DNA of 64,000 bases, taken from positions 8,480,563 through 8,544,562 of the forward strand of contig JAJEKV010000020.1 in NCBI GenBank assembly GCA_021234155.1, read 5' to 3'. The translations under genes and the position numbers were made by a program. Every line of letters begins with the position of its first letter. Within the stretch, counting starts at the first letter, position 1. This stretch comes from Isoetes taiwanensis (lineage: Eukaryota > Streptophyta > Lycopodiopsida > Isoetales > Isoetaceae). Of this stretch, positions 1 to 64,000 are shown piece by piece. A model generated the notes under the pieces. The model made no database searches. It had not been told where the DNA came from and saw only the letters and a list, made by a program, of their open reading frames with translations.

Positions 1-215
1 TCTTATCTCTCGAGGTTATCTACTTCCGTGAGACGGAAGTAGACTTTTTAATCTACCTTACAACTAATCCAAGCAAAACCACGGTCATGTCTACAATGAC
101 ATTACACCACGTCCTAGAGATCACCGTAGTGGTCCCATCATCGGTAACAACGCATGCAACCCATACCTAGCATAGGCTGCATGCGTAGATTAATCTTAAC
201 TACACATCAATTAAT
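1..215 (-). other. 3' untranslated part of the chromovirus with a perfect short hairpin
   Basis: No coding sequence is seen. Bases 20-29 and 33-42 form a perfect 10-bp inverted repeat (CTACTTCCGT, loop GAG). By position this lies downstream of the integrase stop, in the 3' untranslated region before the missing 3' LTR. No polypurine tract can be assigned with confidence. Confidence 0.5.
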
Positions 216-1689
216 CTAAACATAAATCGACACGCCTGAGCCGATTACTTCGGAGATGACCTTGCCGTCCCATTGCTCCATGAACTGCGGGTACTGCTTT
301 ATCAGGTCCTTCTTAAGTACCCATGTCGCGTCTTCCACCGGCAAGTGTTTCCACTTGACCAAATATTGGAGAAACTCTGATCTCCTTGTCTTCTTGACGG
401 CCTTATCAAGGATCAAGTCTGGGACTATCTCTAGCTGCTCTTCTGTCATTTCCAACAACGTTGGTGTGTCCAAGACTTCTTCTGGATTTGGAGTATGCTT
501 CTTCAACAAACTCACGTGTAAGACTTTATGAATTTTCAGGTGTGCTGGCAGCTCTAACTTGTAGGATTGGTTACCTACTCTCTTGGCTATTCTGAAAGGG
601 CCAGCCCACCTTGGAGCAAGCTTCTTACAATTTTCGATGCGGAGCTTTGCCTGCTTTACTTTGATCTTGAACCAGACGTTGTCACCAACCTGGAACTCTC
701 TGACCGTTCGATGCTTGTCGGCGACGCTCTTTTGCCGACTCCTTGCTGCAAGAAGATATCCTCGGACTTCTTCTACCAGCTGCTGCATGACGGCCAACAT
801 TTCCTGCGAAACTTCTACCTTTGACACAGGATTGTGCCAAGTGTCAGGAGTTAGACATTGGTAGCCGTAGTTGATCATGAACGGCGACATCTGGGATGAT
901 TCCTGCTTGGTGCTATTATAAGCGAACTCAACCAAGTGAATATAATCTTCCCACTTACTCTGCTTGTTCCAGACATAGTTTCTTAGCATATCTTCCAAGA
1001 TTCTGTTGGTCCGTTCTGTTTGCCCATCCGTCTGAGGATGATAGGCCGTGCTCATGGACAGCTTTGTCTGGATCGTCGCAAAAAGATCTTGCCAAAAGGC
1101 ACTCATGAACTTCGGGTCTCTGTCGGAGATGATCTCTCTCGGCATATGGAGCCTGAAGATTTCCTTGGTGAAGAGAGCCGCTATATCCAAGGCTGTGTCG
1201 GTAGTCCTGCAAGGCACAAAGTGTGCCATCTTCGACAGCTTGTCGACCACAACCATCAGGGCATCTTTTCCTCTTGCTGTCCTGGGGAGCCCTGTTATGA
1301 AGTCCATACTGATGACTTCCCACTTAGCGTTCGACACCGCTAATGGTTCCAATGCCCCTGGAATTCGAAGCTGCTCTGCCTTCGTCTGCTGACAGCTGAC
1401 ACTCTTTGATGTAGCGAGCTATCTGCTTCTTCATCCCTGGCCAATAGTAACTACTGCGCACTTTGAAATATGTCTTCATAAATCCTGCGTAGCCAGCTAT
1501 TGGACTGTTGTGGGTGTCATGGAGAATCAACTTCCTCACTCCTGATGATTCAGGCACACACAACTTATCCTTATGGTATAAAAGGTTACCTTCCTTCTTA
1601 AAATTCTTGAAGGTCTCCCTCTCCTTATCTGTTCTTGCCTCCTTGCACAAGCTCGCCCACACTTCCTTGAAGTCTGCATCTGTCGGCAA
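216..1689 (-). pseudogene. Chromovirus integrase with C-terminal chromodomain (frameshifted)
   Basis: The integrase inserts element cDNA into host chromatin. The first segment (1689 down to about 1330) carries the HHCC zinc-finger region, with HDTHNSPIAGYAG and then YYWPGMKK and KEC. The second (1352 down to 216) carries the catalytic core: the block WEVISMDFITGLP gives the first Asp, ISDRDPKF the second, and the Glu falls in the block starting YHPQTDGQTERTNR. A GPF-like stretch (APRWAGPFRI) follows. Near the C-terminus, YLVKWKHLPVEDATWV is a chromodomain core. The two segments are in different frames, with the break near 1340-1390. Chromodomains of such integrases are known to steer insertion toward modified histone H3, which matters here because the same element encodes an H3-like protein. 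Confidence 0.9.
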
Positions 1690-2987
1690 GGTTTCTTCGA
1701 TCTTCTTTCCGAAGTCGCTGGTGAGCGTCGAGATTGCGCGTTGCAGTGCACTCTTGTTGTCAGAGGATGCCTTGAAAGTGCATCTGCTACTACATTGAGC
1801 TTCCTCGGCTTATAAACTATATCAAAATCGTATTCTTCGAGGAACTCCATCCACATTCGCTGCCTCAGGTTGAGATGTGGTTGCGTGAACACGTATTAGA
1901 GGCTCTGATGATCCGTGTCCAGCTGGAACTTCCTTCCCAACAGGTAGTGCCTCCAAATTCTTAGTGCTCTGACGACTGCAAGCAACTCTTGATCATGAGT
2001 CGGGTAGCGCATTTCGGCGTCGTTCATCTTCCGAGAATTGTAAGTCACTACTCGCTCTTCCTGCATCAATACTACACCTGTGGCTATTTTACTTGCATCT
2101 GTCGCCACAAGTTTGCCCTTCTCGGGATCTGGCAGGGTCAGGATGGGGGCGGTTGTCAAAGCTTCCTTCAACATTTCGAATCCTGTTTGGGCTTTCTTCT
2201 GCCAGTGATCTGCCCAATCCTTTACTTTTTCCGCCCTCGTCAAATCCGTTAGCGGGGCTGCTATCTTTGCAAAGTTCTTCATGAACTTTTTGTAATACCC
2301 TGCTAGGCCGAGAAAGCTTCTGACCTCGTGGATGTTCTTCGGCGCCGGCCACTGTATGACTGCTTCAATCTTGGCAGGATCCGTCGAAATCCCCTCTGCT
2401 GATATCAGGTGACCCAGGTACTCCACCCTCTCCGTTGCGAAGTGGCCCTTCGACAACTTAGCGTACAACTGGTGCCTTCTTAACTTCTCGAGCACTTTCC
2501 TTAGGTGTTGTACGTGTTCTTCTAGGGATTTACTGTACACCAGAATATCATCAAAGAATACTATCACAAAAGTATCCAAAAACTCCCTGAAGATGTCGTT
2601 CATAAGCCTCATGAACGTTGCTGGGGCGTTTGACAAGCCAAACGGCATTACGGTAAACTCGCAATGTCCATACCTGGTCCTGAATGCTGTTTTTTGGGCG
2701 TCTTCTTCCTTAATCCTGATCTGATAGTACCCCGACCTCAGGTCTATCTTGGAGAAAACCTTCGCCCCTTGGAGCTGATCCATCAGGTTGTCCGATCTGG
2801 AGAGTGCATACTTATTCTTGATGGTGTGCTTGTTTAGCTGCCTGTAATCTAGGCACATCCTCAAGTTGCCATCCTTCTTCACAAAAAGGATGGGTGCCCC
2901 AAATGGTGAGACACTAGGTCTAATAAACCCTAGGTCAAGCAACTCTTGCAATTGCTTCTTCAATTCGGTCAGCTCTTGCGTCGTCAT
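1690..2987 (-). pseudogene. Chromovirus reverse transcriptase and RNase H (frameshifted at the end)
   Basis: This polymerase copies element RNA into cDNA. Visible motifs, in order, are the [14 protein letters not shown] block, [15 protein letters not shown] (motif A Asp), [17 protein letters not shown] (motif B) and [12 protein letters not shown] (motif C, the catalytic FDD form common in Ty3/gypsy). RNase H follows, with [14 protein letters not shown] and the block [20 protein letters not shown]. The last RNase H piece ([10 protein letters not shown], about 1765-1800) is in another frame from about 1895 leftward, so one frame break lies near 1890. Length and motif order are normal for a chromovirus. 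Confidence 0.92.
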
Positions 2988-3031
2988 CCTGTACGGCGAT
3001 TTGCTCGTCGGCTTCGTACATGGTTCGAGTG

Positions 3032-3640
3032 CTATCTCAACTCGACTCCTCTGTAAGGAGGGATCTGCTTGATCTCGTCTGGGAAGAGATCATGGAACTC
3101 CTTGACCAACTTAGCTATCTGCTTTGGTAATTTGCTGAGCACCTTATCTTCCTTGCTTTCTTCTGACCCGGGCTCTTCAATCTGAAGCTTGAAGACATAG
3201 GCTATCTGCTCGCTCTTTATGCACTTGAGCAGCCGCTTACTAGACATACACTGTATGATAGGAACAACTTCTTTACCTTCTATTTCTATGATTTTGCCGT
3301 TGGGCACCGTGAAGGTCACCTTCCGCTTCCCACAATCAATGATGGCTCCTGCTAGAGCGAGGTACTCCATGCCGATGATCAAATCATACTTCCCGATGTT
3401 CATCACTTCTGCCCCCATTTGGATGTTGATCCCTGGCAAGTCGATGTCGAAATTTATCCTCTTGCCTGCCGTGTGTCTCACTGCCCCGCTTGCTAACACC
3501 ACGGGTCTCGGCTTTGACTTCAACGGCTTGAGCTTCAACATCTCAACCATTCTTGGAGACGCAAAGTTGTGGGTGCTCCCCGTATCTATCAGGACTATGA
3601 AAGACTTGGCCTTGGCCTTCCCTTGCTTGGTCTGAATCTA
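3032..3640 (-). pseudogene. Chromovirus aspartic protease
   Basis: This protease cleaves the gag-pol polyprotein. The catalytic triplet is visible as LIDTGSTHNF just upstream of the first methionine of this frame, at about 3570-3600, followed by a retropepsin-like stretch (VVLASG, then YDLIIGMEYLALAGAIIDCG). The frame differs from gag, which runs out at 3543 in the overlapping frame. The gag-protease boundary is therefore either a programmed frameshift or a mutation; the sequence alone cannot decide. A further frame break near 3032-3060 separates it from RT. Confidence 0.85.
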
Positions 3641-4975
3641 TGGCTGCAAAGATATGACACTCACCCTGGATGAAGTCGCGTGCTTCCCCGCCGGCGTCGT
3701 CAGATGGAGTCTCCCATCCACCCAACTCTGCTAATGGCGCATTCATGACAAAAGGGCAGTTTGCTGTTCTGTGGCCTGGCTGGAAGCACCTGAAGCAGAG
3801 CTGTTTCTCAATGCACTCCTGCCTCTTCTCCTTAGGCATTGCCTGTAAAAAGGATCGCACCCCCTTCGAGTAGTTTGACCCTTCTTGCTGCGGCTTTTCC
3901 TTGAAGGATACCTGTTTCTTCTCCTGTTGCTTCCCATAATTGCCACTGTATGGAGTTTTTGCTGGTCCTGGACTAGCTGTTCTAGGGCTATAACTTCCTG
4001 TTGCTTTGCCCTTGTCTTGATAGTACTGCTGTTTCTGCCCGCTGTTCTGAGGGCCAGATCCTTGCAGGCTAACTGCTTTTGATTCCGCTTCTGATACTGT
4101 TCGAGGGTTAATTTCTCTTACCAGCTTCCTTATCTCGTCGTTTAATCTCTCGATGTACTCTTCCACTGCATGGCGTTCATTCATCTTCGGCACATAAAGC
4201 CTCAGTTTCATGAACTCTTCCGTGTATTTCTGCACTGACTTGTTGCCCTGCTGTAGTCGATAGAATTGCTGCATCATGTGACATTTGTGCTCCCTTGGCA
4301 CATAGTGGCGCTTGAATGCCTTTGAGAATTTCCGAAACCTGCAGCTGTCTCGGCTCAGTCCATGTGCTTTGGCGTATCCCTTCCACCAAATGCGAGCTGC
4401 CCCCTTGAGGTTGGCTGTTGCCACCCTGCCTTTGTCTTTGTCCATTTCATATGCATTCCCATATTCCCTCATCTCGTCCAGCCAGGCCTCTGCCTCCATG
4501 CCTGACCGACTGTCCCCTGAGAACTGTTCAAGTTTTCTTGCTTCCATACGTTACTCAGCGCCGAATCTACTTTCTTCTGGTAGTCTGAGGTCTTTGAGTC
4601 CCTGGGTCTGCCATCCCTACGGTCCCGCACCTCTTCTACCTCTTCCTCAGAGTCGGAGTCCGAATCTGAGCTTGTGTTGGAGGAGTCCGTGCTTGGGGAC
4701 CTCCTTCTTTTGCTCTTCTTCTTATCCTTTCCCGCCTTTCGAGGTGGTGCTTGCGGCAACTGGACGTTGTCATCTAGGCCAACTCCTGCTTGTGCTGTCA
4801 GAAAGGCCTTTATTTCTTGAAGGTCCGATCTCATCTGCGACATCTCCTCTTCGGGAGTCATGGGACCCAATTCTTCGTACAGGTTCCTTGCTGGGTGCTG
4901 CCTGGCCAGCGTCTGTTCATCTCTATGGACTCGCCGCTCTTGTTCAGCTATTCCTGGACCTCTAACTACATGCAC
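3543..4975 (-). pseudogene. Chromovirus gag with CCHC zinc knuckle (one frame break)
   Basis: Gag forms the particle shell and binds element RNA. The conserved capsid region is visible (EAEAWLDEM, ARIWWKGYA, MMQQFYRLQQGNKSVQKYTEEF), followed by the nucleic-acid binding knuckle CFRCFQPGHRTANC (CX2CX4HX4C). The amino-terminal part (4975 down to about 4550) is in a different frame. It is rich in charged residues (KDKKKSKRRRSPSTDSSN and an acidic run). The two frames overlap between 4469 and 4547, so a single indel near 4550 separates them. Confidence 0.88.
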
Positions 4976-5144
4976 AAGTAGATCATAGTCTTACGGTTAG
5001 CTTTATTTGTTTTATTGCATTATATGTGTCTGCTGATATAGTTGTGGAACAAAATACATCAACAAAACATTTAGAATGCAAAAGAAAATGTATTTATATA
5101 TATATAGGAACTTAATTACAATGCTTCCGGGATCAAGAGTCTAA

Positions 5145-6648
5145 CTATTCTTGGAATCGCCGGTAGGATGGGTTGTCCTGAAGGAACTTCTTAACTTGGG
5201 TCGTTCCTACCGAGCGTCCCAAGTTCCTGAGGATATTCGTTGGTGTCCCGCCCTGCAAGGCTGTCACCAAGTCTTCTACTCTGCGGTCCGAAGTGTAGGC
5301 CGTGGTCACTGCTAATCTTCCTTGCCGTCGATAGGGTACGGCAAAGTCGAAGATATCAAGTGCCATCGTTCTCTTGACTAGGATGACATGGTCAACTGTT
5401 AGGATCAGCCGAGCATGCCTACCAAATCCTGAGAGCACGATGAGCATGAACACTCCTTCTTCGCCCTTGGGCTGAATTTGCGGTGTATGACCGCTATTCT
5501 CCCCTCCATCAGCAGAGGAAGATAATACCTTAGCGACCTGTCCCTGCCCGTCGCTGTTGATTCGAAGTCAAGTCGGGCACCGGCTCTATGTCTTCCCACG
5601 TATTCATCGACGTCAGTCTCTGTGAGTTCTCCGTGGTCCCTTATTGTTGATGTGATTCTGGTCAGGTCGATCTCGCCCCTTCTCTGAACACCTGTGGGGG
5701 CTGGTGTCGAAGAACTTGGCATCAAAATATTCGTGGTCTTTCCACGGATCCCCATCCGTTCTTCGATGGCGTAGAATTCTTCTTTGGACGGCAGATCCCG
5801 ACCTTCCATCATTTGCCGGATGCTGCTGTACGCCTGGATATCTGAAGTCGACTCCCCGGTATTAGGTGTCGGCTTCTCTTACATGGATTGGGAGTCGGAA
5901 GCCTCCCGGTCGATGAAGTCATCCAGATCCGGTTGTTGCCGCAGACGGTACAGCAACTCATCAAGTCGGTACTCCCTGGCTCTGCATTCGGGAGGTTCTG
6001 GATGTCACTCAGGAGCAGGTACTCCTGGCCGTTGATGATGATGGGGGCTAGGCTTGTGATACCTAGCCCGAGTGGGGGAGCAATCCTGAGGGTCTGCCGG
6101 TCCTGTTCGAAAGCCGGTATCTCCTGCTCTGCTACTTGCCGCTCTTGGTCGGGGTCGAGTTCGACGTAGTCTTCGTCATCTGAGTCGAGCGCTTCGTCTT
6201 CGGCTCTTCCTTCTTGCTCCACTTGATATTGCAAGAGGAGCTGACCCTCTGCTGAAGAGGCTAAGGGGTCTACATCCATGGCAGGGGTAGAGGGTTCCCC
6301 GATTGGGTTCTGGGCATGTTGAGAAAGAAAGATGGCTAGGGCAGCAGTGTAGGAGAAATACTTGGCCCTATTAGCTGTCATGACCATGTAATCTGGCAAC
6401 CTAGAAACTTTGTTGTTCAGATATTTGACAATGTTGGGGACATCGCCCAAGGCTGCTTGGAGGGATTGCTTGGGAACAAAATATCCTGTACAAGGGGGAA
6501 GTTGTACTAAGGATGGTCCTACTCTAGCTTGGAACTCAGTCATGACTTCCATATAGGATGGGGTTGCCTGCAATGTGGCTTGGACATCTATCTCCTTCTG
6601 GAAAATTTGGAAAATGGAATTGATGTCTGCCTTAGCTGCAGTTGCCAT
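5145..6648 (-). pseudogene. Unknown protein of the chromovirus, second extra module (three overlapping frames)
   Basis: I do not recognise this protein. It starts at ATG 6648 (MATAAKADINS), about 110 bases after a TATA box. The first frame runs 6648-5809, the second 5812-5405 and the third 5453-5145. Coding-like composition continues across the breaks: near 5990-5880 the frame used by the second ORF reads as plausible protein (RLDELLYRLRQQPDLDDFID) before an in-frame TAA. So this is probably one gene of about 500 residues broken by two frameshifts and one stop. The middle has an acidic stretch (ALDSDDEDYVELDPDQER); the C-terminal part is hydrophobic with alternating beta-like residues. It lies in the same orientation as gag and the H3-like module. 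Its first two frames overlap as ATGA, so stop-and-restart translation is an alternative. Confidence 0.55.
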
Positions 6649-6755
6649 TGACCTTGAGTGACTGGGACTATTAAGCAGCTCCTGAAGCGCCTAAGGGATT
6701 AGGAAAATCGCCTAAAAGTTGGGAGCAAACCTGTAGAATGCTAAGTGAGATATGG

Positions 6756-6769
6756 GGGTCTATTTATAG
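6756..6769 (-). promoter_or_regulatory. TATA box of the second extra module
   Basis: In sense (minus) orientation this reads CTATAAATAGACCC, about 110 bases before the ATG at 6648. The same 14 bases occur before the H3-like ORF (8723-8736), and both leaders also share AGGCGATTTT. A canonical TATA box at a normal distance from the ATG, repeated in two leaders, suggests internal promoters. Confidence 0.6.
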
Positions 6770-6958
6770 GCAAAGGGAAAACCCTAATTTTTGGATGACT
6801 TGAAAATTGAGGTTGGGCAATTCTTATCTATTTTGAGGTCAAAATGAGGATTTGAAGGCTAGTTTGAGAGTTTGAGCATGAATAAACTATCTAATGGACC
6901 TACTGCAACAAATTTGAGGTCAATTGGAGGTGGCATGAAAGAGAGAATGTTGAAAGTA

Positions 6959-7020
6959 TCACGGTGTGCGCTGGAAGGCCGACCTAAAATTTAGGTCGAG
7001 GTCCTGGCGCATACCGTGAG
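6959..7020. repeat. Long hairpin, copy 1 of 4
   Basis: The outer arms (TCACGGTGTGCGC and GCGCATACCGTGA) pair, and an inner palindrome (GACCTAAAATTTAGGTC) forms the tip. The same structure occurs at 7161-7226, 8841-8903 and 9054-9116. This copy lies upstream of the module at 5145-6648. Confidence 0.85.
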
Positions 7021-7160
7021 CAATTTGGCCCTAATTGGTCAAGACTTATGTAAACAAGATGAACTAAGGGTCAAAACATGATGGTCTCACCGAGATATTC
7101 AAGATTGACCCTTTACTTAGTCGATTTGGAGGTGTTTGGGATCACTTTTGGTGTGAAATA

Positions 7161-7226
7161 CTCACGGTGTGCACCTGGGGCCTGACCTAAAATTTAGGTC
7201 GGGGTCCTGGCGCGGCATACCGTGAG
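7161..7226. repeat. Long hairpin, copy 2 of 4
   Basis: Arms CTCACGGTGTGC and GGCATACCGTGAG flank the inner palindrome GACCTAAAATTTAGGTC. It lies about 200 bases from copy 1, in the gap between the H3-like ORF and the unknown ORF. Confidence 0.85.
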
Positions 7227-7373
7227 CAACTTCTCACTAATTGACCATAAGATGTCCAATTTAACTAAAACAAAAGGCAATTATTGCTAATTGAACCTAA
7301 TTAACAACATTTATGCACTTATACTTTACTCAAAACAACTTTTTTTTATTCACAAAAGTTATTATTTACAAAA

Positions 7374-8111
7374 TTAGCGTTCCCCTTTAATGGAACTGGC
7401 CAAATGCATGTCCTTGGTCATCAGAGTTACCCTCTTGGCGTGTATAGTGCACGTCGTTGAGTCTTCAAAATGCTGCACCAGCTTCTGCTCAGCTGCTTCT
7501 TGCAAGGCTAGCAGCATCTCGCCTGTGACTCTCTTGCTGGAGTCGAACTCCTGCACGACCTCCTTGACGAGCCTGGCAAATGGTGCTCGCGGGATGAGAA
7601 GACCATAGCCTCTCTGAAAATGCCGGATCTCCCGGATTGCTTGTGACAGTTTCGATCCTACTTTCCTGGCTTTTGGCTTCTTGGGAGGAGTAGGCTTCTC
7701 TAGAGGTGGCTTGAGCGTCTGCTTCTTGGATGGCCGTCCTCCTTCGACATAGGTGACCTTGTTCGCCTGATAGTAGGAGTTGTAGGCCTCCCATTTCTTC
7801 ATATATTCCTGGTGTGCCTTCAACTTCTTCTGGTAGACCCTGAGATGGTCTACCACATAAGACTCCCGGGCAGGTCGGGGTGGCTTCTTCGGATCCTTGT
7901 CCTTCTCCCATGTGGGGTAAGGTGGGGGCGCCTGTACCTGCTGATCCTTGTTCGTCCCATCCTGGTCTGTCCGATCCTCGCCTGTTGGCTTGGAGGAGCT
8001 CCCTCCTTCTTGGTGAGGGTTGTAATCTTCGTCATCTGAGTCATCCGAGGATGCGGGCTGGTCGACCGGCCATTCGTTGATGACGATCTTGGTCCTTGGT
8101 GTCGTCTTCAT
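7374..8111 (-). CDS. Histone H3 fold domain of a retrotransposon-encoded H3 variant (C-terminal part)
   Basis: The last ~90 residues are unmistakably histone H3. Blocks identical or near-identical to the H3 fold are AIREIRHFQ (alpha-N), PFARLVKEVVQEF (alpha-1), ALQEAAEQKLVQHFED (alpha-2), CTIHAKRVTLMTKDMHLA (loop 2 and alpha-3) and the terminal GER. Loop 1 has the canonical length, unlike the longer loop of most centromeric H3s, and the conserved alpha-2 Cys is kept. Before the fold are about 150 residues of charged and proline-rich linker (acidic SSDDSDDEDY, then PPPYPTWEKDKDPKKPPRP and a coiled-coil-like stretch). Upstream of ATG 8111 the frame stays open as Lys/Glu-rich protein to about 8255, so this is almost certainly the continuation of the ORF at 8108-8626 after one indel. 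The stop is directly after GER. It lies between primer site and gag of the chromovirus, in the same orientation. Confidence 0.93.
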   Translation of the reverse strand: MKTTPRTKIVINEWPVDQPASSDDSDDEDYNPHQEGGSSSKPTGEDRTDQDGTNKDQQVQAPPPYPTWEKDKDPKKPPRPARESYVVDHLRVYQKKLKAHQEYMKKWEAYNSYYQANKVTYVEGGRPSKKQTLKPPLEKPTPPKKPKARKVGSKLSQAIREIRHFQRGYGLLIPRAPFARLVKEVVQEFDSSKRVTGEMLLALQEAAEQKLVQHFEDSTTCTIHAKRVTLMTKDMHLASSIKGER

Positions 8112-8626
8112 CTTCCTCTTGGGCTCCTCCTTCTCTTTGCCCTTGAGTTTCTTCTTGGCTTCTGCCTCCTTTGCCTCCTTTTCTTCCCTTTTCTTCTTCT
8201 TCTCGGCCTTTCTCTTCTCGCGGCGTCGTGCCTTCGCCCGTGCATTTTGATCCAGGCCTCGAACTCTTCTTCTAAGGTCGGCTCGGGAGTGGGCTCCCTC
8301 TGCTCCTCCTGTTCCTTGGCCGCCTGCTCTCGTTCTGCCTTTTCCTTTTCCATTTGCTCGAACACTCTTTGAATTTCATCATCCTCCGACCCAACGGCTG
8401 CTTCTCCATCCACCTGCGCGTTGATGCCGCCAACCAGCTCGTCTAGTGATCCTTGCTCGGATCCCTCCTCCTGCAGCTCCTCTGAAGTGCTTTCCTCGCC
8501 TGATGAAGGTTGGTCTCCTCCTGCGAGAAGTTGCTCCCGAAGTAGCTGTTGTATGCGCCTCTTATCTTGGGCGCTAGGCGTTTCACCTAGTCGATACTTC
8601 CGAGCAGTCTGTTTGGTGCGTGCCAT
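8108..8626 (-). CDS. N-terminal part of the H3 variant, beginning with the exact histone H3 tail
   Basis: The ORF starts MARTKQTARK, identical to residues 1-10 of histone H3 including the Lys4 and Lys9 equivalents. It then departs completely (YRLGETPSAQDKRR), so Lys14, Lys18, Lys27 and their surroundings are absent. A long Glu/Ser-rich acidic region follows (SSGEESTSEELQEEGSEQG and more). From about 8255 onward the reading becomes Arg-rich, the signature of a Lys/Glu codon run read out of frame; the correct continuation lies in the frame of the ORF at 7374-8111. A TATA box sits about 100 bases upstream. Tail plus linker plus fold would give a protein near 415 residues, three times canonical H3. 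Whether the break is real, programmed or a consensus error is unknown. The two ORFs also overlap as ATGA, allowing restart. Confidence 0.88.
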   Translation of the reverse strand: MARTKQTARKYRLGETPSAQDKRRIQQLLREQLLAGGDQPSSGEESTSEELQEEGSEQGSLDELVGGINAQVDGEAAVGSEDDEIQRVFEQMEKEKAEREQAAKEQEEQREPTPEPTLEEEFEAWIKMHGRRHDAARRERPRRRRKGKKRRQRRQKPRRNSRAKRRRSPRGR

Positions 8627-8722
8627 GTCTTACTTCACGTCAATCGGAGCTCTGGCACCCAAAAATCGCCTGGAAGTGCGGAGCTAACTTCTAGACAGGA
8701 AGTCTACAAATGAGAGGGGTTT

Positions 8723-8736
8723 GGGTCTATTTATAG
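8723..8736 (-). promoter_or_regulatory. TATA box of the H3-like module
   Basis: In sense orientation it reads CTATAAATAGACCC, about 100 bases before the ATG at 8626. It is the same 14-base string as at 6756-6769, giving the H3-like ORF a promoter of its own in addition to the LTR promoter. Confidence 0.6.
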
Positions 8737-8840
8737 TTTGGGCAAATTTTAGGTCAAATTCTAAGTTACTCATTTTCATGTGTCAAAGCACCTATTAACC
8801 TAAAACATGTACTTACTTCAGTGTTTTCTAAGCAATTTTG

Positions 8841-8903
8841 CTCATGGTGTGCGCTAGAGGGCTGATCTAATATTTAGATCAAGGCTCTGGCGCATACTGT
8901 GAG
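8841..8903. repeat. Long hairpin, copy 3 of 4
   Basis: Arms CTCATGGTGTGCGC and GCGCATACTGTGAG flank the inner palindrome GATCTAATATTTAGATC. Compared with copies 1 and 2, the inner stem differs at matched positions (GACCT/AGGTC against GATCT/AGATC), so pairing is kept. Confidence 0.85.
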
Positions 8904-9053
8904 CACTTTTGCATTTTAGACTACAATTTTATAATTTCTAGACATATTCCTAGGGGTATGATATACAATTCTAGCTAAATCTTACCTTAAAATTTGATCT
9001 AGCATATTATCTTGTTAAAAATCATCATGTTTCAAGGTGAATGTGGCCAGTTA

Positions 9054-9116
9054 CTCATGGTGTGCGCCTGGGGCTCAACCTAAAATTTAGGTTGGTGCTC
9101 TGGCGCATACCGTAAG
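9054..9116. repeat. Long hairpin, copy 4 of 4
   Basis: Arms CTCATGGTGTGCGCC and GGCGCATACCGTAAG flank the inner palindrome AACCTAAAATTTAGGTT. It is again a matched change relative to the other copies. Together with copy 3 it forms the pair upstream of the H3-like module, between primer site and TATA box. Confidence 0.85.
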
Positions 9117-9311
9117 CAATTTCCACACTTGGTCAAATTTTAGTTTAACTTTTTAGTTCTCTTGGTTTTCAATTCTTCTAACTGTTACTAGCTTAGCATA
9201 ACTACAAAAAATGAGAAAACTTTTTCCCACTTTTTCGAGGTTTGAGAATTCTACTAGGTTAGTACTACTGGGAGCATGGCCAGTGCTTTGCTCTTGGTCT
9301 CCAAGAACATT

Positions 9312-9323
9312 GCTCTGATACCA
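9312..9323 (-). other. Primer binding site complementary to initiator Met tRNA
   Basis: The minus strand reads TGGTATCAGAGC, the standard plant retrotransposon primer site for tRNA-iMet, one base from the LTR edge. It fixes the 5' end of the element and its minus orientation. Confidence 0.93.
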
Positions 9324-9324
9324 C

Positions 9325-10869
9325 TGTGACGTCCCCTACTCATATACGGTGCACTCACCGTATATAAACAGGAGTTCATCCCCCATACCAGCTCCATGCT
9401 GATACAAGGCCCTCCACGTATCACTACAACCTTGATGAGTTCCAGTGGGAAGAATGAAGGGGTCATTTTACCCTGTCTCCCTCAGGGCCTACCTAGCTGC
9501 GGAAGCGTAAACATACATGTCAGTACAAATACATCAGCATCACATGACCATCACGAAGGATGGCTCACCACATATCTGCATAGATAAAGATCAGTACATC
9601 ACATATGGAGATCCTACCCAAGGCTCAGACTCAAGGGGAATGACTGACGGCTTGGGCCCCAGAAGTCATTGCAGACAAAATTCATGGCATATGGATTTGG
9701 TTGGCATAAGAACATGGCTTAGGATAGTCCACTCCATCCGCCCCTCCTGTGCACACTTTGCAGAGTAGGTTGAAAAGTATTGGGACTTGACTGTAGCCCC
9801 CCGGATGCATAGCCAAAGGGGCTATTCCTGGGTTGCATCTCCCCAGTTCCGATGGGGCAGGTAGGGATCACTCCCACCAGAGGTTGGCATGCTGATTCAA
9901 GGTGACTAGAGGGCCACTGCCCGTACTCGACTGAACTCCATGGAAGGTGTCCACCACCCCAAGAGTGTCGAACCCATGCAAAGCCCGCACGCAGTGGCAG
10001 AGCATTAGGTCTAGTTCACAATAGTCCCCGATAGGCTTTACTACCAGAGGGACGTGATCATGAGTCAGGACATGAACCTCCTTGTAAGCCAATCTGGCCC
10101 CTCCACCCACAACCAGGTGTGGCTCTTGTACACAGGCCGAATTTAATAGTGCATTAAAGAGGGCTAGCTAGGAGCATCAACTACTAGGCTTTTAAGGCCT
10201 CTACCCCCCTTCCCAATACAATGATTCCACAGAGATCATCATCACATACATATCATAGAAGAACTAAAGAATAAGATTTAATCCAAATCACAGAGTTAGG
10301 TTCTTTAGTTATGGCTTGATATTTAGGGATCTAGATGGCTGCTATGGGCAAATCAATAGGCTAAATCTACTTACTCTATGTCTGGGAGTCGGTTTAGACT
10401 ATTGAATTGGCAAAATACCTGATCCCTGGCTTGCTCCTCCTGCTCTGAATGCATCCATGCTGCAGAACTGCTCGAAAATGAAGCTAGAAAGGGAAGCTGA
10501 TGAGCTAAACTGCTCAGACAGACTTCGGGAGTCAAGATTGGCTCTTGGAGCAAGCAAAACAGAGTTCTAGAAGGCTATGGACGAAAATGAAAAGTTAGGG
10601 TTTCATATACCTTATATAGACTAAGGGTTAGGGCTAGGGCTTCCATTAACCCTTGAGCATGTGGGATAATGGGTGTGGCCCACTTGCCTATATTAATTAA
10701 GTGGGCTAAAGTGTACACATGAATAAATGTGCACACACTTGCAAGTTGCCCCCTAGGGTGCTACTTGCTTAGCTATACGTCGGCGTACACGTCAATCGGG
10801 ATGGCATGTACGCGTGACGAGGCAGTACAGTATATGTCCTGGGACCGTATATTGTGCTGGAATGTCACA
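9325..10869 (-). repeat. 5' LTR of the chromovirus
   Basis: The left edge TGTGACGTCC sits beside the primer site, and the right edge ends ATGTCACA, giving the terminal inverted repeat TGTGAC/GTCACA. Length is about 1.55 kb. The other LTR is outside the window, so the right edge rests only on the inverted termini. Near the left edge is a palindrome (TATACGGTG, CAC, TCACCGTATA) sharing ACCGTGAG-like words with the internal hairpins. No reliable ORF is seen. Confidence 0.7.
10611..10620 (-). promoter_or_regulatory. LTR promoter TATA box
   Basis: The sense strand reads TCTATATAAG inside the LTR, about 250 bases from its 5' end. By analogy with plant LTRs, transcription would start roughly 30 bases further (near 10580). 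Confidence 0.5.
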
Positions 10870-11789
10870 CCAGCCATGAGGGAAAGACCTAAGGATTTGC
10901 ATGGAACTAAGGAGCACCTAGATTCTGCAGCTCAGAGACCGGATTGGTATAGTAGGCTTGCTTACCTAAAACGGGACCAAAACGTGGCTCTCATGCCGTG
11001 CCCATCCGACCAAAAATTGGGGACGGATAGCTTGAGAGCCATCCATAGTTCAATTTCGAAATCATGAAAAGCCACAGCCCGATTTTTGGAATGCTGAAAA
11101 ATGTTTCCGTCCGGCAAAAACCCCACAACCTTAGAAAACTAACCTTAAAAAAAAATCTAAAAAGTTTTCCACTTGACGGAAAAACCGAATTTAAACAATA
11201 GGATTTTCTTATTGATATTCAATTCATGTATCATAACTTTGAGGTTGTTCTTTCCCAAACAAAAATAAAATATGTCTATATAATTATATATTATTTTTGT
11301 CTCAATGCTTCATGATTGTGATGTCATGAATTTAAACAACTTGCGATTTTGTTTTACATAAACAACTTGCGATTTTGTTTTACATATTTCAAGTTCAATA
11401 TAAAAGATAGAAGAAAAGAGCAATTGCAACATTTATGTAATTTGTCAATTACAAAGGAAAAAAAAACACCCCTAGAAAACAATCTCAAGTTGACGTGATT
11501 TTGGAGAAAATGTAATCCCAATTTAATTGAATGATGATGATGGTCATGCACCAAGGCCCCATCTAAATTCGACTCCCATAGATGCTCAACACCACTACCA
11601 TAACCAGATTTGATCAACACCGACAATAAATATTCACCTAATATTTGATTGCCAACAGACCATCACTATGATTAATATCTATCTACAAACAATATCTATG
11701 GCATATGGCTTGCCACAACATTATGTGATGAAGTTGTAGGCTTTATGCTGCCGATATAAATATTGGTCACTAGTCAACAAATGCATTGA
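10870..11789. other. Intergenic, AT-rich, with one short hairpin
   Basis: No gene is seen. Bases about 10984-11042 form an imperfect inverted repeat (TGGCTCTCA with TGAGAGCCA, and CATCCG with CGGAT inside). The rest shows no coding signal. Confidence 0.5.
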
Positions 11790-12480
11790 TTGAGGGTAGG
11801 TTGCCATGGACATGACCCGACAAACTTGGCTACATGAAGTCCATTTGCAAGTAAAGGCCATGTATGCACGTATGTTCTTGGCATAAAGAGGGGGAATGAA
11901 CCACAAAAAGATAAAAGTAGGTCTTTATTGGCAAGAATGTACACTATTTTCATCGAGTGACAATGTTTATACAAAGATTCACTAAAATATTCACATTCTA
12001 TATTGATTGAGCATTTCTATAACCAAGATCTACTAATAGACCAAGCTACAACATAATAAAATGAAGCCAAATGGTTTGTATAGTTTATGCTTTTACAAAA
12101 CTATTCACTATTTCTCAGGAAATGCATTAATTAAGGATAGGTTGCCATGAACATGACCCTACATACTTATCTTATGAAAGTAGAGCTGATTACGTAGAGC
12201 CGATTGGAGTATGCATATTCTTGATTAAGGATAGGTTGCCACGAGCATGACCCTACAACCAATTGGATTATGCATATTCTTGATTAGCTTGCGACGAGCA
12301 TGACCCTACAGGCTTATCTTTTGCAACTAAAGCATGTATGATTTGATTGGAATATGTATATTCTTAGCATAAGGAGGGGCTTATTGCGAGCATGACCCTA
12401 CAGACTTATCTTTTGCAACTAAAGCATGTATGATTTGATTGGAATATGTATATTCTTAGCATAAGGAGGGGCTTATTGCA
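11790..12480. repeat. Degenerate tandem repeat, 92-bp unit
   Basis: Two near-identical 92-bp units start at GAGCATGACC (12296 and 12388). Decayed copies of the same words (GGTTGCCATGA, CATGACCCTACA, TTCTTAGCATAAGGAGGG) occur near 11800-11890, 12130-12180 and 12225-12290. No coding capacity. Confidence 0.7.
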
Positions 12481-12699
12481 GTAGACATAATAATAAAGAA
12501 TATGTAGATAGTTATTGTGAGGCCTAGAATGCCTTGAACAATTATAAGTATCGTGAATGTGAACTAAGACATTGGTCGTCACTATAACACGATAGTGTTA
12601 GGTTCTTTAAGTTGGACCCCTCTTTCTTAAATAGAGGACCCGCTAATTTGGAACGTAGTATTTTAGATCTAAAATTGTCTTATCTAAAATTGTCTTATC

Positions 12700-12775
12700 T
12701 AAAATTGTATGGGTCACATGACCTATTGGTCTCCGTGGACGTTAAAAAATGTATTCTATTCTATTCTATTCTTCC
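12700..12775 (+). mobile_element. LINE 3' tail fragment ending in (TTCTA)n
   Basis: The string from the CCTATTGGTCTCCGTGGAC region through a run of TTCTA repeats matches the ends of the copies at 17710-18033, 41930-42247 and, inverted, 28083-28350. It ends about 40 bases before the lectin ATG. Just upstream is a triplicated TTATCTAAAATTG word (12675-12710). Confidence 0.6.
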
Positions 12776-12813
12776 AATATTTAAAGATTGTTTTGTATGG
12801 AACTAGAACAGCT

Positions 12814-13221
12814 ATGGCGAGATGGTTATTTCTATCGGTCATGCTAATGTTGTTTATATTTTGTACAGCAAGGGACACATTATATGCAGGAGAAAGCCTA
12901 AGCGCAAGGCAATCACTAACATCTTCAAATGGGGCCTATAATATTGTGATGCAGGTGGATTGCAATCTCGTGTTGTATCAAGTAGATTATGAGAAAGCCT
13001 TATGGAGCTCTGGAACTAATGGGAAAGCGAATGGTTGTGTTACTACTATGCAAAGTGATGGGAATCTTGTCATCTATAGTGATACCAATTCTGCAATATG
13101 GGCAAGCAATACGAATCGCAAGTCTGATGACTATTATTTCATCATGCAAAATGATGGGAATGCTGTCATCTATACTCACCCTAATGGTGCAGCTATTTGG
13201 GCTACTAATACCAACCAATGA
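12814..13221 (+). CDS. Secreted GNA-type (bulb-type) mannose-binding lectin
   Basis: A single-exon gene of 135 residues, full length for one B-lectin domain. The start at 12814 (MARWLFLSVMLMLFIFC) gives a clear hydrophobic signal peptide; the upstream extension of the frame is repeat-derived. All three mannose-binding motifs of the form QxDxNxVxY are intact: QVDCNLVLY, QSDGNLVIY and QNDGNAVIY, spaced as in the beta-prism II fold. Such lectins are secreted or vacuolar and bind mannose glycans, often with defence or storage roles. The promoter region is unusual because a LINE 3' tail lies immediately upstream. No neighbouring gene suggests a pathway. Confidence 0.92.
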   Translation: MARWLFLSVMLMLFIFCTARDTLYAGESLSARQSLTSSNGAYNIVMQVDCNLVLYQVDYEKALWSSGTNGKANGCVTTMQSDGNLVIYSDTNSAIWASNTNRKSDDYYFIMQNDGNAVIYTHPNGAAIWATNTNQ

Positions 13222-14094
13222 TTATTACTCAAAGATATACAGGTTAACCATCTATCTAGATACAAATAAAATTTATGTTTTCATATGAAAAAGTTTTGAG
13301 GAGTAATTTTTCTTTTAGATTTATATGAAGTTTTGTATAATAAACTAAAAACAAGTGTTTGATTTTTGCCATATATGTTGGTGCCCATCTACGTGATTCT
13401 TATATGTGCTAAGGTTTAGTTGTTTTCTTACACTATCTGTGTGCTTAAAGTATGTGCGGCACATGAGATGTTCTTTTTAACCATGTTCCAGATAAATTCC
13501 ACTTTATTTAGCCTTCTCTTCAAATGCTACTTAGTATAAGGACTATAAGGTGAAATAAGTCCATGAAGTTTACTCATATCCATTGGTAGGGCAAAATGCT
13601 GCCTTGATATTCCTATACATAAGAGTTTCTCATGCTCTCTAGTGTACATGTGCATTTAGCTTTGTTACATTTCCTTAAAGACAAGAGGGATGGATTTCAT
13701 GGAGGTTCAATTCCCCCTTCCCTTGATATCACCTCTGCAATTTCTACCTTCTGCATTTCTATTAGAATTTTTTATCCAAGTAATATGTTTTACCAAATCA
13801 TTTGTGACATATTAGAAACGTTATGTAAGACTGCTTTAGATCAGAATATCAGATGTGCAAGTACTCTACATTTCCTCAAATTATAGTTAAAATACCATGT
13901 TGGTGTGCGTATATAAAATTTGAAATGGTAGCATTATACTGCAAATCCCACAATAATATTTCATGGTCACTAGGGAGTTGACCCTAGATAAAATCCAATC
14001 AACGATGCCAGCAAGAGATTAACTGCTAAATCCTACAAGTGCATGTTTACTATTAAACGTACTAGAATGAACACACTTTTTAACAAAGGGATTG
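13222..14094. other. Intergenic, nothing recognised
   Basis: AT-rich sequence downstream of the lectin. No coding signal or clear repeat was seen. Confidence 0.5.
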
Positions 14095-14098
14095 TGAT

Positions 14099-14420
14099 GG
14101 GTAAAAGCATGTTAGGGTGTACCACTTTTGGAACCTGCAAAAGTACATACACTAGGTACTTCTGAACTGGGTACTTTCTCATTTTTCTTTTCATTAAAAC
14201 TAATACAAAAATCCAAAATAAAAGTCAAGGACATGGTAATATTCAAAGTTAAGATAAAGATAATGCTATCGGAGATCAATATATATATAAAAAGTTCTAA
14301 AACATACCTTATATTGAGATATTATACAGGTACCCAGTACCTAGTCCTGGCTACCTTTTTAGGTACCTTTTTAGTCACTAAATAATACTTTTTAAGGGAC
14401 ACCCTAACATGCTTTTACCC
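14099..14420. mobile_element. MITE, 322 bp, with terminal inverted repeats and TGAT duplication
   Basis: The left end GGGTAAAAGCATGTTAGGG is matched by the inverted right end CCCTAACATGCTTTTACCC. The element is flanked by TGAT on both sides (14095-14098 and 14421-14424). It has no coding capacity, and inner GGTAC-rich segments are also inverted, so the whole element can fold back. The superfamily cannot be assigned. Confidence 0.85.
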
Positions 14421-14424
14421 TGAT

Positions 14425-16130
14425 ATAGTGTGCTAATTTCGTTTTGGGTTTGGGGAGGGTATTCTGGCAATGGTGGGGACTATGATTTCGGTAGCGTATT
14501 GTATAAAAAATGGTATAATTTGCCATGTGAGAGGAGCTTGGATGGTTATTGCTATTTTGGGTGCCTGGCAATTCCTTTTTTCATGGATGTTTTTGCAAAG
14601 GCTCTTTGGAAAGGTTAAGAAGAATAGAATGTTTTTTTAGGGCGTGGATAAGAAGGCATGCTCCCTTCTTTTTTTGGCAAGGGCAGCAGAGGAGAGGCAC
14701 AGGGCATGTACGCAGACAGGTCGGCCTGTACAGAAAGTGGCAGAAATTCCTCATGCAAGGAAGCGGCAGTGTTTAGCTTTCCTGGTACCAGGGGAATCGA
14801 TTGCTCCAGGTCCTCTGCTTGAGCTCCATGGGCCAGGGCTTTCGATGGAGTAGCATGGCTTGCGATTAGCCTTACACAAGATTGCACACTTACTGTTTTT
14901 GGGCACCATGCAGATGTTGGTGCTTTTCAGAATCGGGCTAAAGTTTCTGCAGGGATTGAAGCACAAAATCCCATTCTGCTTTGGGCATAATGATATAGTG
15001 TGCTAATTTCGTTTTGGGTTTGGGCATAATGATTTTCCGTGTTGGTCATCCAAATTGGTTGAATTGGCTTGCTGTATTTTGCAATTGGGCGGAAAACCAA
15101 TGGCTTGTTAAAGCTTAGTGATGGGCTATCACATTCCAATTGAGCGGAAAATCAATGGCCTGTTATATAGTGTGCTAATTTCGTGATCCGAAACAGAGGA
15201 ACGAAAGGTTTTTTCAAGGAAAAACAGAGCATTTCAATGCAGAAACAGGAGATTGGCAGTTTGCAAAGAGAGACAAATTGTAGGTTGCAGGAAGGCATGC
15301 GAACGGCAGATACGTAGAATACATGCATACTTCTGTTGCAGATCATCTGCTCTTTTTTTCCATAAATTCCTTCGTTAATCCGGCGTCCAAGCCTCTGTTC
15401 ATTGAAGATGAGGCGAAGCCATGGTAGCAAATCCGGTCTACGAAGGTTTTTGTAATTTGTTGCATTTAATGATATTGTGGTTTTGGACCATTGAGGTCAA
15501 GGTGCACCATTGGAAAAGTTTGTCTCGCTTTAGTTGTAAATGATGTGGGCCATCTATCTGGTACAATGCTAGGAATATTCCCCACATCGGTGGCTTGCAA
15601 TAAAAGATGAACCAAACGCTATAATACATGGAAAAGACGATATATATTGGAAGACAAAGCTCATAAGCTTTTCAAACAAAGTGGTCCTCGACATACAAAT
15701 AGTGCATGCTTCTATGCAATAATTGCCTCCAATTGTTGTAGCCGAGGAGCTCCATCTTGGATAATACTGTAAGTTTTTCGTATTGATGTTTATCAGTTTG
15801 TCCTTCTGTTCACTAATGTTGTTCGAGCTCTATATGCTCTGTTTTTGGTTAATCTCATGCATTTTCTCTCTTAACAAGTACATGCTTATTCGAACATAAC
15901 ATCCTCATCATGAATTCATCCCATCTTTATTAAAGTCCAGATCTTTTAACTCAAGCGTCCCATTTGGATGAGGCAGAATAATGGTCCTTGCTTCAACATA
16001 TTTGTTTCATCAAAAGGAAAGCGCGCTGTTTTACCATTGCTTGCAGGTGAAGACAGATCATTTTACAAGTGCTAATTTATCAGCAAATGTTTATTTCTAA
16101 AAGATATCTGTTATTACAACTTAAATTCCT
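14425..16130. other. Intergenic with a short dispersed repeat
   Basis: A segment beginning TATAGTGTGCTAATTTCG occurs three times, near 14423, 14993 and 15165. No convincing gene is present. Confidence 0.45.
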
Positions 16131-16134
16131 CTTT

Positions 16135-16310
16135 CTTTGAGCCAAAATCTGCATCAGATTTCAGTTCATCTGATGAAGAACCATTACTTCCTTTTGAGCT
16201 ACCTGCAAAAAAGAAATTACATGTTTACATACCACCACCTCCTTTATGCGTTGACCTTGGAACCACCTATGCCACCTGGTCCATATATGGATCATGATCC
16301 AGATGCTGCA
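16135..16310 (+). pseudogene. Possible exon fragment with an HSP70-like nucleotide-binding motif
   Basis: One frame reads EPKSASDFSSSDEEPLLPFE and ends with a string containing VDLGTTYATW, which resembles the first phosphate-binding loop of HSP70-family ATPases (IDLGTTYS). A TTTCTTTGAG acceptor-like sequence precedes it, and the frame stops about 15 bases after the motif. No further HSP70 exons were found nearby. It may be a pseudogene exon or chance similarity. Confidence 0.3.
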
Positions 16311-16569
16311 AGGAGAACTTTTGTGGAACCAGCTTTAAGAAGAGCTCTATTGATCTTCTTTGTGGTAGCGTTGGCAGGATCAGCTGACAATAGACGTCAT
16401 ATTGTATGCCTTTACCATTTCTTTAGCAGGGTTTGGGTGGTATGTCTTTAGCATTTCTTTGTTTAAAGCATTTGCCTTGAATTTATCACATGCTTGCTTC
16501 TCGCAGTTTCGGACAGAAATATTGGAGGTACATATATCTAGAAAATTGACAGTCTTTTAATAAAATTTA

Positions 16570-16900
16570 ATGCGTTGTTTTTTAATGTCGTTTTTACTAA
16601 AAATTAACGTGTGGTTTAACAAAATATCCACATGTGGTTTTTAAAAGTAGTAGTTGTTTCTAAGTATTGTTTTTACCAAAAATACAACATGTGGTTTCAC
16701 ATAATGTGCACATGGATAATAGTTGTTTTTAAGTGTTGTTTTTACAAAATAATAACATGTGGTTTAACAAAAAATTCACATGTGGTTTTTTTAAATAGTT
16801 TTAAATGTGGTGCTTCCAAAATAAAGACACATGGTTCTAAAGAATATTTACAGGTGGTTTTCATGCATATTCCAAAATAAAAAAGCATTACCAATTAGAT
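16570..16900. repeat. Degenerate short repeats around ACATGTGGTTT
   Basis: Words of the type CACATGTGGTTT and GTTTTTACCAAAAAT recur every 40-60 bases with much decay. The following 16900-17709 contains more AT-rich sequence with repeated AGATATCAAAAGCA and AAAACAT words and no clear gene. Confidence 0.5.
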
Positions 16901-17709
16901 ATCGACACGTGGCATCCTTTTCAGATATCAAAAGCACGTGTCATCCTTTTCAGATATCAAAAGCATATTTTTCTTGTTTTTGTTTTCTTTTGTATTTTTC
17001 TTGTTCTTGTTTTCTTTTAAGATAGCCTTTTGGAAATTGAACCCAAACAAGTCCATAAAGCATATTATTAAATTGCAATCCACATTCTAACATTAGATTA
17101 AAACATAATGTTCAAAATATTACCTAGGTTTTACTTAAGGTTCAAAACATCAAATTAATTTTATTTCAATGCGCAAAATATTTAAGGTTCAAAAATTAAG
17201 GTTTAAAACATTTTTCTTCATGTTCAAAACATTAGACATTCATGGTATCTGTTTAAACAGTTCTGCTCACAAGTTTCAGCCAGATTATTTGAAAAGTCGA
17301 GAAGCGGAGTACCATGGCATTATCTTTACATGCTTGATTAACAGCTTCACCTCAAACTCTGCTCAAAACAGGGAAAATGGTCAGTTTCACATTCAAAGTT
17401 CAGCTTGCAAGAAATAAAGGAGAAAAATTACCTTTATATTATTTAGAGATGGCCACCGGTTTCTCTGATGTTGGAACAGGGCAGAAGCATTTGTTGATCT
17501 GTTTAGTCTTTGTGCCTTTCGCCAAATACAATGTTGCAAGTTTAATTAAACAAATCGAAATGCCTGGCCATTTTCTCAACTGCACCAACCTCTTGCATCG
17601 AAGTACCCCAGAGAAGTGGATGACGCAAACAAGCATTACAATCAAGATCCAGAACTTAATGCAAACAAGAAAATAAGATATTTTTGCTGTATATAAGACA
17701 CGATATGCT

Positions 17710-18033
17710 GAGTTGGTCAGGCCTGGCCAGCCGTTACATGTGACATTGATCCCAGCATCCGTACGGGTGCTGGGATCATATCTTCAGGAGGTTATGGACA
17801 TGCGAGATCAGCTATGTCCTCGGGCACACACTTGACATGTATATAAACATTGATGTATACTTGTACAGTTTGACAGCATTCTTATTACTGCCACGGTTTT
17901 TCCCTCGAAAACCCTTCGGGGCGGGGGTTTTTTAACCCAGACAGTAATAAGTTTGCTGCGCTCCTTATGGGTCCCATAGGTCGATTGGCCTCAGTGGACG
18001 ATAAAAAATCATTCTCATTCTCATTCTTACAAT
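17710..18033 (+). mobile_element. LINE 3' end with conserved hairpin and (TTCTCA)n tail
   Basis: The segment matches 41930-42247 and the minus-strand end of the LINE at 28083-28350. Shared parts are a GGAGGTTATGGA word, a hairpin bounded by ATTACTG and CAGTAAT that encloses TCGAAAACCCTTCGGGGC, and the terminal word GGCCTCAGTGGAC before ATAAAAAA and a short repeat. It is a severely 5'-truncated copy, or a SINE sharing the LINE tail. Confidence 0.75.
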
Positions 18034-18567
18034 CACATGTTTATTTAAGTATTTAATCTAACCATAGAGGGATATGGCTATCACCATTTACGTTATTAGC
18101 ATACCCATGTATTGATTAGTTTGTTGCCATTAAGGCAAGTTTAGATCACCATTGGAAGTTAGTCTGTGCACCATTGAGGAGCATGGCTGCACCATTGAAG
18201 TGAAATTGTCACCATAAGGTGGTCTGGACCCCCCCTTAATTTGCTGGCTATTTGTGGTGTGAAGGAATAAGGTCTGATCAATTTGGTAACAGATCTAAGT
18301 TAAGCAGCTCGTAGGACACATTTAGGTATCAAATATCAAGTTTTGGCCTTGGGATCACAGATTTATAAGCATTTCTTCCTTATGTTCACCATTCATGGGG
18401 CATCCACCTTAGCGCCATCTGATGCAACTTCATATGGTGAAATTAGTGGTGCCCGCAGCTTCTAATTTGGCTTCAGCTAATTCAGCTTTTCATTTCCAAT
18501 AATCCATTGTGGGATGTCCCTTCCATTTGCAGGCATCATAATAGTTGGTTGAATCTTCCTTCTCTGG
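18034..18567. other. Intergenic, nothing recognised
   Basis: No coding signal or structured repeat was seen. Confidence 0.4.
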
Positions 18568-19803
18568 TCACTTTCTATGCCTCTCAGATTTGCTAGAGAT
18601 TAGAGAGACATGTTCAAATTCCCCAATTGAGATTTTCTGCTGCCGAGATTTCTCTCGCAACAATCGAGTAGTGATATTCTCCCAAGTAAGCGGGTGGGAC
18701 TGATTGGAGAGAACAACCACTAAATTATTAAAACTTGGTGTTAGGCTGGAAAGTAAGATGAGACAATGCACCTACTCAAGATAGTCAGTGGAGCATGCTG
18801 CACATAATGCAGATTGCCGAGTGTCCACCAATTAATCCATAAAGGAGCGCATGATGAGATTGTGTGTGCTGATAGAGTCATCTTCCTCGGAACGCCGTAA
18901 ATCTACTCCAAGATGTGGTAAACCCGGACACATGTCTGGGTTAACCACTATCTGTCCGAGCTAACCACTGTTTTTGTCCGAGCTAACCACCATTTTTTGG
19001 CAGGAATAACCATGCGATGAACTGAGCTTGAAACTATGTTCTGACATGCGGATCTTGGAATAGAGCTTGTAATGTGCTCTTTAAACAGTTTAATCCAGTT
19101 CAAACACCATTAGAATCACCTTGCCAGCCCCTAAAAACCTCATTCATTCAAGAGAGCAAGGGATTTGAGCACTGATCAAGCAAGATCAGTGAAAAAACAT
19201 GCATAAACCCTTGTTTTTTGTGCTTGAAACTGAGCAGCAGTGATTAACTCGGACATGTGTCTGGGTTTATGACATCCCGGAGTAGATTTACGGCCATCCA
19301 TCTTCCTCGAGTTTGATGCCAAAGAGTTTACGCCGAAGAAGCACTTAGTGGATAAGGATTTGTTCTCATACATGCGAAGTAGCTTATTCCAACATTCATG
19401 AGCAGTACGGGATGCTTGGAGCTGTATAAGAATGTTGGTATGAATGTAGCTAATCAGAATTGCATGTGCTCGAGAATCCCTTTTAGCTAAGCCTCTTCTG
19501 AGGAGCATCCTTAGAAAGGAAGGGAGCATCGAAATCTGATATGAACCAGAGTTCACGAAGGGAGTTCTACAGGGTTATCTCAGGTGGGCTTAGATAAAGT
19601 GTCGTTGCTATGAAGTAAGTGTGAATCATGTACTTTCAGATGTGGAAGCCCTTCCCATTGGAGCGATCCACGCCATATTTTTCGATTCCCTTGGTTGATT
19701 CAAAGGGATGCAGGCATAGTGGAAGAATTGGAATCGTTTGTTATCTCAAGAACAAGAGTCGAAGAAAACAGGAATTGATCAAGAGTCCTGCTCTGATACC
19801 ATG
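18568..19803 (-). mobile_element. Ty1/copia remnant: gag pieces and primer site, split by a MULE-type MITE
   Basis: On the minus strand, a primer site (TGGTATCAGAGC, about 19792-19803) precedes gag-like sequence: RDSRAHAILISYI followed by TAHECWNKLLRMYENKS, typical of copia gag (UBN2). A second gag piece with WENITTRLLREKSR follows at 18568-18771. The gag is interrupted by the element at 18890-19298. The LTR would begin at TGTAAATTTA (about 19802) and run right; its far end is not clear. No pol is seen. Confidence 0.65.
18890..19298. mobile_element. Mutator-type MITE, 409 bp, with 11-bp target duplication
   Basis: Long terminal inverted repeats (about 50 bp with a few mismatches) begin GAACGCCGTAAATCTACTCC on the left and GATGGCCGTAAATCTACTCC on the inverted right end. 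The 11-bp sequence CATCTTCCTCG flanks both sides (18879-18889 and 19299-19309). Long inverted repeats plus a 9-11 bp duplication are the hallmark of Mutator-like elements. It interrupts the copia gag. Confidence 0.85.
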
Positions 19804-19829
19804 TAAATTTAGAGAAAGAGATCGTTGAA

Positions 19830-21840
19830 TAGAACTAACCGTGCTTGATTGAAGAACAAGAACATTGATGATAAACGAGGCAGTCCTGATCCAATTTATA
19901 GGAACGGGTTCTACCCGGAATAGAAGCATCATAAGTTATAGCCTAGGTACATGCAAATATCTAAGGAAACATAATTTTAGGCAGTGACTCAGAAAGCCAC
20001 CAATTCGGTGAATGCCACCTCACATTTACCAAATAAAATTTCCTGGTTTCAGTAGCACGTTATTTATGGCCATCCAGCAAGTAGGTTTCCCAATGATTTC
20101 TCTAGTTTTTTTTTTTTTTTTTTTTTAATGGTGATAGCCGTCAGATTGGATTACTTTTTTGCAGTGGTTTTGGGATGTAGAGGTAACAATTTTAGAACGT
20201 CTGTAAAAACCCTATTTGCTTCTACGCTTGCATATGTTTCTACGTCTGTGAAAGCCCTATTTGCTTCTACGTCTGTGATAGATCCTGCAGTACCTTTGAA
20301 ATTTCGTAAATCACAGTGGCAGTTTGGATCCCGTTTGAATCAGAGGTTTGATCACGTTTGCCAGTTTGCAGTTTGCTTTGTCTGGTTGAAGACTTGTGCC
20401 GTATGATATCCCTGAAGAATGAAGTTTTTTGCTGTCAGTCTGCAATTGTTGGCCGAGCATCGATTGTGGAAGCAAGAAGTTTGGAGGTGTTTTGAGAGAA
20501 TTGGTTTAATCGTCTAGGTTCAGTTTTTGGGGGGGAATTGCTTCTCTGTTTAGCTTTTTTGTGCTTCTTTGTGCTCTTCAATGCCGTTTTCATTTTCTTC
20601 TTTAGTCCTGCCATCTGAGTTTTCAATTTGCTCTTGCTCCGCGTTTCACTGCGCGGTTCTCTCTGCGTCTGGATATCTACTCCCACATGTACGGCAGTTG
20701 ATTTTCGATGAGTCAAGCAACGGCTCTTGTTTTCTTGTTTTGTTAAAAATAGAGATTGGTTTAACGACTACTATATAATCTGAATGATTTCAAAACTGAA
20801 AGATATTCATAGGCATGTTAGATGCATTACAAAATTTTGATAATTCTCCTAGAATGATGATCTAATTACAAAAAATTGTGGATTCTTTGGTATTGCAGGG
20901 TAATCGAGCATGGGCTACTAGCAGGATACTTGGTCTATGATTCTTAACTTGTCAGTCAACTTCTTCCTAATTTTGCCTTTGTCAAATCCGGGTAATCGCT
21001 TTTGACAATGTATGAATTTGCAGCATAATGACGCTCATTAACAATCCCATAAGAATACATAGCATTAGATAAGTGATTTTGAGCTTGGGTCAGTTTGGAA
21101 AGCCGACATGCCATTTACTGTAGAGGTAATATCGAGAGCCTCTGGGTCAAACTAGAATGTTGCAAGAACCTCCTTTAGATTTGATATATATGCCAAATAA
21201 CTCAATATGCCAAATAGAACCTTGCCACACAACATAAAACCTCAACACAATTTGTAGAAAGTATAGCACTTGGAATAAAGGAGGAATTGTGATAGACCAG
21301 TTTGAATCAAACACAAACTTTCTCGGTATATATAAAAAGCATTTGCACCAAAGATGGCATAACTCCTTAACCACTACCCATTACAAGTTATTTGGATCTA
21401 GCCGTTCCTCACCATCCGATCACAACATGGTTATTTTCCATAACTCCTCAAATGTTCTTTTCTTGAAGAATACTCAGATGATTATTGTCGTGATATCTCA
21501 AATATGCAAATGTGAATGGACGTAATTTCACCAAACGTGTATTACGTCTGGTACTCTTCATGAGGAAGGCCATTACGCCATGTAGCACTCCTCCTAAAGG
21601 CTACCTAGTACGAAAAGGCCTGAGTTTATCTACTTACAGTGCAGCCTGAGTTTATCTACTTCAGAGATAAAAACATGAGTTTGCCCAACCTACTCAGGCT
21701 TGTGGTTAAGGTAGGTCAATCTCCTCTCGAGGGTCATGCAAAATAACCCTCGAGTTGGCCTTGATGGTTATGCAAATGAGGCTAACCTTCTCTTGAATTG
21801 CTGTCAAAATATCAAGCAGCCCAGGCTGTTGACTTTCATA
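19830..21840. other. Intergenic with minor repeats
   Basis: Contains a T-run (20107-20126), a ~55-bp two-copy repeat around CCTATTTGCTTCTACG (20208-20275), and a short palindrome CTCGAGGGT/ACCCTCGAG (21736-21757). A Lys/Arg-rich frame at 20435-20716 on the minus strand has no recognisable domain. No gene is claimed. Confidence 0.45.
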
Positions 21841-21844
21841 AAAG

Positions 21845-22149
21845 TTATTATTTTATTTTTTTAGGGACGAAAGACAATTTATATTAATAGGAAAATACTA
21901 ATACAACGGGACGTCAAGGAAGGTAGAGGTAAACCCAAACCTCATTCTTAATATTTGAATGTAACTTCAAACCAAAACTGGTTGTGTAGACGAGATCTGA
22001 TTTCTTGGTAGAGGTTCGTAGCAAGAGTATGCCACTCTCTGAAAACGACAAGACACCTGCGTTTCCACACCGCCCAACAAACTAGGGCCCTGGAAATATA
22101 GATTGCCCACTTCTTCAAGCGAGGCCATCTATCTGAAAAAATACCCAAA
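21845..22149 (-). mobile_element. LINE 3' fragment (RT zinc-binding region)
   Basis: The minus strand reads WPRLKKWAIYI then CWAVWKRRCLVVFREW, typical of the zf-RVT tail of plant LINEs, and a T-rich stretch at 21845-21865 is its poly(A) end. The copia-like element at 22155-24708 is inserted here; related sequence resumes to the right of it. Confidence 0.6.
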
Positions 22150-22154
22150 AGAAC

Positions 22155-24708
22155 TGCTATGAAATAGAATTGTGCGGAAAATTGTATATATTCAGAGATA
22201 ATCAGAGTTAATCCAAATAGCCTGGATTGTGGCTTTACATAGTGTATGGAGAGGCATGAGTTTCATCTCTTCATGAATGGACACATTCCACATCATCATG
22301 TCCTTTGGCATGGATTGATGACATGTACAAGCACAATATGATTTGTGTTTGTTCAGGGAGATTAATCCTTATTCATTTCTGTTAATACTCCCCCTTAATC
22401 TTCATGAACAAACCTTTATATAATCTTCTTCTTGAGAATTTTATGCGGCTTCAAATCTTGGAGTCTTTGCTCCTTTCCATACGTGCAGCTTCATTATAAA
22501 CATTACCACCATAACGTGGTCTTCATTACTATGGGTGCCATCTAATGTTTATTCCCAAATTACAAGTTAGACGCCACTAGGGTTGTGGACTTACCCTTAA
22601 CTTCAAAAGCTGCAATACTTGAACCATTCAAGTCTTTGGAAGTTTACAAGATCAAACTTCCAGAATAACTCCAACTACTCTTCACACATAAAATGGGTGT
22701 GCCATGTGCTTATGGCTTTCCTAACTTCTCCCCCTTTTGATCTTGGGAACTTCCAACAAGATCTAGGTTGAGAGTTCTTAGGTCTTGAGTGAACATTGTC
22801 ATCTTCAGAAGCCTAGAAGAGTTAGTGCCCTATGGAGTACCACTTAGAGGTGGCTTTAGCATCTTGTAGATGACCACTAATGCGTGGGTTTATGCATCCA
22901 AATTATTATGTGGTTTTTATTACGTTTGCAGAATTGAACAACTTAGCTGGAGTGTGATAACTCCGAATACTCTTGAGCTCCAGTTGTGGTGGCTTCAAAG
23001 AGTTGATAGTCTTCGCCATCATTTGCCAAATCTTCATCAGAATTTGGGAGTACTTATGCTTGAGTAATAGTCATAAGACTCATTTGCCAAAAGAGATGAG
23101 TCACTGGAAATTTCTATGATAGAAATTGGAGATGCTGCACTCTCATTAATTCCGTTGGGAATTGGAGTGTCATCATCTGAAGTGATCTCAATTATCTCAA
23201 GAGGACTCTCATTAATCCGGGGACCATTCAAGGAACTGGGTTCCTTGGTCTCTCCCCCTGGATGGTGTAAGATGTACACCGGTTGCTGAAGCTCTTGTTG
23301 ATGCTTAGAGGAACAGTATGAGTTTAAGTCCATATTTGGATTATGTGAATTTAATTCACAATCCATGATTTTAACTCTTTTACTAGAAGTTTTAAAGAGT
23401 TCTGGCATAATCATAAATAAATTCTGATAATACTTCACCTTTCGTTTTGGAGGAGGTGAGTACTTGGAACTGCCTTGAGAGTTCGAAGATTGGTCTTCAG
23501 CAGGTCTTTTGCCTTTGTCTATTATAATCAGCATCAAGGGAAAACTTGTAAGGATTTTCTTGCTTGTTGTAATGGACAAATGCTCCAAAATCAGAATGAT
23601 TTTCTGCTATAAGATATGCGTCTTGAGGAGGTGATCAGGCTCTTCAAGAGCGATTTTGGAAACAAAAAAAGGTTGGGGCGATTTGTGGATTTGGAGCAGA
23701 ATAGATGAAATCGTGTTTGAGGCAAGACTGGGAGGCCGAAATGATGCGTCTGTTGGGGCGCACCGTTTGGTGTCTGTCCAACTGGCATGTTTGTGCCAAA
23801 AAAAATTTGTCTGGGCGACGTCTTTGGGTTGCCGCGACTGCCATATCCGTTACTAGTCTTCTGCTGCCGTTTGACAGCAAGGATTAAATTCGATTCCTCC
23901 ATAAATCCAGAGTGCTTCTATCTGTCTTCGGCTGGCGTTGTTCAAAAGGAGTGGCAAATCCTTATTGCCCTCCATAGATTGATCCAAGAACTCAGATATG
24001 CCCGTTTTACAATTTCCTTTGCATGAAGGAATTATGGGTCTGAATACTTCATGGATCTCTGCAATTGCCTTAGAGGCATTTCTCTGGGAGATTTTTCATG
24101 CAATTTTATGCATATTTCTCAGTGTCTTGTTCACTGGAATACAGGATGAGCATCGTTTGATAGCTTCAGCATCATTTTCGGTCTACTTAGCCTTCATGGC
24201 TGAGACCTTGAGATGAATTTGACAGGGGGGATGCCAATTCAATAATTCTTGTATAGAAGCCGTTATGAATTTGCTTCAATGAGCAATATCATGCCAGCAT
24301 AATCTCGCTGCTTTATGTGCTTGCTTAAGATTTAGAGAAAAAAATTTAAGATTTTAATAAACCTTAATTTCTTCCGCAGTGTCCAGGATCGTTTGCTTGA
24401 CTTTTGCTTGGGCTGGGCTGCTCTACAAGGCAGCCCTCGATTTCTTTAGCCTTTTAACGAGGCTCTGATACCATGTTATGAAATAGAATTGTGCGGAAAA
24501 TTGTATATATTCAGAGATAATCAGAGTTAATCCAAATAGCCTGGATTGTGGCTTTACATAGTGCATGAAGAGGCATAAGTTTCATCACTTCATGAATGGA
24601 CACATTCCACATCATCATGTCCTTTGGCATGGATTGATGACATGTACAAGCACAATATGATTTGTGTTTGTTTAGGGAGATTAATCCTTATTCATTTCTG
24701 TTAATAAG
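22155..24708 (-). mobile_element. Small copia-like LTR element with perfect 5-bp target duplication
   Basis: Direct repeats of about 233 bp (22155-22387 and 24474-24708) form the LTRs. AGAAC flanks both ends (22150-22154 and 24709-24713). A primer site (minus strand TGGTATCAGAGC, about 24462-24473) sits beside the right LTR, and a purine tract (minus strand TTAAGGGGGAGTATTAA) beside the left LTR, fixing minus orientation. The 2.1-kb interior lacks integrase, RT and protease motifs, so it is non-autonomous. It interrupts a LINE. Confidence 0.92.
23037..23588 (-). CDS. Unknown 183-residue ORF inside the copia-like element, with two SUMO-interaction-like motifs
   Basis: The function is not known. 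The protein has a basic stretch (PPPKRKVKYY) and, near its end, two tandem hydrophobic-acidic motifs: LEIIEITSDDD and ISIIEISSDSS. These have the form of SUMO-interacting motifs, in which a short hydrophobic run is followed by acidic or serine residues. An adjoining frame (23591-23902) reads NGYGSRGNPKTSPRQIFFG. The ORF lies where copia gag-pol should be but shows no known domain. It could be captured host sequence or a diverged gag/spacer. Confidence 0.4.
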   Translation of the reverse strand: MEHLSITTSKKILTSFPLMLIIIDKGKRPAEDQSSNSQGSSKYSPPPKRKVKYYQNLFMIMPELFKTSSKRVKIMDCELNSHNPNMDLNSYCSSKHQQELQQPVYILHHPGGETKEPSSLNGPRINESPLEIIEITSDDDTPIPNGINESAASPISIIEISSDSSLLANESYDYYSSISTPKF

Positions 24709-24713
24709 AACTT

Positions 24714-25907
24714 CTTGACTTGTGAGGTGAGCGCTAGATAAATTTGTCAAGAGGAATACGTGTTATTGTTTTAATAATAGATGCCCTGTCATTCATGACC
24801 GCATAGTGGGGATCCATACTGTTGAAGCTCCTATACTTCATCCTGCAAGCAATTTATGTTATGCAGGCCAGATTTAACTCATAATTTTAGTGTCTAGCAT
24901 CAAACCAAAATAAGCAGACTATTGAAGGTCTCTTCATCAATCTATTCCATTCTCATGGAATGGTCAATAAAGTTTGCCCCATTACTCTTTACCACGAGGA
25001 GAAACGTATTCTTTGGGCACAAATGGTATAAATCCCCTTTCTATTTCCAATTTTCCCCACATGTTTTCTGGTTCTTATTTTCCTGAAAACAATTTCAGCA
25101 TTTCCCATACCTTATATATATGGCAATACGTTTAAGTGAAGACAACAAAACAAGGAAGGATAACATGAGAGAACTTAATGGATTTGAGGCAGCTACAGTA
25201 TCAAACTCAAGAATTACAGCAATTGTTGGCAGTATGGTAGGCTTTGTGACAATAATCTGGGGTATCCTAGGTAGGGAAGGTGCTGATGTTGGACAAGTGC
25301 AGATCGTTTGAACTCCTTCAATATCTTAGTACCTCTTTCTCCAATATGGTAGCCCCGATCCTGTAGCACCTTTGCTTATACTCAGTCTTCCAGCCATGGC
25401 TGATATTGAGTAATATCAACAATGTTGCGCCTAAGAAATTTGACATTGTCAGGATACTTTGTTTCTTCCCAGACTTGGTTTGGTGACGTATCTTTGGGAA
25501 CTACAAAACTTAGATATTCCAGAGATGAATTTGAACAATGCTTTTAAGGATCAATTCTTAGGCAAAACTAGTTATGCAATTTTTGGCCTTCTGAAAAAAC
25601 TACAGGTATTACTCACACAAACAAATAAGTAAAAGTTTTTATGTGCTATGTTGTGACAGGGTTGCCTATTAACATAAACACGTAGCAAGCACTATATAAC
25701 ATTGAGGTTTCCTTTCCGGCCATACTTCTCATATAGAATTCTTAGATCAACAAGAAACTTCATAGGGTTGTTCGTCACAATTAAACCTGGGAAAATCAAA
25801 GCAACCAAGAGCATCAAAATACTTTCTAGAAAACCATGGACAATAGATGAGCAGGAGGTTGACAAATAGTATTTTTTACAAATGTCCTGCAACCACGCCT
25901 CCTTTGC
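24714..25907. other. LINE remainder and intergenic sequence
   Basis: The first ~200 bases continue the LINE interrupted by the copia-like element. The rest, between the LINE and BIN4, holds no recognisable gene. A 63-residue frame at 25120-25311 (plus) has a hydrophobic stretch but no known domain. Confidence 0.4.
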
Positions 25908-27915
25908 TCACATACTTACTCTTCCCGGTCTTTTGTTTACTACTGCCTTCTTAGGAGCAGATATCCTTGATGGCCTCCTCTTGGTTACCGTCTTGTTTCC
26001 AGCCTACAATGAGAGATAATCAATATGCTGACCTCCTTAAGAGCAGAAGTATAAGTAACCACCTTCCTTGAGTTCCTAGCTGTTCCCAGAAATGACCTTG
26101 AATTTTTCTGCATACAATTAGGCAAAACATTAATGTAATAATTCTATCAACTCACATATGCAACGAAACAACTGTGCAATCTGCAATGCTTCAATATCCT
26201 GAAAATGAAACAAATTGTAACAATGGACTCACTCTAACTGTTTTGACACCTTTAGATTTGGGTGTCTGGAAACCATCTTCAGTGTCTTCAACCGTTTTAG
26301 AAGGACCTTTTTCATGAGCCACCACTGGCCTCCTCTCAACATCAGAATCAAAGATAATATCCTCCAGAGTCCCTACGAGTAGTGGAGTGGACTTAACACA
26401 TTAGCAAGGTGATTAACATGATGCTACTTACCTTCTATCATGGTTTCCATGTCATGAAAACTTGAACCAGGTGTAAGCTGCATAAATTCATTCATGACTG
26501 CTTCAACCTGCAATTTGGCAACGTAAAACATACTGCAAAGAAATTTGCATCTCTGCCATTTATGATGCATATGTTATCATCCATATGTTGACAAGCAGTA
26601 GATAGTGAAGGCAAATGGTGCACAGTCCAGAACTTAAACATGCAGAAAAAGATGGTACCAACCTTTGCCTCAAACTGTCCAATGTTCACCTGAGAAAAAA
26701 AAGTTTTTAGGCAGAAAGACTGACGCCATGATAAGCAAAAAAGTGCTCTTATGCTTTACCAGAAAGAATGAATTCGAAGGTATTATGGTGGCCTTGTAAA
26801 TGATTCCTGCATGCCGGTCGAATATGAGTTATACCCATGCATCACGACTTAAACTAGCAAACATATCCTGCTTTCACCACATTACCCTTCAAGTCTACAA
26901 GGGGCTCAATTTCGTCCCTTTCTGTATCTCTGGAGCTTGAAATCCTACCTATTGCCCCTATATCTCCACTCAGTTCAAGGGCATCTCCTTCACACTCCAC
27001 AAGGAGCTGCATCTCATGCAACTAGATGATACATAGTCATTTGCTCTGAACCACAGGAAAGCACTTGCAGCTTTGGCTGTGGATGTTACCTTCGATTTGT
27101 GTACTTTGTCAGTAAAGAATAGAGGAAGAGCAGTTGCAATCTGCAGTACCAATATTCAAATATCAAAATAAGGGGCCATCTCGCACGACATAACACCAGT
27201 GGATCTGGAAGAACCGACGTGTCTGAAACAAAATACTTCTCCACTAAAACTAGCAAAAAATACCTAACTGTTCTAGTACTTAAAAGAAATAGTATTTAAA
27301 ACATGAATACTTATTTCCGCATGGCATTTAGAAGCTTACTTTAGAATTTGACCGTCCTTTTGTCCCGACTTCATCCTCTTGATAGCACCATGCATTTTGA
27401 ATATTCTCATGTTCAACTTGAATATCACGATCCTGAAGGTTTTTGTGCTGTTGCATCTCTTTTTCGAAGAGAATGGCATCATATTCTTGAATCGCCGTAT
27501 CCACAACATTATTTTCTGGAAAGCTTCGCACTTCTGCCAGTTCCAAAATATTCCTTCTCTTTGTTTCGCCATCCTCTGCTACCTTTTTATGCTTGTTCCT
27601 TCTGGACGAAAATAATATGACATCTTCATCGGATGCATCTTCAATCTCTTCTTCAACAATGCTGGCAGATCTTGTTGTATTACTTGTGCTTGGAAGGTTG
27701 ACGAGACCCCGACGGAATGGATGCTCCAATCCATGATCAAATTTAACAGAAAAGAAAGACGAGGTAGAGGGGTCTGATAGCTGGATCAAGCCCTGTTTCG
27801 GACGCTGCAAATTTTGACTCCTATTACAAATCAAAACTGCACCCACAAGACAGAGAAAACACGAAAGAGAACATACTTGAAAGTCACGAAGCCAATCTGG
27901 ATCTTGCTCCTCCAT
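25908..27915 (-). CDS. BIN4: BIN4/MIDGET, subunit of the plant DNA topoisomerase VI complex (about 10 exons)
   Basis: BIN4 is a nuclear partner of plant topoisomerase VI, needed for endoreduplication and decatenation. Exons read from GT-AG signals: 27877-27915 (MEEQDPDWLRDFQ), 27340-27804, 27090-27140 (LFFTDKVHKSK), 26886-27006 (LLVECEGDALELSGDIGAIG), 26760-26806 (IIYKATIIPSNSFFL), 26663-26689 (VNIGQFEAK), 26432-26507 (VEAVMNEFMQL), 26233-26372, 26063-26107 and 25908-26003 (TKRRPSRISAPKKAVVNKR). The DPDWLRDFQ start, the EGD..LSGD.GA.GR core, DLKG-IYK.TI.PS and the basic C-terminus fit BIN4 as I know it. ATG 27915 is preferred over the longer non-ATG frame. GTAAGT follows the final basic codons, so another exon further left is possible. 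Phases are consistent where checked. Confidence 0.85.
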
Positions 27916-28082
27916 GGCAGCTACCGGAAGGAAGGCCAAACGGCAGTTCGCAAAGAATGTAAAAAGGTTGGGACTTCTTTAGAATCGTGTTTAGGCTTTG
28001 CGTTGTATTGTATCGTCGTAAATTTTCATGTAGGGATGGTTTTGAGTTTGGGTGGCAAAATCTTTATCCTAATTTGAGAATG

Positions 28083-28350
28083 TGAGTATGGTGAAATTGA
28101 ATTGAATTGAATGACTTTCATTGTCCACGGAGGCCAATCGCCTATCGGACCCAATACAAGAGCACCGCAGGCATATTGCTGCCCGAGTTAATAAACCCCC
28201 GCCCCAAAGGGCTTTTGAAGGAAAAACCGTGGCAGCAATAAAACTGCTGACAAGTTGTACAAATATACATACTCATGGAGTATTTCTTGCCCATCAAGTG
28301 GTTGTCTGGGGGCATATGCGAGCCCGCAGATCCATTACCCCCTGATGTAT
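28083..28350 (-). repeat. 3' untranslated end of LINE 1 with conserved hairpin
   Basis: The hairpin stem here is ATTGCTGCC with GGCAGCAAT; in the other two copies it is ATTACTG with CAGTAAT. One base pair is exchanged as a matched pair. The loop region (TTTTTCC, AAAGCCC, GGGGCGGGGGTT) is conserved. Confidence 0.7.
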
Positions 28351-31313
28351 GATCCTAGTGAGAGTACCGAGGTCGTGCTCAGTATCACGTGTAGCGGCTG
28401 GTCTGGCCTGACCAAGAGAGTGTAGCGTGCTTGGATCTGACGACATGTCGGGCAGCTCTGAAAAGTGTGACATTCATCCTTAATGGCTCCCATCTAGCAG
28501 CACTAACAAAGCCTATTCTGGCATGGTTCCTTAATCCACCTGTCTGTCTCAATGCGAAGATGGTGGGCACTTAGGCGATGAGCCTGCGCTTTTTCATGGG
28601 CAGATGTAAACGCAGGTAGCATTGTGGGCCGCGGTCCATTGTGGATTTTATGTGTTTCTTGTAATGTGTCGTTTTGACCTGCTCCAGGGCCCTAGGGTCT
28701 CAAAGCTTGATGAGGAAACAAAGATCAAGGTAATGCCTCAGGCTGTCCTGATCTGCCTCTATGTGCACCTATATGCACCTGTGATCCTGCACATTCCATC
28801 TGGCAAACCATTGAGCTCTCTTGTCCTTCCAACAGGCCTTGAGCTGTTGCGGTCCCATTGCTATGGTGTAAGCCAGGTACGAAAGATGGGCATCGTCCAT
28901 ATTGACATACTAAGAAGGCTTTCTGCACCTGCCCTAAGTCATTCCAAGTTGCTAAGGATACCATCGGGCCCTAGACCTCGACTCCGTACAGAAGAACGTG
29001 TTCCACCAGTACCCCGAACAAATGTGACTGATGGGCCAAATCATAGAGCTCTGACCTGTGGCTATTGTTCTGCATTGCATAGAGCGCTTTCCAGCCTACC
29101 GACACCCGCAATCGGATGGATGTGTCTCAACATAGTGAAGAAGGAAACTCCACTCCCAAGTACTTGTAGGTGGGCGTCACCTCCACAATTTGCCCGTGAT
29201 AGGTGAATAAAGGGGGCCTAGAGTGGCGTAAGGATGATATTAAGCCCACCTTAGTCTTGGCCATATTGACGCGCATGTCTATGGCCTAGCAAAATGCCTC
29301 CAGGGCGTCTAAATGAGACTGCATATCCTCTGGAGTGTGGGCCAGGAGGTCAACATCATCCATATAGATGAGCTGCCTGATGACTTGATGCAAAAGGTGG
29401 GTGCCACCCCCCCATTGTCAGTGATCCAGGTTTCCAACTGGTCAATGTACAGGCCAAATAGCGTTAGAGAGAGAGAGAGAGAGGACATCCCTATCGGACC
29501 CCAATATTACTGGTAAATGGTTGCCCCATCGGCTGCATTCAACCAGAACAATTCTCATACAGCATGTACACTGCATTCTGCATCTCTACAGGAAGCCCCA
29601 ATTGGCGCAATCTTGCCCACAGCACGGTGTCAAAAGCCTTCGCGAAGTCAACAAAACAGCAATGCAGATCTTGCCGGTGGTTCCTGTTGTCTTCAACCAA
29701 GATCCTCAATGTGAAAATATGATCAATAGTTGAGTGGCGAGGTCTGAAGCCTGCTTGCATGAGGGCCTGCACGTCTGTTGCCTCTGCCCATCTGGTCAAC
29801 TGCTGCTCGAGAATTCCAGCTTGCAGTTTGGAAAATATCGAACTGACCATGATTGTCCCTAGTTGGTTGAACAGTGTGGATCTCATGCCCTGTGAATGAG
29901 AACAACCCTGCTTGTAGTCCATTGCCGAGGAAAACCTTCATGTAGTGCTCTGTTGAACAGTGTAGTGAGGATCGGTATTATAGGCTGCCCTGCCCACTTG
30001 AGTAATTCTGCTTGCATGCTGTCCTGTCCAGGTATGCTGCTTTTTCATTGGCCGATGTTGTAGGCCCTGAATGACATCATCCTCTGTGAGTTCTAACACC
30101 GGACCATTCTGTGGTTCGTGTTCCAGGAGGATCATAGAGCTGCTGCAAGTACTGCTCCCACTGCCCAACAGTGATATGCCCTGTAGGCTACACTGGCTTT
30201 CGAAGTGCCCTTTTCCAGAAGGTTCTGGGATGACTGTCAAGCAGGTAGAACATTTCTCCTTGGTGCCTCGGGTGGTACTGCCTTGCCTTTGGGAAAGCGC
30301 GATATTGTGCGGTGGCCTGTGGGCACATAGCTGGGTCCATGATCTGGCGAAGCCTGCATTTGTGTTCCTTACACTCAGCATCAAACCACCGGTTATGCAT
30401 GAAGGTTGTGGTTTCTGAAATCCTTCGTGGGTGGGTTCTCCCAAAACACCTTTCTACTGCGGTTTGTAGCAGCTCAATTAGCTGGCTCGTCTGCTGCTCT
30501 AACATGGTGGCTTGCAAAATTCCTGCCAGATCGTCTGTGAGCATTCCGGCATAAGCCTCTGCCTGTTCCTAATCCAGTCGCAACTGAGGTTGGCGAGAAG
30601 CCACCATAGAGGGGGTCGCTCCACTCCAGTTTGTGCATTGAAACAAGGAGTATGACACTATCCAACTGCTTGTATTGCCGGATGTCATCATACAGATCAA
30701 TGTAAGGATTCATCCTATCTACATCTGAGTGGCTGTGGTAGAAGTTGCTCTCTACATAAAGGAAGTAGCACGCGGCCAGGAAGAGAGGGTTACCACTACA
30801 ATTATGCACGTGTCCCCACAGGTACCGGTTGTGTCTGTCTGTCTTGTTGCAGGGAAACTGACTGTGTCAAAACTGTCCAGTAATAACAGGCAACCCCCTC
30901 CCCCCTCCCGGTGTCCCTTTTTTCTCGTGCAACTATTGAATACTGAAAAATGTTGGTACCCTGAAAGATCAGGTAGTCTGTGCCCTTCATGCTCCCATGA
31001 CTCCTCCCCCTTCTGCCATGGGAAACCTCGACAGTTCCAGGAGATCATCCGGAGGTACATTCCTAGTTGTTAGCAGCAGTTGTATGCACATACTAGGTTG
31101 CGGGGAAAGAGCAAGGAGTAGAAGCAGGATGAGTCGCGGGAACGGGGCAAGAAGCAGTGGGAGCGGAGGTAGCATGTGACTGGGGGGCAGTGGCCACTGA
31201 GCAGGGCATGGAGCTGGAGCAGGCGGGATAGGAGCATGATCAGCAGGGGCTGGAGTTGTGGCAGTGTGGCCTGAGGGGTCTGTAGCAATATTTGGCAGGC
31301 GAAAAATGCACAT
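28083..31313 (-). mobile_element. LINE 1: endonuclease, RT and structured 3' end (degraded)
   Basis: On the minus strand, an APE-type endonuclease begins ISWNCRG (about 31050). RT follows with GFRPRHSTIDHIFTLR and CCFVDFAKAFDTV (motif A region, 29620-29750) and YMDDVDLLA (motif C, about 29350-29385). The 3' end (28083-28350) matches the separate tails at 17710 and 41930 and finishes in (TTCAA)n-like repeats instead of poly(A). Frames are broken many times. A (GA)n run sits in the RT at about 29466-29483. The sequence upstream to 31313 is probably its 5' region. Confidence 0.85.
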
Positions 31314-32819
31314 CCTCCCTCGAACTAGTCCTGCGGCTCCCCCTCGACGGCGATGCTTCTAACATTGGTGAGCTCTTGCCTGCGTGACTCCTATTGCTCT
31401 AATGTGAGGTCTCGGTCCATATACAGGTAATCGCCTTCAATTGCGTGCCCCGGCGCAGTATGGCACCTCGTACCTGTGCAACTGCAACCGTGAAGATGAC
31501 AATGCGATTGTGGTTAGGGCGTTGAGCACCATGGCCACTGGGCTAGAGAGAGAAAGTGCAGGCGCTAGAGAGAGAAAGTGGCAGGCACAAAAGGGATGCA
31601 TCAAATCGAGGTGAACCTATACATCAATAGATATACTTCTTTTAGAGGAAGAGAAAGGTTTTATGTTTAGCATTTCTTTGGTTTTCCCTTAACGTTCACA
31701 AAAGAAAAGGGTGCCAATGTATTACATATTGCCCCTATAGCATTGTTCTTTGGAAGATCAAATTTGGAATGTGCTAGATTAGGATGAAGAGTTGTGAACA
31801 ATGACAAGATGTGATTTACGATCTTGTAATTAAAAGGGCATCCTTTGGTAGGCTAAGGTCATTTTCTATTGGGTCCGGAGGCGCTACTAGAGGATTGAAA
31901 AGGCAAATGAAATTGTGTTTTTTGTGTTTCTGAATAGATGGATGAGTTGTTGAAGCGAGGATGTTTACTCTAAGTCTAAGTTCGAAACATCACTATAAAT
32001 TCAAGGAGTCAAAGGTCTCTTTGGATGAGCTAGACTTTTTCTCTCATATACTCACTTGCTTAACATGCTTGGATATTAGGATGAAAGTGGCCAGCAACTT
32101 TTTGTGTATGAATTCATGACACATTATGGAACTAAGCATCATTTGATGGCCAAGGATAGCTTGGATAGTTATAGGCATACGTTGGAAATATATTTAAGAT
32201 GTTGGAGTCTTAGGATTGCTTTTACATGGGCAATTTATATCAAAATTGCTTCTACATCGGCAATTGTTCATATGGAAAATATAAAAGTTTGCATCCTTTC
32301 TAGAGTCCTCAACTTTTAAACTAATAATGCTTGCTTGGAAAACATAGTCCAACAATGTTGGGTAGATGTTGGAGGCCTATAAATTGACATAATGATGCTA
32401 CCTTCAGATGTGTTAAAGGTTCTAAAATTTGTGCATTTGTGACTTGCAAATCTATAGAACTTAGGCCCATATATAGGTTCTATACTTCTTAGCTCATGTT
32501 CCAGATGCTCACAATTATTGATTGGTCATCCTCCATTTTTCTACTGCTAAAACAAAAGAAATGTTGCTTGAAAGATCATATATCTTGATTATATATTGCA
32601 TTCTCTACATTCAACACACACCCCCTTTTTTTGGCAAGATTGGGTTTATAGTCATTTGAATAAGTTACATCATATAGCAAACCATGAAGGCATGCTTTCA
32701 TCATAAAGATCGAGACATGATCCTTATAAAATGTAACTATGTTACTACATATGGGCCTGATACAAAAAGGCGCCTTGCCCTTTAATAGTATCAATAAGTA
32801 ATACTATTTAAAATAAGAT
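31314..32819. other. Intergenic, nothing firmly recognised
   Basis: The left part contains a doubled GCTAGAGAGAGAAAGTG word (31542-31580) that may belong to the LINE 5' region. The rest is AT-rich without coding signal. Confidence 0.4.
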
Positions 32820-35418
32820 AGCACAATTTATACTTCTGAACAGAACCTATGAGATCAGCCATTGTGTTCCTGCCTAGTATGTTCAACAAGAGGTCCATCT
32901 TAGCCACATGATAGTTCGTAAAATCAAGTAGCAGAAGTACATGGGCCTCTCTCATCTGTTGCCATTTTGGTACAAATTCTTCAGGCTTGCTCAGGATCTT
33001 TTTGATGGCCGAGGCATGTACCATTTCCTGTTTCAGCTGAATAAAAATGTCCTCTTCCTCAATTTCGGGAAGAGTAGAGTCTTCCTCATCCGAATCCTCC
33101 ACAACCCCCACACCTCTTTCTGCACCTCCATATCGGTTAAGTCCTCAGTGCATCTGTGTAAAACATCATCATCAATGGTTAGTTTAAAGCACATGGAATT
33201 CATGTATCCCCTGGAATCTACTAATGGTTGTCCATAATTCTTCTCCTTAAGAACTCTATGGGCCACAGCTGAGTCTATTAATAATTCCATGAAGGTTTAC
33301 TTCAGCCAAATCAAATTAGAAGTTTTGTGTTCAATGGCTACCCTATTTCGATGTTTCCAGATTGCCCAAGAACTCTGGGATCTGGTTGTATTCAATCATT
33401 TGTTCTCAGTATCCAAGAACTCTATCAAATTTGAGTCTCTAACAGCTCCCTTGTTAACCTGAGCAGTCCAACTCCAGAATTTCCCAATGCAAGGGCATAC
33501 AAACACATGGTTGGCTCCATCTCTCCACACCCCATCGGGCACTATTAGAGCTATCAAACTCAGCTCTCTTTAAATTGGTAGACAAACTCTGGTGTAGAAT
33601 TAGCCATCTAAAATTCTTGACTTTGTTGGCAATATAACTTTGCCATCCCTTAACATTAACTGATGCCAATTCCCTTTCATCACAATTCCACAACGAGCCT
33701 GCTCTAGATGGTTTATGACATTTCAAGCCCCTATAAATATCCTTTACTGAGTATATTTCTTTACCTTTTAAGTGCCACAGATTTGAACTGCTACTAAGTT
33801 CTTCATAATGCCCTACTTTACCCATAATAGAATTGTGAATTTTCTTATCATGATCTGATCCCTTTGTAACAGCTGCTATTTCTTCCCATGACTTCCAATC
33901 AGTCTCCCCTTTTCTTAAGTTTCCTATATGTCTGATACCTGCATTATGCCGTTGCATGTATCTTTGGGGATGTTGTAAAGCTAGACATTCATTCTCAATC
34001 ATAGCTAACTTAGGATGCCAAAAGAAGTTGATTTCTTTAGATCTAGCATCAATAATTGGAGGTTTGTAATACAGGGATGCTGCATTTCAAGCCTCAATCA
34101 TTCTTCTCAAAGTATTAGGATGTGTTGGGACGGGGTACTACTTGGAAGAATGCAGAGTCTTGCAACTCATGTTTCAGACTATGACTACCAACTGGATATG
34201 ATTCATGCAACCAATGTTTAACTAACTTCAGAGCATGAGAAAATGAGGTGCTATGAATTGCTCTCCAGATCATTTTAGCAGCTCGAGCTTGAACAAACAA
34301 ATCCTTGTATCCCAGACCTCCTTCCTTTCTAGATCACCTTTGTATTCCTTGCCAAATGAACTTCCTAATAGCTGATTCTATCTTCCCATTTGATGCCTTG
34401 TCTCCAACTTTTGCTGAGGAGAAATACACGTGTGTACTACCAATTACAGCATTGGCAATCTGCACTCTGCCAGCCAGAGATAGAGAAGAGGAGTACAGAC
34501 CTAGCTTTTTCTTGATCCTTGAGACTATTGGATCCCACAATCCTTGAAGGGAAGAATTCAAAGTTAAAAGAATATGTAGTGTCGTAGTCCTTGCATTCTT
34601 GTTTAGAATTTCGACCCCCTGCAACTCTGTTTCCTGGGAATCTAGAATGATAGCACGTTTGTTCCTGTTAAGCATACCCCTGATTCCAAATTTATCCATA
34701 GCTGCAAGAAAGTTTGATGGGCTATCATCCCCATGCTTTTAAAAGACAAAGGTATCATCAGTATATTGTATTAAAGTGAAAGTACCATTATCTTTGGGTA
34801 ACTCTAGGCATTGAATGTCTCCCCTTCTTAAAATCCAGCTTAAGTAACATACAATTTTGGTTAGAGAGCTTATTCCAGTGTAAACCTTCAGCTGCTCCTA
34901 TATAATTGTCCAGTATATTTCTTTGTGGGAGTTTAGCTAACTGGCACGAATTGATCACCTTTAATAGAATTGCCTTCAATCTATTAGCCAGTATTTTTGC
35001 CAACACTTTATAGGTAGTATGGCTAGTGAAATCGGACTCCAATCTCCAATTCATGCAGGATTATCAACCTTAGGGATGAGTGTGATATGTCTTGCATTAA
35101 TTGTTGGATGCAGATACTTGGCCTTCCAGGCCCCCTGAATAAAAGAGATGATATCTTCTTTCATTAAATCCCAAAATTCCAGATAGAATTCTGGCTGGAA
35201 TCCATCTGGGCCCGGGCTTTTGCCATGAGACATAGATTGGAAAGTCTCCTTGATTTCTTTCTCATCGGGGGTAATGAGGATATCAGCATCCTCAATTTGT
35301 ATCCCATTAGGAATATCTCTGAAAAAATCATCCAAGATTTTATCCTCAACCTAGTATTGTTAAACGGGACTTTATACTCTTTGTGAAAGAAATCTTCAAT
35401 ATCTTTTTGTTTTTCCAA
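32820..35418 (-). mobile_element. LINE 2 (L1-like): RT, zinc-binding tail and an extra C-terminal ORF
   Basis: The minus-strand RT reads SMSHGKSPGPDGFQPEFY and ARHITLIPKVDNP (35335-35051), then a core segment with VLAKILANRLK (35054-34788), YTDDTFVF (motif C, about 34745-34775) and downstream palm/thumb sequence (SLAGRVQIANAVI). The zf-RVT region at 33454-34002 has VKNFRWLILHQSLSTNLKR. A tail (33450-33300) reads SSWAIWKHRNRVAIEHKTS. After its stop, 33290-32820 encodes about 150 more residues in two overlapping frames (SRGYMNSMCFKLTIDDDVL, then an acidic region). The endonuclease is not seen, so the element is 5'-truncated or degraded. Confidence 0.8.
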
Positions 35419-36547
35419 GGTCTTATTGTCCCCTTCTAAGGTTTTGTGGGTTCAAATCCCACATAAAATCTTTCTTTTGGGTTTTGTAAATTGTTCAAAA
35501 AAGAAGCAAAATTACTGGTTTGATGGGGTTCATTGTCCAAGTGTGATCGAGTCTTCAAGTTCATACATATGTTACCCCTAATTTCTTTCGTGCTTCATGG
35601 ATGATAGCTTTGAAGCTTAACGGGAAGACCTTAATTTCATATAAAAAAATATTATTAAATGTCATGCTTCATGGACGATACGTAAATCTCGTGCTTCATG
35701 GACAATAGGTTCGATTCCTCTGAGCTGGACTGGGCAAGGACGATTTTTGTTTCTTCTGAAGAGGCAAATCTAGCAAGCTCATGTTTGCTTCTATGAGGCA
35801 AAGCTAGTAGGACCATGTTTGGCCGCTGGATTAAACGAATAAAGAAATGTCCAAGGCCTAGAGACAAAGCTAGTAGGACCATGTTTAGCCTTTGGATTAA
35901 ATGAAAATAAAGAAATGTTTAAGGTAACCCGGCCGTTTCTGGATCTGCTGGTAAGAAATAGCCTCTATCGGCAACAAATCAGAGCGGGTCTGGAATCCGC
36001 GACCCACTTCCAAGCAGCCACAACTTGGCAACTAGGAGGATTGCTTGATTCTTACCTGCAGGTGATCGCTTTCCATTCTGGAGGCAGAAGCACCGACCCA
36101 GTTGCCATGTTGTAGTAACTGACGACACAGTGGAATCTGTGCCTAACTTTCAATGGCCATATCTTTATGGAAGTTTTGACTGCATGGCAATTCAACCATA
36201 GATTGAGCATATTCAAGTGCATATGCCTCAATCGGAAGCACATAGGCCACTTCCAAATACTTTATTATCTGAAATAGCATTAACATTCAATTTTTCATAA
36301 AAAAAACACCTGCCGACTTCAAATTTTTCTGGCAGACACAGCCTCGTTTCCTTTACTTGTTCAGCGGCAAACATTCCTCTCTTTTCCTAAACAGCTTGTT
36401 CGACTTCCCTTTTTTGCCTGATTGAATAGACATCCTATTTAAAGAAGAACGTCTAATAACATAGTCATAGTGCTTTCTTCCCTGTGAAGATCCAAATCCC
36501 ACCAAGAACATAATTGTATTATATCCAGAGCTCAAACATGGATAGAA
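35419..36547. other. Intergenic: tRNA T-arm-like remnant and a short tandem repeat
   Basis: At 35446-35462 GTGGGTTCAAATCCCAC is a perfect T-arm with a B-box, but no acceptor or anticodon stem is found, so it is a SINE or tRNA remnant. At about 35804-35925 a ~60-bp unit beginning AAAGCTAGTAGGACCATGTT is duplicated. Nothing else is recognised. Confidence 0.45.
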
Positions 36548-39135
36548 TCAGCCAATACTAATCGTAGGAGCAGAATATACACCAGAACTTGCTAACTCGT
36601 GCACTTTAGAGATCAACTTTACTGCAATGTTTTTATAAATAACGGACACTTCTGATTCTGGTAAAGACATCACAACTGGAATTCCTAGATCGGAAGTCTC
36701 TCTAATAGATGGATTCAGTGGGACCTAGCATGAAAACAATCAGTAAATACCATGTCCCAAAAAAATTATATTAATCTACATGTCATTGCATGATCTATAA
36801 GAGAGACATTATCAAATAAAAAAATATGCAGCTAAAATGCAAGTACAAGCTTATCGTCATGTGTCATCCACGAAAGGTATCAAATGAAATTTGCAGTCCT
36901 AAAATACGTGCCTACAATGCAACCACCAGCCTGTTGTTCATCTGTTGTTCGACCTGTGTACTGCTTGTGGATGCTAGATAAAACAATGACTACCCAGAAG
37001 TATAAAAGACTCCTCTTTTTACAATTTGCATAATGCGTCGCCTATATTTCAGAAGTTCAAAATGCAGATAGCAGTAAGACAGTAGTTTACTTCTCCAAGA
37101 AAATCAATGCCCATCTTTGTTGCAGTTTCTTGCGCCCCTCCATGCCCAAATATATGCGCCATCTCTCCACATTTTGGGCATCTAAAGTAGCTCATGTTCT
37201 CGACTATGCCCAGAATCTGTGAACATTGATAATTAACAGTGCAAATTGGCCTTCATTCAAGCAATACGAAGACAGCACTAGCTTACCGGCACATCCACCT
37301 TTTGAAACATGTGCGTACCCCTGCGAGCATCCAATAAAGCAAGGTCTTGGGGTGTTGACACAATCACAGCACCTGGTTCAGCACTTTTCTAACTTTGCAT
37401 CAAGAAGCTGGAGCTTCTGACAACCTTGTTATAAGCAATCATTACATCAAAAAGGATGGAATCTGAAGCATAACAATCTGTAGGGAACACAAAGACCCAA
37501 CAATGAACATGCACTTGGATAATAACGTTACTTGCATAGCAACTTAATGCTTATGATAACCATATTATCTTCAACTTATCAAAGATAGCATAGAAGCCAT
37601 AATAGGCTGCACTGAAATCATCAACAGCCTCAATCATCAATCGCAGACCATAAATACAATAATCCTACGTCAAGATAAATGCAATCAAAATAAATGCTGT
37701 ATTCCGAGATAGAAGTTCATGCACTATCCAAAACCCAAAACCCAAATTATGGCCTCCAGAAATTCATCAAAGTGCTTTGCTTTCCCCACCAAACATCTCT
37801 TTACTGATAAATGAATATTAAGCTATGCCACTGCTTCATCCCCTCAGATGATGTCATAGGACAATACGAACCTGAAAGCCTCAGCCGCTGAGAGATTGAG
37901 ATTTGAGCATCACCAGTACCAGGAGGCATGTCAACGACCATCACGTCAAGCTTCCCCCATGCTACTCCCCTTGTCATCTTCTCCAATGCACTTATCACCT
38001 ACAGATTGACTTTTCAAATTTCGTGTGCTTATACGTCAATCAAATCCACAGAAGTCCAGCATTTGACATGCAAGAGTAAACTGAACTCTGCAATTGACTC
38101 TCTCACATGTTCTGACCTATCTTCTACAATCTGAAAATTATCATAGATTTACCAATTGCATAAAGAGTACATCTATTTAATGTGCTAATATTGCCTTACA
38201 AATTACCATTAAGAAGTAAAATGAAAATCCCGATGTCTTTCTTAGTTTTTTGATTTAAATGGATACCGTTTCTAATTTGTTCTTTTTCCATTCATTACAG
38301 ATGTTGGAGCAATTTCAGAAACTTGTAAGCAGCCCATTCTGCAATGCAATTTAAAAATTCCTATACACAGACTAAGATAAAACCGGTAATCAGAGTACAA
38401 ACATACCATAGGTCCTCTCCAAACAACTGGAGAATCTTTGTCAACCAGAAAGCCCATGGACATACAACGAACTCCATAATTCTCCAAGGGTATCATTCTT
38501 GACTCTGCAATTTGAAGGATATTTTCCATAATAATAAAAATAGCATATATGTACGAAATCGTTGTATGGACCATTTCAAGTCAAACAGCACCTGAATCCA
38601 CAGTAGGCTGGCCATTAAGTTTCATTAGTGTTGGGACTGAAGGACCATATACGTCTGCATCTAAAATTCCCACTCTAAGGCCACAATGCATAGCCATTGC
38701 AACTGCCAAATTCACTGTTGTAAGCAACGCAAAATGTCAGTAAAGAAAGGTTATCCTAGGCATCATATTACGCACCCTAATTTAGAATTCGATATTTTTT
38801 TTAAATTTGTACAGGTACAACCCAAATTTTTCAAGTTTCTTGGTTCAAAAATATTGATGCCTTCACCTGCAGAGTCTACTGTAGAGACAGCCAACAAATA
38901 AACTCATACCTGCTGTACTGGACTTTCCGACTCCACCCTTGCCAGATGCTACAGCAATTATATGATCAACCCCAGGAAGCTCCGGCTTCGTTAAAGGGGC
39001 CTTCACCTTTCCGGGTACATTAGCATAAAAGCAAGGCTTCTGCCAACGACACCACGTTACTGCATCACCAGAAAAAGAAGGCCACGCATCATAAAAACCA
39101 TGACAATTTAGGGTACGCCATCTCCGGCTCATCAT
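36548..39135 (-). CDS. INDH: INDH/NUBPL-type P-loop iron-sulfur protein for mitochondrial complex I assembly (7 exons)
   Basis: This Mrp/NBP35-family ATPase delivers iron-sulfur clusters to respiratory complex I. Exons: 38910-39135 (basic leader MMSRRWRTL, then [13 protein letters not shown], the deviant Walker A), 38592-38714 ([14 protein letters not shown]), 38407-38504 ([14 protein letters not shown]), 37872-37998 ([16 protein letters not shown]), 37287-37372 ([19 protein letters not shown]), 37091-37216 ([20 protein letters not shown], with the cluster-binding CxxC) and 36548-36724, ending at a TGA. Splice sites are GT-AG and phases agree at the junctions checked. The Arg-rich start fits a mitochondrial presequence. 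All key family residues are present and the total length (about 290 residues) is near normal, so it looks functional. HCF101 and NBP35 are less likely because the leader and motif set fit INDH. Confidence 0.9.
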
Positions 39136-40389
39136 CCTGCCGAGACTGTACTAAACTAACGACTCCAAATGTTCACCTCAAGAACACGGCGGCCGGTTTT
39201 TAATAGGAAAACTACTGAAAGTCACTTTTGATTACTTTTGTAAAACTAGGTCCAAAATAATAAAAACAAGAAATTTCATGTCTATAATTACGTTCTTAAC
39301 CTGTTTAATTAGATCCACTATAATGTTCAACCGTGATAAATTCCCAATTAGGGAGCTAACTTCTCGACTCTTTCTTTTTGTTTAAATATGTGCAGGTAGA
39401 CTCATTAGTAACGTCTTTCTTTAAACCAATGCAGTTAGACCCGTTATTAACGTGCACCATTTGGCAATACGTCTCTCGTTTCTTCAGCCATGAGCATTTT
39501 ATTTTTATTTTTTTCCTAATCCTTCTGACCTCGCTCGACTTATAGGTTAGAATTGCTAGGACTACTTGATGTATCAATTCAAGTAGATAGTTTCGGAACA
39601 TGCAGGAGTAGAATTCGCAATATTGCCTTGTGTTTCGTGCATGTACGATAGGTAGGTGCTATAGTCGACCGCCATGGGATTACCATTATTGTATTCCCAT
39701 CCCTTTTTTTTTCAGCATCCGACGACAGTCAGGGGTTTTGGGCTTGCTTGGGGATCGCCCATTACCAATGGCGATCCCCTTTTTAATCCCCCTTTTTTTG
39801 GCATCTGATGATGGTCAGTGGGTTTTGGGCCTGGAAGGGGATCACCCATTGCTAATGGCTTTACCACTAGGCGATCACCACGATGAACTTCTGTTCAATT
39901 ATCCTTCCCTCCCTTTTTGTTCCTTTTTTCTTTGCACATCCGATGATAGTCAGTGGGTTTTGGGCCTGGATGGGGGCCTGCCATTACCAGTAGCTTGACC
40001 ACTAGGATGCCATTGCGATGGCTATTTTTTTTGTTTTTTTCTTTTTCTTTTTCAATTCCTCAAAAAGATGCACGAGGGGAATCCCATGTTAATTGCACAT
40101 CTATTCTACGGCTGCGAAGGGAAAAAAAAATTTTTTGTAACGTACCTTATTCGAACAACTCCAACTCTTTATATGTGATAGTGTCGTTAGAGAAAGGGGT
40201 TGGGGAAGTCATGTGCACCTGTGTAGAGAATGGTCGAAGAAACATGCTTATGATAACCTATAAAAGTTGGAGAGGACGTACCTTATTTGAAGTTTAATTT
40301 TTATCATTTTCTTGCGTGACCTGTGCAGAAAAAGATTGCGAAAAATATATCTTATCAACATAGCAACTCTTTGTAAATAACGTTCTTAG
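39136..40389. other. Intergenic with a degenerate tandem repeat
   Basis: Between about 39715 and 40015 a motif built on CATCCGATGATAGTCAGTGG and TTTTGGGCCTGGA recurs three times. The surrounding sequence is AT-rich and non-coding. Confidence 0.5.
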
Positions 40390-41920
40390 TGCGCTTTATA
40401 GTGTTCTCTGGTGAAAGTAGAGTAAGCGTGTCTTCTCTTGTTCGCAGCAATGTATAACTAACCATGTGCAAATGCATCAATACTTAGGTCGATAACGACG
40501 CGGTCCAATGTTAACCCTTGGCAATTGTTGAAGGTGGTCGAGTAAGATAATCAGAGGGGTAACTGCTGCCTATATATGGTCCAGGGCCAATTCTTTGGTT
40601 GATAAAAGAAACCAGTTCTAGAGATCAGGTATGTACGTGCATCCTCTTGAACTATATCATCTAATGCTTTTACCATCACAAACTTTGTGTGCATTGATAC
40701 GACCATCTCGCATTTTTTACCAGACCCTTTTCCATGTCTAGTCGTTTCATAACGTGGCATATAGCGCCTACCTTAAGCTCTATTTCATGATTGGGTATTT
40801 CAGAACATGTGAAGTTATTCAAGAAATTTGAGGTTGCATAGGGATGATCATGTATGATTTCATCTTGTTCGGTGATATGATCGTGACTATAATACGCTTT
40901 GTCATGACTAGGCACTCTATTAAGAGTGTGATCATTGATATTATCAACGCTCTTGTTAATTGATGATAAAAGGTTGCGTTTTTTGCATGTCTCTGAATCC
41001 AATATTCGATGTATTACTAATATCTGCAATTGCTGCAATTTCGTTATTTGCAATAGCTCCGTGGATTGTAATGTAAGTTGATGGTAGATGCATGCTTCCC
41101 ATGGTTCAGAGCTTTTGGATAAATGGATTTACTTGATTAAGAATTGAATTGACAAATTTAAATAGCATCCTCTGAGCCCGGACTTGTGCATATCGTTCAG
41201 ATTCCTCATAGATGTACTAATGTATTGGATGCCATGATTCTACGGTGGGCCATAGTCGATAATATGTCCATCTAGTAATAGTCACCGAAGAAGGGAAGTC
41301 CAAAATTATAAACCCGCCAGTCACTCCAAGCATGCTAAAACAGAATAGCTTGTTTGCTTTTCTCGCAAGTTCAGAGAACTCTTGCATGCATATAGGTTGT
41401 TCAGTGATGTGGGCAAAGGGCTAGTGGTGGCAATAACCACTTTCTACTATTGCAACAGAACCCATTTTTCTCAACATTGAGCAATGGAATCAATATGTGT
41501 ACCTTTTAGTCCATGTACACATAATATAATTTCGACGTATAGGTAAAGCCAATCATGTGCACGAGCTCCCCAATATGTTAAAGGCTCCATCACTGGGCCT
41601 GTAATTGTGTTCTCCTCTCGAATCTGTGATTCACTGAATGAACTTGAATTGCCAATAAGAACAGTTGTTGAGCACACACATGATGCAGGTGTAGTATTTT
41701 CATATATTTGCCTAGCTCGAGTCTCTATTCCCCGTGTATCTGAACACTCTATTTGTTAAGTTGAAGCCAAACTACTAACATCGCCCGCACTTGTGGATGC
41801 AATGTCCACGTTTGCATTAATTCTATTCTCTTCTTCAATTGCTCTAGAGTGTCATTTTTTGGCACGCTCTCTGGCTATTGCCCAGCGTTTGCCCATATCT
41901 GAGCGCGGTATGTTCGGTTA
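40390..41920 (-). pseudogene. Degraded PIF1/Helitron-type helicase fragment
   Basis: The minus strand reads IPNHEIELKVGAICHVMKRL and DMEKGLVKNAR, then after a frame change LISRTGFFYQPKNWPWTI and YRQQLPL, and later NNCQGLTLDRVVIDLSIDAF. This is the order at the C-terminus of PIF1-like helicases (LKVGA..M..RNLD...GL.NG.R; F.R.QFP; SQGQTL). Stops and frame changes show decay. Upstream to about 41920 there is further weakly coding sequence (RWAIARERAKK) with stops that may be another part of the same element. No Rep domain or Helitron termini were found. Confidence 0.6.
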
Positions 41921-41929
41921 CTAGTGATT

Positions 41930-42247
41930 GGCCAGCCGTTGCATATTATTGAATACGGCGTACGTGGGCTTGTTGGGATCATACCTCCAGGAGGTTATGG
42001 ATGCATGGACTCGGTTCTGTCCTCCGGAACAGTATTGAATTGTCCTATATAATTGTACAGTGTACCAGCATGCTTATTACTGCTAAGGTTTTTCCCTCGA
42101 AAACCCTTCGGGGCGGGGGGTTTTTAATCCTGACAGTAATAGGCTTGCTGCTCTCTTTTCGTTTGAGTCCCACAGGCCAATTGGTCTCTGTGGACAATAA
42201 AAAATTTATTCTATTATATTATATTCTATTCTATTCTATTCTATTCA
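41930..42247 (+). mobile_element. LINE 3' end with conserved hairpin and (TTCTA)n tail
   Basis: It matches 17710-18033 base for base in long blocks: the ATTACTG/CAGTAAT stem, the CCCTCGAAAACCCTTCGGGG core, GGTCTCTGTGGAC and a TTCTA repeat tail. It separates the helicase remnant from the PLE array. Confidence 0.8.
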
Positions 42248-42269
42248 CATTCGTTTAAAAAAAAAAAAA

Positions 42270-44742
42270 AAAAAAAAACCCAAAAGCCTGAAATATACCA
42301 GCCTAGACTAGATACACAGACACTAAGACTTTAGACTCCATTTGGAATAAAAAGCCTTTGAAATGCAGCCTTGGATAAGATTAGGTGCACAATCCAATCC
42401 AAGCCTTGTGAAGGGTCAAGAAATAAATGGTAAAAAGATATTTAAGAAATGAAAACATAAGATAGATCAATTGATATACGTGAACTAAATAAACTAGAGA
42501 TGAGTGAGCAAATATTGACCAAAACTGTTTGACAGTATAATGTACAATGAAAGCCCCAAGACACTTAAAAAATATGAAACCAAGTGAAAAATTACCATAA
42601 AAATTTGAGTTGAGTTGGGGCAGAATCTTTGTAACAGATACCGAAAGTAAACATGGATGAAAAACTAGATATCATATAAAATCATGGAACCTAGATAACT
42701 TAAGAATCATGGAGATGTAACATGAAGTTACCATTAATTGGACACTGTCAATAGAATATTTAAAGACGTAACGTAGTAAATCAAGAAAAGCAAAGTAAAG
42801 AACAGAATGAGACTTGGGTGAAAAAAAGGAATATCATGAAATGTACGTTCATGGACATAAATAGTATCATTAGATCAAAAATTTAAAAAGCTAAAGTTGG
42901 GATAAATCCACTGTAAACCTCAAAATAGACAAAACAGAATTTATTTTAACCCAACAATAGAGATTGCAGAATATCACCAAATAGGAAGTTCATAGCAATA
43001 GACTCGTATATCCACTTAGAATCGATTCAAACAGAATTAAGCAAGATCTTTGCTCCGAAAAAACACCAAGCAAATGCATGGAGGGTTCAGTCTGGTTACC
43101 TGCACCACAAGAAATTAGACAAGCATTAGAATGGTTGCCAATAACAGGGTAACAGGTAAGCAATGGACAAAACCGGCTTATCGCCTTTCACCAAAATAAC
43201 TCAGCTAATAACAATTTTAAGAAATAAGTTAGATAATAAATGTATTCAGACCAGTTAAGTACTTTAGAGTAGGGCATCACTTAGAGAATAGTAATCCCGA
43301 ATAATGAAATCAATGAAATATATCCCCTGCTTTACACAAATGAGACTACTATTCAGAGTTCGAGCCAATAGAAGCATGGACTGTTGCTTCAGAAGCCTAG
43401 AGTATGCACTGAAATGGATAGATAAAAACATAAGCGTACCATATAGTCTGCATATGAAGGCTAAGTTAAAGACTAAAAAAGCATGTTGAGATTTAGATTT
43501 CAGAAACAAAGAGAGTAAATATGATAAGATCTGTCCTGATCACACAGTAGGCCACCCATACAGAAGATAATAACATATGTCAATAAGTGAGTTTTTCATG
43601 CTAAGACAGAACTACTATAAGCTTGGATATCATAACTTTAGGCATAGGGCAACCCAAACGATTGTTTATAATGATGTAGGAGCAGCAATTGGTCTGGAAA
43701 TACCAGTTATACAGAGTAACATATAAGGCCTAGCTGCAGAATATAAAGAGATCAAATGAGCAGGCAAGAGTTTAGGATCAATTCAGAAACATAAATGATA
43801 TATTATGAAGAGAGCTCCAAACAATATAAAGAGCAGGAAAACACACGGACAAGATATTCATGGAACCAATAAGAACAAGGAACAAAAGGAAGAACACAAG
43901 TTTGAGTGTGGGGAGATTAAAACATTATGGCAACAAAGACTGAAACACAAAAAAGTAACTTAATTCTAAGACCTGAGTGGAAGCCTTGGCAGGTTGGGAG
44001 TTGTCAAGTAGATCAGCAACATGAAGGTGAGAATCCGTAGAAGCAGCTTGCTCATCCGAACCAATGACAATGGGAGAATTAACAGTAGACACAAGGTTTT
44101 TAACAGCCAAGACTTGCTGAATCTGGATTGAACTGCTCTCGCCTTCAAGATTCGGTACATCCTTAGAAACTTGCTTGGTCATAGCTTTTGCAGGTTTATG
44201 ATAATCAAACAAGCTTTTTCTCTTCTCAGCTAAGCTTTTTTCCATTTGTAACTTGACAATGGTGGCTTTGTTTAAGCCACCCTTTTCCTTCCCATAAACC
44301 AGAACCAGGCACAAAATTGGGCAGCGGAAAGAAGGAGAAGCAGGGAAAAAACTATAGACCACCAACCAGTTTATATAAGGTACCCGGAAACCCGATTAGG
44401 ATACCGCCCAAAGCAATCCATCCGTTGATCTTTATCTCCTTGCAAGAGCCAGCTGTGCATGCATGTAAAAAGACATCTCCGGCCATCGCGATTCCGAACA
44501 GGTAAGAGAGAAACCCTAAAGTGGGCGCTAGACTAAGGAAATATTAAAAATTTTAAAGATTAAAATTTAAAAGACTTTTAAGCCTAACAAAGGGTATAGC
44601 CCTAGTACAAGCATTAACATCCAATGGGGCACAAGACCTGCAGTATTCGATTTTAAAGTCTAACAGGTGTATTATAGGCAGTAGAGACAAAAATAAAATA
44701 TCAAGAGATTACATAAGAAAATCAAGAGATTACATAAAAAAA
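42270..44742 (-). repeat. LTR-like repeat R1 (about 2.4 kb), downstream of PLE body 1
   Basis: It is nearly identical to 50567-52920, and its left end is also repeated at 48925-49310. In sense it begins after GGGTTTTTTT with ATGTAATCTC, doubled as a 21-bp word, and ends CAGGCTTTTGGG. It contains a copy of the first coding exon near 43975-44310, with a one-base deletion just after its ATG relative to R2. The left edge abuts an A-run beside a LINE tail. Confidence 0.85.
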
Positions 44743-44790
44743 CCCTTCCTCCTACCTCAGATCGGGAGGTCCCCATAAATCCAAAAGAAA

Positions 44791-44836
44791 GTTGCAACAG
44801 GGAGAGTAGGGCCCTGTTGCAACACAGGGACCCTAC
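44791..44836 (-). other. Alternative RNA hairpins after the RT stop of PLE body 1
   Basis: GTTGCAACAGGG (44791-44802) pairs perfectly with CCCTGTTGCAAC (44812-44823), while the second arm can instead join a hairpin closed by GTAGGG (44806-44811) and CCCTAC (44831-44836). The two folds exclude each other. The deleted element keeps both at 55832-55879, with a matched G-C to A-T exchange. Possible roles are 3' end formation or RT template recognition. Confidence 0.7.
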
Positions 44837-44885
44837 CCAACCCATAACAGCATATATGAAAAAAGAAGAAAACAAGTAAACAAAC

Positions 44886-46938
44886 TTACAAAATTCTTTT
44901 CAGGACTCTAGAAAGATCTTCAATGTCAAACTGAAGGCCAGGGAAGTTGTTCACTTTGAATGTTCTAAGGACAATCCTGATGACATCCTTCCTCAGGAAA
45001 CCATTGTTACAAAATGTACATATAAGCTCATGGATGTCTTCAGCGGCTGCTTTGCAATTCGAATGTGCATACACAAAAGGAAATATCTGAGAAATAATGA
45101 CTTTACAAGCCTGACCATAAGGTCTACATCCCCAAGCCTTGATGAACCTGTTAACTTTAAACTTCAGTTTCTTTCTCTTATCGTATCTGGAATATTGGTA
45201 CAACCCAATATTAGGGTCTAAGACATGAACTGAAACATTGAGGAAATTTATCTTGATGCCCACTTTGGAGTCCTGCTTGTACTCTGTCTCATCTTTAACA
45301 TCCAATAGGTTCATGTTGTAGACTGTATAATCAGATTCAGTTGAGAAAAACTCATGTAAATTTTCCCCATTAATGATACATAAATCATCAATGTATCTAA
45401 AGGAAAATTGGAATCTGGCAATATCATTGAATCTTCTCATTTTTGCTAAAACAGACACAAATCTAAGTTCAAACCAGGCTAAATACAGGTTACACCAGGC
45501 AGGACTACATGAAAACACCATTGGAATACCTTTTCTTTGTCTCCAAATTTGAGATCCCATCTGAAGAAAACAGTGGCACAAAAGCCATGTATTAATCTTG
45601 CAAAAATCAGGTTTTGAGATAACACACTCATCCCGTCCATCATCACTAACTTTTTTCCATTTAACTCTGAAGGAGCCTGCAAAGTTTTTGACAGTAAGTT
45701 GAGCCAAAGGCATTTTGTGAGACATAAAATCCCATACCATAAATGCAACATCACTAATGACTTCAATGATGCCCTCCTGCCCTTCAAGAGGAATGTTTTT
45801 TATAACAGTTTGTAATGTCTATCGAAAAGACATTGAAGATCTTGGGAGGAAGGTTAAGAACAAAGTCGAAGGAGGAGTTTATAAGCCAGCATGGATTAAT
45901 TTTGTTTCTCAACCATAACCTAATTTCAGATGTATTCCAATAGCACACTTCGGGCCACAATTCTACAAAATTGCTCAAGATAGCAGTCAATAAGTCTGAA
46001 ATTTCAGTAAAGATGGTACTATGAGCATTTAAAAGCCACCTATAATCCCCTTTGTGAGCTTTAAAAATTCCCATAAGATACGGTAATCTGTTACAAGATG
46101 GGTACTGCAGCCCTAAGTCATTTGTGATACCATGGGCACATCTAGACTTAATCTCATCAGCATTTATAGGAATGATTTCGAAGTCAGAGCTATTCAACCT
46201 AGACATGGCCATATCTCTAATATGCCTTTGGCAAATAAAGGATGGATTATTTCCTGCTTTGTCAACCTCAGAGATATACAGATTTTTTTGTAACCATAAA
46301 ATATTATTCCTGACATTACCATCATCCCATAGGTATCTTTTAGGCTCACAAATTGACCTGAATTCAGAAAATTTTACCTTAGCCAAAGCCATCAATTTGT
46401 TTTTCAAATTCTGAATTTGAAAATCAAAAACATGAATCAAACTGTCATGATGAATAGAGAAAAACTGATCCAGAGTAGCCTTGAAGTCCACCAAGAATTT
46501 ATCATTAGAACAGGCCCCATCAAGGATATGGTTGAGACCATATGATAAAGCCAGCCTGAGTTTAGGACAATGAATAATTTGTAAGTCCATGGTGCGAATA
46601 TGGCCAATAGCAGGATCAATAAACTTGGCTAAGCTTGGGTTATTACACGGGCACTTTTTAGGAAAACCATCTGCAAAGACTTCAAAGGGTTTATACAGTC
46701 TATCTCTTAGCTGATCAAGGTATCTCCAACCAAAAAGAGTATTATCTAAAAGCTCATCAGCCATATCTGGAATATTTTCTGACAATATTTCTTTGAAAAT
46801 ATACCTAATGCTAATTTTTTCCAAGGATTTGGAAAAGAAGGTACTATGGACAACTTTAGTCTTGGTTTTACTCTTTTCAGTAATAAGATGTCTTCTTCTA
46901 TTGCAGTCTCTCACCACAGATCTTGAGTTATGGATTAC
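44886..46938 (-). pseudogene. PLE reverse transcriptase, body 1 (one frameshift, altered motif)
   Basis: The first segment runs from the spacer edge (46938) to 45784 and holds a Cys motif (KKCPCNNPS), VDKAGNNPSFICQRHIRDMA, LPYLMGIFKAHKGDYRWLLN and motif A (FSIDITNCYK). The second (45787-44886) holds GIPMVFSCSPAWCNLYLAWF, FRYIDDLCIINGENL and INFLNVSVHVLD, then a helical tail. The break lies in an A-run at about 45798, where element 3 has one A fewer. Motif B reads GIPMV where element 3 has GIPMG, losing a conserved Gly. This copy is thus doubly damaged unless the indel is a consensus error. No GIY-YIG follows. Confidence 0.85.
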
Positions 46939-47261
46939 CTAAAAAAAGATCAAATTTTAGTGACTAGAGAAACACCCAAGGAATACAAGCTATAAGGTCA
47001 AAAAAGGAATTATAACTAAGCCCAAAATATGAGGAGAGAGGTTGCCTGTAACTGGGCAAGTTACAGCAACCCACAAAGGTGTAAAAGTTTTTTATGAAAC
47101 GTCCCTCCAATGAAAAACTCTTTTCATAAAAACCATTGGAGGACATAAAAAGATATTCACAAAGACATAAAGAACATGAATATGAAACTAAATAACTTAG
47201 GGAAGTTAAAGGAATTCAGAATCAATAGATAAAAACATTGAAGATACTAAAATAAAGAGAC
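46939..47261 (-). other. Intron-like spacer between ORF1 and RT, body 1
   Basis: In sense it starts GTCTCTTTATTT and ends TTTTTTTAG, and joining the flanks keeps ORF1 and RT in one frame (phase 0). Element 3 has an equivalent 351-bp spacer with the same phase. Splice use is inferred only; the 5' site is weak. Inside are the pseudoknot-like structure (47080-47142) and a second perfect stem-loop (47040-47072, GGTTGCCTGTAACT with AGTTACAGCAACC). Confidence 0.6.
47080..47142 (-). ncRNA. Conserved pseudoknot-like RNA element, copy A
   Basis: The stem CCTCCAATG/CATTGGAGG encloses a loop that in sense reads TTTTTATGAAAAGAGTTTTT; downstream is AAAAAACTTTTACAC. The loop part AGTTTTT can pair with downstream AAAAACT. 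Copies B (62627-62689) and C (56131-56200) keep the arrangement with entirely different stem sequences. Confidence 0.65.
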
Positions 47262-48816
47262 CAACCTAGTAATATCTGTATAATCCAGCTTCAAAGGGTC
47301 CATCGCATCCAGGGTGAGGTCTTTGTTCCCGCCTTTAGTAACAGAGAAATCATCAGCATCAAGTACCTTTTTGAGTTGTTTGTCATTCTTATTATCAGCC
47401 GGATTGCTGTAAACTAAGAGTCGAGGATCCATAGTGACTCTCGGAGGACGTCTAGGAGAAAAAACATTTGAGGACATACTGCTGCTGGAGTCAGCTTTCT
47501 TAGGAACAGGAATATTCTTCTTTCTTGCAGTCTGGTCAAGCCTAAAGGCAATAGGCCTCAAAAAATTTTCGGCAATATCAGCTAACTTTGTGTTCCCAAA
47601 GGCAACTTTAAGATCACTATTAGGTGACTCAGCATATAACAAGGTCATGCTGATAAGAACTCTCCTCACCTCTAAGTAAGATAAATAGGCCAGAACTGCT
47701 GGTTTGAGAACATTGTGCAACATTTTTGTAAGGCCAACCATTTTAGCCATGGGGGAAGAATCAGGAAAAACCACCTCCAGATTATTTAACAGAAACCAAA
47801 CGGCTTGATCAATCCATACTATCCCACTTCTGCATTCTGTTTTATCAACTTTTTTGGTATCCTTCTCACAAGCACATGTAAGAAAAGGGCAATGAGTCCT
47901 CCAGATTTTTTTGAAAAAGAACCCGTCTCTTTTATCGTTGGAGAAAGCCATGTTACCCTTCTGGCTAACATTCAAAGGAGAATTAAACAAGCACGGTTGA
48001 CCAAAGAAATCAGATTTAAATGGTAAAGCCACTTCTTTCTTAGCGAAGTACTTCTGAAGCTTAGATGCTTTGACAGTGGCATTTCTGATTTCATCGTCAG
48101 TGATACCAGTAAGAGCCTTCCAAGTGTCGACATTGATAGGGGCAATGGCACCAAAATTTTGACTTTTCCAGATAGCATGGTTCCAAGCAGCAGCATAGCA
48201 TTCTACACTTTGTTCTGGTATAATAGGAAATTTAGAGGAATTGTGCAGAGTTAAAGTAGGAACAGGCTCATCACTGTCAGCATCACTATCACTCTTACCA
48301 TCAAGATCTTCGTCAAGCAGATCATCTTCAGAGAATAAACAATTTTTCACATCACTTTTTATAAAGCTATCAGAACCTGATTCGGTCACACTATCAGGAA
48401 GTAGGGAAGGTTTGATGTCATGAACAATTTCCAGATGAGAAAGGCCAATAAGAAACTTCTTTCCTAGGTCATCTTCCATACAGGTTCTAGCAAATAGGAC
48501 AGCCTCCATCTCAGCATAAACTTTGGAAATCACAGTCTTGCAAACCTCGAGTTTAAAATTTGCAATTTTCATCTTTTGGAATGCGGCAAACCATCCATTA
48601 AAGCCAAAGTAACTTACAGGGGATTTTTCCTTGTCAATCAAGCTCTTTTCTTTGAAAATAATGAAATCATGCACCTCCTTGTTCCTAATACATGCAATCA
48701 GGGACTGAACAGCAAGGTTTGGACTCGAGATGTTGCACTGATCATAGCTTAAAACCAGAAGCTCTTTCATCCACACATTGTGTAGACCAATATTACTATC
48801 ACCAGGGTTGAAAATT
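47262..48816 (-). CDS. PLE ORF1 protein, body 1 (main exon)
   Basis: About 515 residues, conserved in element 3, with no family I recognise. An acceptor-like CTGTACAG precedes the exon at 48816, so translation probably begins in the R2 exon (52139-52462) and is spliced here. Landmarks shared with element 3 are an acidic region (NCLFSEDDLLDEDLDGKSDS), PTLTLHNSSKFPIIPEQSVE, NFGAIAPINVDTWKALTGI, a Cys pair in HCPFLTCACEKD, SYLEVRRVLISMTLLYAE and RRPPRVTMDP. Strong conservation of the central region suggests a structured domain. It is open to the spacer edge without frame breaks. Confidence 0.7.
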
Positions 48817-48924
48817 CTGTACAGCAAAAGATAACAGAATAAGTATAAGAAGAAGAAAGGAGAGAGGAGCACCATAACCCAATACAAGGTCCCAAGTTAA
48901 ACTTGGAAGCTGGGATAACATTAA

Positions 48925-49310
48925 AAAACCCTAAAAGCCTGAAATATACCAGCCTAGACTAGATACACAGACACTAAGACTTTAGACTCCATTTGGAATA
49001 AAAAGCCTTTGAAATGCAGCCTTGGATAAGATTAGGTGCACAATCCAATCCAAGCCTTGTGAAGGGTCAAGAAATAAATGGTAAAAAGATATTTAAGAAA
49101 TGAAAACATAAGATAGATCAATTGATATACGTGAACTAAATAAATAAGAGATGAGTGAGCAAATATTGACCAAAACTGTTTGACAGTATAATGTACAATG
49201 AAAGCCCCAAGACACTTAAAAAATATGAAACCAAGTGAAAACTTACCATAAAAAATTGAGTTGAGTTGGGCAGAATCTTTGTAACAGATACCGAAAGTAA
49301 ACATGGATGA
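48925..49310 (-). repeat. Partial R repeat upstream of body 1
   Basis: It matches 42278-42660, the 3' end of R in sense, almost base for base and then breaks off at GATGATATCGAG. The body begins beside it in sense with TTTTTTAATGTTA. Confidence 0.85.
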
Positions 49311-50566
49311 TATCGAGATACAACTATACAAGGGAAATTTACCTAATAGGTTCTCACGACTAATGTTGTTTCTCTTGCCACTAATGACGGGCGCTGGCGC
49401 TAGTGAGAGGAGAGAGAATCTAGAACAGTAGTTTCGCTTTATTTTGTTGAACTCCGGTGATTGCTGTGGTCGATCAGAGGAAAGGGCAACAGATTCAGTA
49501 CAAGTCCCCCCGGTAGGGGGGGTGCAGGGCAGAAATCCGATTATGGAGGCTGGTGGCAGTCCTTGAACAGGAACTTTTGAGGCGATGGATTAGCTGCAAT
49601 AGGGGTTTCGGCAGTGGCTGCAGGAGATGGATTAGATGTAATAGGGTTTCGACAGTGGCTGAACTGCATCTGCCTGTTCTGACTGTACTACATCAGCCTG
49701 TTCTGACGACCTTTGTAGTGTGCAGGCCTACCTTGACCTTATTTTTCCTTATCTTCATACCACTGACATTCCAATCTGCTTGGAATTGGCCCTGATCATC
49801 CGATTCTTCTGTGGCTAGTCTCCTATTCGTTTCCTTCTCCATCACTTTCAGCTTTAGATTTGCAATCCGTCCTCTTAGATTTAATGGGTCTTCCTTCTGG
49901 ATTTGGTCTTCTCTAATCATTCCATGGCCTTCTATATGAACCAAGCTTCAGAGCCCATTAATCCACCATTTTCCTCCGTTTCATGGGTCTTCCTTTACCT
50001 TTGGCAGTGATTTGTGCATCTCCAGCTCTGTCTTCCCCACAATACCAGATTTCTTCACCTCTTTCCACTCTTGATCTCAGCAAATATTTTGTGATAATCT
50101 TTGCTTCAAACGAAGTTAGCTGTGGGTGGGTTGAGAGCCAGTCCTCTGAGTTGTGGTGCATGCTGGTAGATGAGCACATATTTCCAGAGCTGTATTTCAC
50201 AGGTGTGCACAGTTGACGAACTTTGGTCTACTTTAGTTGATAACAGGTCACTTTTCTCAGATCAATTTCACTGCCTAGGGGGATTGCTTATTCAAGGAGA
50301 TCCTGCTTTTGTTAGACGTACAATTAGACTTCTTCTTTTTTCTGACCCAGCAGTCCTGCCTGCTCAAGCTTTTGTTGTCCAACCGGCCTGGCTAGGTAGT
50401 GATTATTGGTTGGAGCTCTACTAAAGATGACTGAGCAACACTGTGCTGAAGGAAGGCCAAAGGTTATCCCATGTATGTCAGATCTCGAGGATCCTCCCTC
50501 TGATCCTAGAGATGATTGTGTCTCCTTGCGCATTCCTGAGGTAGCTGATCGTATCCTGAGGTGCAC
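49311..50566. other. Foreign segment between two overlapping R repeats, unrecognised
   Basis: The segment is unrelated to R and richer in G+C. Because the R parts on either side overlap by about 270 bp, it is not a simple insertion. Plus and minus frames of about 80 residues exist but none matches a known domain. A poly-C/G stretch (CCCCCCGGTAGGGGGGG) lies at about 49507-49523. Confidence 0.6.
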
Positions 50567-52920
50567 AGTCCAATCCAAGCCTTGTGAAGGGTCAAGAAAT
50601 AAATGGTAAAAAGATATTTAAGAAATGAAAACATAAGATAGATCAATTGATATACGTGAACTAAATAAACAAGAGATGAGTGAGCAAATATTGACCAAAA
50701 CTGTTTGACAATATAATGTACAATGAAAGCCCCAAGACACTTAAAAAATATGAAACCAAGTGAAAAATTACCATAAAAAATTGAGTTGAGTTGGGCAGAA
50801 TCTTTGTAACAGATACCGAAAGTAAACATGGATGAAAAACTAGATATCATATAAAATCATGGAACCTAGATAACTTAAGAATCATGGAGATGTAACATCA
50901 AGTTACCATTAATTGGACACTGTCAATAGAATATTTAAAGACGTAAAGTAGTAAATCAAGAAAAGCAAAGTAAAGAACAGAATGAGACTTGGGTGAATAT
51001 CATTAAATGTTCGTTCATGGACATAAATAGTATCATTAGATCAAAAATTTAAAAAGCTAAAGTTGGGATAAATCCACTGTAAACCTCAAAATAGACAAAA
51101 CAGAATTTATTTTAACCCAACAATAGAGATTGCAGAATATCACCAAATAGGAAGTTCATAGCAATAGACTCGTATATCCAGTTAGAGTCGATTCAAACAG
51201 AATTTAGCAAGATCTTTGCTCCGAAAAAACACCAAGCAAATGCATGGAGGGTTCAGTCCGGTTACCTGCACCACAAGAAATTAGACAAGCATTAGAATGG
51301 TTGCCAATAACAGGGTAACAGGTAAGCAATGGACAAAACCGGCTTATCGCCTTTCACCAAAATAACTCAGCTAATAACAACTTTAAGAAATAAGTTAGAT
51401 AATAAATGTACTCAGACCAGTTAAGTACTTTAGAGTAGGGCATAACTTAGAGAATAGCAATCCTAAATAATGAAATCAATGAAATATATCCCCTACTTTA
51501 CACAAATGAGACTATTATTCAGAGTTAGAGCCAATAGAAGCATGGAATGTTGCTTCATAAGCCTAGAGTGAGCACTGAAATGGATAGATAAAAACATAAG
51601 CGTACCATATAGTCTGCACATGAAGGCTAAGTTAAAGACTAAAAAAGCATGTTGAGATTTAAATTTCAGAAACAAAGAGAGCAAATATGATAAGATCTGT
51701 CCTGATCACACAGTAGGCCACCCATACAGAAGATAATAACATATGTCAATAAGTGAGTTTTTCATGCTAAGACAGAACTACTATAATCTTGGATATCATA
51801 ACTTTAGGCATAGGGCAACCCAAACGATTGTTTATAATGATGTAGGAGCAGCAATTGGTCTGGAAATACAAGTTATACAGAGTAACATATAAGGCCTAGC
51901 TGCAGAATATAAAGAGATCAAATGAGCAGGCAAGAGTTTAGGATCAATTCAGAAACATAAATGATATATTATGAAGAGAGCTCCAAACAATATAAAGAGC
52001 AGGAAAACACACGGACAAGATATTCATGGAACCAATAAGAACAAGGAACAAAAGGAAGAACACAAGTTTGAATGTGGGGAGATTAAAACATTATGGCAAC
52101 AAAGACTGAAACACAAAAAAGTAACTTAATTCTAAGACCTGAGTGGAACCCTTGGCAGGTTGGGAGTTGTCAAGGAGATCAGCAACATGAAGGTGAGAAT
52201 CCGTAGAAGCAGCTTGCTCATCCTAACCAATGACAATGGGAGAATTAACAGTAGACACAAGGTTTTTAACAGCCAAAACTTGCTGAATCTGGATTGAACT
52301 GCTCTCGCCTTCAAGATTCGGCACATCCTTAGAAACTTGCTTGGTCATAGCTTTTGCAGGTTTATGATAATCAAACAAGCTTTTTCTCTTCTCAGCTAAG
52401 CTTTTTTCCATTTGTAACTTGACAATGGTGGCTTTGTTTAAGCCACCCTTTTTCCTTCCCATAAACCAGAACCAGGCACAAAATTGGGCAGCGGAAAGAA
52501 GGAGAAGCAGGGAAAAAACTATAGACCACCAACCAGTTTATATAAGGTACCCGGAAACCCGATTAGGATACCGCCCAAAGCAATCCATCCGTTGATCTTT
52601 ATCTCCTTGCAAGAGCCAGCTGTGCATGCATGTAAAAAGACATCTCCGGCCATCGCGATTCCGAACAGGTAAGAGAGAAACCCTAAAGTGGGCGCTAGAC
52701 TAAGGAAATATTAAAAATTTTAAAGATTAAAATTTAAAAGACTTTTAAGCCTAACAAAGGGTATAGCCCTAGTACAAGCATTAACATCCAATGGGGCACA
52801 AGACCTGCAGTATTCGATTTTAAAGTCTAACAGGTGTATTATAGGCAGTAGAGACAAAAATAAAATATCAAGAGATTACATAAGAAAATCAAGAGATTAC
52901 ATTAAAAAAATCAAGAGATT
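50567..52920 (-). repeat. LTR-like repeat R2
   Basis: It corresponds to 42389-44725 of R1 with scattered ordinary substitutions and one ~10-bp indel. Its right end has three copies of the word ATCAAGAGATTACAT and a 17-base A-run abutting repeat S1, the junction between two elements in the array. Confidence 0.88.
52139..52462 (-). pseudogene. First coding exon of the PLE gene, inside R2 (one nonsense codon)
   Basis: The exon starts ATG at 52462 (MGRKKGGLNKATIVKLQMEK) and ends with CAG|GTCTTA, a donor-like site. R1 carries the same exon, and the S repeats carry a diverged counterpart beginning MGRRKGGFTKSGKA. The shared start and donor position support it as the true first exon. R2 has a TAG where R1 has TCG (about 52222), and R1 lacks one base after the ATG, so neither copy is intact. 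Confidence 0.6.
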
Positions 52921-52936
52921 ACATTAAAAAAAAAAA

Positions 52937-55757
52937 AAAAACCCCTTTTAAGCCTGATTTACATCAGACCATTAAGACTCCTAAGTCCATTTGGACATAA
53001 AAGCCTTTTAAATGCAGTCCCGAACTAGATACAGGTGATTATCCAATTCGGGCCTTGATTTGAGGTATTAAGTAAAAAATAATGCAAGATATGATCAGAA
53101 GACTAAAGATAGAAAAAACACGATGTTAATTAGAATAAGATAACAATAAGCAAGCATTTTAAGTTTGAAGGCTCATTAAGACAACAAATTACTTTAATGT
53201 TTGCACCTTAAAACATGGAAAATGACAAAGGACATAGAATACCATCATCGTTTGAACAAGATGGCTGCTAGAAATTAGATTGAAGTAAGAGGTAAAGACA
53301 CAAAAATAGTGAAGTCATATTTCCAAAGCAAAGATGTTCAAATCCAAGTGAAAAAATAGTGTTTGCCGGAAGCACAGTGTCCGTAAAGTCTTGTTCGAGC
53401 AAAAATCCTTTAAGCCAAGCTACTATGATAAAAACTTCACATGGAGGAACAAGTTTGGTTACCCGCAGTGGAACCAAATGCAAGTTAGCCAAGAACTGGG
53501 TAAATGCAAAAGCCACTAACAGTAAGCTATAAACTTGTTCTGGCTTAACGCCCTTCACCACAAATATAATATCGTAAAAGCTAAGATTAGCAACAAAGAG
53601 CTATGAGTGTATAAGATAAGCTGAAAATGCAACTTAAGTGCAAGAGATCTATACTACTAACAACAAGATAACCCGATCACGGAGACATACCGCCATAGAG
53701 TGCAAAGTTGAAAATCGGTTACATTGTGACATTCAAGAGTCATGAATAGTTACTATCATAATGTAATATGAATTTAAACCTAACAAGATAGGTCATCCAA
53801 TCGATTTAAGGGAAAAATACTTAGATAAACATTAACCGTATGTAAAAGCCCATAAAACCGCACTATAGACCGGACTATATGCTTTTTAGCAAGATAAGGT
53901 GTGAACTACATTACTACATATAGTAGAAATATAGCATAATATCCCAAGTTTATCATAGATTATGGACTGTTATGGACCATAGACATCATGTAAGAAAAAG
54001 AATGGACCGAGGTAGACTAATAAGAAAGACGTAAGTTCTACAAAGATTCTAGAGTATATGCACCCACCGGTGAAAGCCTACCATGAAAAAAAAAGGGGGA
54101 CATCATTAAATGCATGTCAAGCCGAGCTACAACATTAAAACACATAAGGGAACAATATCTATAGGGCAACTATCGGTCAAAGCCCGGAAAGGAAAGGATA
54201 AGGTTAAGGCTGCCATTAAAGCAATGACGTAACTTATTTCGTGATTTTTGTGCCCCCGCGGTCCTTGAATAGAGCATGCAACAAGACAATAAGAAGCTGC
54301 GCAGACATATAGCAAAGATGGCACAAACATAGAATCCGGTCGCTAGATTTGGGAAAAACATTAGTCTCTTATGTAAAACTAGAATCTAAATCGACAAATA
54401 CAAAGCTAAGATAATCAAGGGAATATTATAAATATTGTGCCACCGTGCCATGCATCAAAACTACATTAGGACCCGATAGCCGACTTTTGGGAACATGTAG
54501 GCCGTTAATGCATCCACCGAACATAGCTATTGGAAAATGGACTACGAGCCAATAATGGAAAATACATAAAACTGTTATGGTGGAAGCTGAATTTAGATCT
54601 ACAAAACAATCAATATCCAGCACAGATAATATGGCTAAGAAATAGACATGGCTAAGAAATCGAAATGTGTAACGTGAATAATATAGCAACCATCCTGCTA
54701 TGAGTTAGAATCAGTTGTAATACTATAGAAAATGTACACAGAGGTAAAAGGCATAGGCAAACTACCAATAAAAAAGAAAATGGAGGTAGTAAAGGCAGGC
54801 ATTAGATCTAAAGGCCAAGTTATATTTAGCAAATAAATTAGAGCTAGAAGTAGAAAATAATTAAAGACTAGAAACCTGATTGATATTGTTGCCATCATTC
54901 TTGTTGACGGGTGCTTCTTTGGAGTTCTTTGGAACATCCATGCTCGATTTACTAGCGTAATGGAAGGGCATAATTTCATAGGGACTGAACTTGAATAATC
55001 ATGCGTAACGCCTTCCCGGACTTGGTAAATCCACCTTTGCGTCTACCCATAAACCGGGTAATCTTAAGCTTCAGCCCACCGGATCATATCTCGCTATTGG
55101 AAGAAGAATAGACATATCGCGAAGCTGCCGCAGATCGTGCAAAGATATCCTAAATAACCAGACCTGGATGTGGATTTGTAACAGAAAAAGGTCTTGCCGG
55201 ATTAGGTCTACGTTTTTGCCATCGTGAAGGATTAGGGATAGGAAAATTTACCAACCCTAAAGTTATGGAAATAAGGTAAAAAGTTAAGATTATACATAAA
55301 ACCTAGGAAAAATTCATCTCATGTATTCCCTTGGCCCAGTCATTCCAATTAGAGTGGATCCGAACACTTCCAAGTTAAATCTATGGTTTATATTAGAAAA
55401 TAAGGGACAATTCATATGTATAAAGTGTATATCATGCTCATAATCTTACGAAACAATAGACAGACTTGCAATTAGATCCATGTCTACTGGATGTTTAAAA
55501 ATATTGTAGAAGTGAAAAACCAATGCAATTTGTTTGGTGCACCCAAACATCTAACCCTCAATTTTTGGTCTAGGTAAGAGGCTTTGCGTTAAAAGCAAGT
55601 GGATATTTAGTCCGATTAATGCATTTGCAAATGCAAAACTATACTTGCACAAAGCATATGAGTAGTAGACCAAACAATAGGCCAAAGGACATCGTATAGC
55701 AAATCTGCAGTGTAGTTCATGATTTGACAACTAAGAAGATGATATCCAAAATACTAC
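52937..55757 (-). repeat. LTR-like repeat S1 (about 2.8 kb), downstream of deleted element 2
   Basis: It is a near-duplicate of 56637-59455. Its left end is homologous to R (shared blocks CATTTGGA, ATAAAAGCCTTT, AAATGCAG), so R and S are diverged versions of one unit. It contains the MGRRKGG exon start near 55050 and the donor CAG|GTTTCT at about 54879. Differences from S2 are dominated by CWG-to-CG changes. Confidence 0.88.
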
Positions 55758-55766
55758 ATAAAAAAA

Positions 55767-56630
55767 CCCTTCCACCAGCCGCAGGTTAGGTGGCCCCTTT
55801 TAGATAGGAATTTATCTAAGTTCCAATCTGATTACAACAGGGGAGAGAGTAGGGCCCTGTTGTAACACAGGGGCCCTACCCAATCCCGTATAAAAACTAC
55901 TCTTAGAAAACAGAAACTTACATGTTTATCTTGAGTGAACTCCTCATGTTTTCGATGTCATATTGTAATCCAGGGAACTGATTGTCATTTAGTGTCAGGA
56001 AACACAATACCCACAATACCATTTTTCAGGAACTCGTTGTTGCAAAGTGCTAGGAGATGGTCATAGAGATGTTGCATCAGCATTCAACAGCATCTTGATG
56101 ATGACTGTTTTGAGAAATCTAGGGTATAATAGTGTAAAAGTTTTTTTCAAGATACACAACCAGCCATGGAAAAACTCTTTCCATAAAAACCCATGGTTGG
56201 TGGAACGTGGAACGCATGTTAACATTTTGAGTTCGATGTACAATCATATTGATGCAAATAGAACTTACAAATTTAGATTGAAAGATACAAAATTCATTGT
56301 ACACAATAAATCCTTGTACCTCCTTGCACTTGATGCAGACATTACAGCTTGTACAGCAACATTGGAACTAAAAACATGCATTTGTCATACTTGAGCAGAA
56401 TAAGTTCCTTAATCCAGTTGGAGTTGGAATCCATATCATCATTTTTGCAGTTTATGTGCTGTATTCTGTGTACAATACTAAACAGTGGTTAGAAAGTAAT
56501 ATAAAGTGGTTAGAATGTAACATAATGTAGAAAAGAATGTCTGACCTCATCTCATAGTTAAATTATATCATAATAGAGAGCACCTGACCTCAGAGCAAGG
56601 TTCTAGGTTAAACCTAGAAACTGAAGTAAC
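55767..56630 (-). mobile_element. Internally deleted PLE body (element 2, non-autonomous)
   Basis: Only about 860 bp lie between S1 and S2. They hold the 3' alternative hairpins (55832-55879), the end of RT (55920-56050, similar to the RT C-terminus of body 1), the pseudoknot-like element (56131-56200), and the start of the ORF1 main exon (down from about 56470; NWIKELILLKYDKC, similar to body 1). Nearly all RT and ORF1 coding sequence is gone while all structured RNA parts are kept. Confidence 0.75.
56131..56200 (-). ncRNA. Conserved pseudoknot-like RNA element, copy C
   Basis: The stem CCAGCCATGG/CCATGGTTGG (one G-U pair) encloses the same loop (sense TTTTTATGGAAAGAGTTTTT) and the same downstream AAAAAAACTTTTACAC as copy A. 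Its stem bases are unlike A or B. Confidence 0.65.
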
Positions 56631-56636
56631 ATTAAA

Positions 56637-59455
56637 AAACCCCTTTTAAGCCTGATTTACATCAGACCATTAAGACTCCTAAGTCCATTTGGACATAAAA
56701 GCCTTTTAAATGCAGTCCCAAACTAGATACAGGTGATTATCCAATTCGGGCCTTGATTTGAGGTATTAAGTAAAAAATAATGCAAGATATGATCAGAAGA
56801 CTAAAGATAGAAAAAACACGACGTTAATTAGAATAAGATAACAATAAGCAAGCATTTTAAGTTTGAAGGCTCATTAAGACAACAAATTACTTTAATGTTT
56901 GCACCTTAAAACATGGAAAATGACAAAGGACATAGAATACCATCATCGTTTGAACAAGATGGCTGCTAGAAATTAGATTGAAGTAAGAGGTAAAGACACA
57001 AAAATAGTGAAGTCATATTTCCAAAGCAGCATGTTCAAATCCAAGTGAAAAAATAGTGTTTGCTGGAAGCACAGGTCTGTAAGTCTTGTTCGAGCAAAAA
57101 ATCCTTTCGCCCAAGCTACTATGATAAAAACTTCACATGGAGGAACAAGTTTGGTTACCTGCAGTGGAACCAAATGCAAGTTAGCCAAGAACTGGGTAAA
57201 TGCAAAAGCCACTAACAGGTAAGCTATAAACTTGTTCGGCTTAACGCCCTTCACCACAAATATAATATCAGAAAAGCTAAGATTAGCAACAGCAGTTATG
57301 AGTGTATAAGATAAGCTGAAAATGCAACTTAAGTGCAAGAGATCTATACTACTAACAGCGCATAACCTGATACGGAGACATACTGCCATAGAGTGCAAAG
57401 TTGAAAATCAGTACATTGTGACATTCAGTAGTCATGAATAGTTACTATCATAATGTAATATGAATTTAAACCTAACAAGATAGGTCATCCAATCGATTTA
57501 AGGGAAAAATACTTAGATAAACATTAACTGTATGTAAAAGCCCATAAAACCAGACTATAGACCAGACTATATGCTGCAACAGTATAAGGTGTGAACTACA
57601 TTACTACATATAGTAGAAATATAGCATAATATCCCAAGTTTATCATAGATTATGGACTGTTATGGACCATAGACATCATGTAAGAAAAAGAATGGACCGA
57701 GGTAGACTAATAAGAAAGACAGAAGTTCTACAAAGATTCTAGAGTATATGCACCCAGCCAGCTGAAGCCTACCATGAAAAAAAGCAGGGGACATCATTAA
57801 ATGCATGTCAAGCCAGAGCTACAACATTAAAACACATAAGGGAACAATATCTATAGGGCAACTATCAGTCAAAGCCTGGAAAGGAAAGGATAAGGTTAAG
57901 GCTGCCATTAAAGCAATGACAGAACTTATTTCTGTGATTTTTGTGCCCCTGTGTCCTTGAATAGAGCATGCAACAAGACAATAAGAAGCTGCAGACATAT
58001 AGCAGCATGGCACAAACATAGAATCCAGTCGCTAGATTTGGGAAAAACATTAGTCTCTTATGTAAAACTAGAATCTAAATCTGACAAATACAAAGCTAAG
58101 ATACTGAAGGGAATATTACTGTAAATATTGTGCCACTGTGCCATGCATCAAAACTACATTAGGACCTGATAGCCAGCTTTTGGGAACATGTAGGCCAGTT
58201 AATGCATCCACTGAACATAGCTATTGGAAAATGGACTACGAGCCAATAATGGAAAATACGCAAACTGTTATGGTGGAAGCTGAATTTAGATCTACAAAAC
58301 AATCAATATCCAGCACAGATAATATGGCTAAGAAATAGACATGGCTAAGAAATCGAAATGTGTAACGTGAATAATATAGCAACCATCCTGCTATGAGTTA
58401 GAATCAGTTGTAATACTATAGAAAATGTACACAGAGGTAAAAGGCATAGGCAAACTACCAGTAAAAAAGAAAATGGAGGTAGTAAAGGCAGGCATTAGAT
58501 CTAAAGGCCAAGTTATATTTAGCAAATAAATTAGAGCTAGAAGTAGAAAATAATTAAAGACTAGAAACCTGATTGATATTGTTGCCATCATTCTTGTTGA
58601 CAGGGGTGCTTGCTGGAGTTGCTGGAACATCCATGCTCTGATTTACTAGCAGAATGGAAGGGCATAATTTCATAGGGACTGGAACTTGAATAATCTGTGC
58701 AGAACTGCCTTCCCGGACTTGGTAAATCCACCTTTGCGTCTACCCATAAACCGGGTAATCTTAAGCTTCAGCCCAGCCGGATCATATCTGCTATTGGAAG
58801 AAGAATAGACATATGCGAGCTGCAGACTGTGCAAAGATATCCTAAATAACCAGACCTGGATGTGGATTTGTAACAGAAAAAGGTCTTGCCGGATTAGGTC
58901 TACGTTTTTGCCATCGTGAAGGATTAGGGATAGGAAAATTTACCAACCCTAAAGTTATGGAAATAAGGTAAAAAGTTAAGATTATACATAAAACCTAGGA
59001 AAAAATTCATCTCATGTATTCCCTTGGCCCAGTCATTCCAATTAGAGTGGATCCGAACACTTCCAAGTTAAATCTATGGTTTATATTAGAAAATAAGGGA
59101 CAATTCATATGTATAAAGTGTATATCATGCTCATAATCTTACGAAACAATAGACAGACTTGCAATTAGATCCATGTCTACTGGATGTTTAAAAATATTGT
59201 AGAAGTGAAAAACCAATGCAATTTGTTTGGTGCACCCAAACATCTAACCCTCAATTTTTGGTCTAGGTAAGAGGCTTGCAGTTAAAGCAAGTGGATATTT
59301 AGTCCAGTTAATGCATTTGCAAATGCAAAACTATACTTGCACAAAGCATATGAGTAGTAGACCAAACAATAGGCCAAAGGACATCGTATAGCAAATCTGC
59401 AGTGTAGTTCATGATTTGACAACTAAGAAGATGATATCCAAAATACTACATAAAA
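56637..59455 (-). repeat. LTR-like repeat S2
   Basis: Upstream direct repeat of deleted element 2 in sense. It carries the MGRRKGGFTKSGKAV exon start near 58750. It ends at CCAAAATACTACATAAAAA, where the inverted repeat of the SINE array begins at once. Confidence 0.88.
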
Positions 59456-59457
59456 AT

Positions 59458-60696
59458 ACTACATTGACAGTTTTGCCCAACGGATGTGTGGTGAGTTGGT
59501 ATAGGCCTAGTAATGCCAAAATAAATGTGCACTTGGTCGGGGGTTCAAACCCGGCCAGTGTATGTTTATATTTGGGAGTTGGTTATTGGGGTTATACGGC
59601 CATGATCCCCGACGTGGTAGAACTTAAAAGCCTATACATGTCCTCCACTTTGGCTGCTCGTTGGCAGTGGGACAAAAACTAGCTAGTCTGTCAAAAGACT
59701 AGTCTAGACCAGTAAAAGTTGGTTTACAGACATTTGTGGCTGGTTTTATCGGTTCTTGTCTAAAGCCCTCTGGTCCTAGGATGCCCAAAAAGTCATATGT
59801 GGCAAAGGCACTAGGTCGGGTGACGCTAGGTTCGGGCGATGCCCCTAGAGTTGCCCCTAGGATCCGAAAACTTCCTCAAGGTGGGATTTAATCCTGCCTA
59901 CAAAGTGTGCATGTATGGCCAAAGTTTTGCCCAACGGATGTGTGGTGAGTTGGTATAGGCCTAGTAATGCCAAAATAAATGTGCACTTGGTCGGGGGTTC
60001 AAACCCGGCCAGTGTATGTTTATATTTGGGAGTTGGTTATTGGGGTTATACGGCCATGATCCCCGACGTGGTAGAACTTAAAAGCCTATACATGTCCTCC
60101 ACTTTGGCTGCTCGTTGGCAGTGGGACAAAAACTAGCTAGTCTGTCAAAAGACTAGTCTAGACCAGTAAAAGTTGGTTTACAGATTACTGTGGCTGGTTT
60201 ACTGGTTACTGTCTAAAGCCCTCTGGTCCTAGGATGCCCAAAAGTCATATGTGGCAGGCGGCACTAGGCTGGTGACGCTAGGTTCGGCGATGCCCCTAGA
60301 GTTGCCCCTAGGATCCGAAAACTTCCTCAAGGTGGGATTTAATCCTGCCTACAAAGTGTGCATGTATGGCCAAAGTTTTGCCCAACGGATGTGTGGTGAG
60401 TTGGTATAGGCCTAGTAATGCCAAAATAAATGTGCACTTGGTCGGGGGTTCAAACCCGGCCAGTGTATGTTTATATTTGGGAGTTGGTTACTGGGGTTAT
60501 ACGGCCATGATCCCCGACGTGGTAGAACTTAAAAGCCTATACATGTCCTCCACTTTGGCTGCTCGTTGGCAGTGGGACAAAAACTAGCTAGTCTGTCAAA
60601 AGACTAGTCTAGACCAGTAAAAGTTGGTTTACAGATTACTGTGGCTGGTTTACTGGTTACTGTCACACATCCGTTGGGCAAAACTGTTAATGTAGT
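59458..60696 (+). repeat. Tandem array of a tRNA-derived SINE unit (period 451-454 bp) closed by a 33-bp inverted repeat
   Basis: Units start at AGTTTTGCCCAACGG (59469, 59923, 60374). Each contains an A-box-like TGGTGAGTTGG (59489-59499) and a B-box GGTTCAAACCC (59542-59552) with normal spacing, the mark of a tRNA-derived SINE head. The first 33 bases (59458-59490) recur inverted at the right end (60664-60696) with one mismatch. The array cuts off the RT of element 3. Short ORFs inside the units are repeats, not genes. Confidence 0.8.
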
Positions 60697-62476
60697 CTAG
60701 TTTTCTTCTTTTGTCAAATCTGGAGTACTTGAAGAGCCCAATAAATGGATCTGTGACTTGGACAGTGATATTCAGAAAGTTAATTTTGTAACCAAGGTTA
60801 GAGTAAATTCCGTAGCAGGTTTCATCCTTTATTCCAAGATGCTCCATATTGTAAATAGTAATCATGGAGTCTTTACAGAAAAACTCATTTAAGTCTCCTC
60901 CATTAATGATGCATAAGTCATCTATATATCTTGAGACATGCTGAAATCTATGAATATCCTTCATTCTGTTACAGTGGGCCAGTTTAAGAATGAACTTCAG
61001 TTCATACCAGGCTAAATACAGGTTGCACCATGCTGGGCTGCACGAAAAACCCATTGGAATGCCTTTCTTTTGTCTCCATATATTATTACCCATTTGTAGA
61101 TAGCAGTGGCACAATAGCCAGTTATTATATTTATAGAAGTCTTCCTTTGAGAAAATTATATTGCCAGATTTTGAATCACGGTCAACCTTCATCCATTTGG
61201 TAGAGAAAGAGTTATTCTTAATCTTGATGACAAGCTGAGATAAAGGGAATTTTTGAGCCATGAATTGCCATACTAAATCAGCAACCTCGTTCATAATTTC
61301 CATCATGCCTTCATCACCCTCGAGGGGAATGTTTTCATAGCATTTGGTGATATCAATTGAAAAGACGTTAAAAATCTTTTTAGGCAAGTTAAGTACAAAA
61401 TCAAAGGATGAGTTTATGAGCCAACATGGGTTAACTTTGTCTTTCATCCATAGTCTAAGTTCAGCAGTATTCCAGTGACAAACTGCAGGCCATTTATCAA
61501 TGAAATTATTCAATACTGCAGTCAAAATATCAGCAACTTCTGTAAAAAGAGTGTTATGGGCATTTGTCAACCATCTGTATTCCCCTTTGTGCGCTTTATA
61601 TGTCCCCATCAAATATGGCAGTCTATGGCTAGCAGGTGGAAGCAAATTAAGAGAGCCCGTAATACCTTGAATACATTCATTTTTAATATCTTGAGGGGAA
61701 AATGGCATGCTCTCAAAATCAGAGCTATTGAGTCGAATAAGGGCCATTTCTCTAATATGCCATTGGCATATAAAACATGCATTGTTGTTGGCTTTATCCA
61801 ATCCAGAAATATATAAATTCTTTTCTAACCATAAGAGGTTCTTTTTTACAATGCCATCGTCCCACAAGTATCTTGTACTTTTTGTACTGTTTTTGTGAGC
61901 TGTAATTTTCAGCATAGCCAAGCTTCGAAGTTTATCCTTCAAGTCTTTTATATCAGCCTCAGATAGGTGAAGTAAACTGTAATGATGAGCAATAAAGAAT
62001 TGATCACAAGTTGCCATGAAGTCATCCATGAATTTGTCAATAGTAAAGCCACAGTCTGGAATATGATTAAGGCCATTTTGAAAGGCATTTCTCAATTTTG
62101 GACAATGCACAATAGTAAGATCCATAGTTCTAATGTGATTGATCCGTGGATCAATGAATTTTGTAAGACTAGGGTTCTTGCAAGGGCACTTTTTAGGGCT
62201 GCCATCTGCAAAGATATCAAAAGGTTTATAAACCTTGTCTCTAACTTGGTCAATATATCTCCATCCAAATAATGTATTATCCAAAAGTTCGTCAGCAATT
62301 GAGGGAATATTCTCCCAAAGAATATCTTTAAAGATACTTCTGATGCTGAAATTTTCCAGACTTTTAGATAGGAATGTACTGTGCACTATTCTGGCTTTTG
62401 ATTTACATTTGATAGAAATCAAATGCTTTTTATGATTGCAGTCTTTTATAATGGACCGAGTATTGTCCGAATTTCC
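60697..62476 (-). CDS. PLE reverse transcriptase, element 3 (C-terminus truncated by the SINE array)
   Basis: About 590 residues in one open frame, with all catalytic motifs: KKCPCKNPSLTKFIDP (Cys motif), DKANNNACFICQWHIRE, LPYLMGTYKAHKGEYRWL, FSIDITKCYENIPL (A), GIPMGFSCSPAWCNLYLAWY (B), SRYIDDLCIINGGDL (C) and INFLNITVQV. The frame runs into the inverted repeat of the SINE array after DKRRKLDY, so the thumb and helical C-terminal region seen in body 1 are missing. There is no ATG at its start; the frame is open to an AG acceptor-like site at 62477, as expected if it is spliced to ORF1. It is the best template for classifying the family. Confidence 0.88.
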
Positions 62477-62827
62477 CTAAAAGAAATTAATACTGTGTTA
62501 GAATAGATACAATGAATTAATCTGGTATCCTGTAAACAGGATCCAGTAATCGTAACTTTAATGAGTATAAAAACTCATCTAGAGAAGAGTATTGAAGTCT
62601 GTTCATAAGCGAACAAAGGACCTTGAGGGTAAAACTTTTTTGTAATACACAAAAGCTCAAGGGAAAGTTTTTTCATAAAAACCCTTGAGTGTTGGACATA
62701 GATCATATAATAGTGAGAATTCAGATTATCAATACATATATTTATGTTATAGTATAGAAAATATAGAACAGAAAACTTAGAAAAGAGTGAAGAGTTTTAA
62801 AAAAACAATATGAATTCATAAAGATAC
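62477..62827 (-). other. Intron-like spacer between ORF1 and RT, element 3
   Basis: In sense it starts GTATCTTTATG and ends TTTCTTTTAG; joining the flanks keeps the frame (phase 0), as in body 1, although the sequence has otherwise diverged. It holds pseudoknot-like copy B (62627-62689) and a second stem-loop (62521-62545, CTGGTATCCTG with CAGGATCCAG). Confidence 0.6.
62627..62689 (-). ncRNA. Conserved pseudoknot-like RNA element, copy B
   Basis: The stem CTCAAGGG/CCCTTGAG encloses a loop reading in sense TTTTTATGAAAAAACTTT, with downstream AAAAAAGTTTTACC. Here loop AAAACTTT pairs with downstream AAAGTTTT, while A and C use AGTTTTT with AAAAACT. So both helices changed while pairing was kept. 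A nearby CCTTGAG (62621-62627) offers a competing partner for the stem. Confidence 0.65.
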
Positions 62828-64000
62828 TAACCCGGTATTTTCAATGTAATCCAGTTTGAGTGGTGTGCTGTCTTCAAGTGAAATGACCTTGTTAACCCCT
62901 TTTGTCACTGAGTACTCGTCCTCATTTGTATCATCAGGATTGTTGCCTTTACTATTCAGTGCCATATTGCCTTTTGTAGTAAGTTTTGGATCCATAGTGA
63001 CCCTGGGGGGTCGTTTAGGAGAGAACATACCAGTTGACATATTGCTGGACGGACTTGCCTGCTTAGAAAATTGAGAGCTCTTGGCTCTAAGTGGCTGGCT
63101 CTGTCTGAAAGAAATAGGCCGAAGGGTTTTTTCAGCAATATCAGCAAGTTTTGAGTTCCCAAAGGCCATTTTCAGATTGTTATCAGGAAATTCAGCATAA
63201 TGTAATGTCATTTCTATAAAAACCCTTCTTACTTCCAAGTAAGATAGATAGGCAAGGATGGCAGGTTTGAGCACATTATGAAGAAGTTTTGTGAGGCATA
63301 CCATTTTAGCAATGGGTGTAGAATCAGGGAAAATGACTTCAAGGTTATTTAGCATGAACCATATGGCATGATCTATCCACACAATGCTGCATTTGCATTC
63401 GCTGTCATTGCTTTTTTTTGGGATTTTTTTCGCATGCACATGTCATAAAGGGACAATGAGTCCTCCAAATCTTCTTCAAGAAAAAACCATCTCTACTATC
63501 ATTTGAAAATGCCATGTTACCTTTTTGACTGATATGGATGTTTGAATTCATAATGCAAGGCTGTTCAAAAAAACTCATGTTAAAGGGTAATGGAATTTCC
63601 TTTTTAGTGAAGTACTTCTCCATTTTGGTAGCTTTGATAACTCCCAATCTAATTTCATCGTCCACAATTCCTGTTAGTGCTTTCCAGGTTTCGACATTGA
63701 TCGGAGCTAGTGCACCAAAGTTCTGACTTTTCCAAATAGCATGAGACCATGCGCTAGCATAACATTCAACATTTTGCTCAGGTATGATCGGGAATCTCGC
63801 TGAATTCTGTAAGGTTAAAGTGGGTACTTCTTCCAGATCATCATCACATGCATCCTCGTTTTTATTGCTATTCATATCGGCGCCAAAAAGATCATCATCT
63901 GACAGATCATTTTCAGAAAAAAGGCAATTCTTTGTATCATCGTTTAGATAGTCAACAGAACTTCCATCATCTATAGCATCCGTTTGAAGTGAGGATTTCA
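62828..64000 (-). pseudogene. PLE ORF1 protein, element 3 (runs off the window; one frameshift)
   Basis: It aligns along its length with ORF1 of body 1: acidic NCLFSENDLSDDDLFG near 63930, PTLTLQNSARFPIIPEQNVE, NFGALAPINVETWKALTGI, HCPFMTCACEKNPKK, SYLEVRRVFIEMTLHYAE and KRPPRVTMDPKL. A frame change falls in a run of eight T at about 63412, so a homopolymer error is as likely as a real mutation. The 5' end lies beyond base 64000. Confidence 0.75.

Follow-up and report, generated by a model that had tools for sequence, protein, structure and literature searches.

The window, as we call the whole 64,000-nucleotide stretch of Isoetes taiwanensis DNA analysed here, carries a Ty3/Gypsy chromovirus, an LTR retrotransposon, on its minus strand. 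Pfam places gag, protease, reverse transcriptase with RNase H, and integrase in Ty3 order on a single strand, and the same gene order is seen in those fetched copies that are long enough to cover it. Between the primer site and gag, and on the same strand as gag, protease, reverse transcriptase and integrase, the element carries an open reading frame (ORF) for histone H3, which is followed by a second ORF that we call ORF X. The 3′ LTR lies beyond the window edge. The features are as follows, in the 5′ to 3′ order of the element.

9325..10869, minus strand: 5′ LTR of the chromovirus, 1,545 bp, TGTGAC...GTCACA (boundaries read from the sequence)
9312..9323, minus strand: primer-binding site TGGTATCAGAGC, one base past the LTR (identical 12-mer elsewhere in the family)
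9047..9130, minus strand: first hairpin of the pair upstream of the H3 ORF (RNA fold z -3.8)
8834..8917, minus strand: second hairpin of the pair upstream of the H3 ORF (RNA fold z -7.4)
8728..8735, minus strand: TATAAATA box that precedes the H3 ATG by 109 nt (found upstream in 34 of 36 copies)
8600..8626, minus strand: start codon and H3 tail residues 1-8, MARTKQTAR (pN/pS 0.21 for A1-R8)
7374..8629, minus strand: H3 ORF with tail, acidic then basic linker, and fold, broken here into two overlapping frames
7377..7640, minus strand: complete H3 histone fold, alphaN to GER (Pfam, PDB and alignment; dN/dS 0.064)
7345..7350, minus strand: AATAAA, possible poly(A) signal, 26 nt past the fold end (21 of 36 copies, a count limited in the 1.6-kb loci, which reach only about 60 nt past the fold)
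7154..7243, minus strand: first hairpin of the pair upstream of ORF X (RNA fold z -6.6)
6951..7037, minus strand: second hairpin of the pair upstream of ORF X (RNA fold z -5.2)
6761..6768, minus strand: TATAAATA box that precedes the ATG of ORF X by 120 nt (seen in 15 of 16 copies, among them the window)
5145..6690, minus strand: ORF X, in several frames in the window copy (no Pfam domain; family-2 homolog in the same place)
3543..4550, minus strand: gag (Pfam Retrotrans_gag, Ty3_capsid)
3032..3637, minus strand: protease (Pfam RVP_2)
1896..3089, minus strand: reverse transcriptase and RNase H (Pfam)
216..1418, minus strand: integrase with C-terminal chromodomain (Pfam rve 3e-9, Chromo 2.1e-9)

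The two frames of the H3 ORF were read separately, with nothing mended. The minus-strand frame 8108-8629 opens M-ARTKQTARKYRLGETPSAQ with its ATG at 8624-8626, the start of the frame reading MARTKQTARKYRLGETPSAQ, and the frame 7374-8375 (333 residues) terminates in the H3 fold at 7377-7640; their overlap fits one indel in the linker. Pfam Histone matches residues 222-329 of the 333 at E=1.5e-24, and the best solved structure for the fold is histone H3.3 (PDB, E=1e-23), with an alignment that reaches the terminal GER. Against plant H3 the fold aligns over 88 residues without gaps, 47 of them identical, so that loop 1 has the length of that in H3 and the lengthening of the CENH3 type is absent. 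The tail MARTKQTARK is identical to H3 at 10 of 10 residues; with a tblastn E value of 0.058 for H3 in the window copy, this tail is weak evidence by itself. The conserved H3 tail 1-36 is not retained beyond residues 1-8 (or 1-9), the rest being linker, and ten copies that are open from tail to fold encode 402-429 residues (L016, L024, L031, L033-L038, L040). The Chromo domain forms the C-terminal end of the integrase (residues 333-384). The original prediction had described an H3 ORF between primer site and gag in gag orientation, an exact MARTKQTARK tail, about 300 charged residues, a full H3 fold after one indel, a canonical loop 1 length and an integrase chromodomain, and the LTR, primer site, Pfam domains, alignment and open copies bear it out on all of these. 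Apart from H3, no other histone was found among the ORFs scanned, and a protein database search with ORF X gave 2,240 candidates, none with E<=0.01.

The 333-residue frame is one of many in this genome (1,658,258,908 bases in 1,110 contigs). Our search found at least 122 matches, namely the window, 120 places at 61-91% identity and one short 56% piece that adjoins another match, a lower bound given that 121 of the 33,965 first-look candidates of the protein-level search were scored. The degenerate motif VTLMxKDM[HQ], which recovers 32 of 41 copies of this family (family 1), has 674 exact occurrences in the genome, and its reversed control has none. Forty places, picked by score and open frame, were fetched, 20 with roughly 9.8 kb of sequence and 20 with roughly 1.6 kb, and family-1 copies are distributed over many contigs. 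Of the 20 long loci, 16 have ORF X after the H3 ORF on the same strand, 11 have H3, ORF X and then gag or protease in that order, and 14 have the primer 12-mer ahead of the H3 ORF, a 12-mer that also occurs in locus L050 of the second family described below. No LTR pair was found in the long loci. The original prediction proposed a search of related genomes for further copies inside Ty3 elements, and such copies are present in the element's own genome; a nested stray insertion missing from other copies, named at the time as the contrary case, is ruled out because other loci repeat the arrangement of LTR, primer site, H3, ORF X and gag.

A recognisable tail is present in 36 of the 41 copies, 31 of them with an ATG. 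Encoded exactly, MARTKQTAR occurs 1,888 times in the genome, canonical genes included, with none for the reversed pattern, and together these two counts rule out a tail that arose by chance. Among the first 100 MARTKQTAR sites, nine are followed by the exact family-1 fold motif, two are canonical genes and 89 are neither, while nine of the 34 family-1 fold motifs in the same contigs are preceded by the exact tail. The 89 other sites might belong to additional types of H3 or to copies whose motif has changed, or might be tails on their own.

Reverse transcriptase places give a view of the family from its other end. Among the 104 listed (window included, 88-100% identity), seven have a listed H3 5.2-5.9 kb upstream, and in contigs with a complete motif list two of ten carry the motif. 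Some of these places lie in frames of more than 1,000 residues; the downstream frames of H3 loci span 95-828 residues within the fetched stretch. Long reverse transcriptase frames with few H3 neighbours point to the probable existence of sister elements that have no intact H3 close by. Some reverse transcriptase relatives may lack the H3 ORF.

A genome search with canonical H3 gave 9,022 first-look candidates and at least 150 places. Among the places listed, 15 are canonical genes at 96-98% identity and 135 are others at 71-86%, of which 67 lie in frames of at least 300 residues and 51 in frames of at least 400. Loci L049 and L050 present the same plan in a related chromovirus (family 2): the H3 ORF, 409 or 411 residues long, is followed by a homolog of ORF X, then by gag and protease, and finally by reverse transcriptase in L049 and by integrase in L050, where no reverse transcriptase was found between protease and integrase. 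The ORF X homolog stands in the same place and is 24% identical (E 1e-7), and the L050 gag is 46% identical. Twelve further ORFs were read, and L062 is a third type. Most family-2 copies start M-A-x-T-K, A-x-T-K being all that is kept of the H3 tail, with residues 5-9 lost. The motif IMPKDLALAR, absent from canonical H3, has 579 genome occurrences and none backwards. When profiles are compared, the two families align over 151 columns (E 1.6e-27), reaching about 70 residues ahead of the fold; the bulk of this likeness is the fold. The family-2 profile has no similarity to ORF X, and in the protein database the best 120 of 5,274 matches to the family-2 protein align with no more than 50% of the query, chiefly its fold. 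Both the family-1 chromoviruses and a related second family have, ahead of gag, a separate ORF for a complete histone H3. As a control, H4 gave 69 first-look candidates against the 9,022 for H3, and 40 matches, of which 16 are full-length genes at 99-100% and 24 are weaker, mostly short pieces; no H4 match lies in a frame of more than 176 residues, and the genome search found no H3-like amplification of H4.

The ranking of copies by H3 similarity and open frames biases the family-1 fold and linker figures downward, and with that bias the fold has a pS of 0.642, a pN of 0.088 and a dN/dS of 0.064 (37 of the 41 copies, four having been dropped for gaps or a lost end). Of the 666 pairs, dS is measurable and above 0.1 in 456, none of which has a ratio above 1; 209 are saturated. 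At the eight loci with all parts, the fold (0.082) equals gag (0.084), although gag played no part in the ranking, and values for the basic linker (0.17), protease (0.25), reverse transcriptase (0.28, seven loci) and ORF X (0.25 to 0.36) are higher. The fold is therefore ruled out as the single most constrained part of the element. In the tail, pN/pS is 0.21 for residues 1-8, 0.34 for residues 1-9 and 0.88 for residues 10-19 (36 copies). In family 2, the fold has a dN/dS of 0.024, biased downward because the copies came from the top of an H3-ranked list, and the unranked tail plus linker has 0.136 (12 copies, the near-copy L054 and the other type L062 left out).

These constraints on fold and tail rule out an ordinary pseudogene, and the neutral evolution that the original prediction had set as its counter-case does not describe the family. 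For the window copy, 197 of 2,000 neutral simulation runs from H3 to the window divergence were stop-free, and its substitution score of 227 lies inside the neutral range (mean 198, maximum 243). A single copy alone is thus no proof of selection, and it is the family that supplies the proof. Our comparisons demonstrate that selection keeps the element H3 a histone in both families, and a histone kept intact by selection suggests that these elements manipulate chromatin directly.

Within the tail, lysine at position 4 (K4) is present in all 36 family-1 and all 12 family-2 copies, and R8 is kept in 34 of the 36 family-1 tails. Position 9 in family 1 is K in 14 copies, V in 19, and I, L and P in one each (n=36), and in family 2 it is proline in all 12. 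S10 is mostly lost, and the region from about K14 to K36 is replaced by the long linker. On the DNA tree, the position-9 label needs at least three changes, two of them forced by starred branches. In some copies (L018, L036, L043) the tail and the fold are in conflict, which may reflect recombination. An ARKS or ARKT site, in a context like that of K9 and K27, is present in five of 12 family-2 linkers and one of 17 family-1 proteins, and it might still be methylated. Arginine 2 is encoded by CGC and AGA alike, in 13 copies each of 36. The K4 codon shows no synonymous change (AAA in 36 of 36 in family 1, AAG in 12 of 12 in family 2), so part of the conservation may act on nucleotides.

The H3-H3′ bundle residues, which we take to be C110, H113, R116, D123, L126 and I130, and the residues presumed to face H4 are largely kept in both families. 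By the same presumed residue roles, all 12 family-2 copies retain every one of the 12 DNA-contact residues checked, and family 1 has changed three (R63P in 37 of 37, R128S in 37 of 37, K53H in 35 of 37). These are fixed changes rather than decay, and with three DNA contacts altered the family-1 H3 may not form a normal nucleosome. Structure models of the two family proteins are of low confidence (mean pLDDT 56 and 44).

Upstream of the family-1 H3 ORF, the TATAAATA box stands at -101 to -119 of the ATG in 31 of 36 copies. Strong hairpins about 460 and 250 nt ahead of the H3 ATG form a pair, and a second pair precedes ORF X; all four hairpins are present in 15 of the 20 long loci and the window. 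No consensus RNA structure was found for the 77 hairpins. On sequence grounds, the hairpin pairs with the TATA box look like a duplicated promoter cassette, and the family-1 TATA box suggests that H3 is made from its own short transcript. AATAAA follows the fold in all 14 copies with K9. In family 2 there is no TATA near -110, and TATAAA is found in three of 14 upstream stretches, at -220 to -268.

Plants shut down transposons via K9 methylation, a silencing that is written on histone H3, and K4 is the lysine marked in active chromatin. We tentatively favour, as a possibility that falls somewhat short of probable, the reading that the H3 made by the element serves to resist silencing, by entering or disturbing the nucleosomes of the host. 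The protein, made in family 1 from a putative short transcript under the TATA box upstream of the ORF, would pair with host H4 and with H3, and would enter nucleosomes (family 2) or modify them (family 1); resistance to silencing would be the most likely purpose. Its tail has A-x-T-K with K4 kept, K9 mostly replaced by V, I, L or P, and S10 and the K14-K36 stretch for the most part lost. This combination favours a histone that is able to bear the active mark and is a poor target for silencing, and nucleosomes containing it would be poor substrates for the K9 methylation that silences transposons. Some hydrophobic residues at K9-type sites can clog methyltransferases, and the V, I and L9 forms may likewise clog those that act on K9. 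Counting against this reading are the K9 kept in 14 of 36 family-1 tails, the ARKS and ARKT linkers, the three altered DNA contacts of family 1, the K4 codon that shows no synonymous change, the downward bias of the fold figures, and the few reverse transcriptase relatives with a listed H3 upstream.

The element H3 could instead act outside the nucleosome, as a decoy or inhibitor whose tail, offered as a substrate (K9) or a blocked substrate (V, I or L9), ties up the writers and readers of K9 methylation. Residues 1-8 are kept, R8 is retained in all but two family-1 tails, position 9 is K or hydrophobic in 35 of 36, and DNA contacts are lost from the family-1 fold, all as this predicts; however, a complete fold held at a dN/dS of 0.06 would be needless for a decoy, and family 2 has lost tail residues 5-9, which makes this rather unlikely. 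Also unlikely, in our view, is a packaging histone, in which H3, together with host H4 or alone via its basic linker, would coat the element RNA or cDNA in the particle and deliver chromatin-ready DNA to the nucleus. The highly basic linker segment joined to a histone fold, a constraint as strong as that of gag and the lack of any other histone among the ORFs scanned fit such a role, but it leaves the conserved A-x-T-K signal surface of both families and the separate TATA box unexplained.

The original prediction had also suggested that the integrase chromodomain docks on the K9 of the element's own H3. More broadly, the element H3 could mark chromatin and the chromodomain, or another element protein, could read that mark to select integration sites. 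A chromodomain in the integrase and a conserved tail are what such targeting would call for, yet K9 is missing from 22 of 36 family-1 tails and all 12 family-2 tails, so docking on methylated K9 cannot be general. By eye, the window chromodomain is of the plant group II kind, without two of three cage residues; in the portions of PMC3350952 considered here, plant group II chromodomains are described as lacking aromatic cage residues 24 and usually 48. Since docking needs both K9 and a full aromatic cage, this part of the prediction is weakened, and targeting as a whole appears quite improbable.

A centromere-type H3 captured from the host, sitting at or mimicking centromeres, is very improbable, although the trees first point that way. 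The window fold alone groups with plant CENH3 at 98/92, family 1 joins two plant CENH3 folds at 82/88 (11 rows), and the family-1 fold shares LIP-APF and VTLM-KD with plant CENH3. With better sampling, however, that grouping has a long branch and is not starred, and AU tests reject neither a clade with family 2 and L062 (p 0.264) nor one with the database proteins P0002 and P0031 (p 0.455). The original prediction took the loop 1 length as a sign of descent from ordinary rather than centromeric H3; as ancestors, both are candidates. The element H3 resembles CENH3/CENP-A in its divergent fold, long unusual N-terminus and some shared residues, and differs in its H3-length loop 1, its ordinary H3 tail tip and its existence as a multicopy mobile gene, spread over many contigs. 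A gene acquired by accident and carried along as a functionless passenger of the element would suit the few reverse transcriptase relatives with a listed H3 upstream and a window copy that alone is compatible with drift, but it is contradicted by dN/dS, by a strongly constrained fold and tail tip beside hardly constrained residues 10-19, by its recurrence in two families and by the invariant K4, and is hardly credible.

Returning to resistance to silencing, a wider and more doubtful proposition is that several LTR retrotransposon lineages in this lycophyte build their own chromatin from an H3 that can be marked at K4 but can bear silencing marks hardly or not at all, so that their copies, or host chromatin in general, resist heterochromatin. 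If this were true, motif counts would give some eighty transposon H3 genes for each of the plant's own 15, besides a large additional group of MARTKQTAR tails that makes up most of the 1,888, and the element H3 would attack silencing at the substrate itself, not at an enzyme or RNA. The families would amount to a natural, selected experiment on H3 in which K4 and most of the H3-H3 interface are constant and K9 varies, and defeat of silencing by histone swap would become directly testable. One genome can contain more than 1,000 H3-like sequences concealed by repeat masking, which matters for counts of histone genes, for the proteomics of chromatin and for work with antibodies in lycophytes, and perhaps in ferns too.

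In the protein database, H3s with long linkers comprise P0002, P0031, and groups of 339 and 425 residues, the 339-residue group with many clusters and members. P0002 (272 residues) has an exact tail and the highest fold identity of 17 compared (53 of 88), and P0031, from a 25.5-kb contig of Adiantum nelumboides, has no tail in its annotated protein. These proteins resemble the element H3 in having a long linker, an H3 fold and, in many cases (not P0031), an H3-like tail; beyond the tail, their linkers are unlike the five element linkers tested, with the exception of one 37-residue match at E 0.034. Viral contigs scanned with three queries gave 38, 10 and 9 pattern matches and no relative.

Among the open-licence PMC papers searched, we found no precedent for a retrotransposon-borne histone. 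The portions of PMC2864245 and PMC3350952 considered here describe plant chromoviruses with the same LTR, primer site, gag, protease, reverse transcriptase, integrase and chromodomain, and mention additional ORFs of unknown function and no histone gene; the element described here differs in adding two ORFs between primer site and gag, one of which is H3. The word 'histone' is absent from the main text of the Isoetes taiwanensis genome paper (PMC8566536), and no word starting with 'retro' occurs in that of the viral-histone review (PMC9145170). The nearest known systems are the single H3 genes of DNA viruses and a bracovirus H4. As described in portions of PMC9145170, the bracovirus histone CvBV-H4 likewise belongs to an element of viral descent, has a lengthened tail and joins host nucleosomes; it differs as an H4 and as one virulence gene of an insect DNA-virus relic. 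The same portions describe single H3 genes in Manila clam xenomavirus, Dishui Lake phycodnavirus and Sylvanvirus, where one H3 is present without other core histones, the fold is near that of host H3 and some tails are lengthened. Like these, the element H3 is a single H3 of a mobile genome that is kept by selection; unlike them, its carrier is a reverse-transcribing LTR element with hundreds of copies in one plant genome, it has a linker of about 300 residues, and in family 1 it keeps H3 residues 1-8. At the chaperone site, family 2 has FAIL, compared with SAIL or TAIL in three of those DNA-virus H3s (PMC9145170).

Both extra ORFs of the window element, the H3 ORF and ORF X, are preceded by a pair of strong hairpins and then a TATAAATA box. 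Judged from sequence, this arrangement looks like an internal promoter cassette that has been duplicated within an LTR retrotransposon. ORF X itself is an orphan: a protein search gave 2,240 candidates, all of them weaker than E 0.01. Family 2, the related chromovirus with a second H3, has a distantly related homolog of it in the equivalent position.

Window 6951-7243: strong hairpin pair
Window 8834-9130: strong hairpin pair
Window 5145-6690: ORF X

In L050, a long family-2 locus, a single open frame (6531-8675) encodes Gag, protease and integrase. Protease is followed by integrase without an intervening RT, and this locus is perhaps a deletion derivative.

MARTKQTAR, the start and tail of H3, is encoded exactly 1,888 times across the whole genome assembly containing the window. 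Among the first 100 sites listed, 89 are not canonical H3 and lack the exact family-1 fold motif downstream. An additional population, either H3-like or consisting of tails alone, may lie behind these surplus sites. Among the protein-database matches, H3 proteins with a long linker form several groups (P0034, P0056, P0077, P0097, P0010), in some of which a 90% cluster contains dozens of proteins, and H3-bearing repeats of other kinds may exist outside the Isoetes taiwanensis genome.

Elsewhere in the window, two mutually related RT-like ORF regions adjoin long repeats that are near-identical in pairs. The first region listed matches Pfam RVT_1 at 1e-4, which is under the curated cut-off, and the second has no Pfam match. 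Together they may be a retroelement of an unusual type, for example a Penelope-like element. The window also carries a gene, or part of one, for a D-mannose binding lectin (B_lectin, 3.6e-10).

Window 60650-62476, minus strand: RT-like ORF region
Window 44886-46938, minus strand: RT-like ORF region
Window 52936-55764 and 56634-59456: repeat pair, 96%
Window 42383-44742 and 50559-52910: repeat pair, 98%
Window 12703-13221, plus strand: lectin gene or fragment
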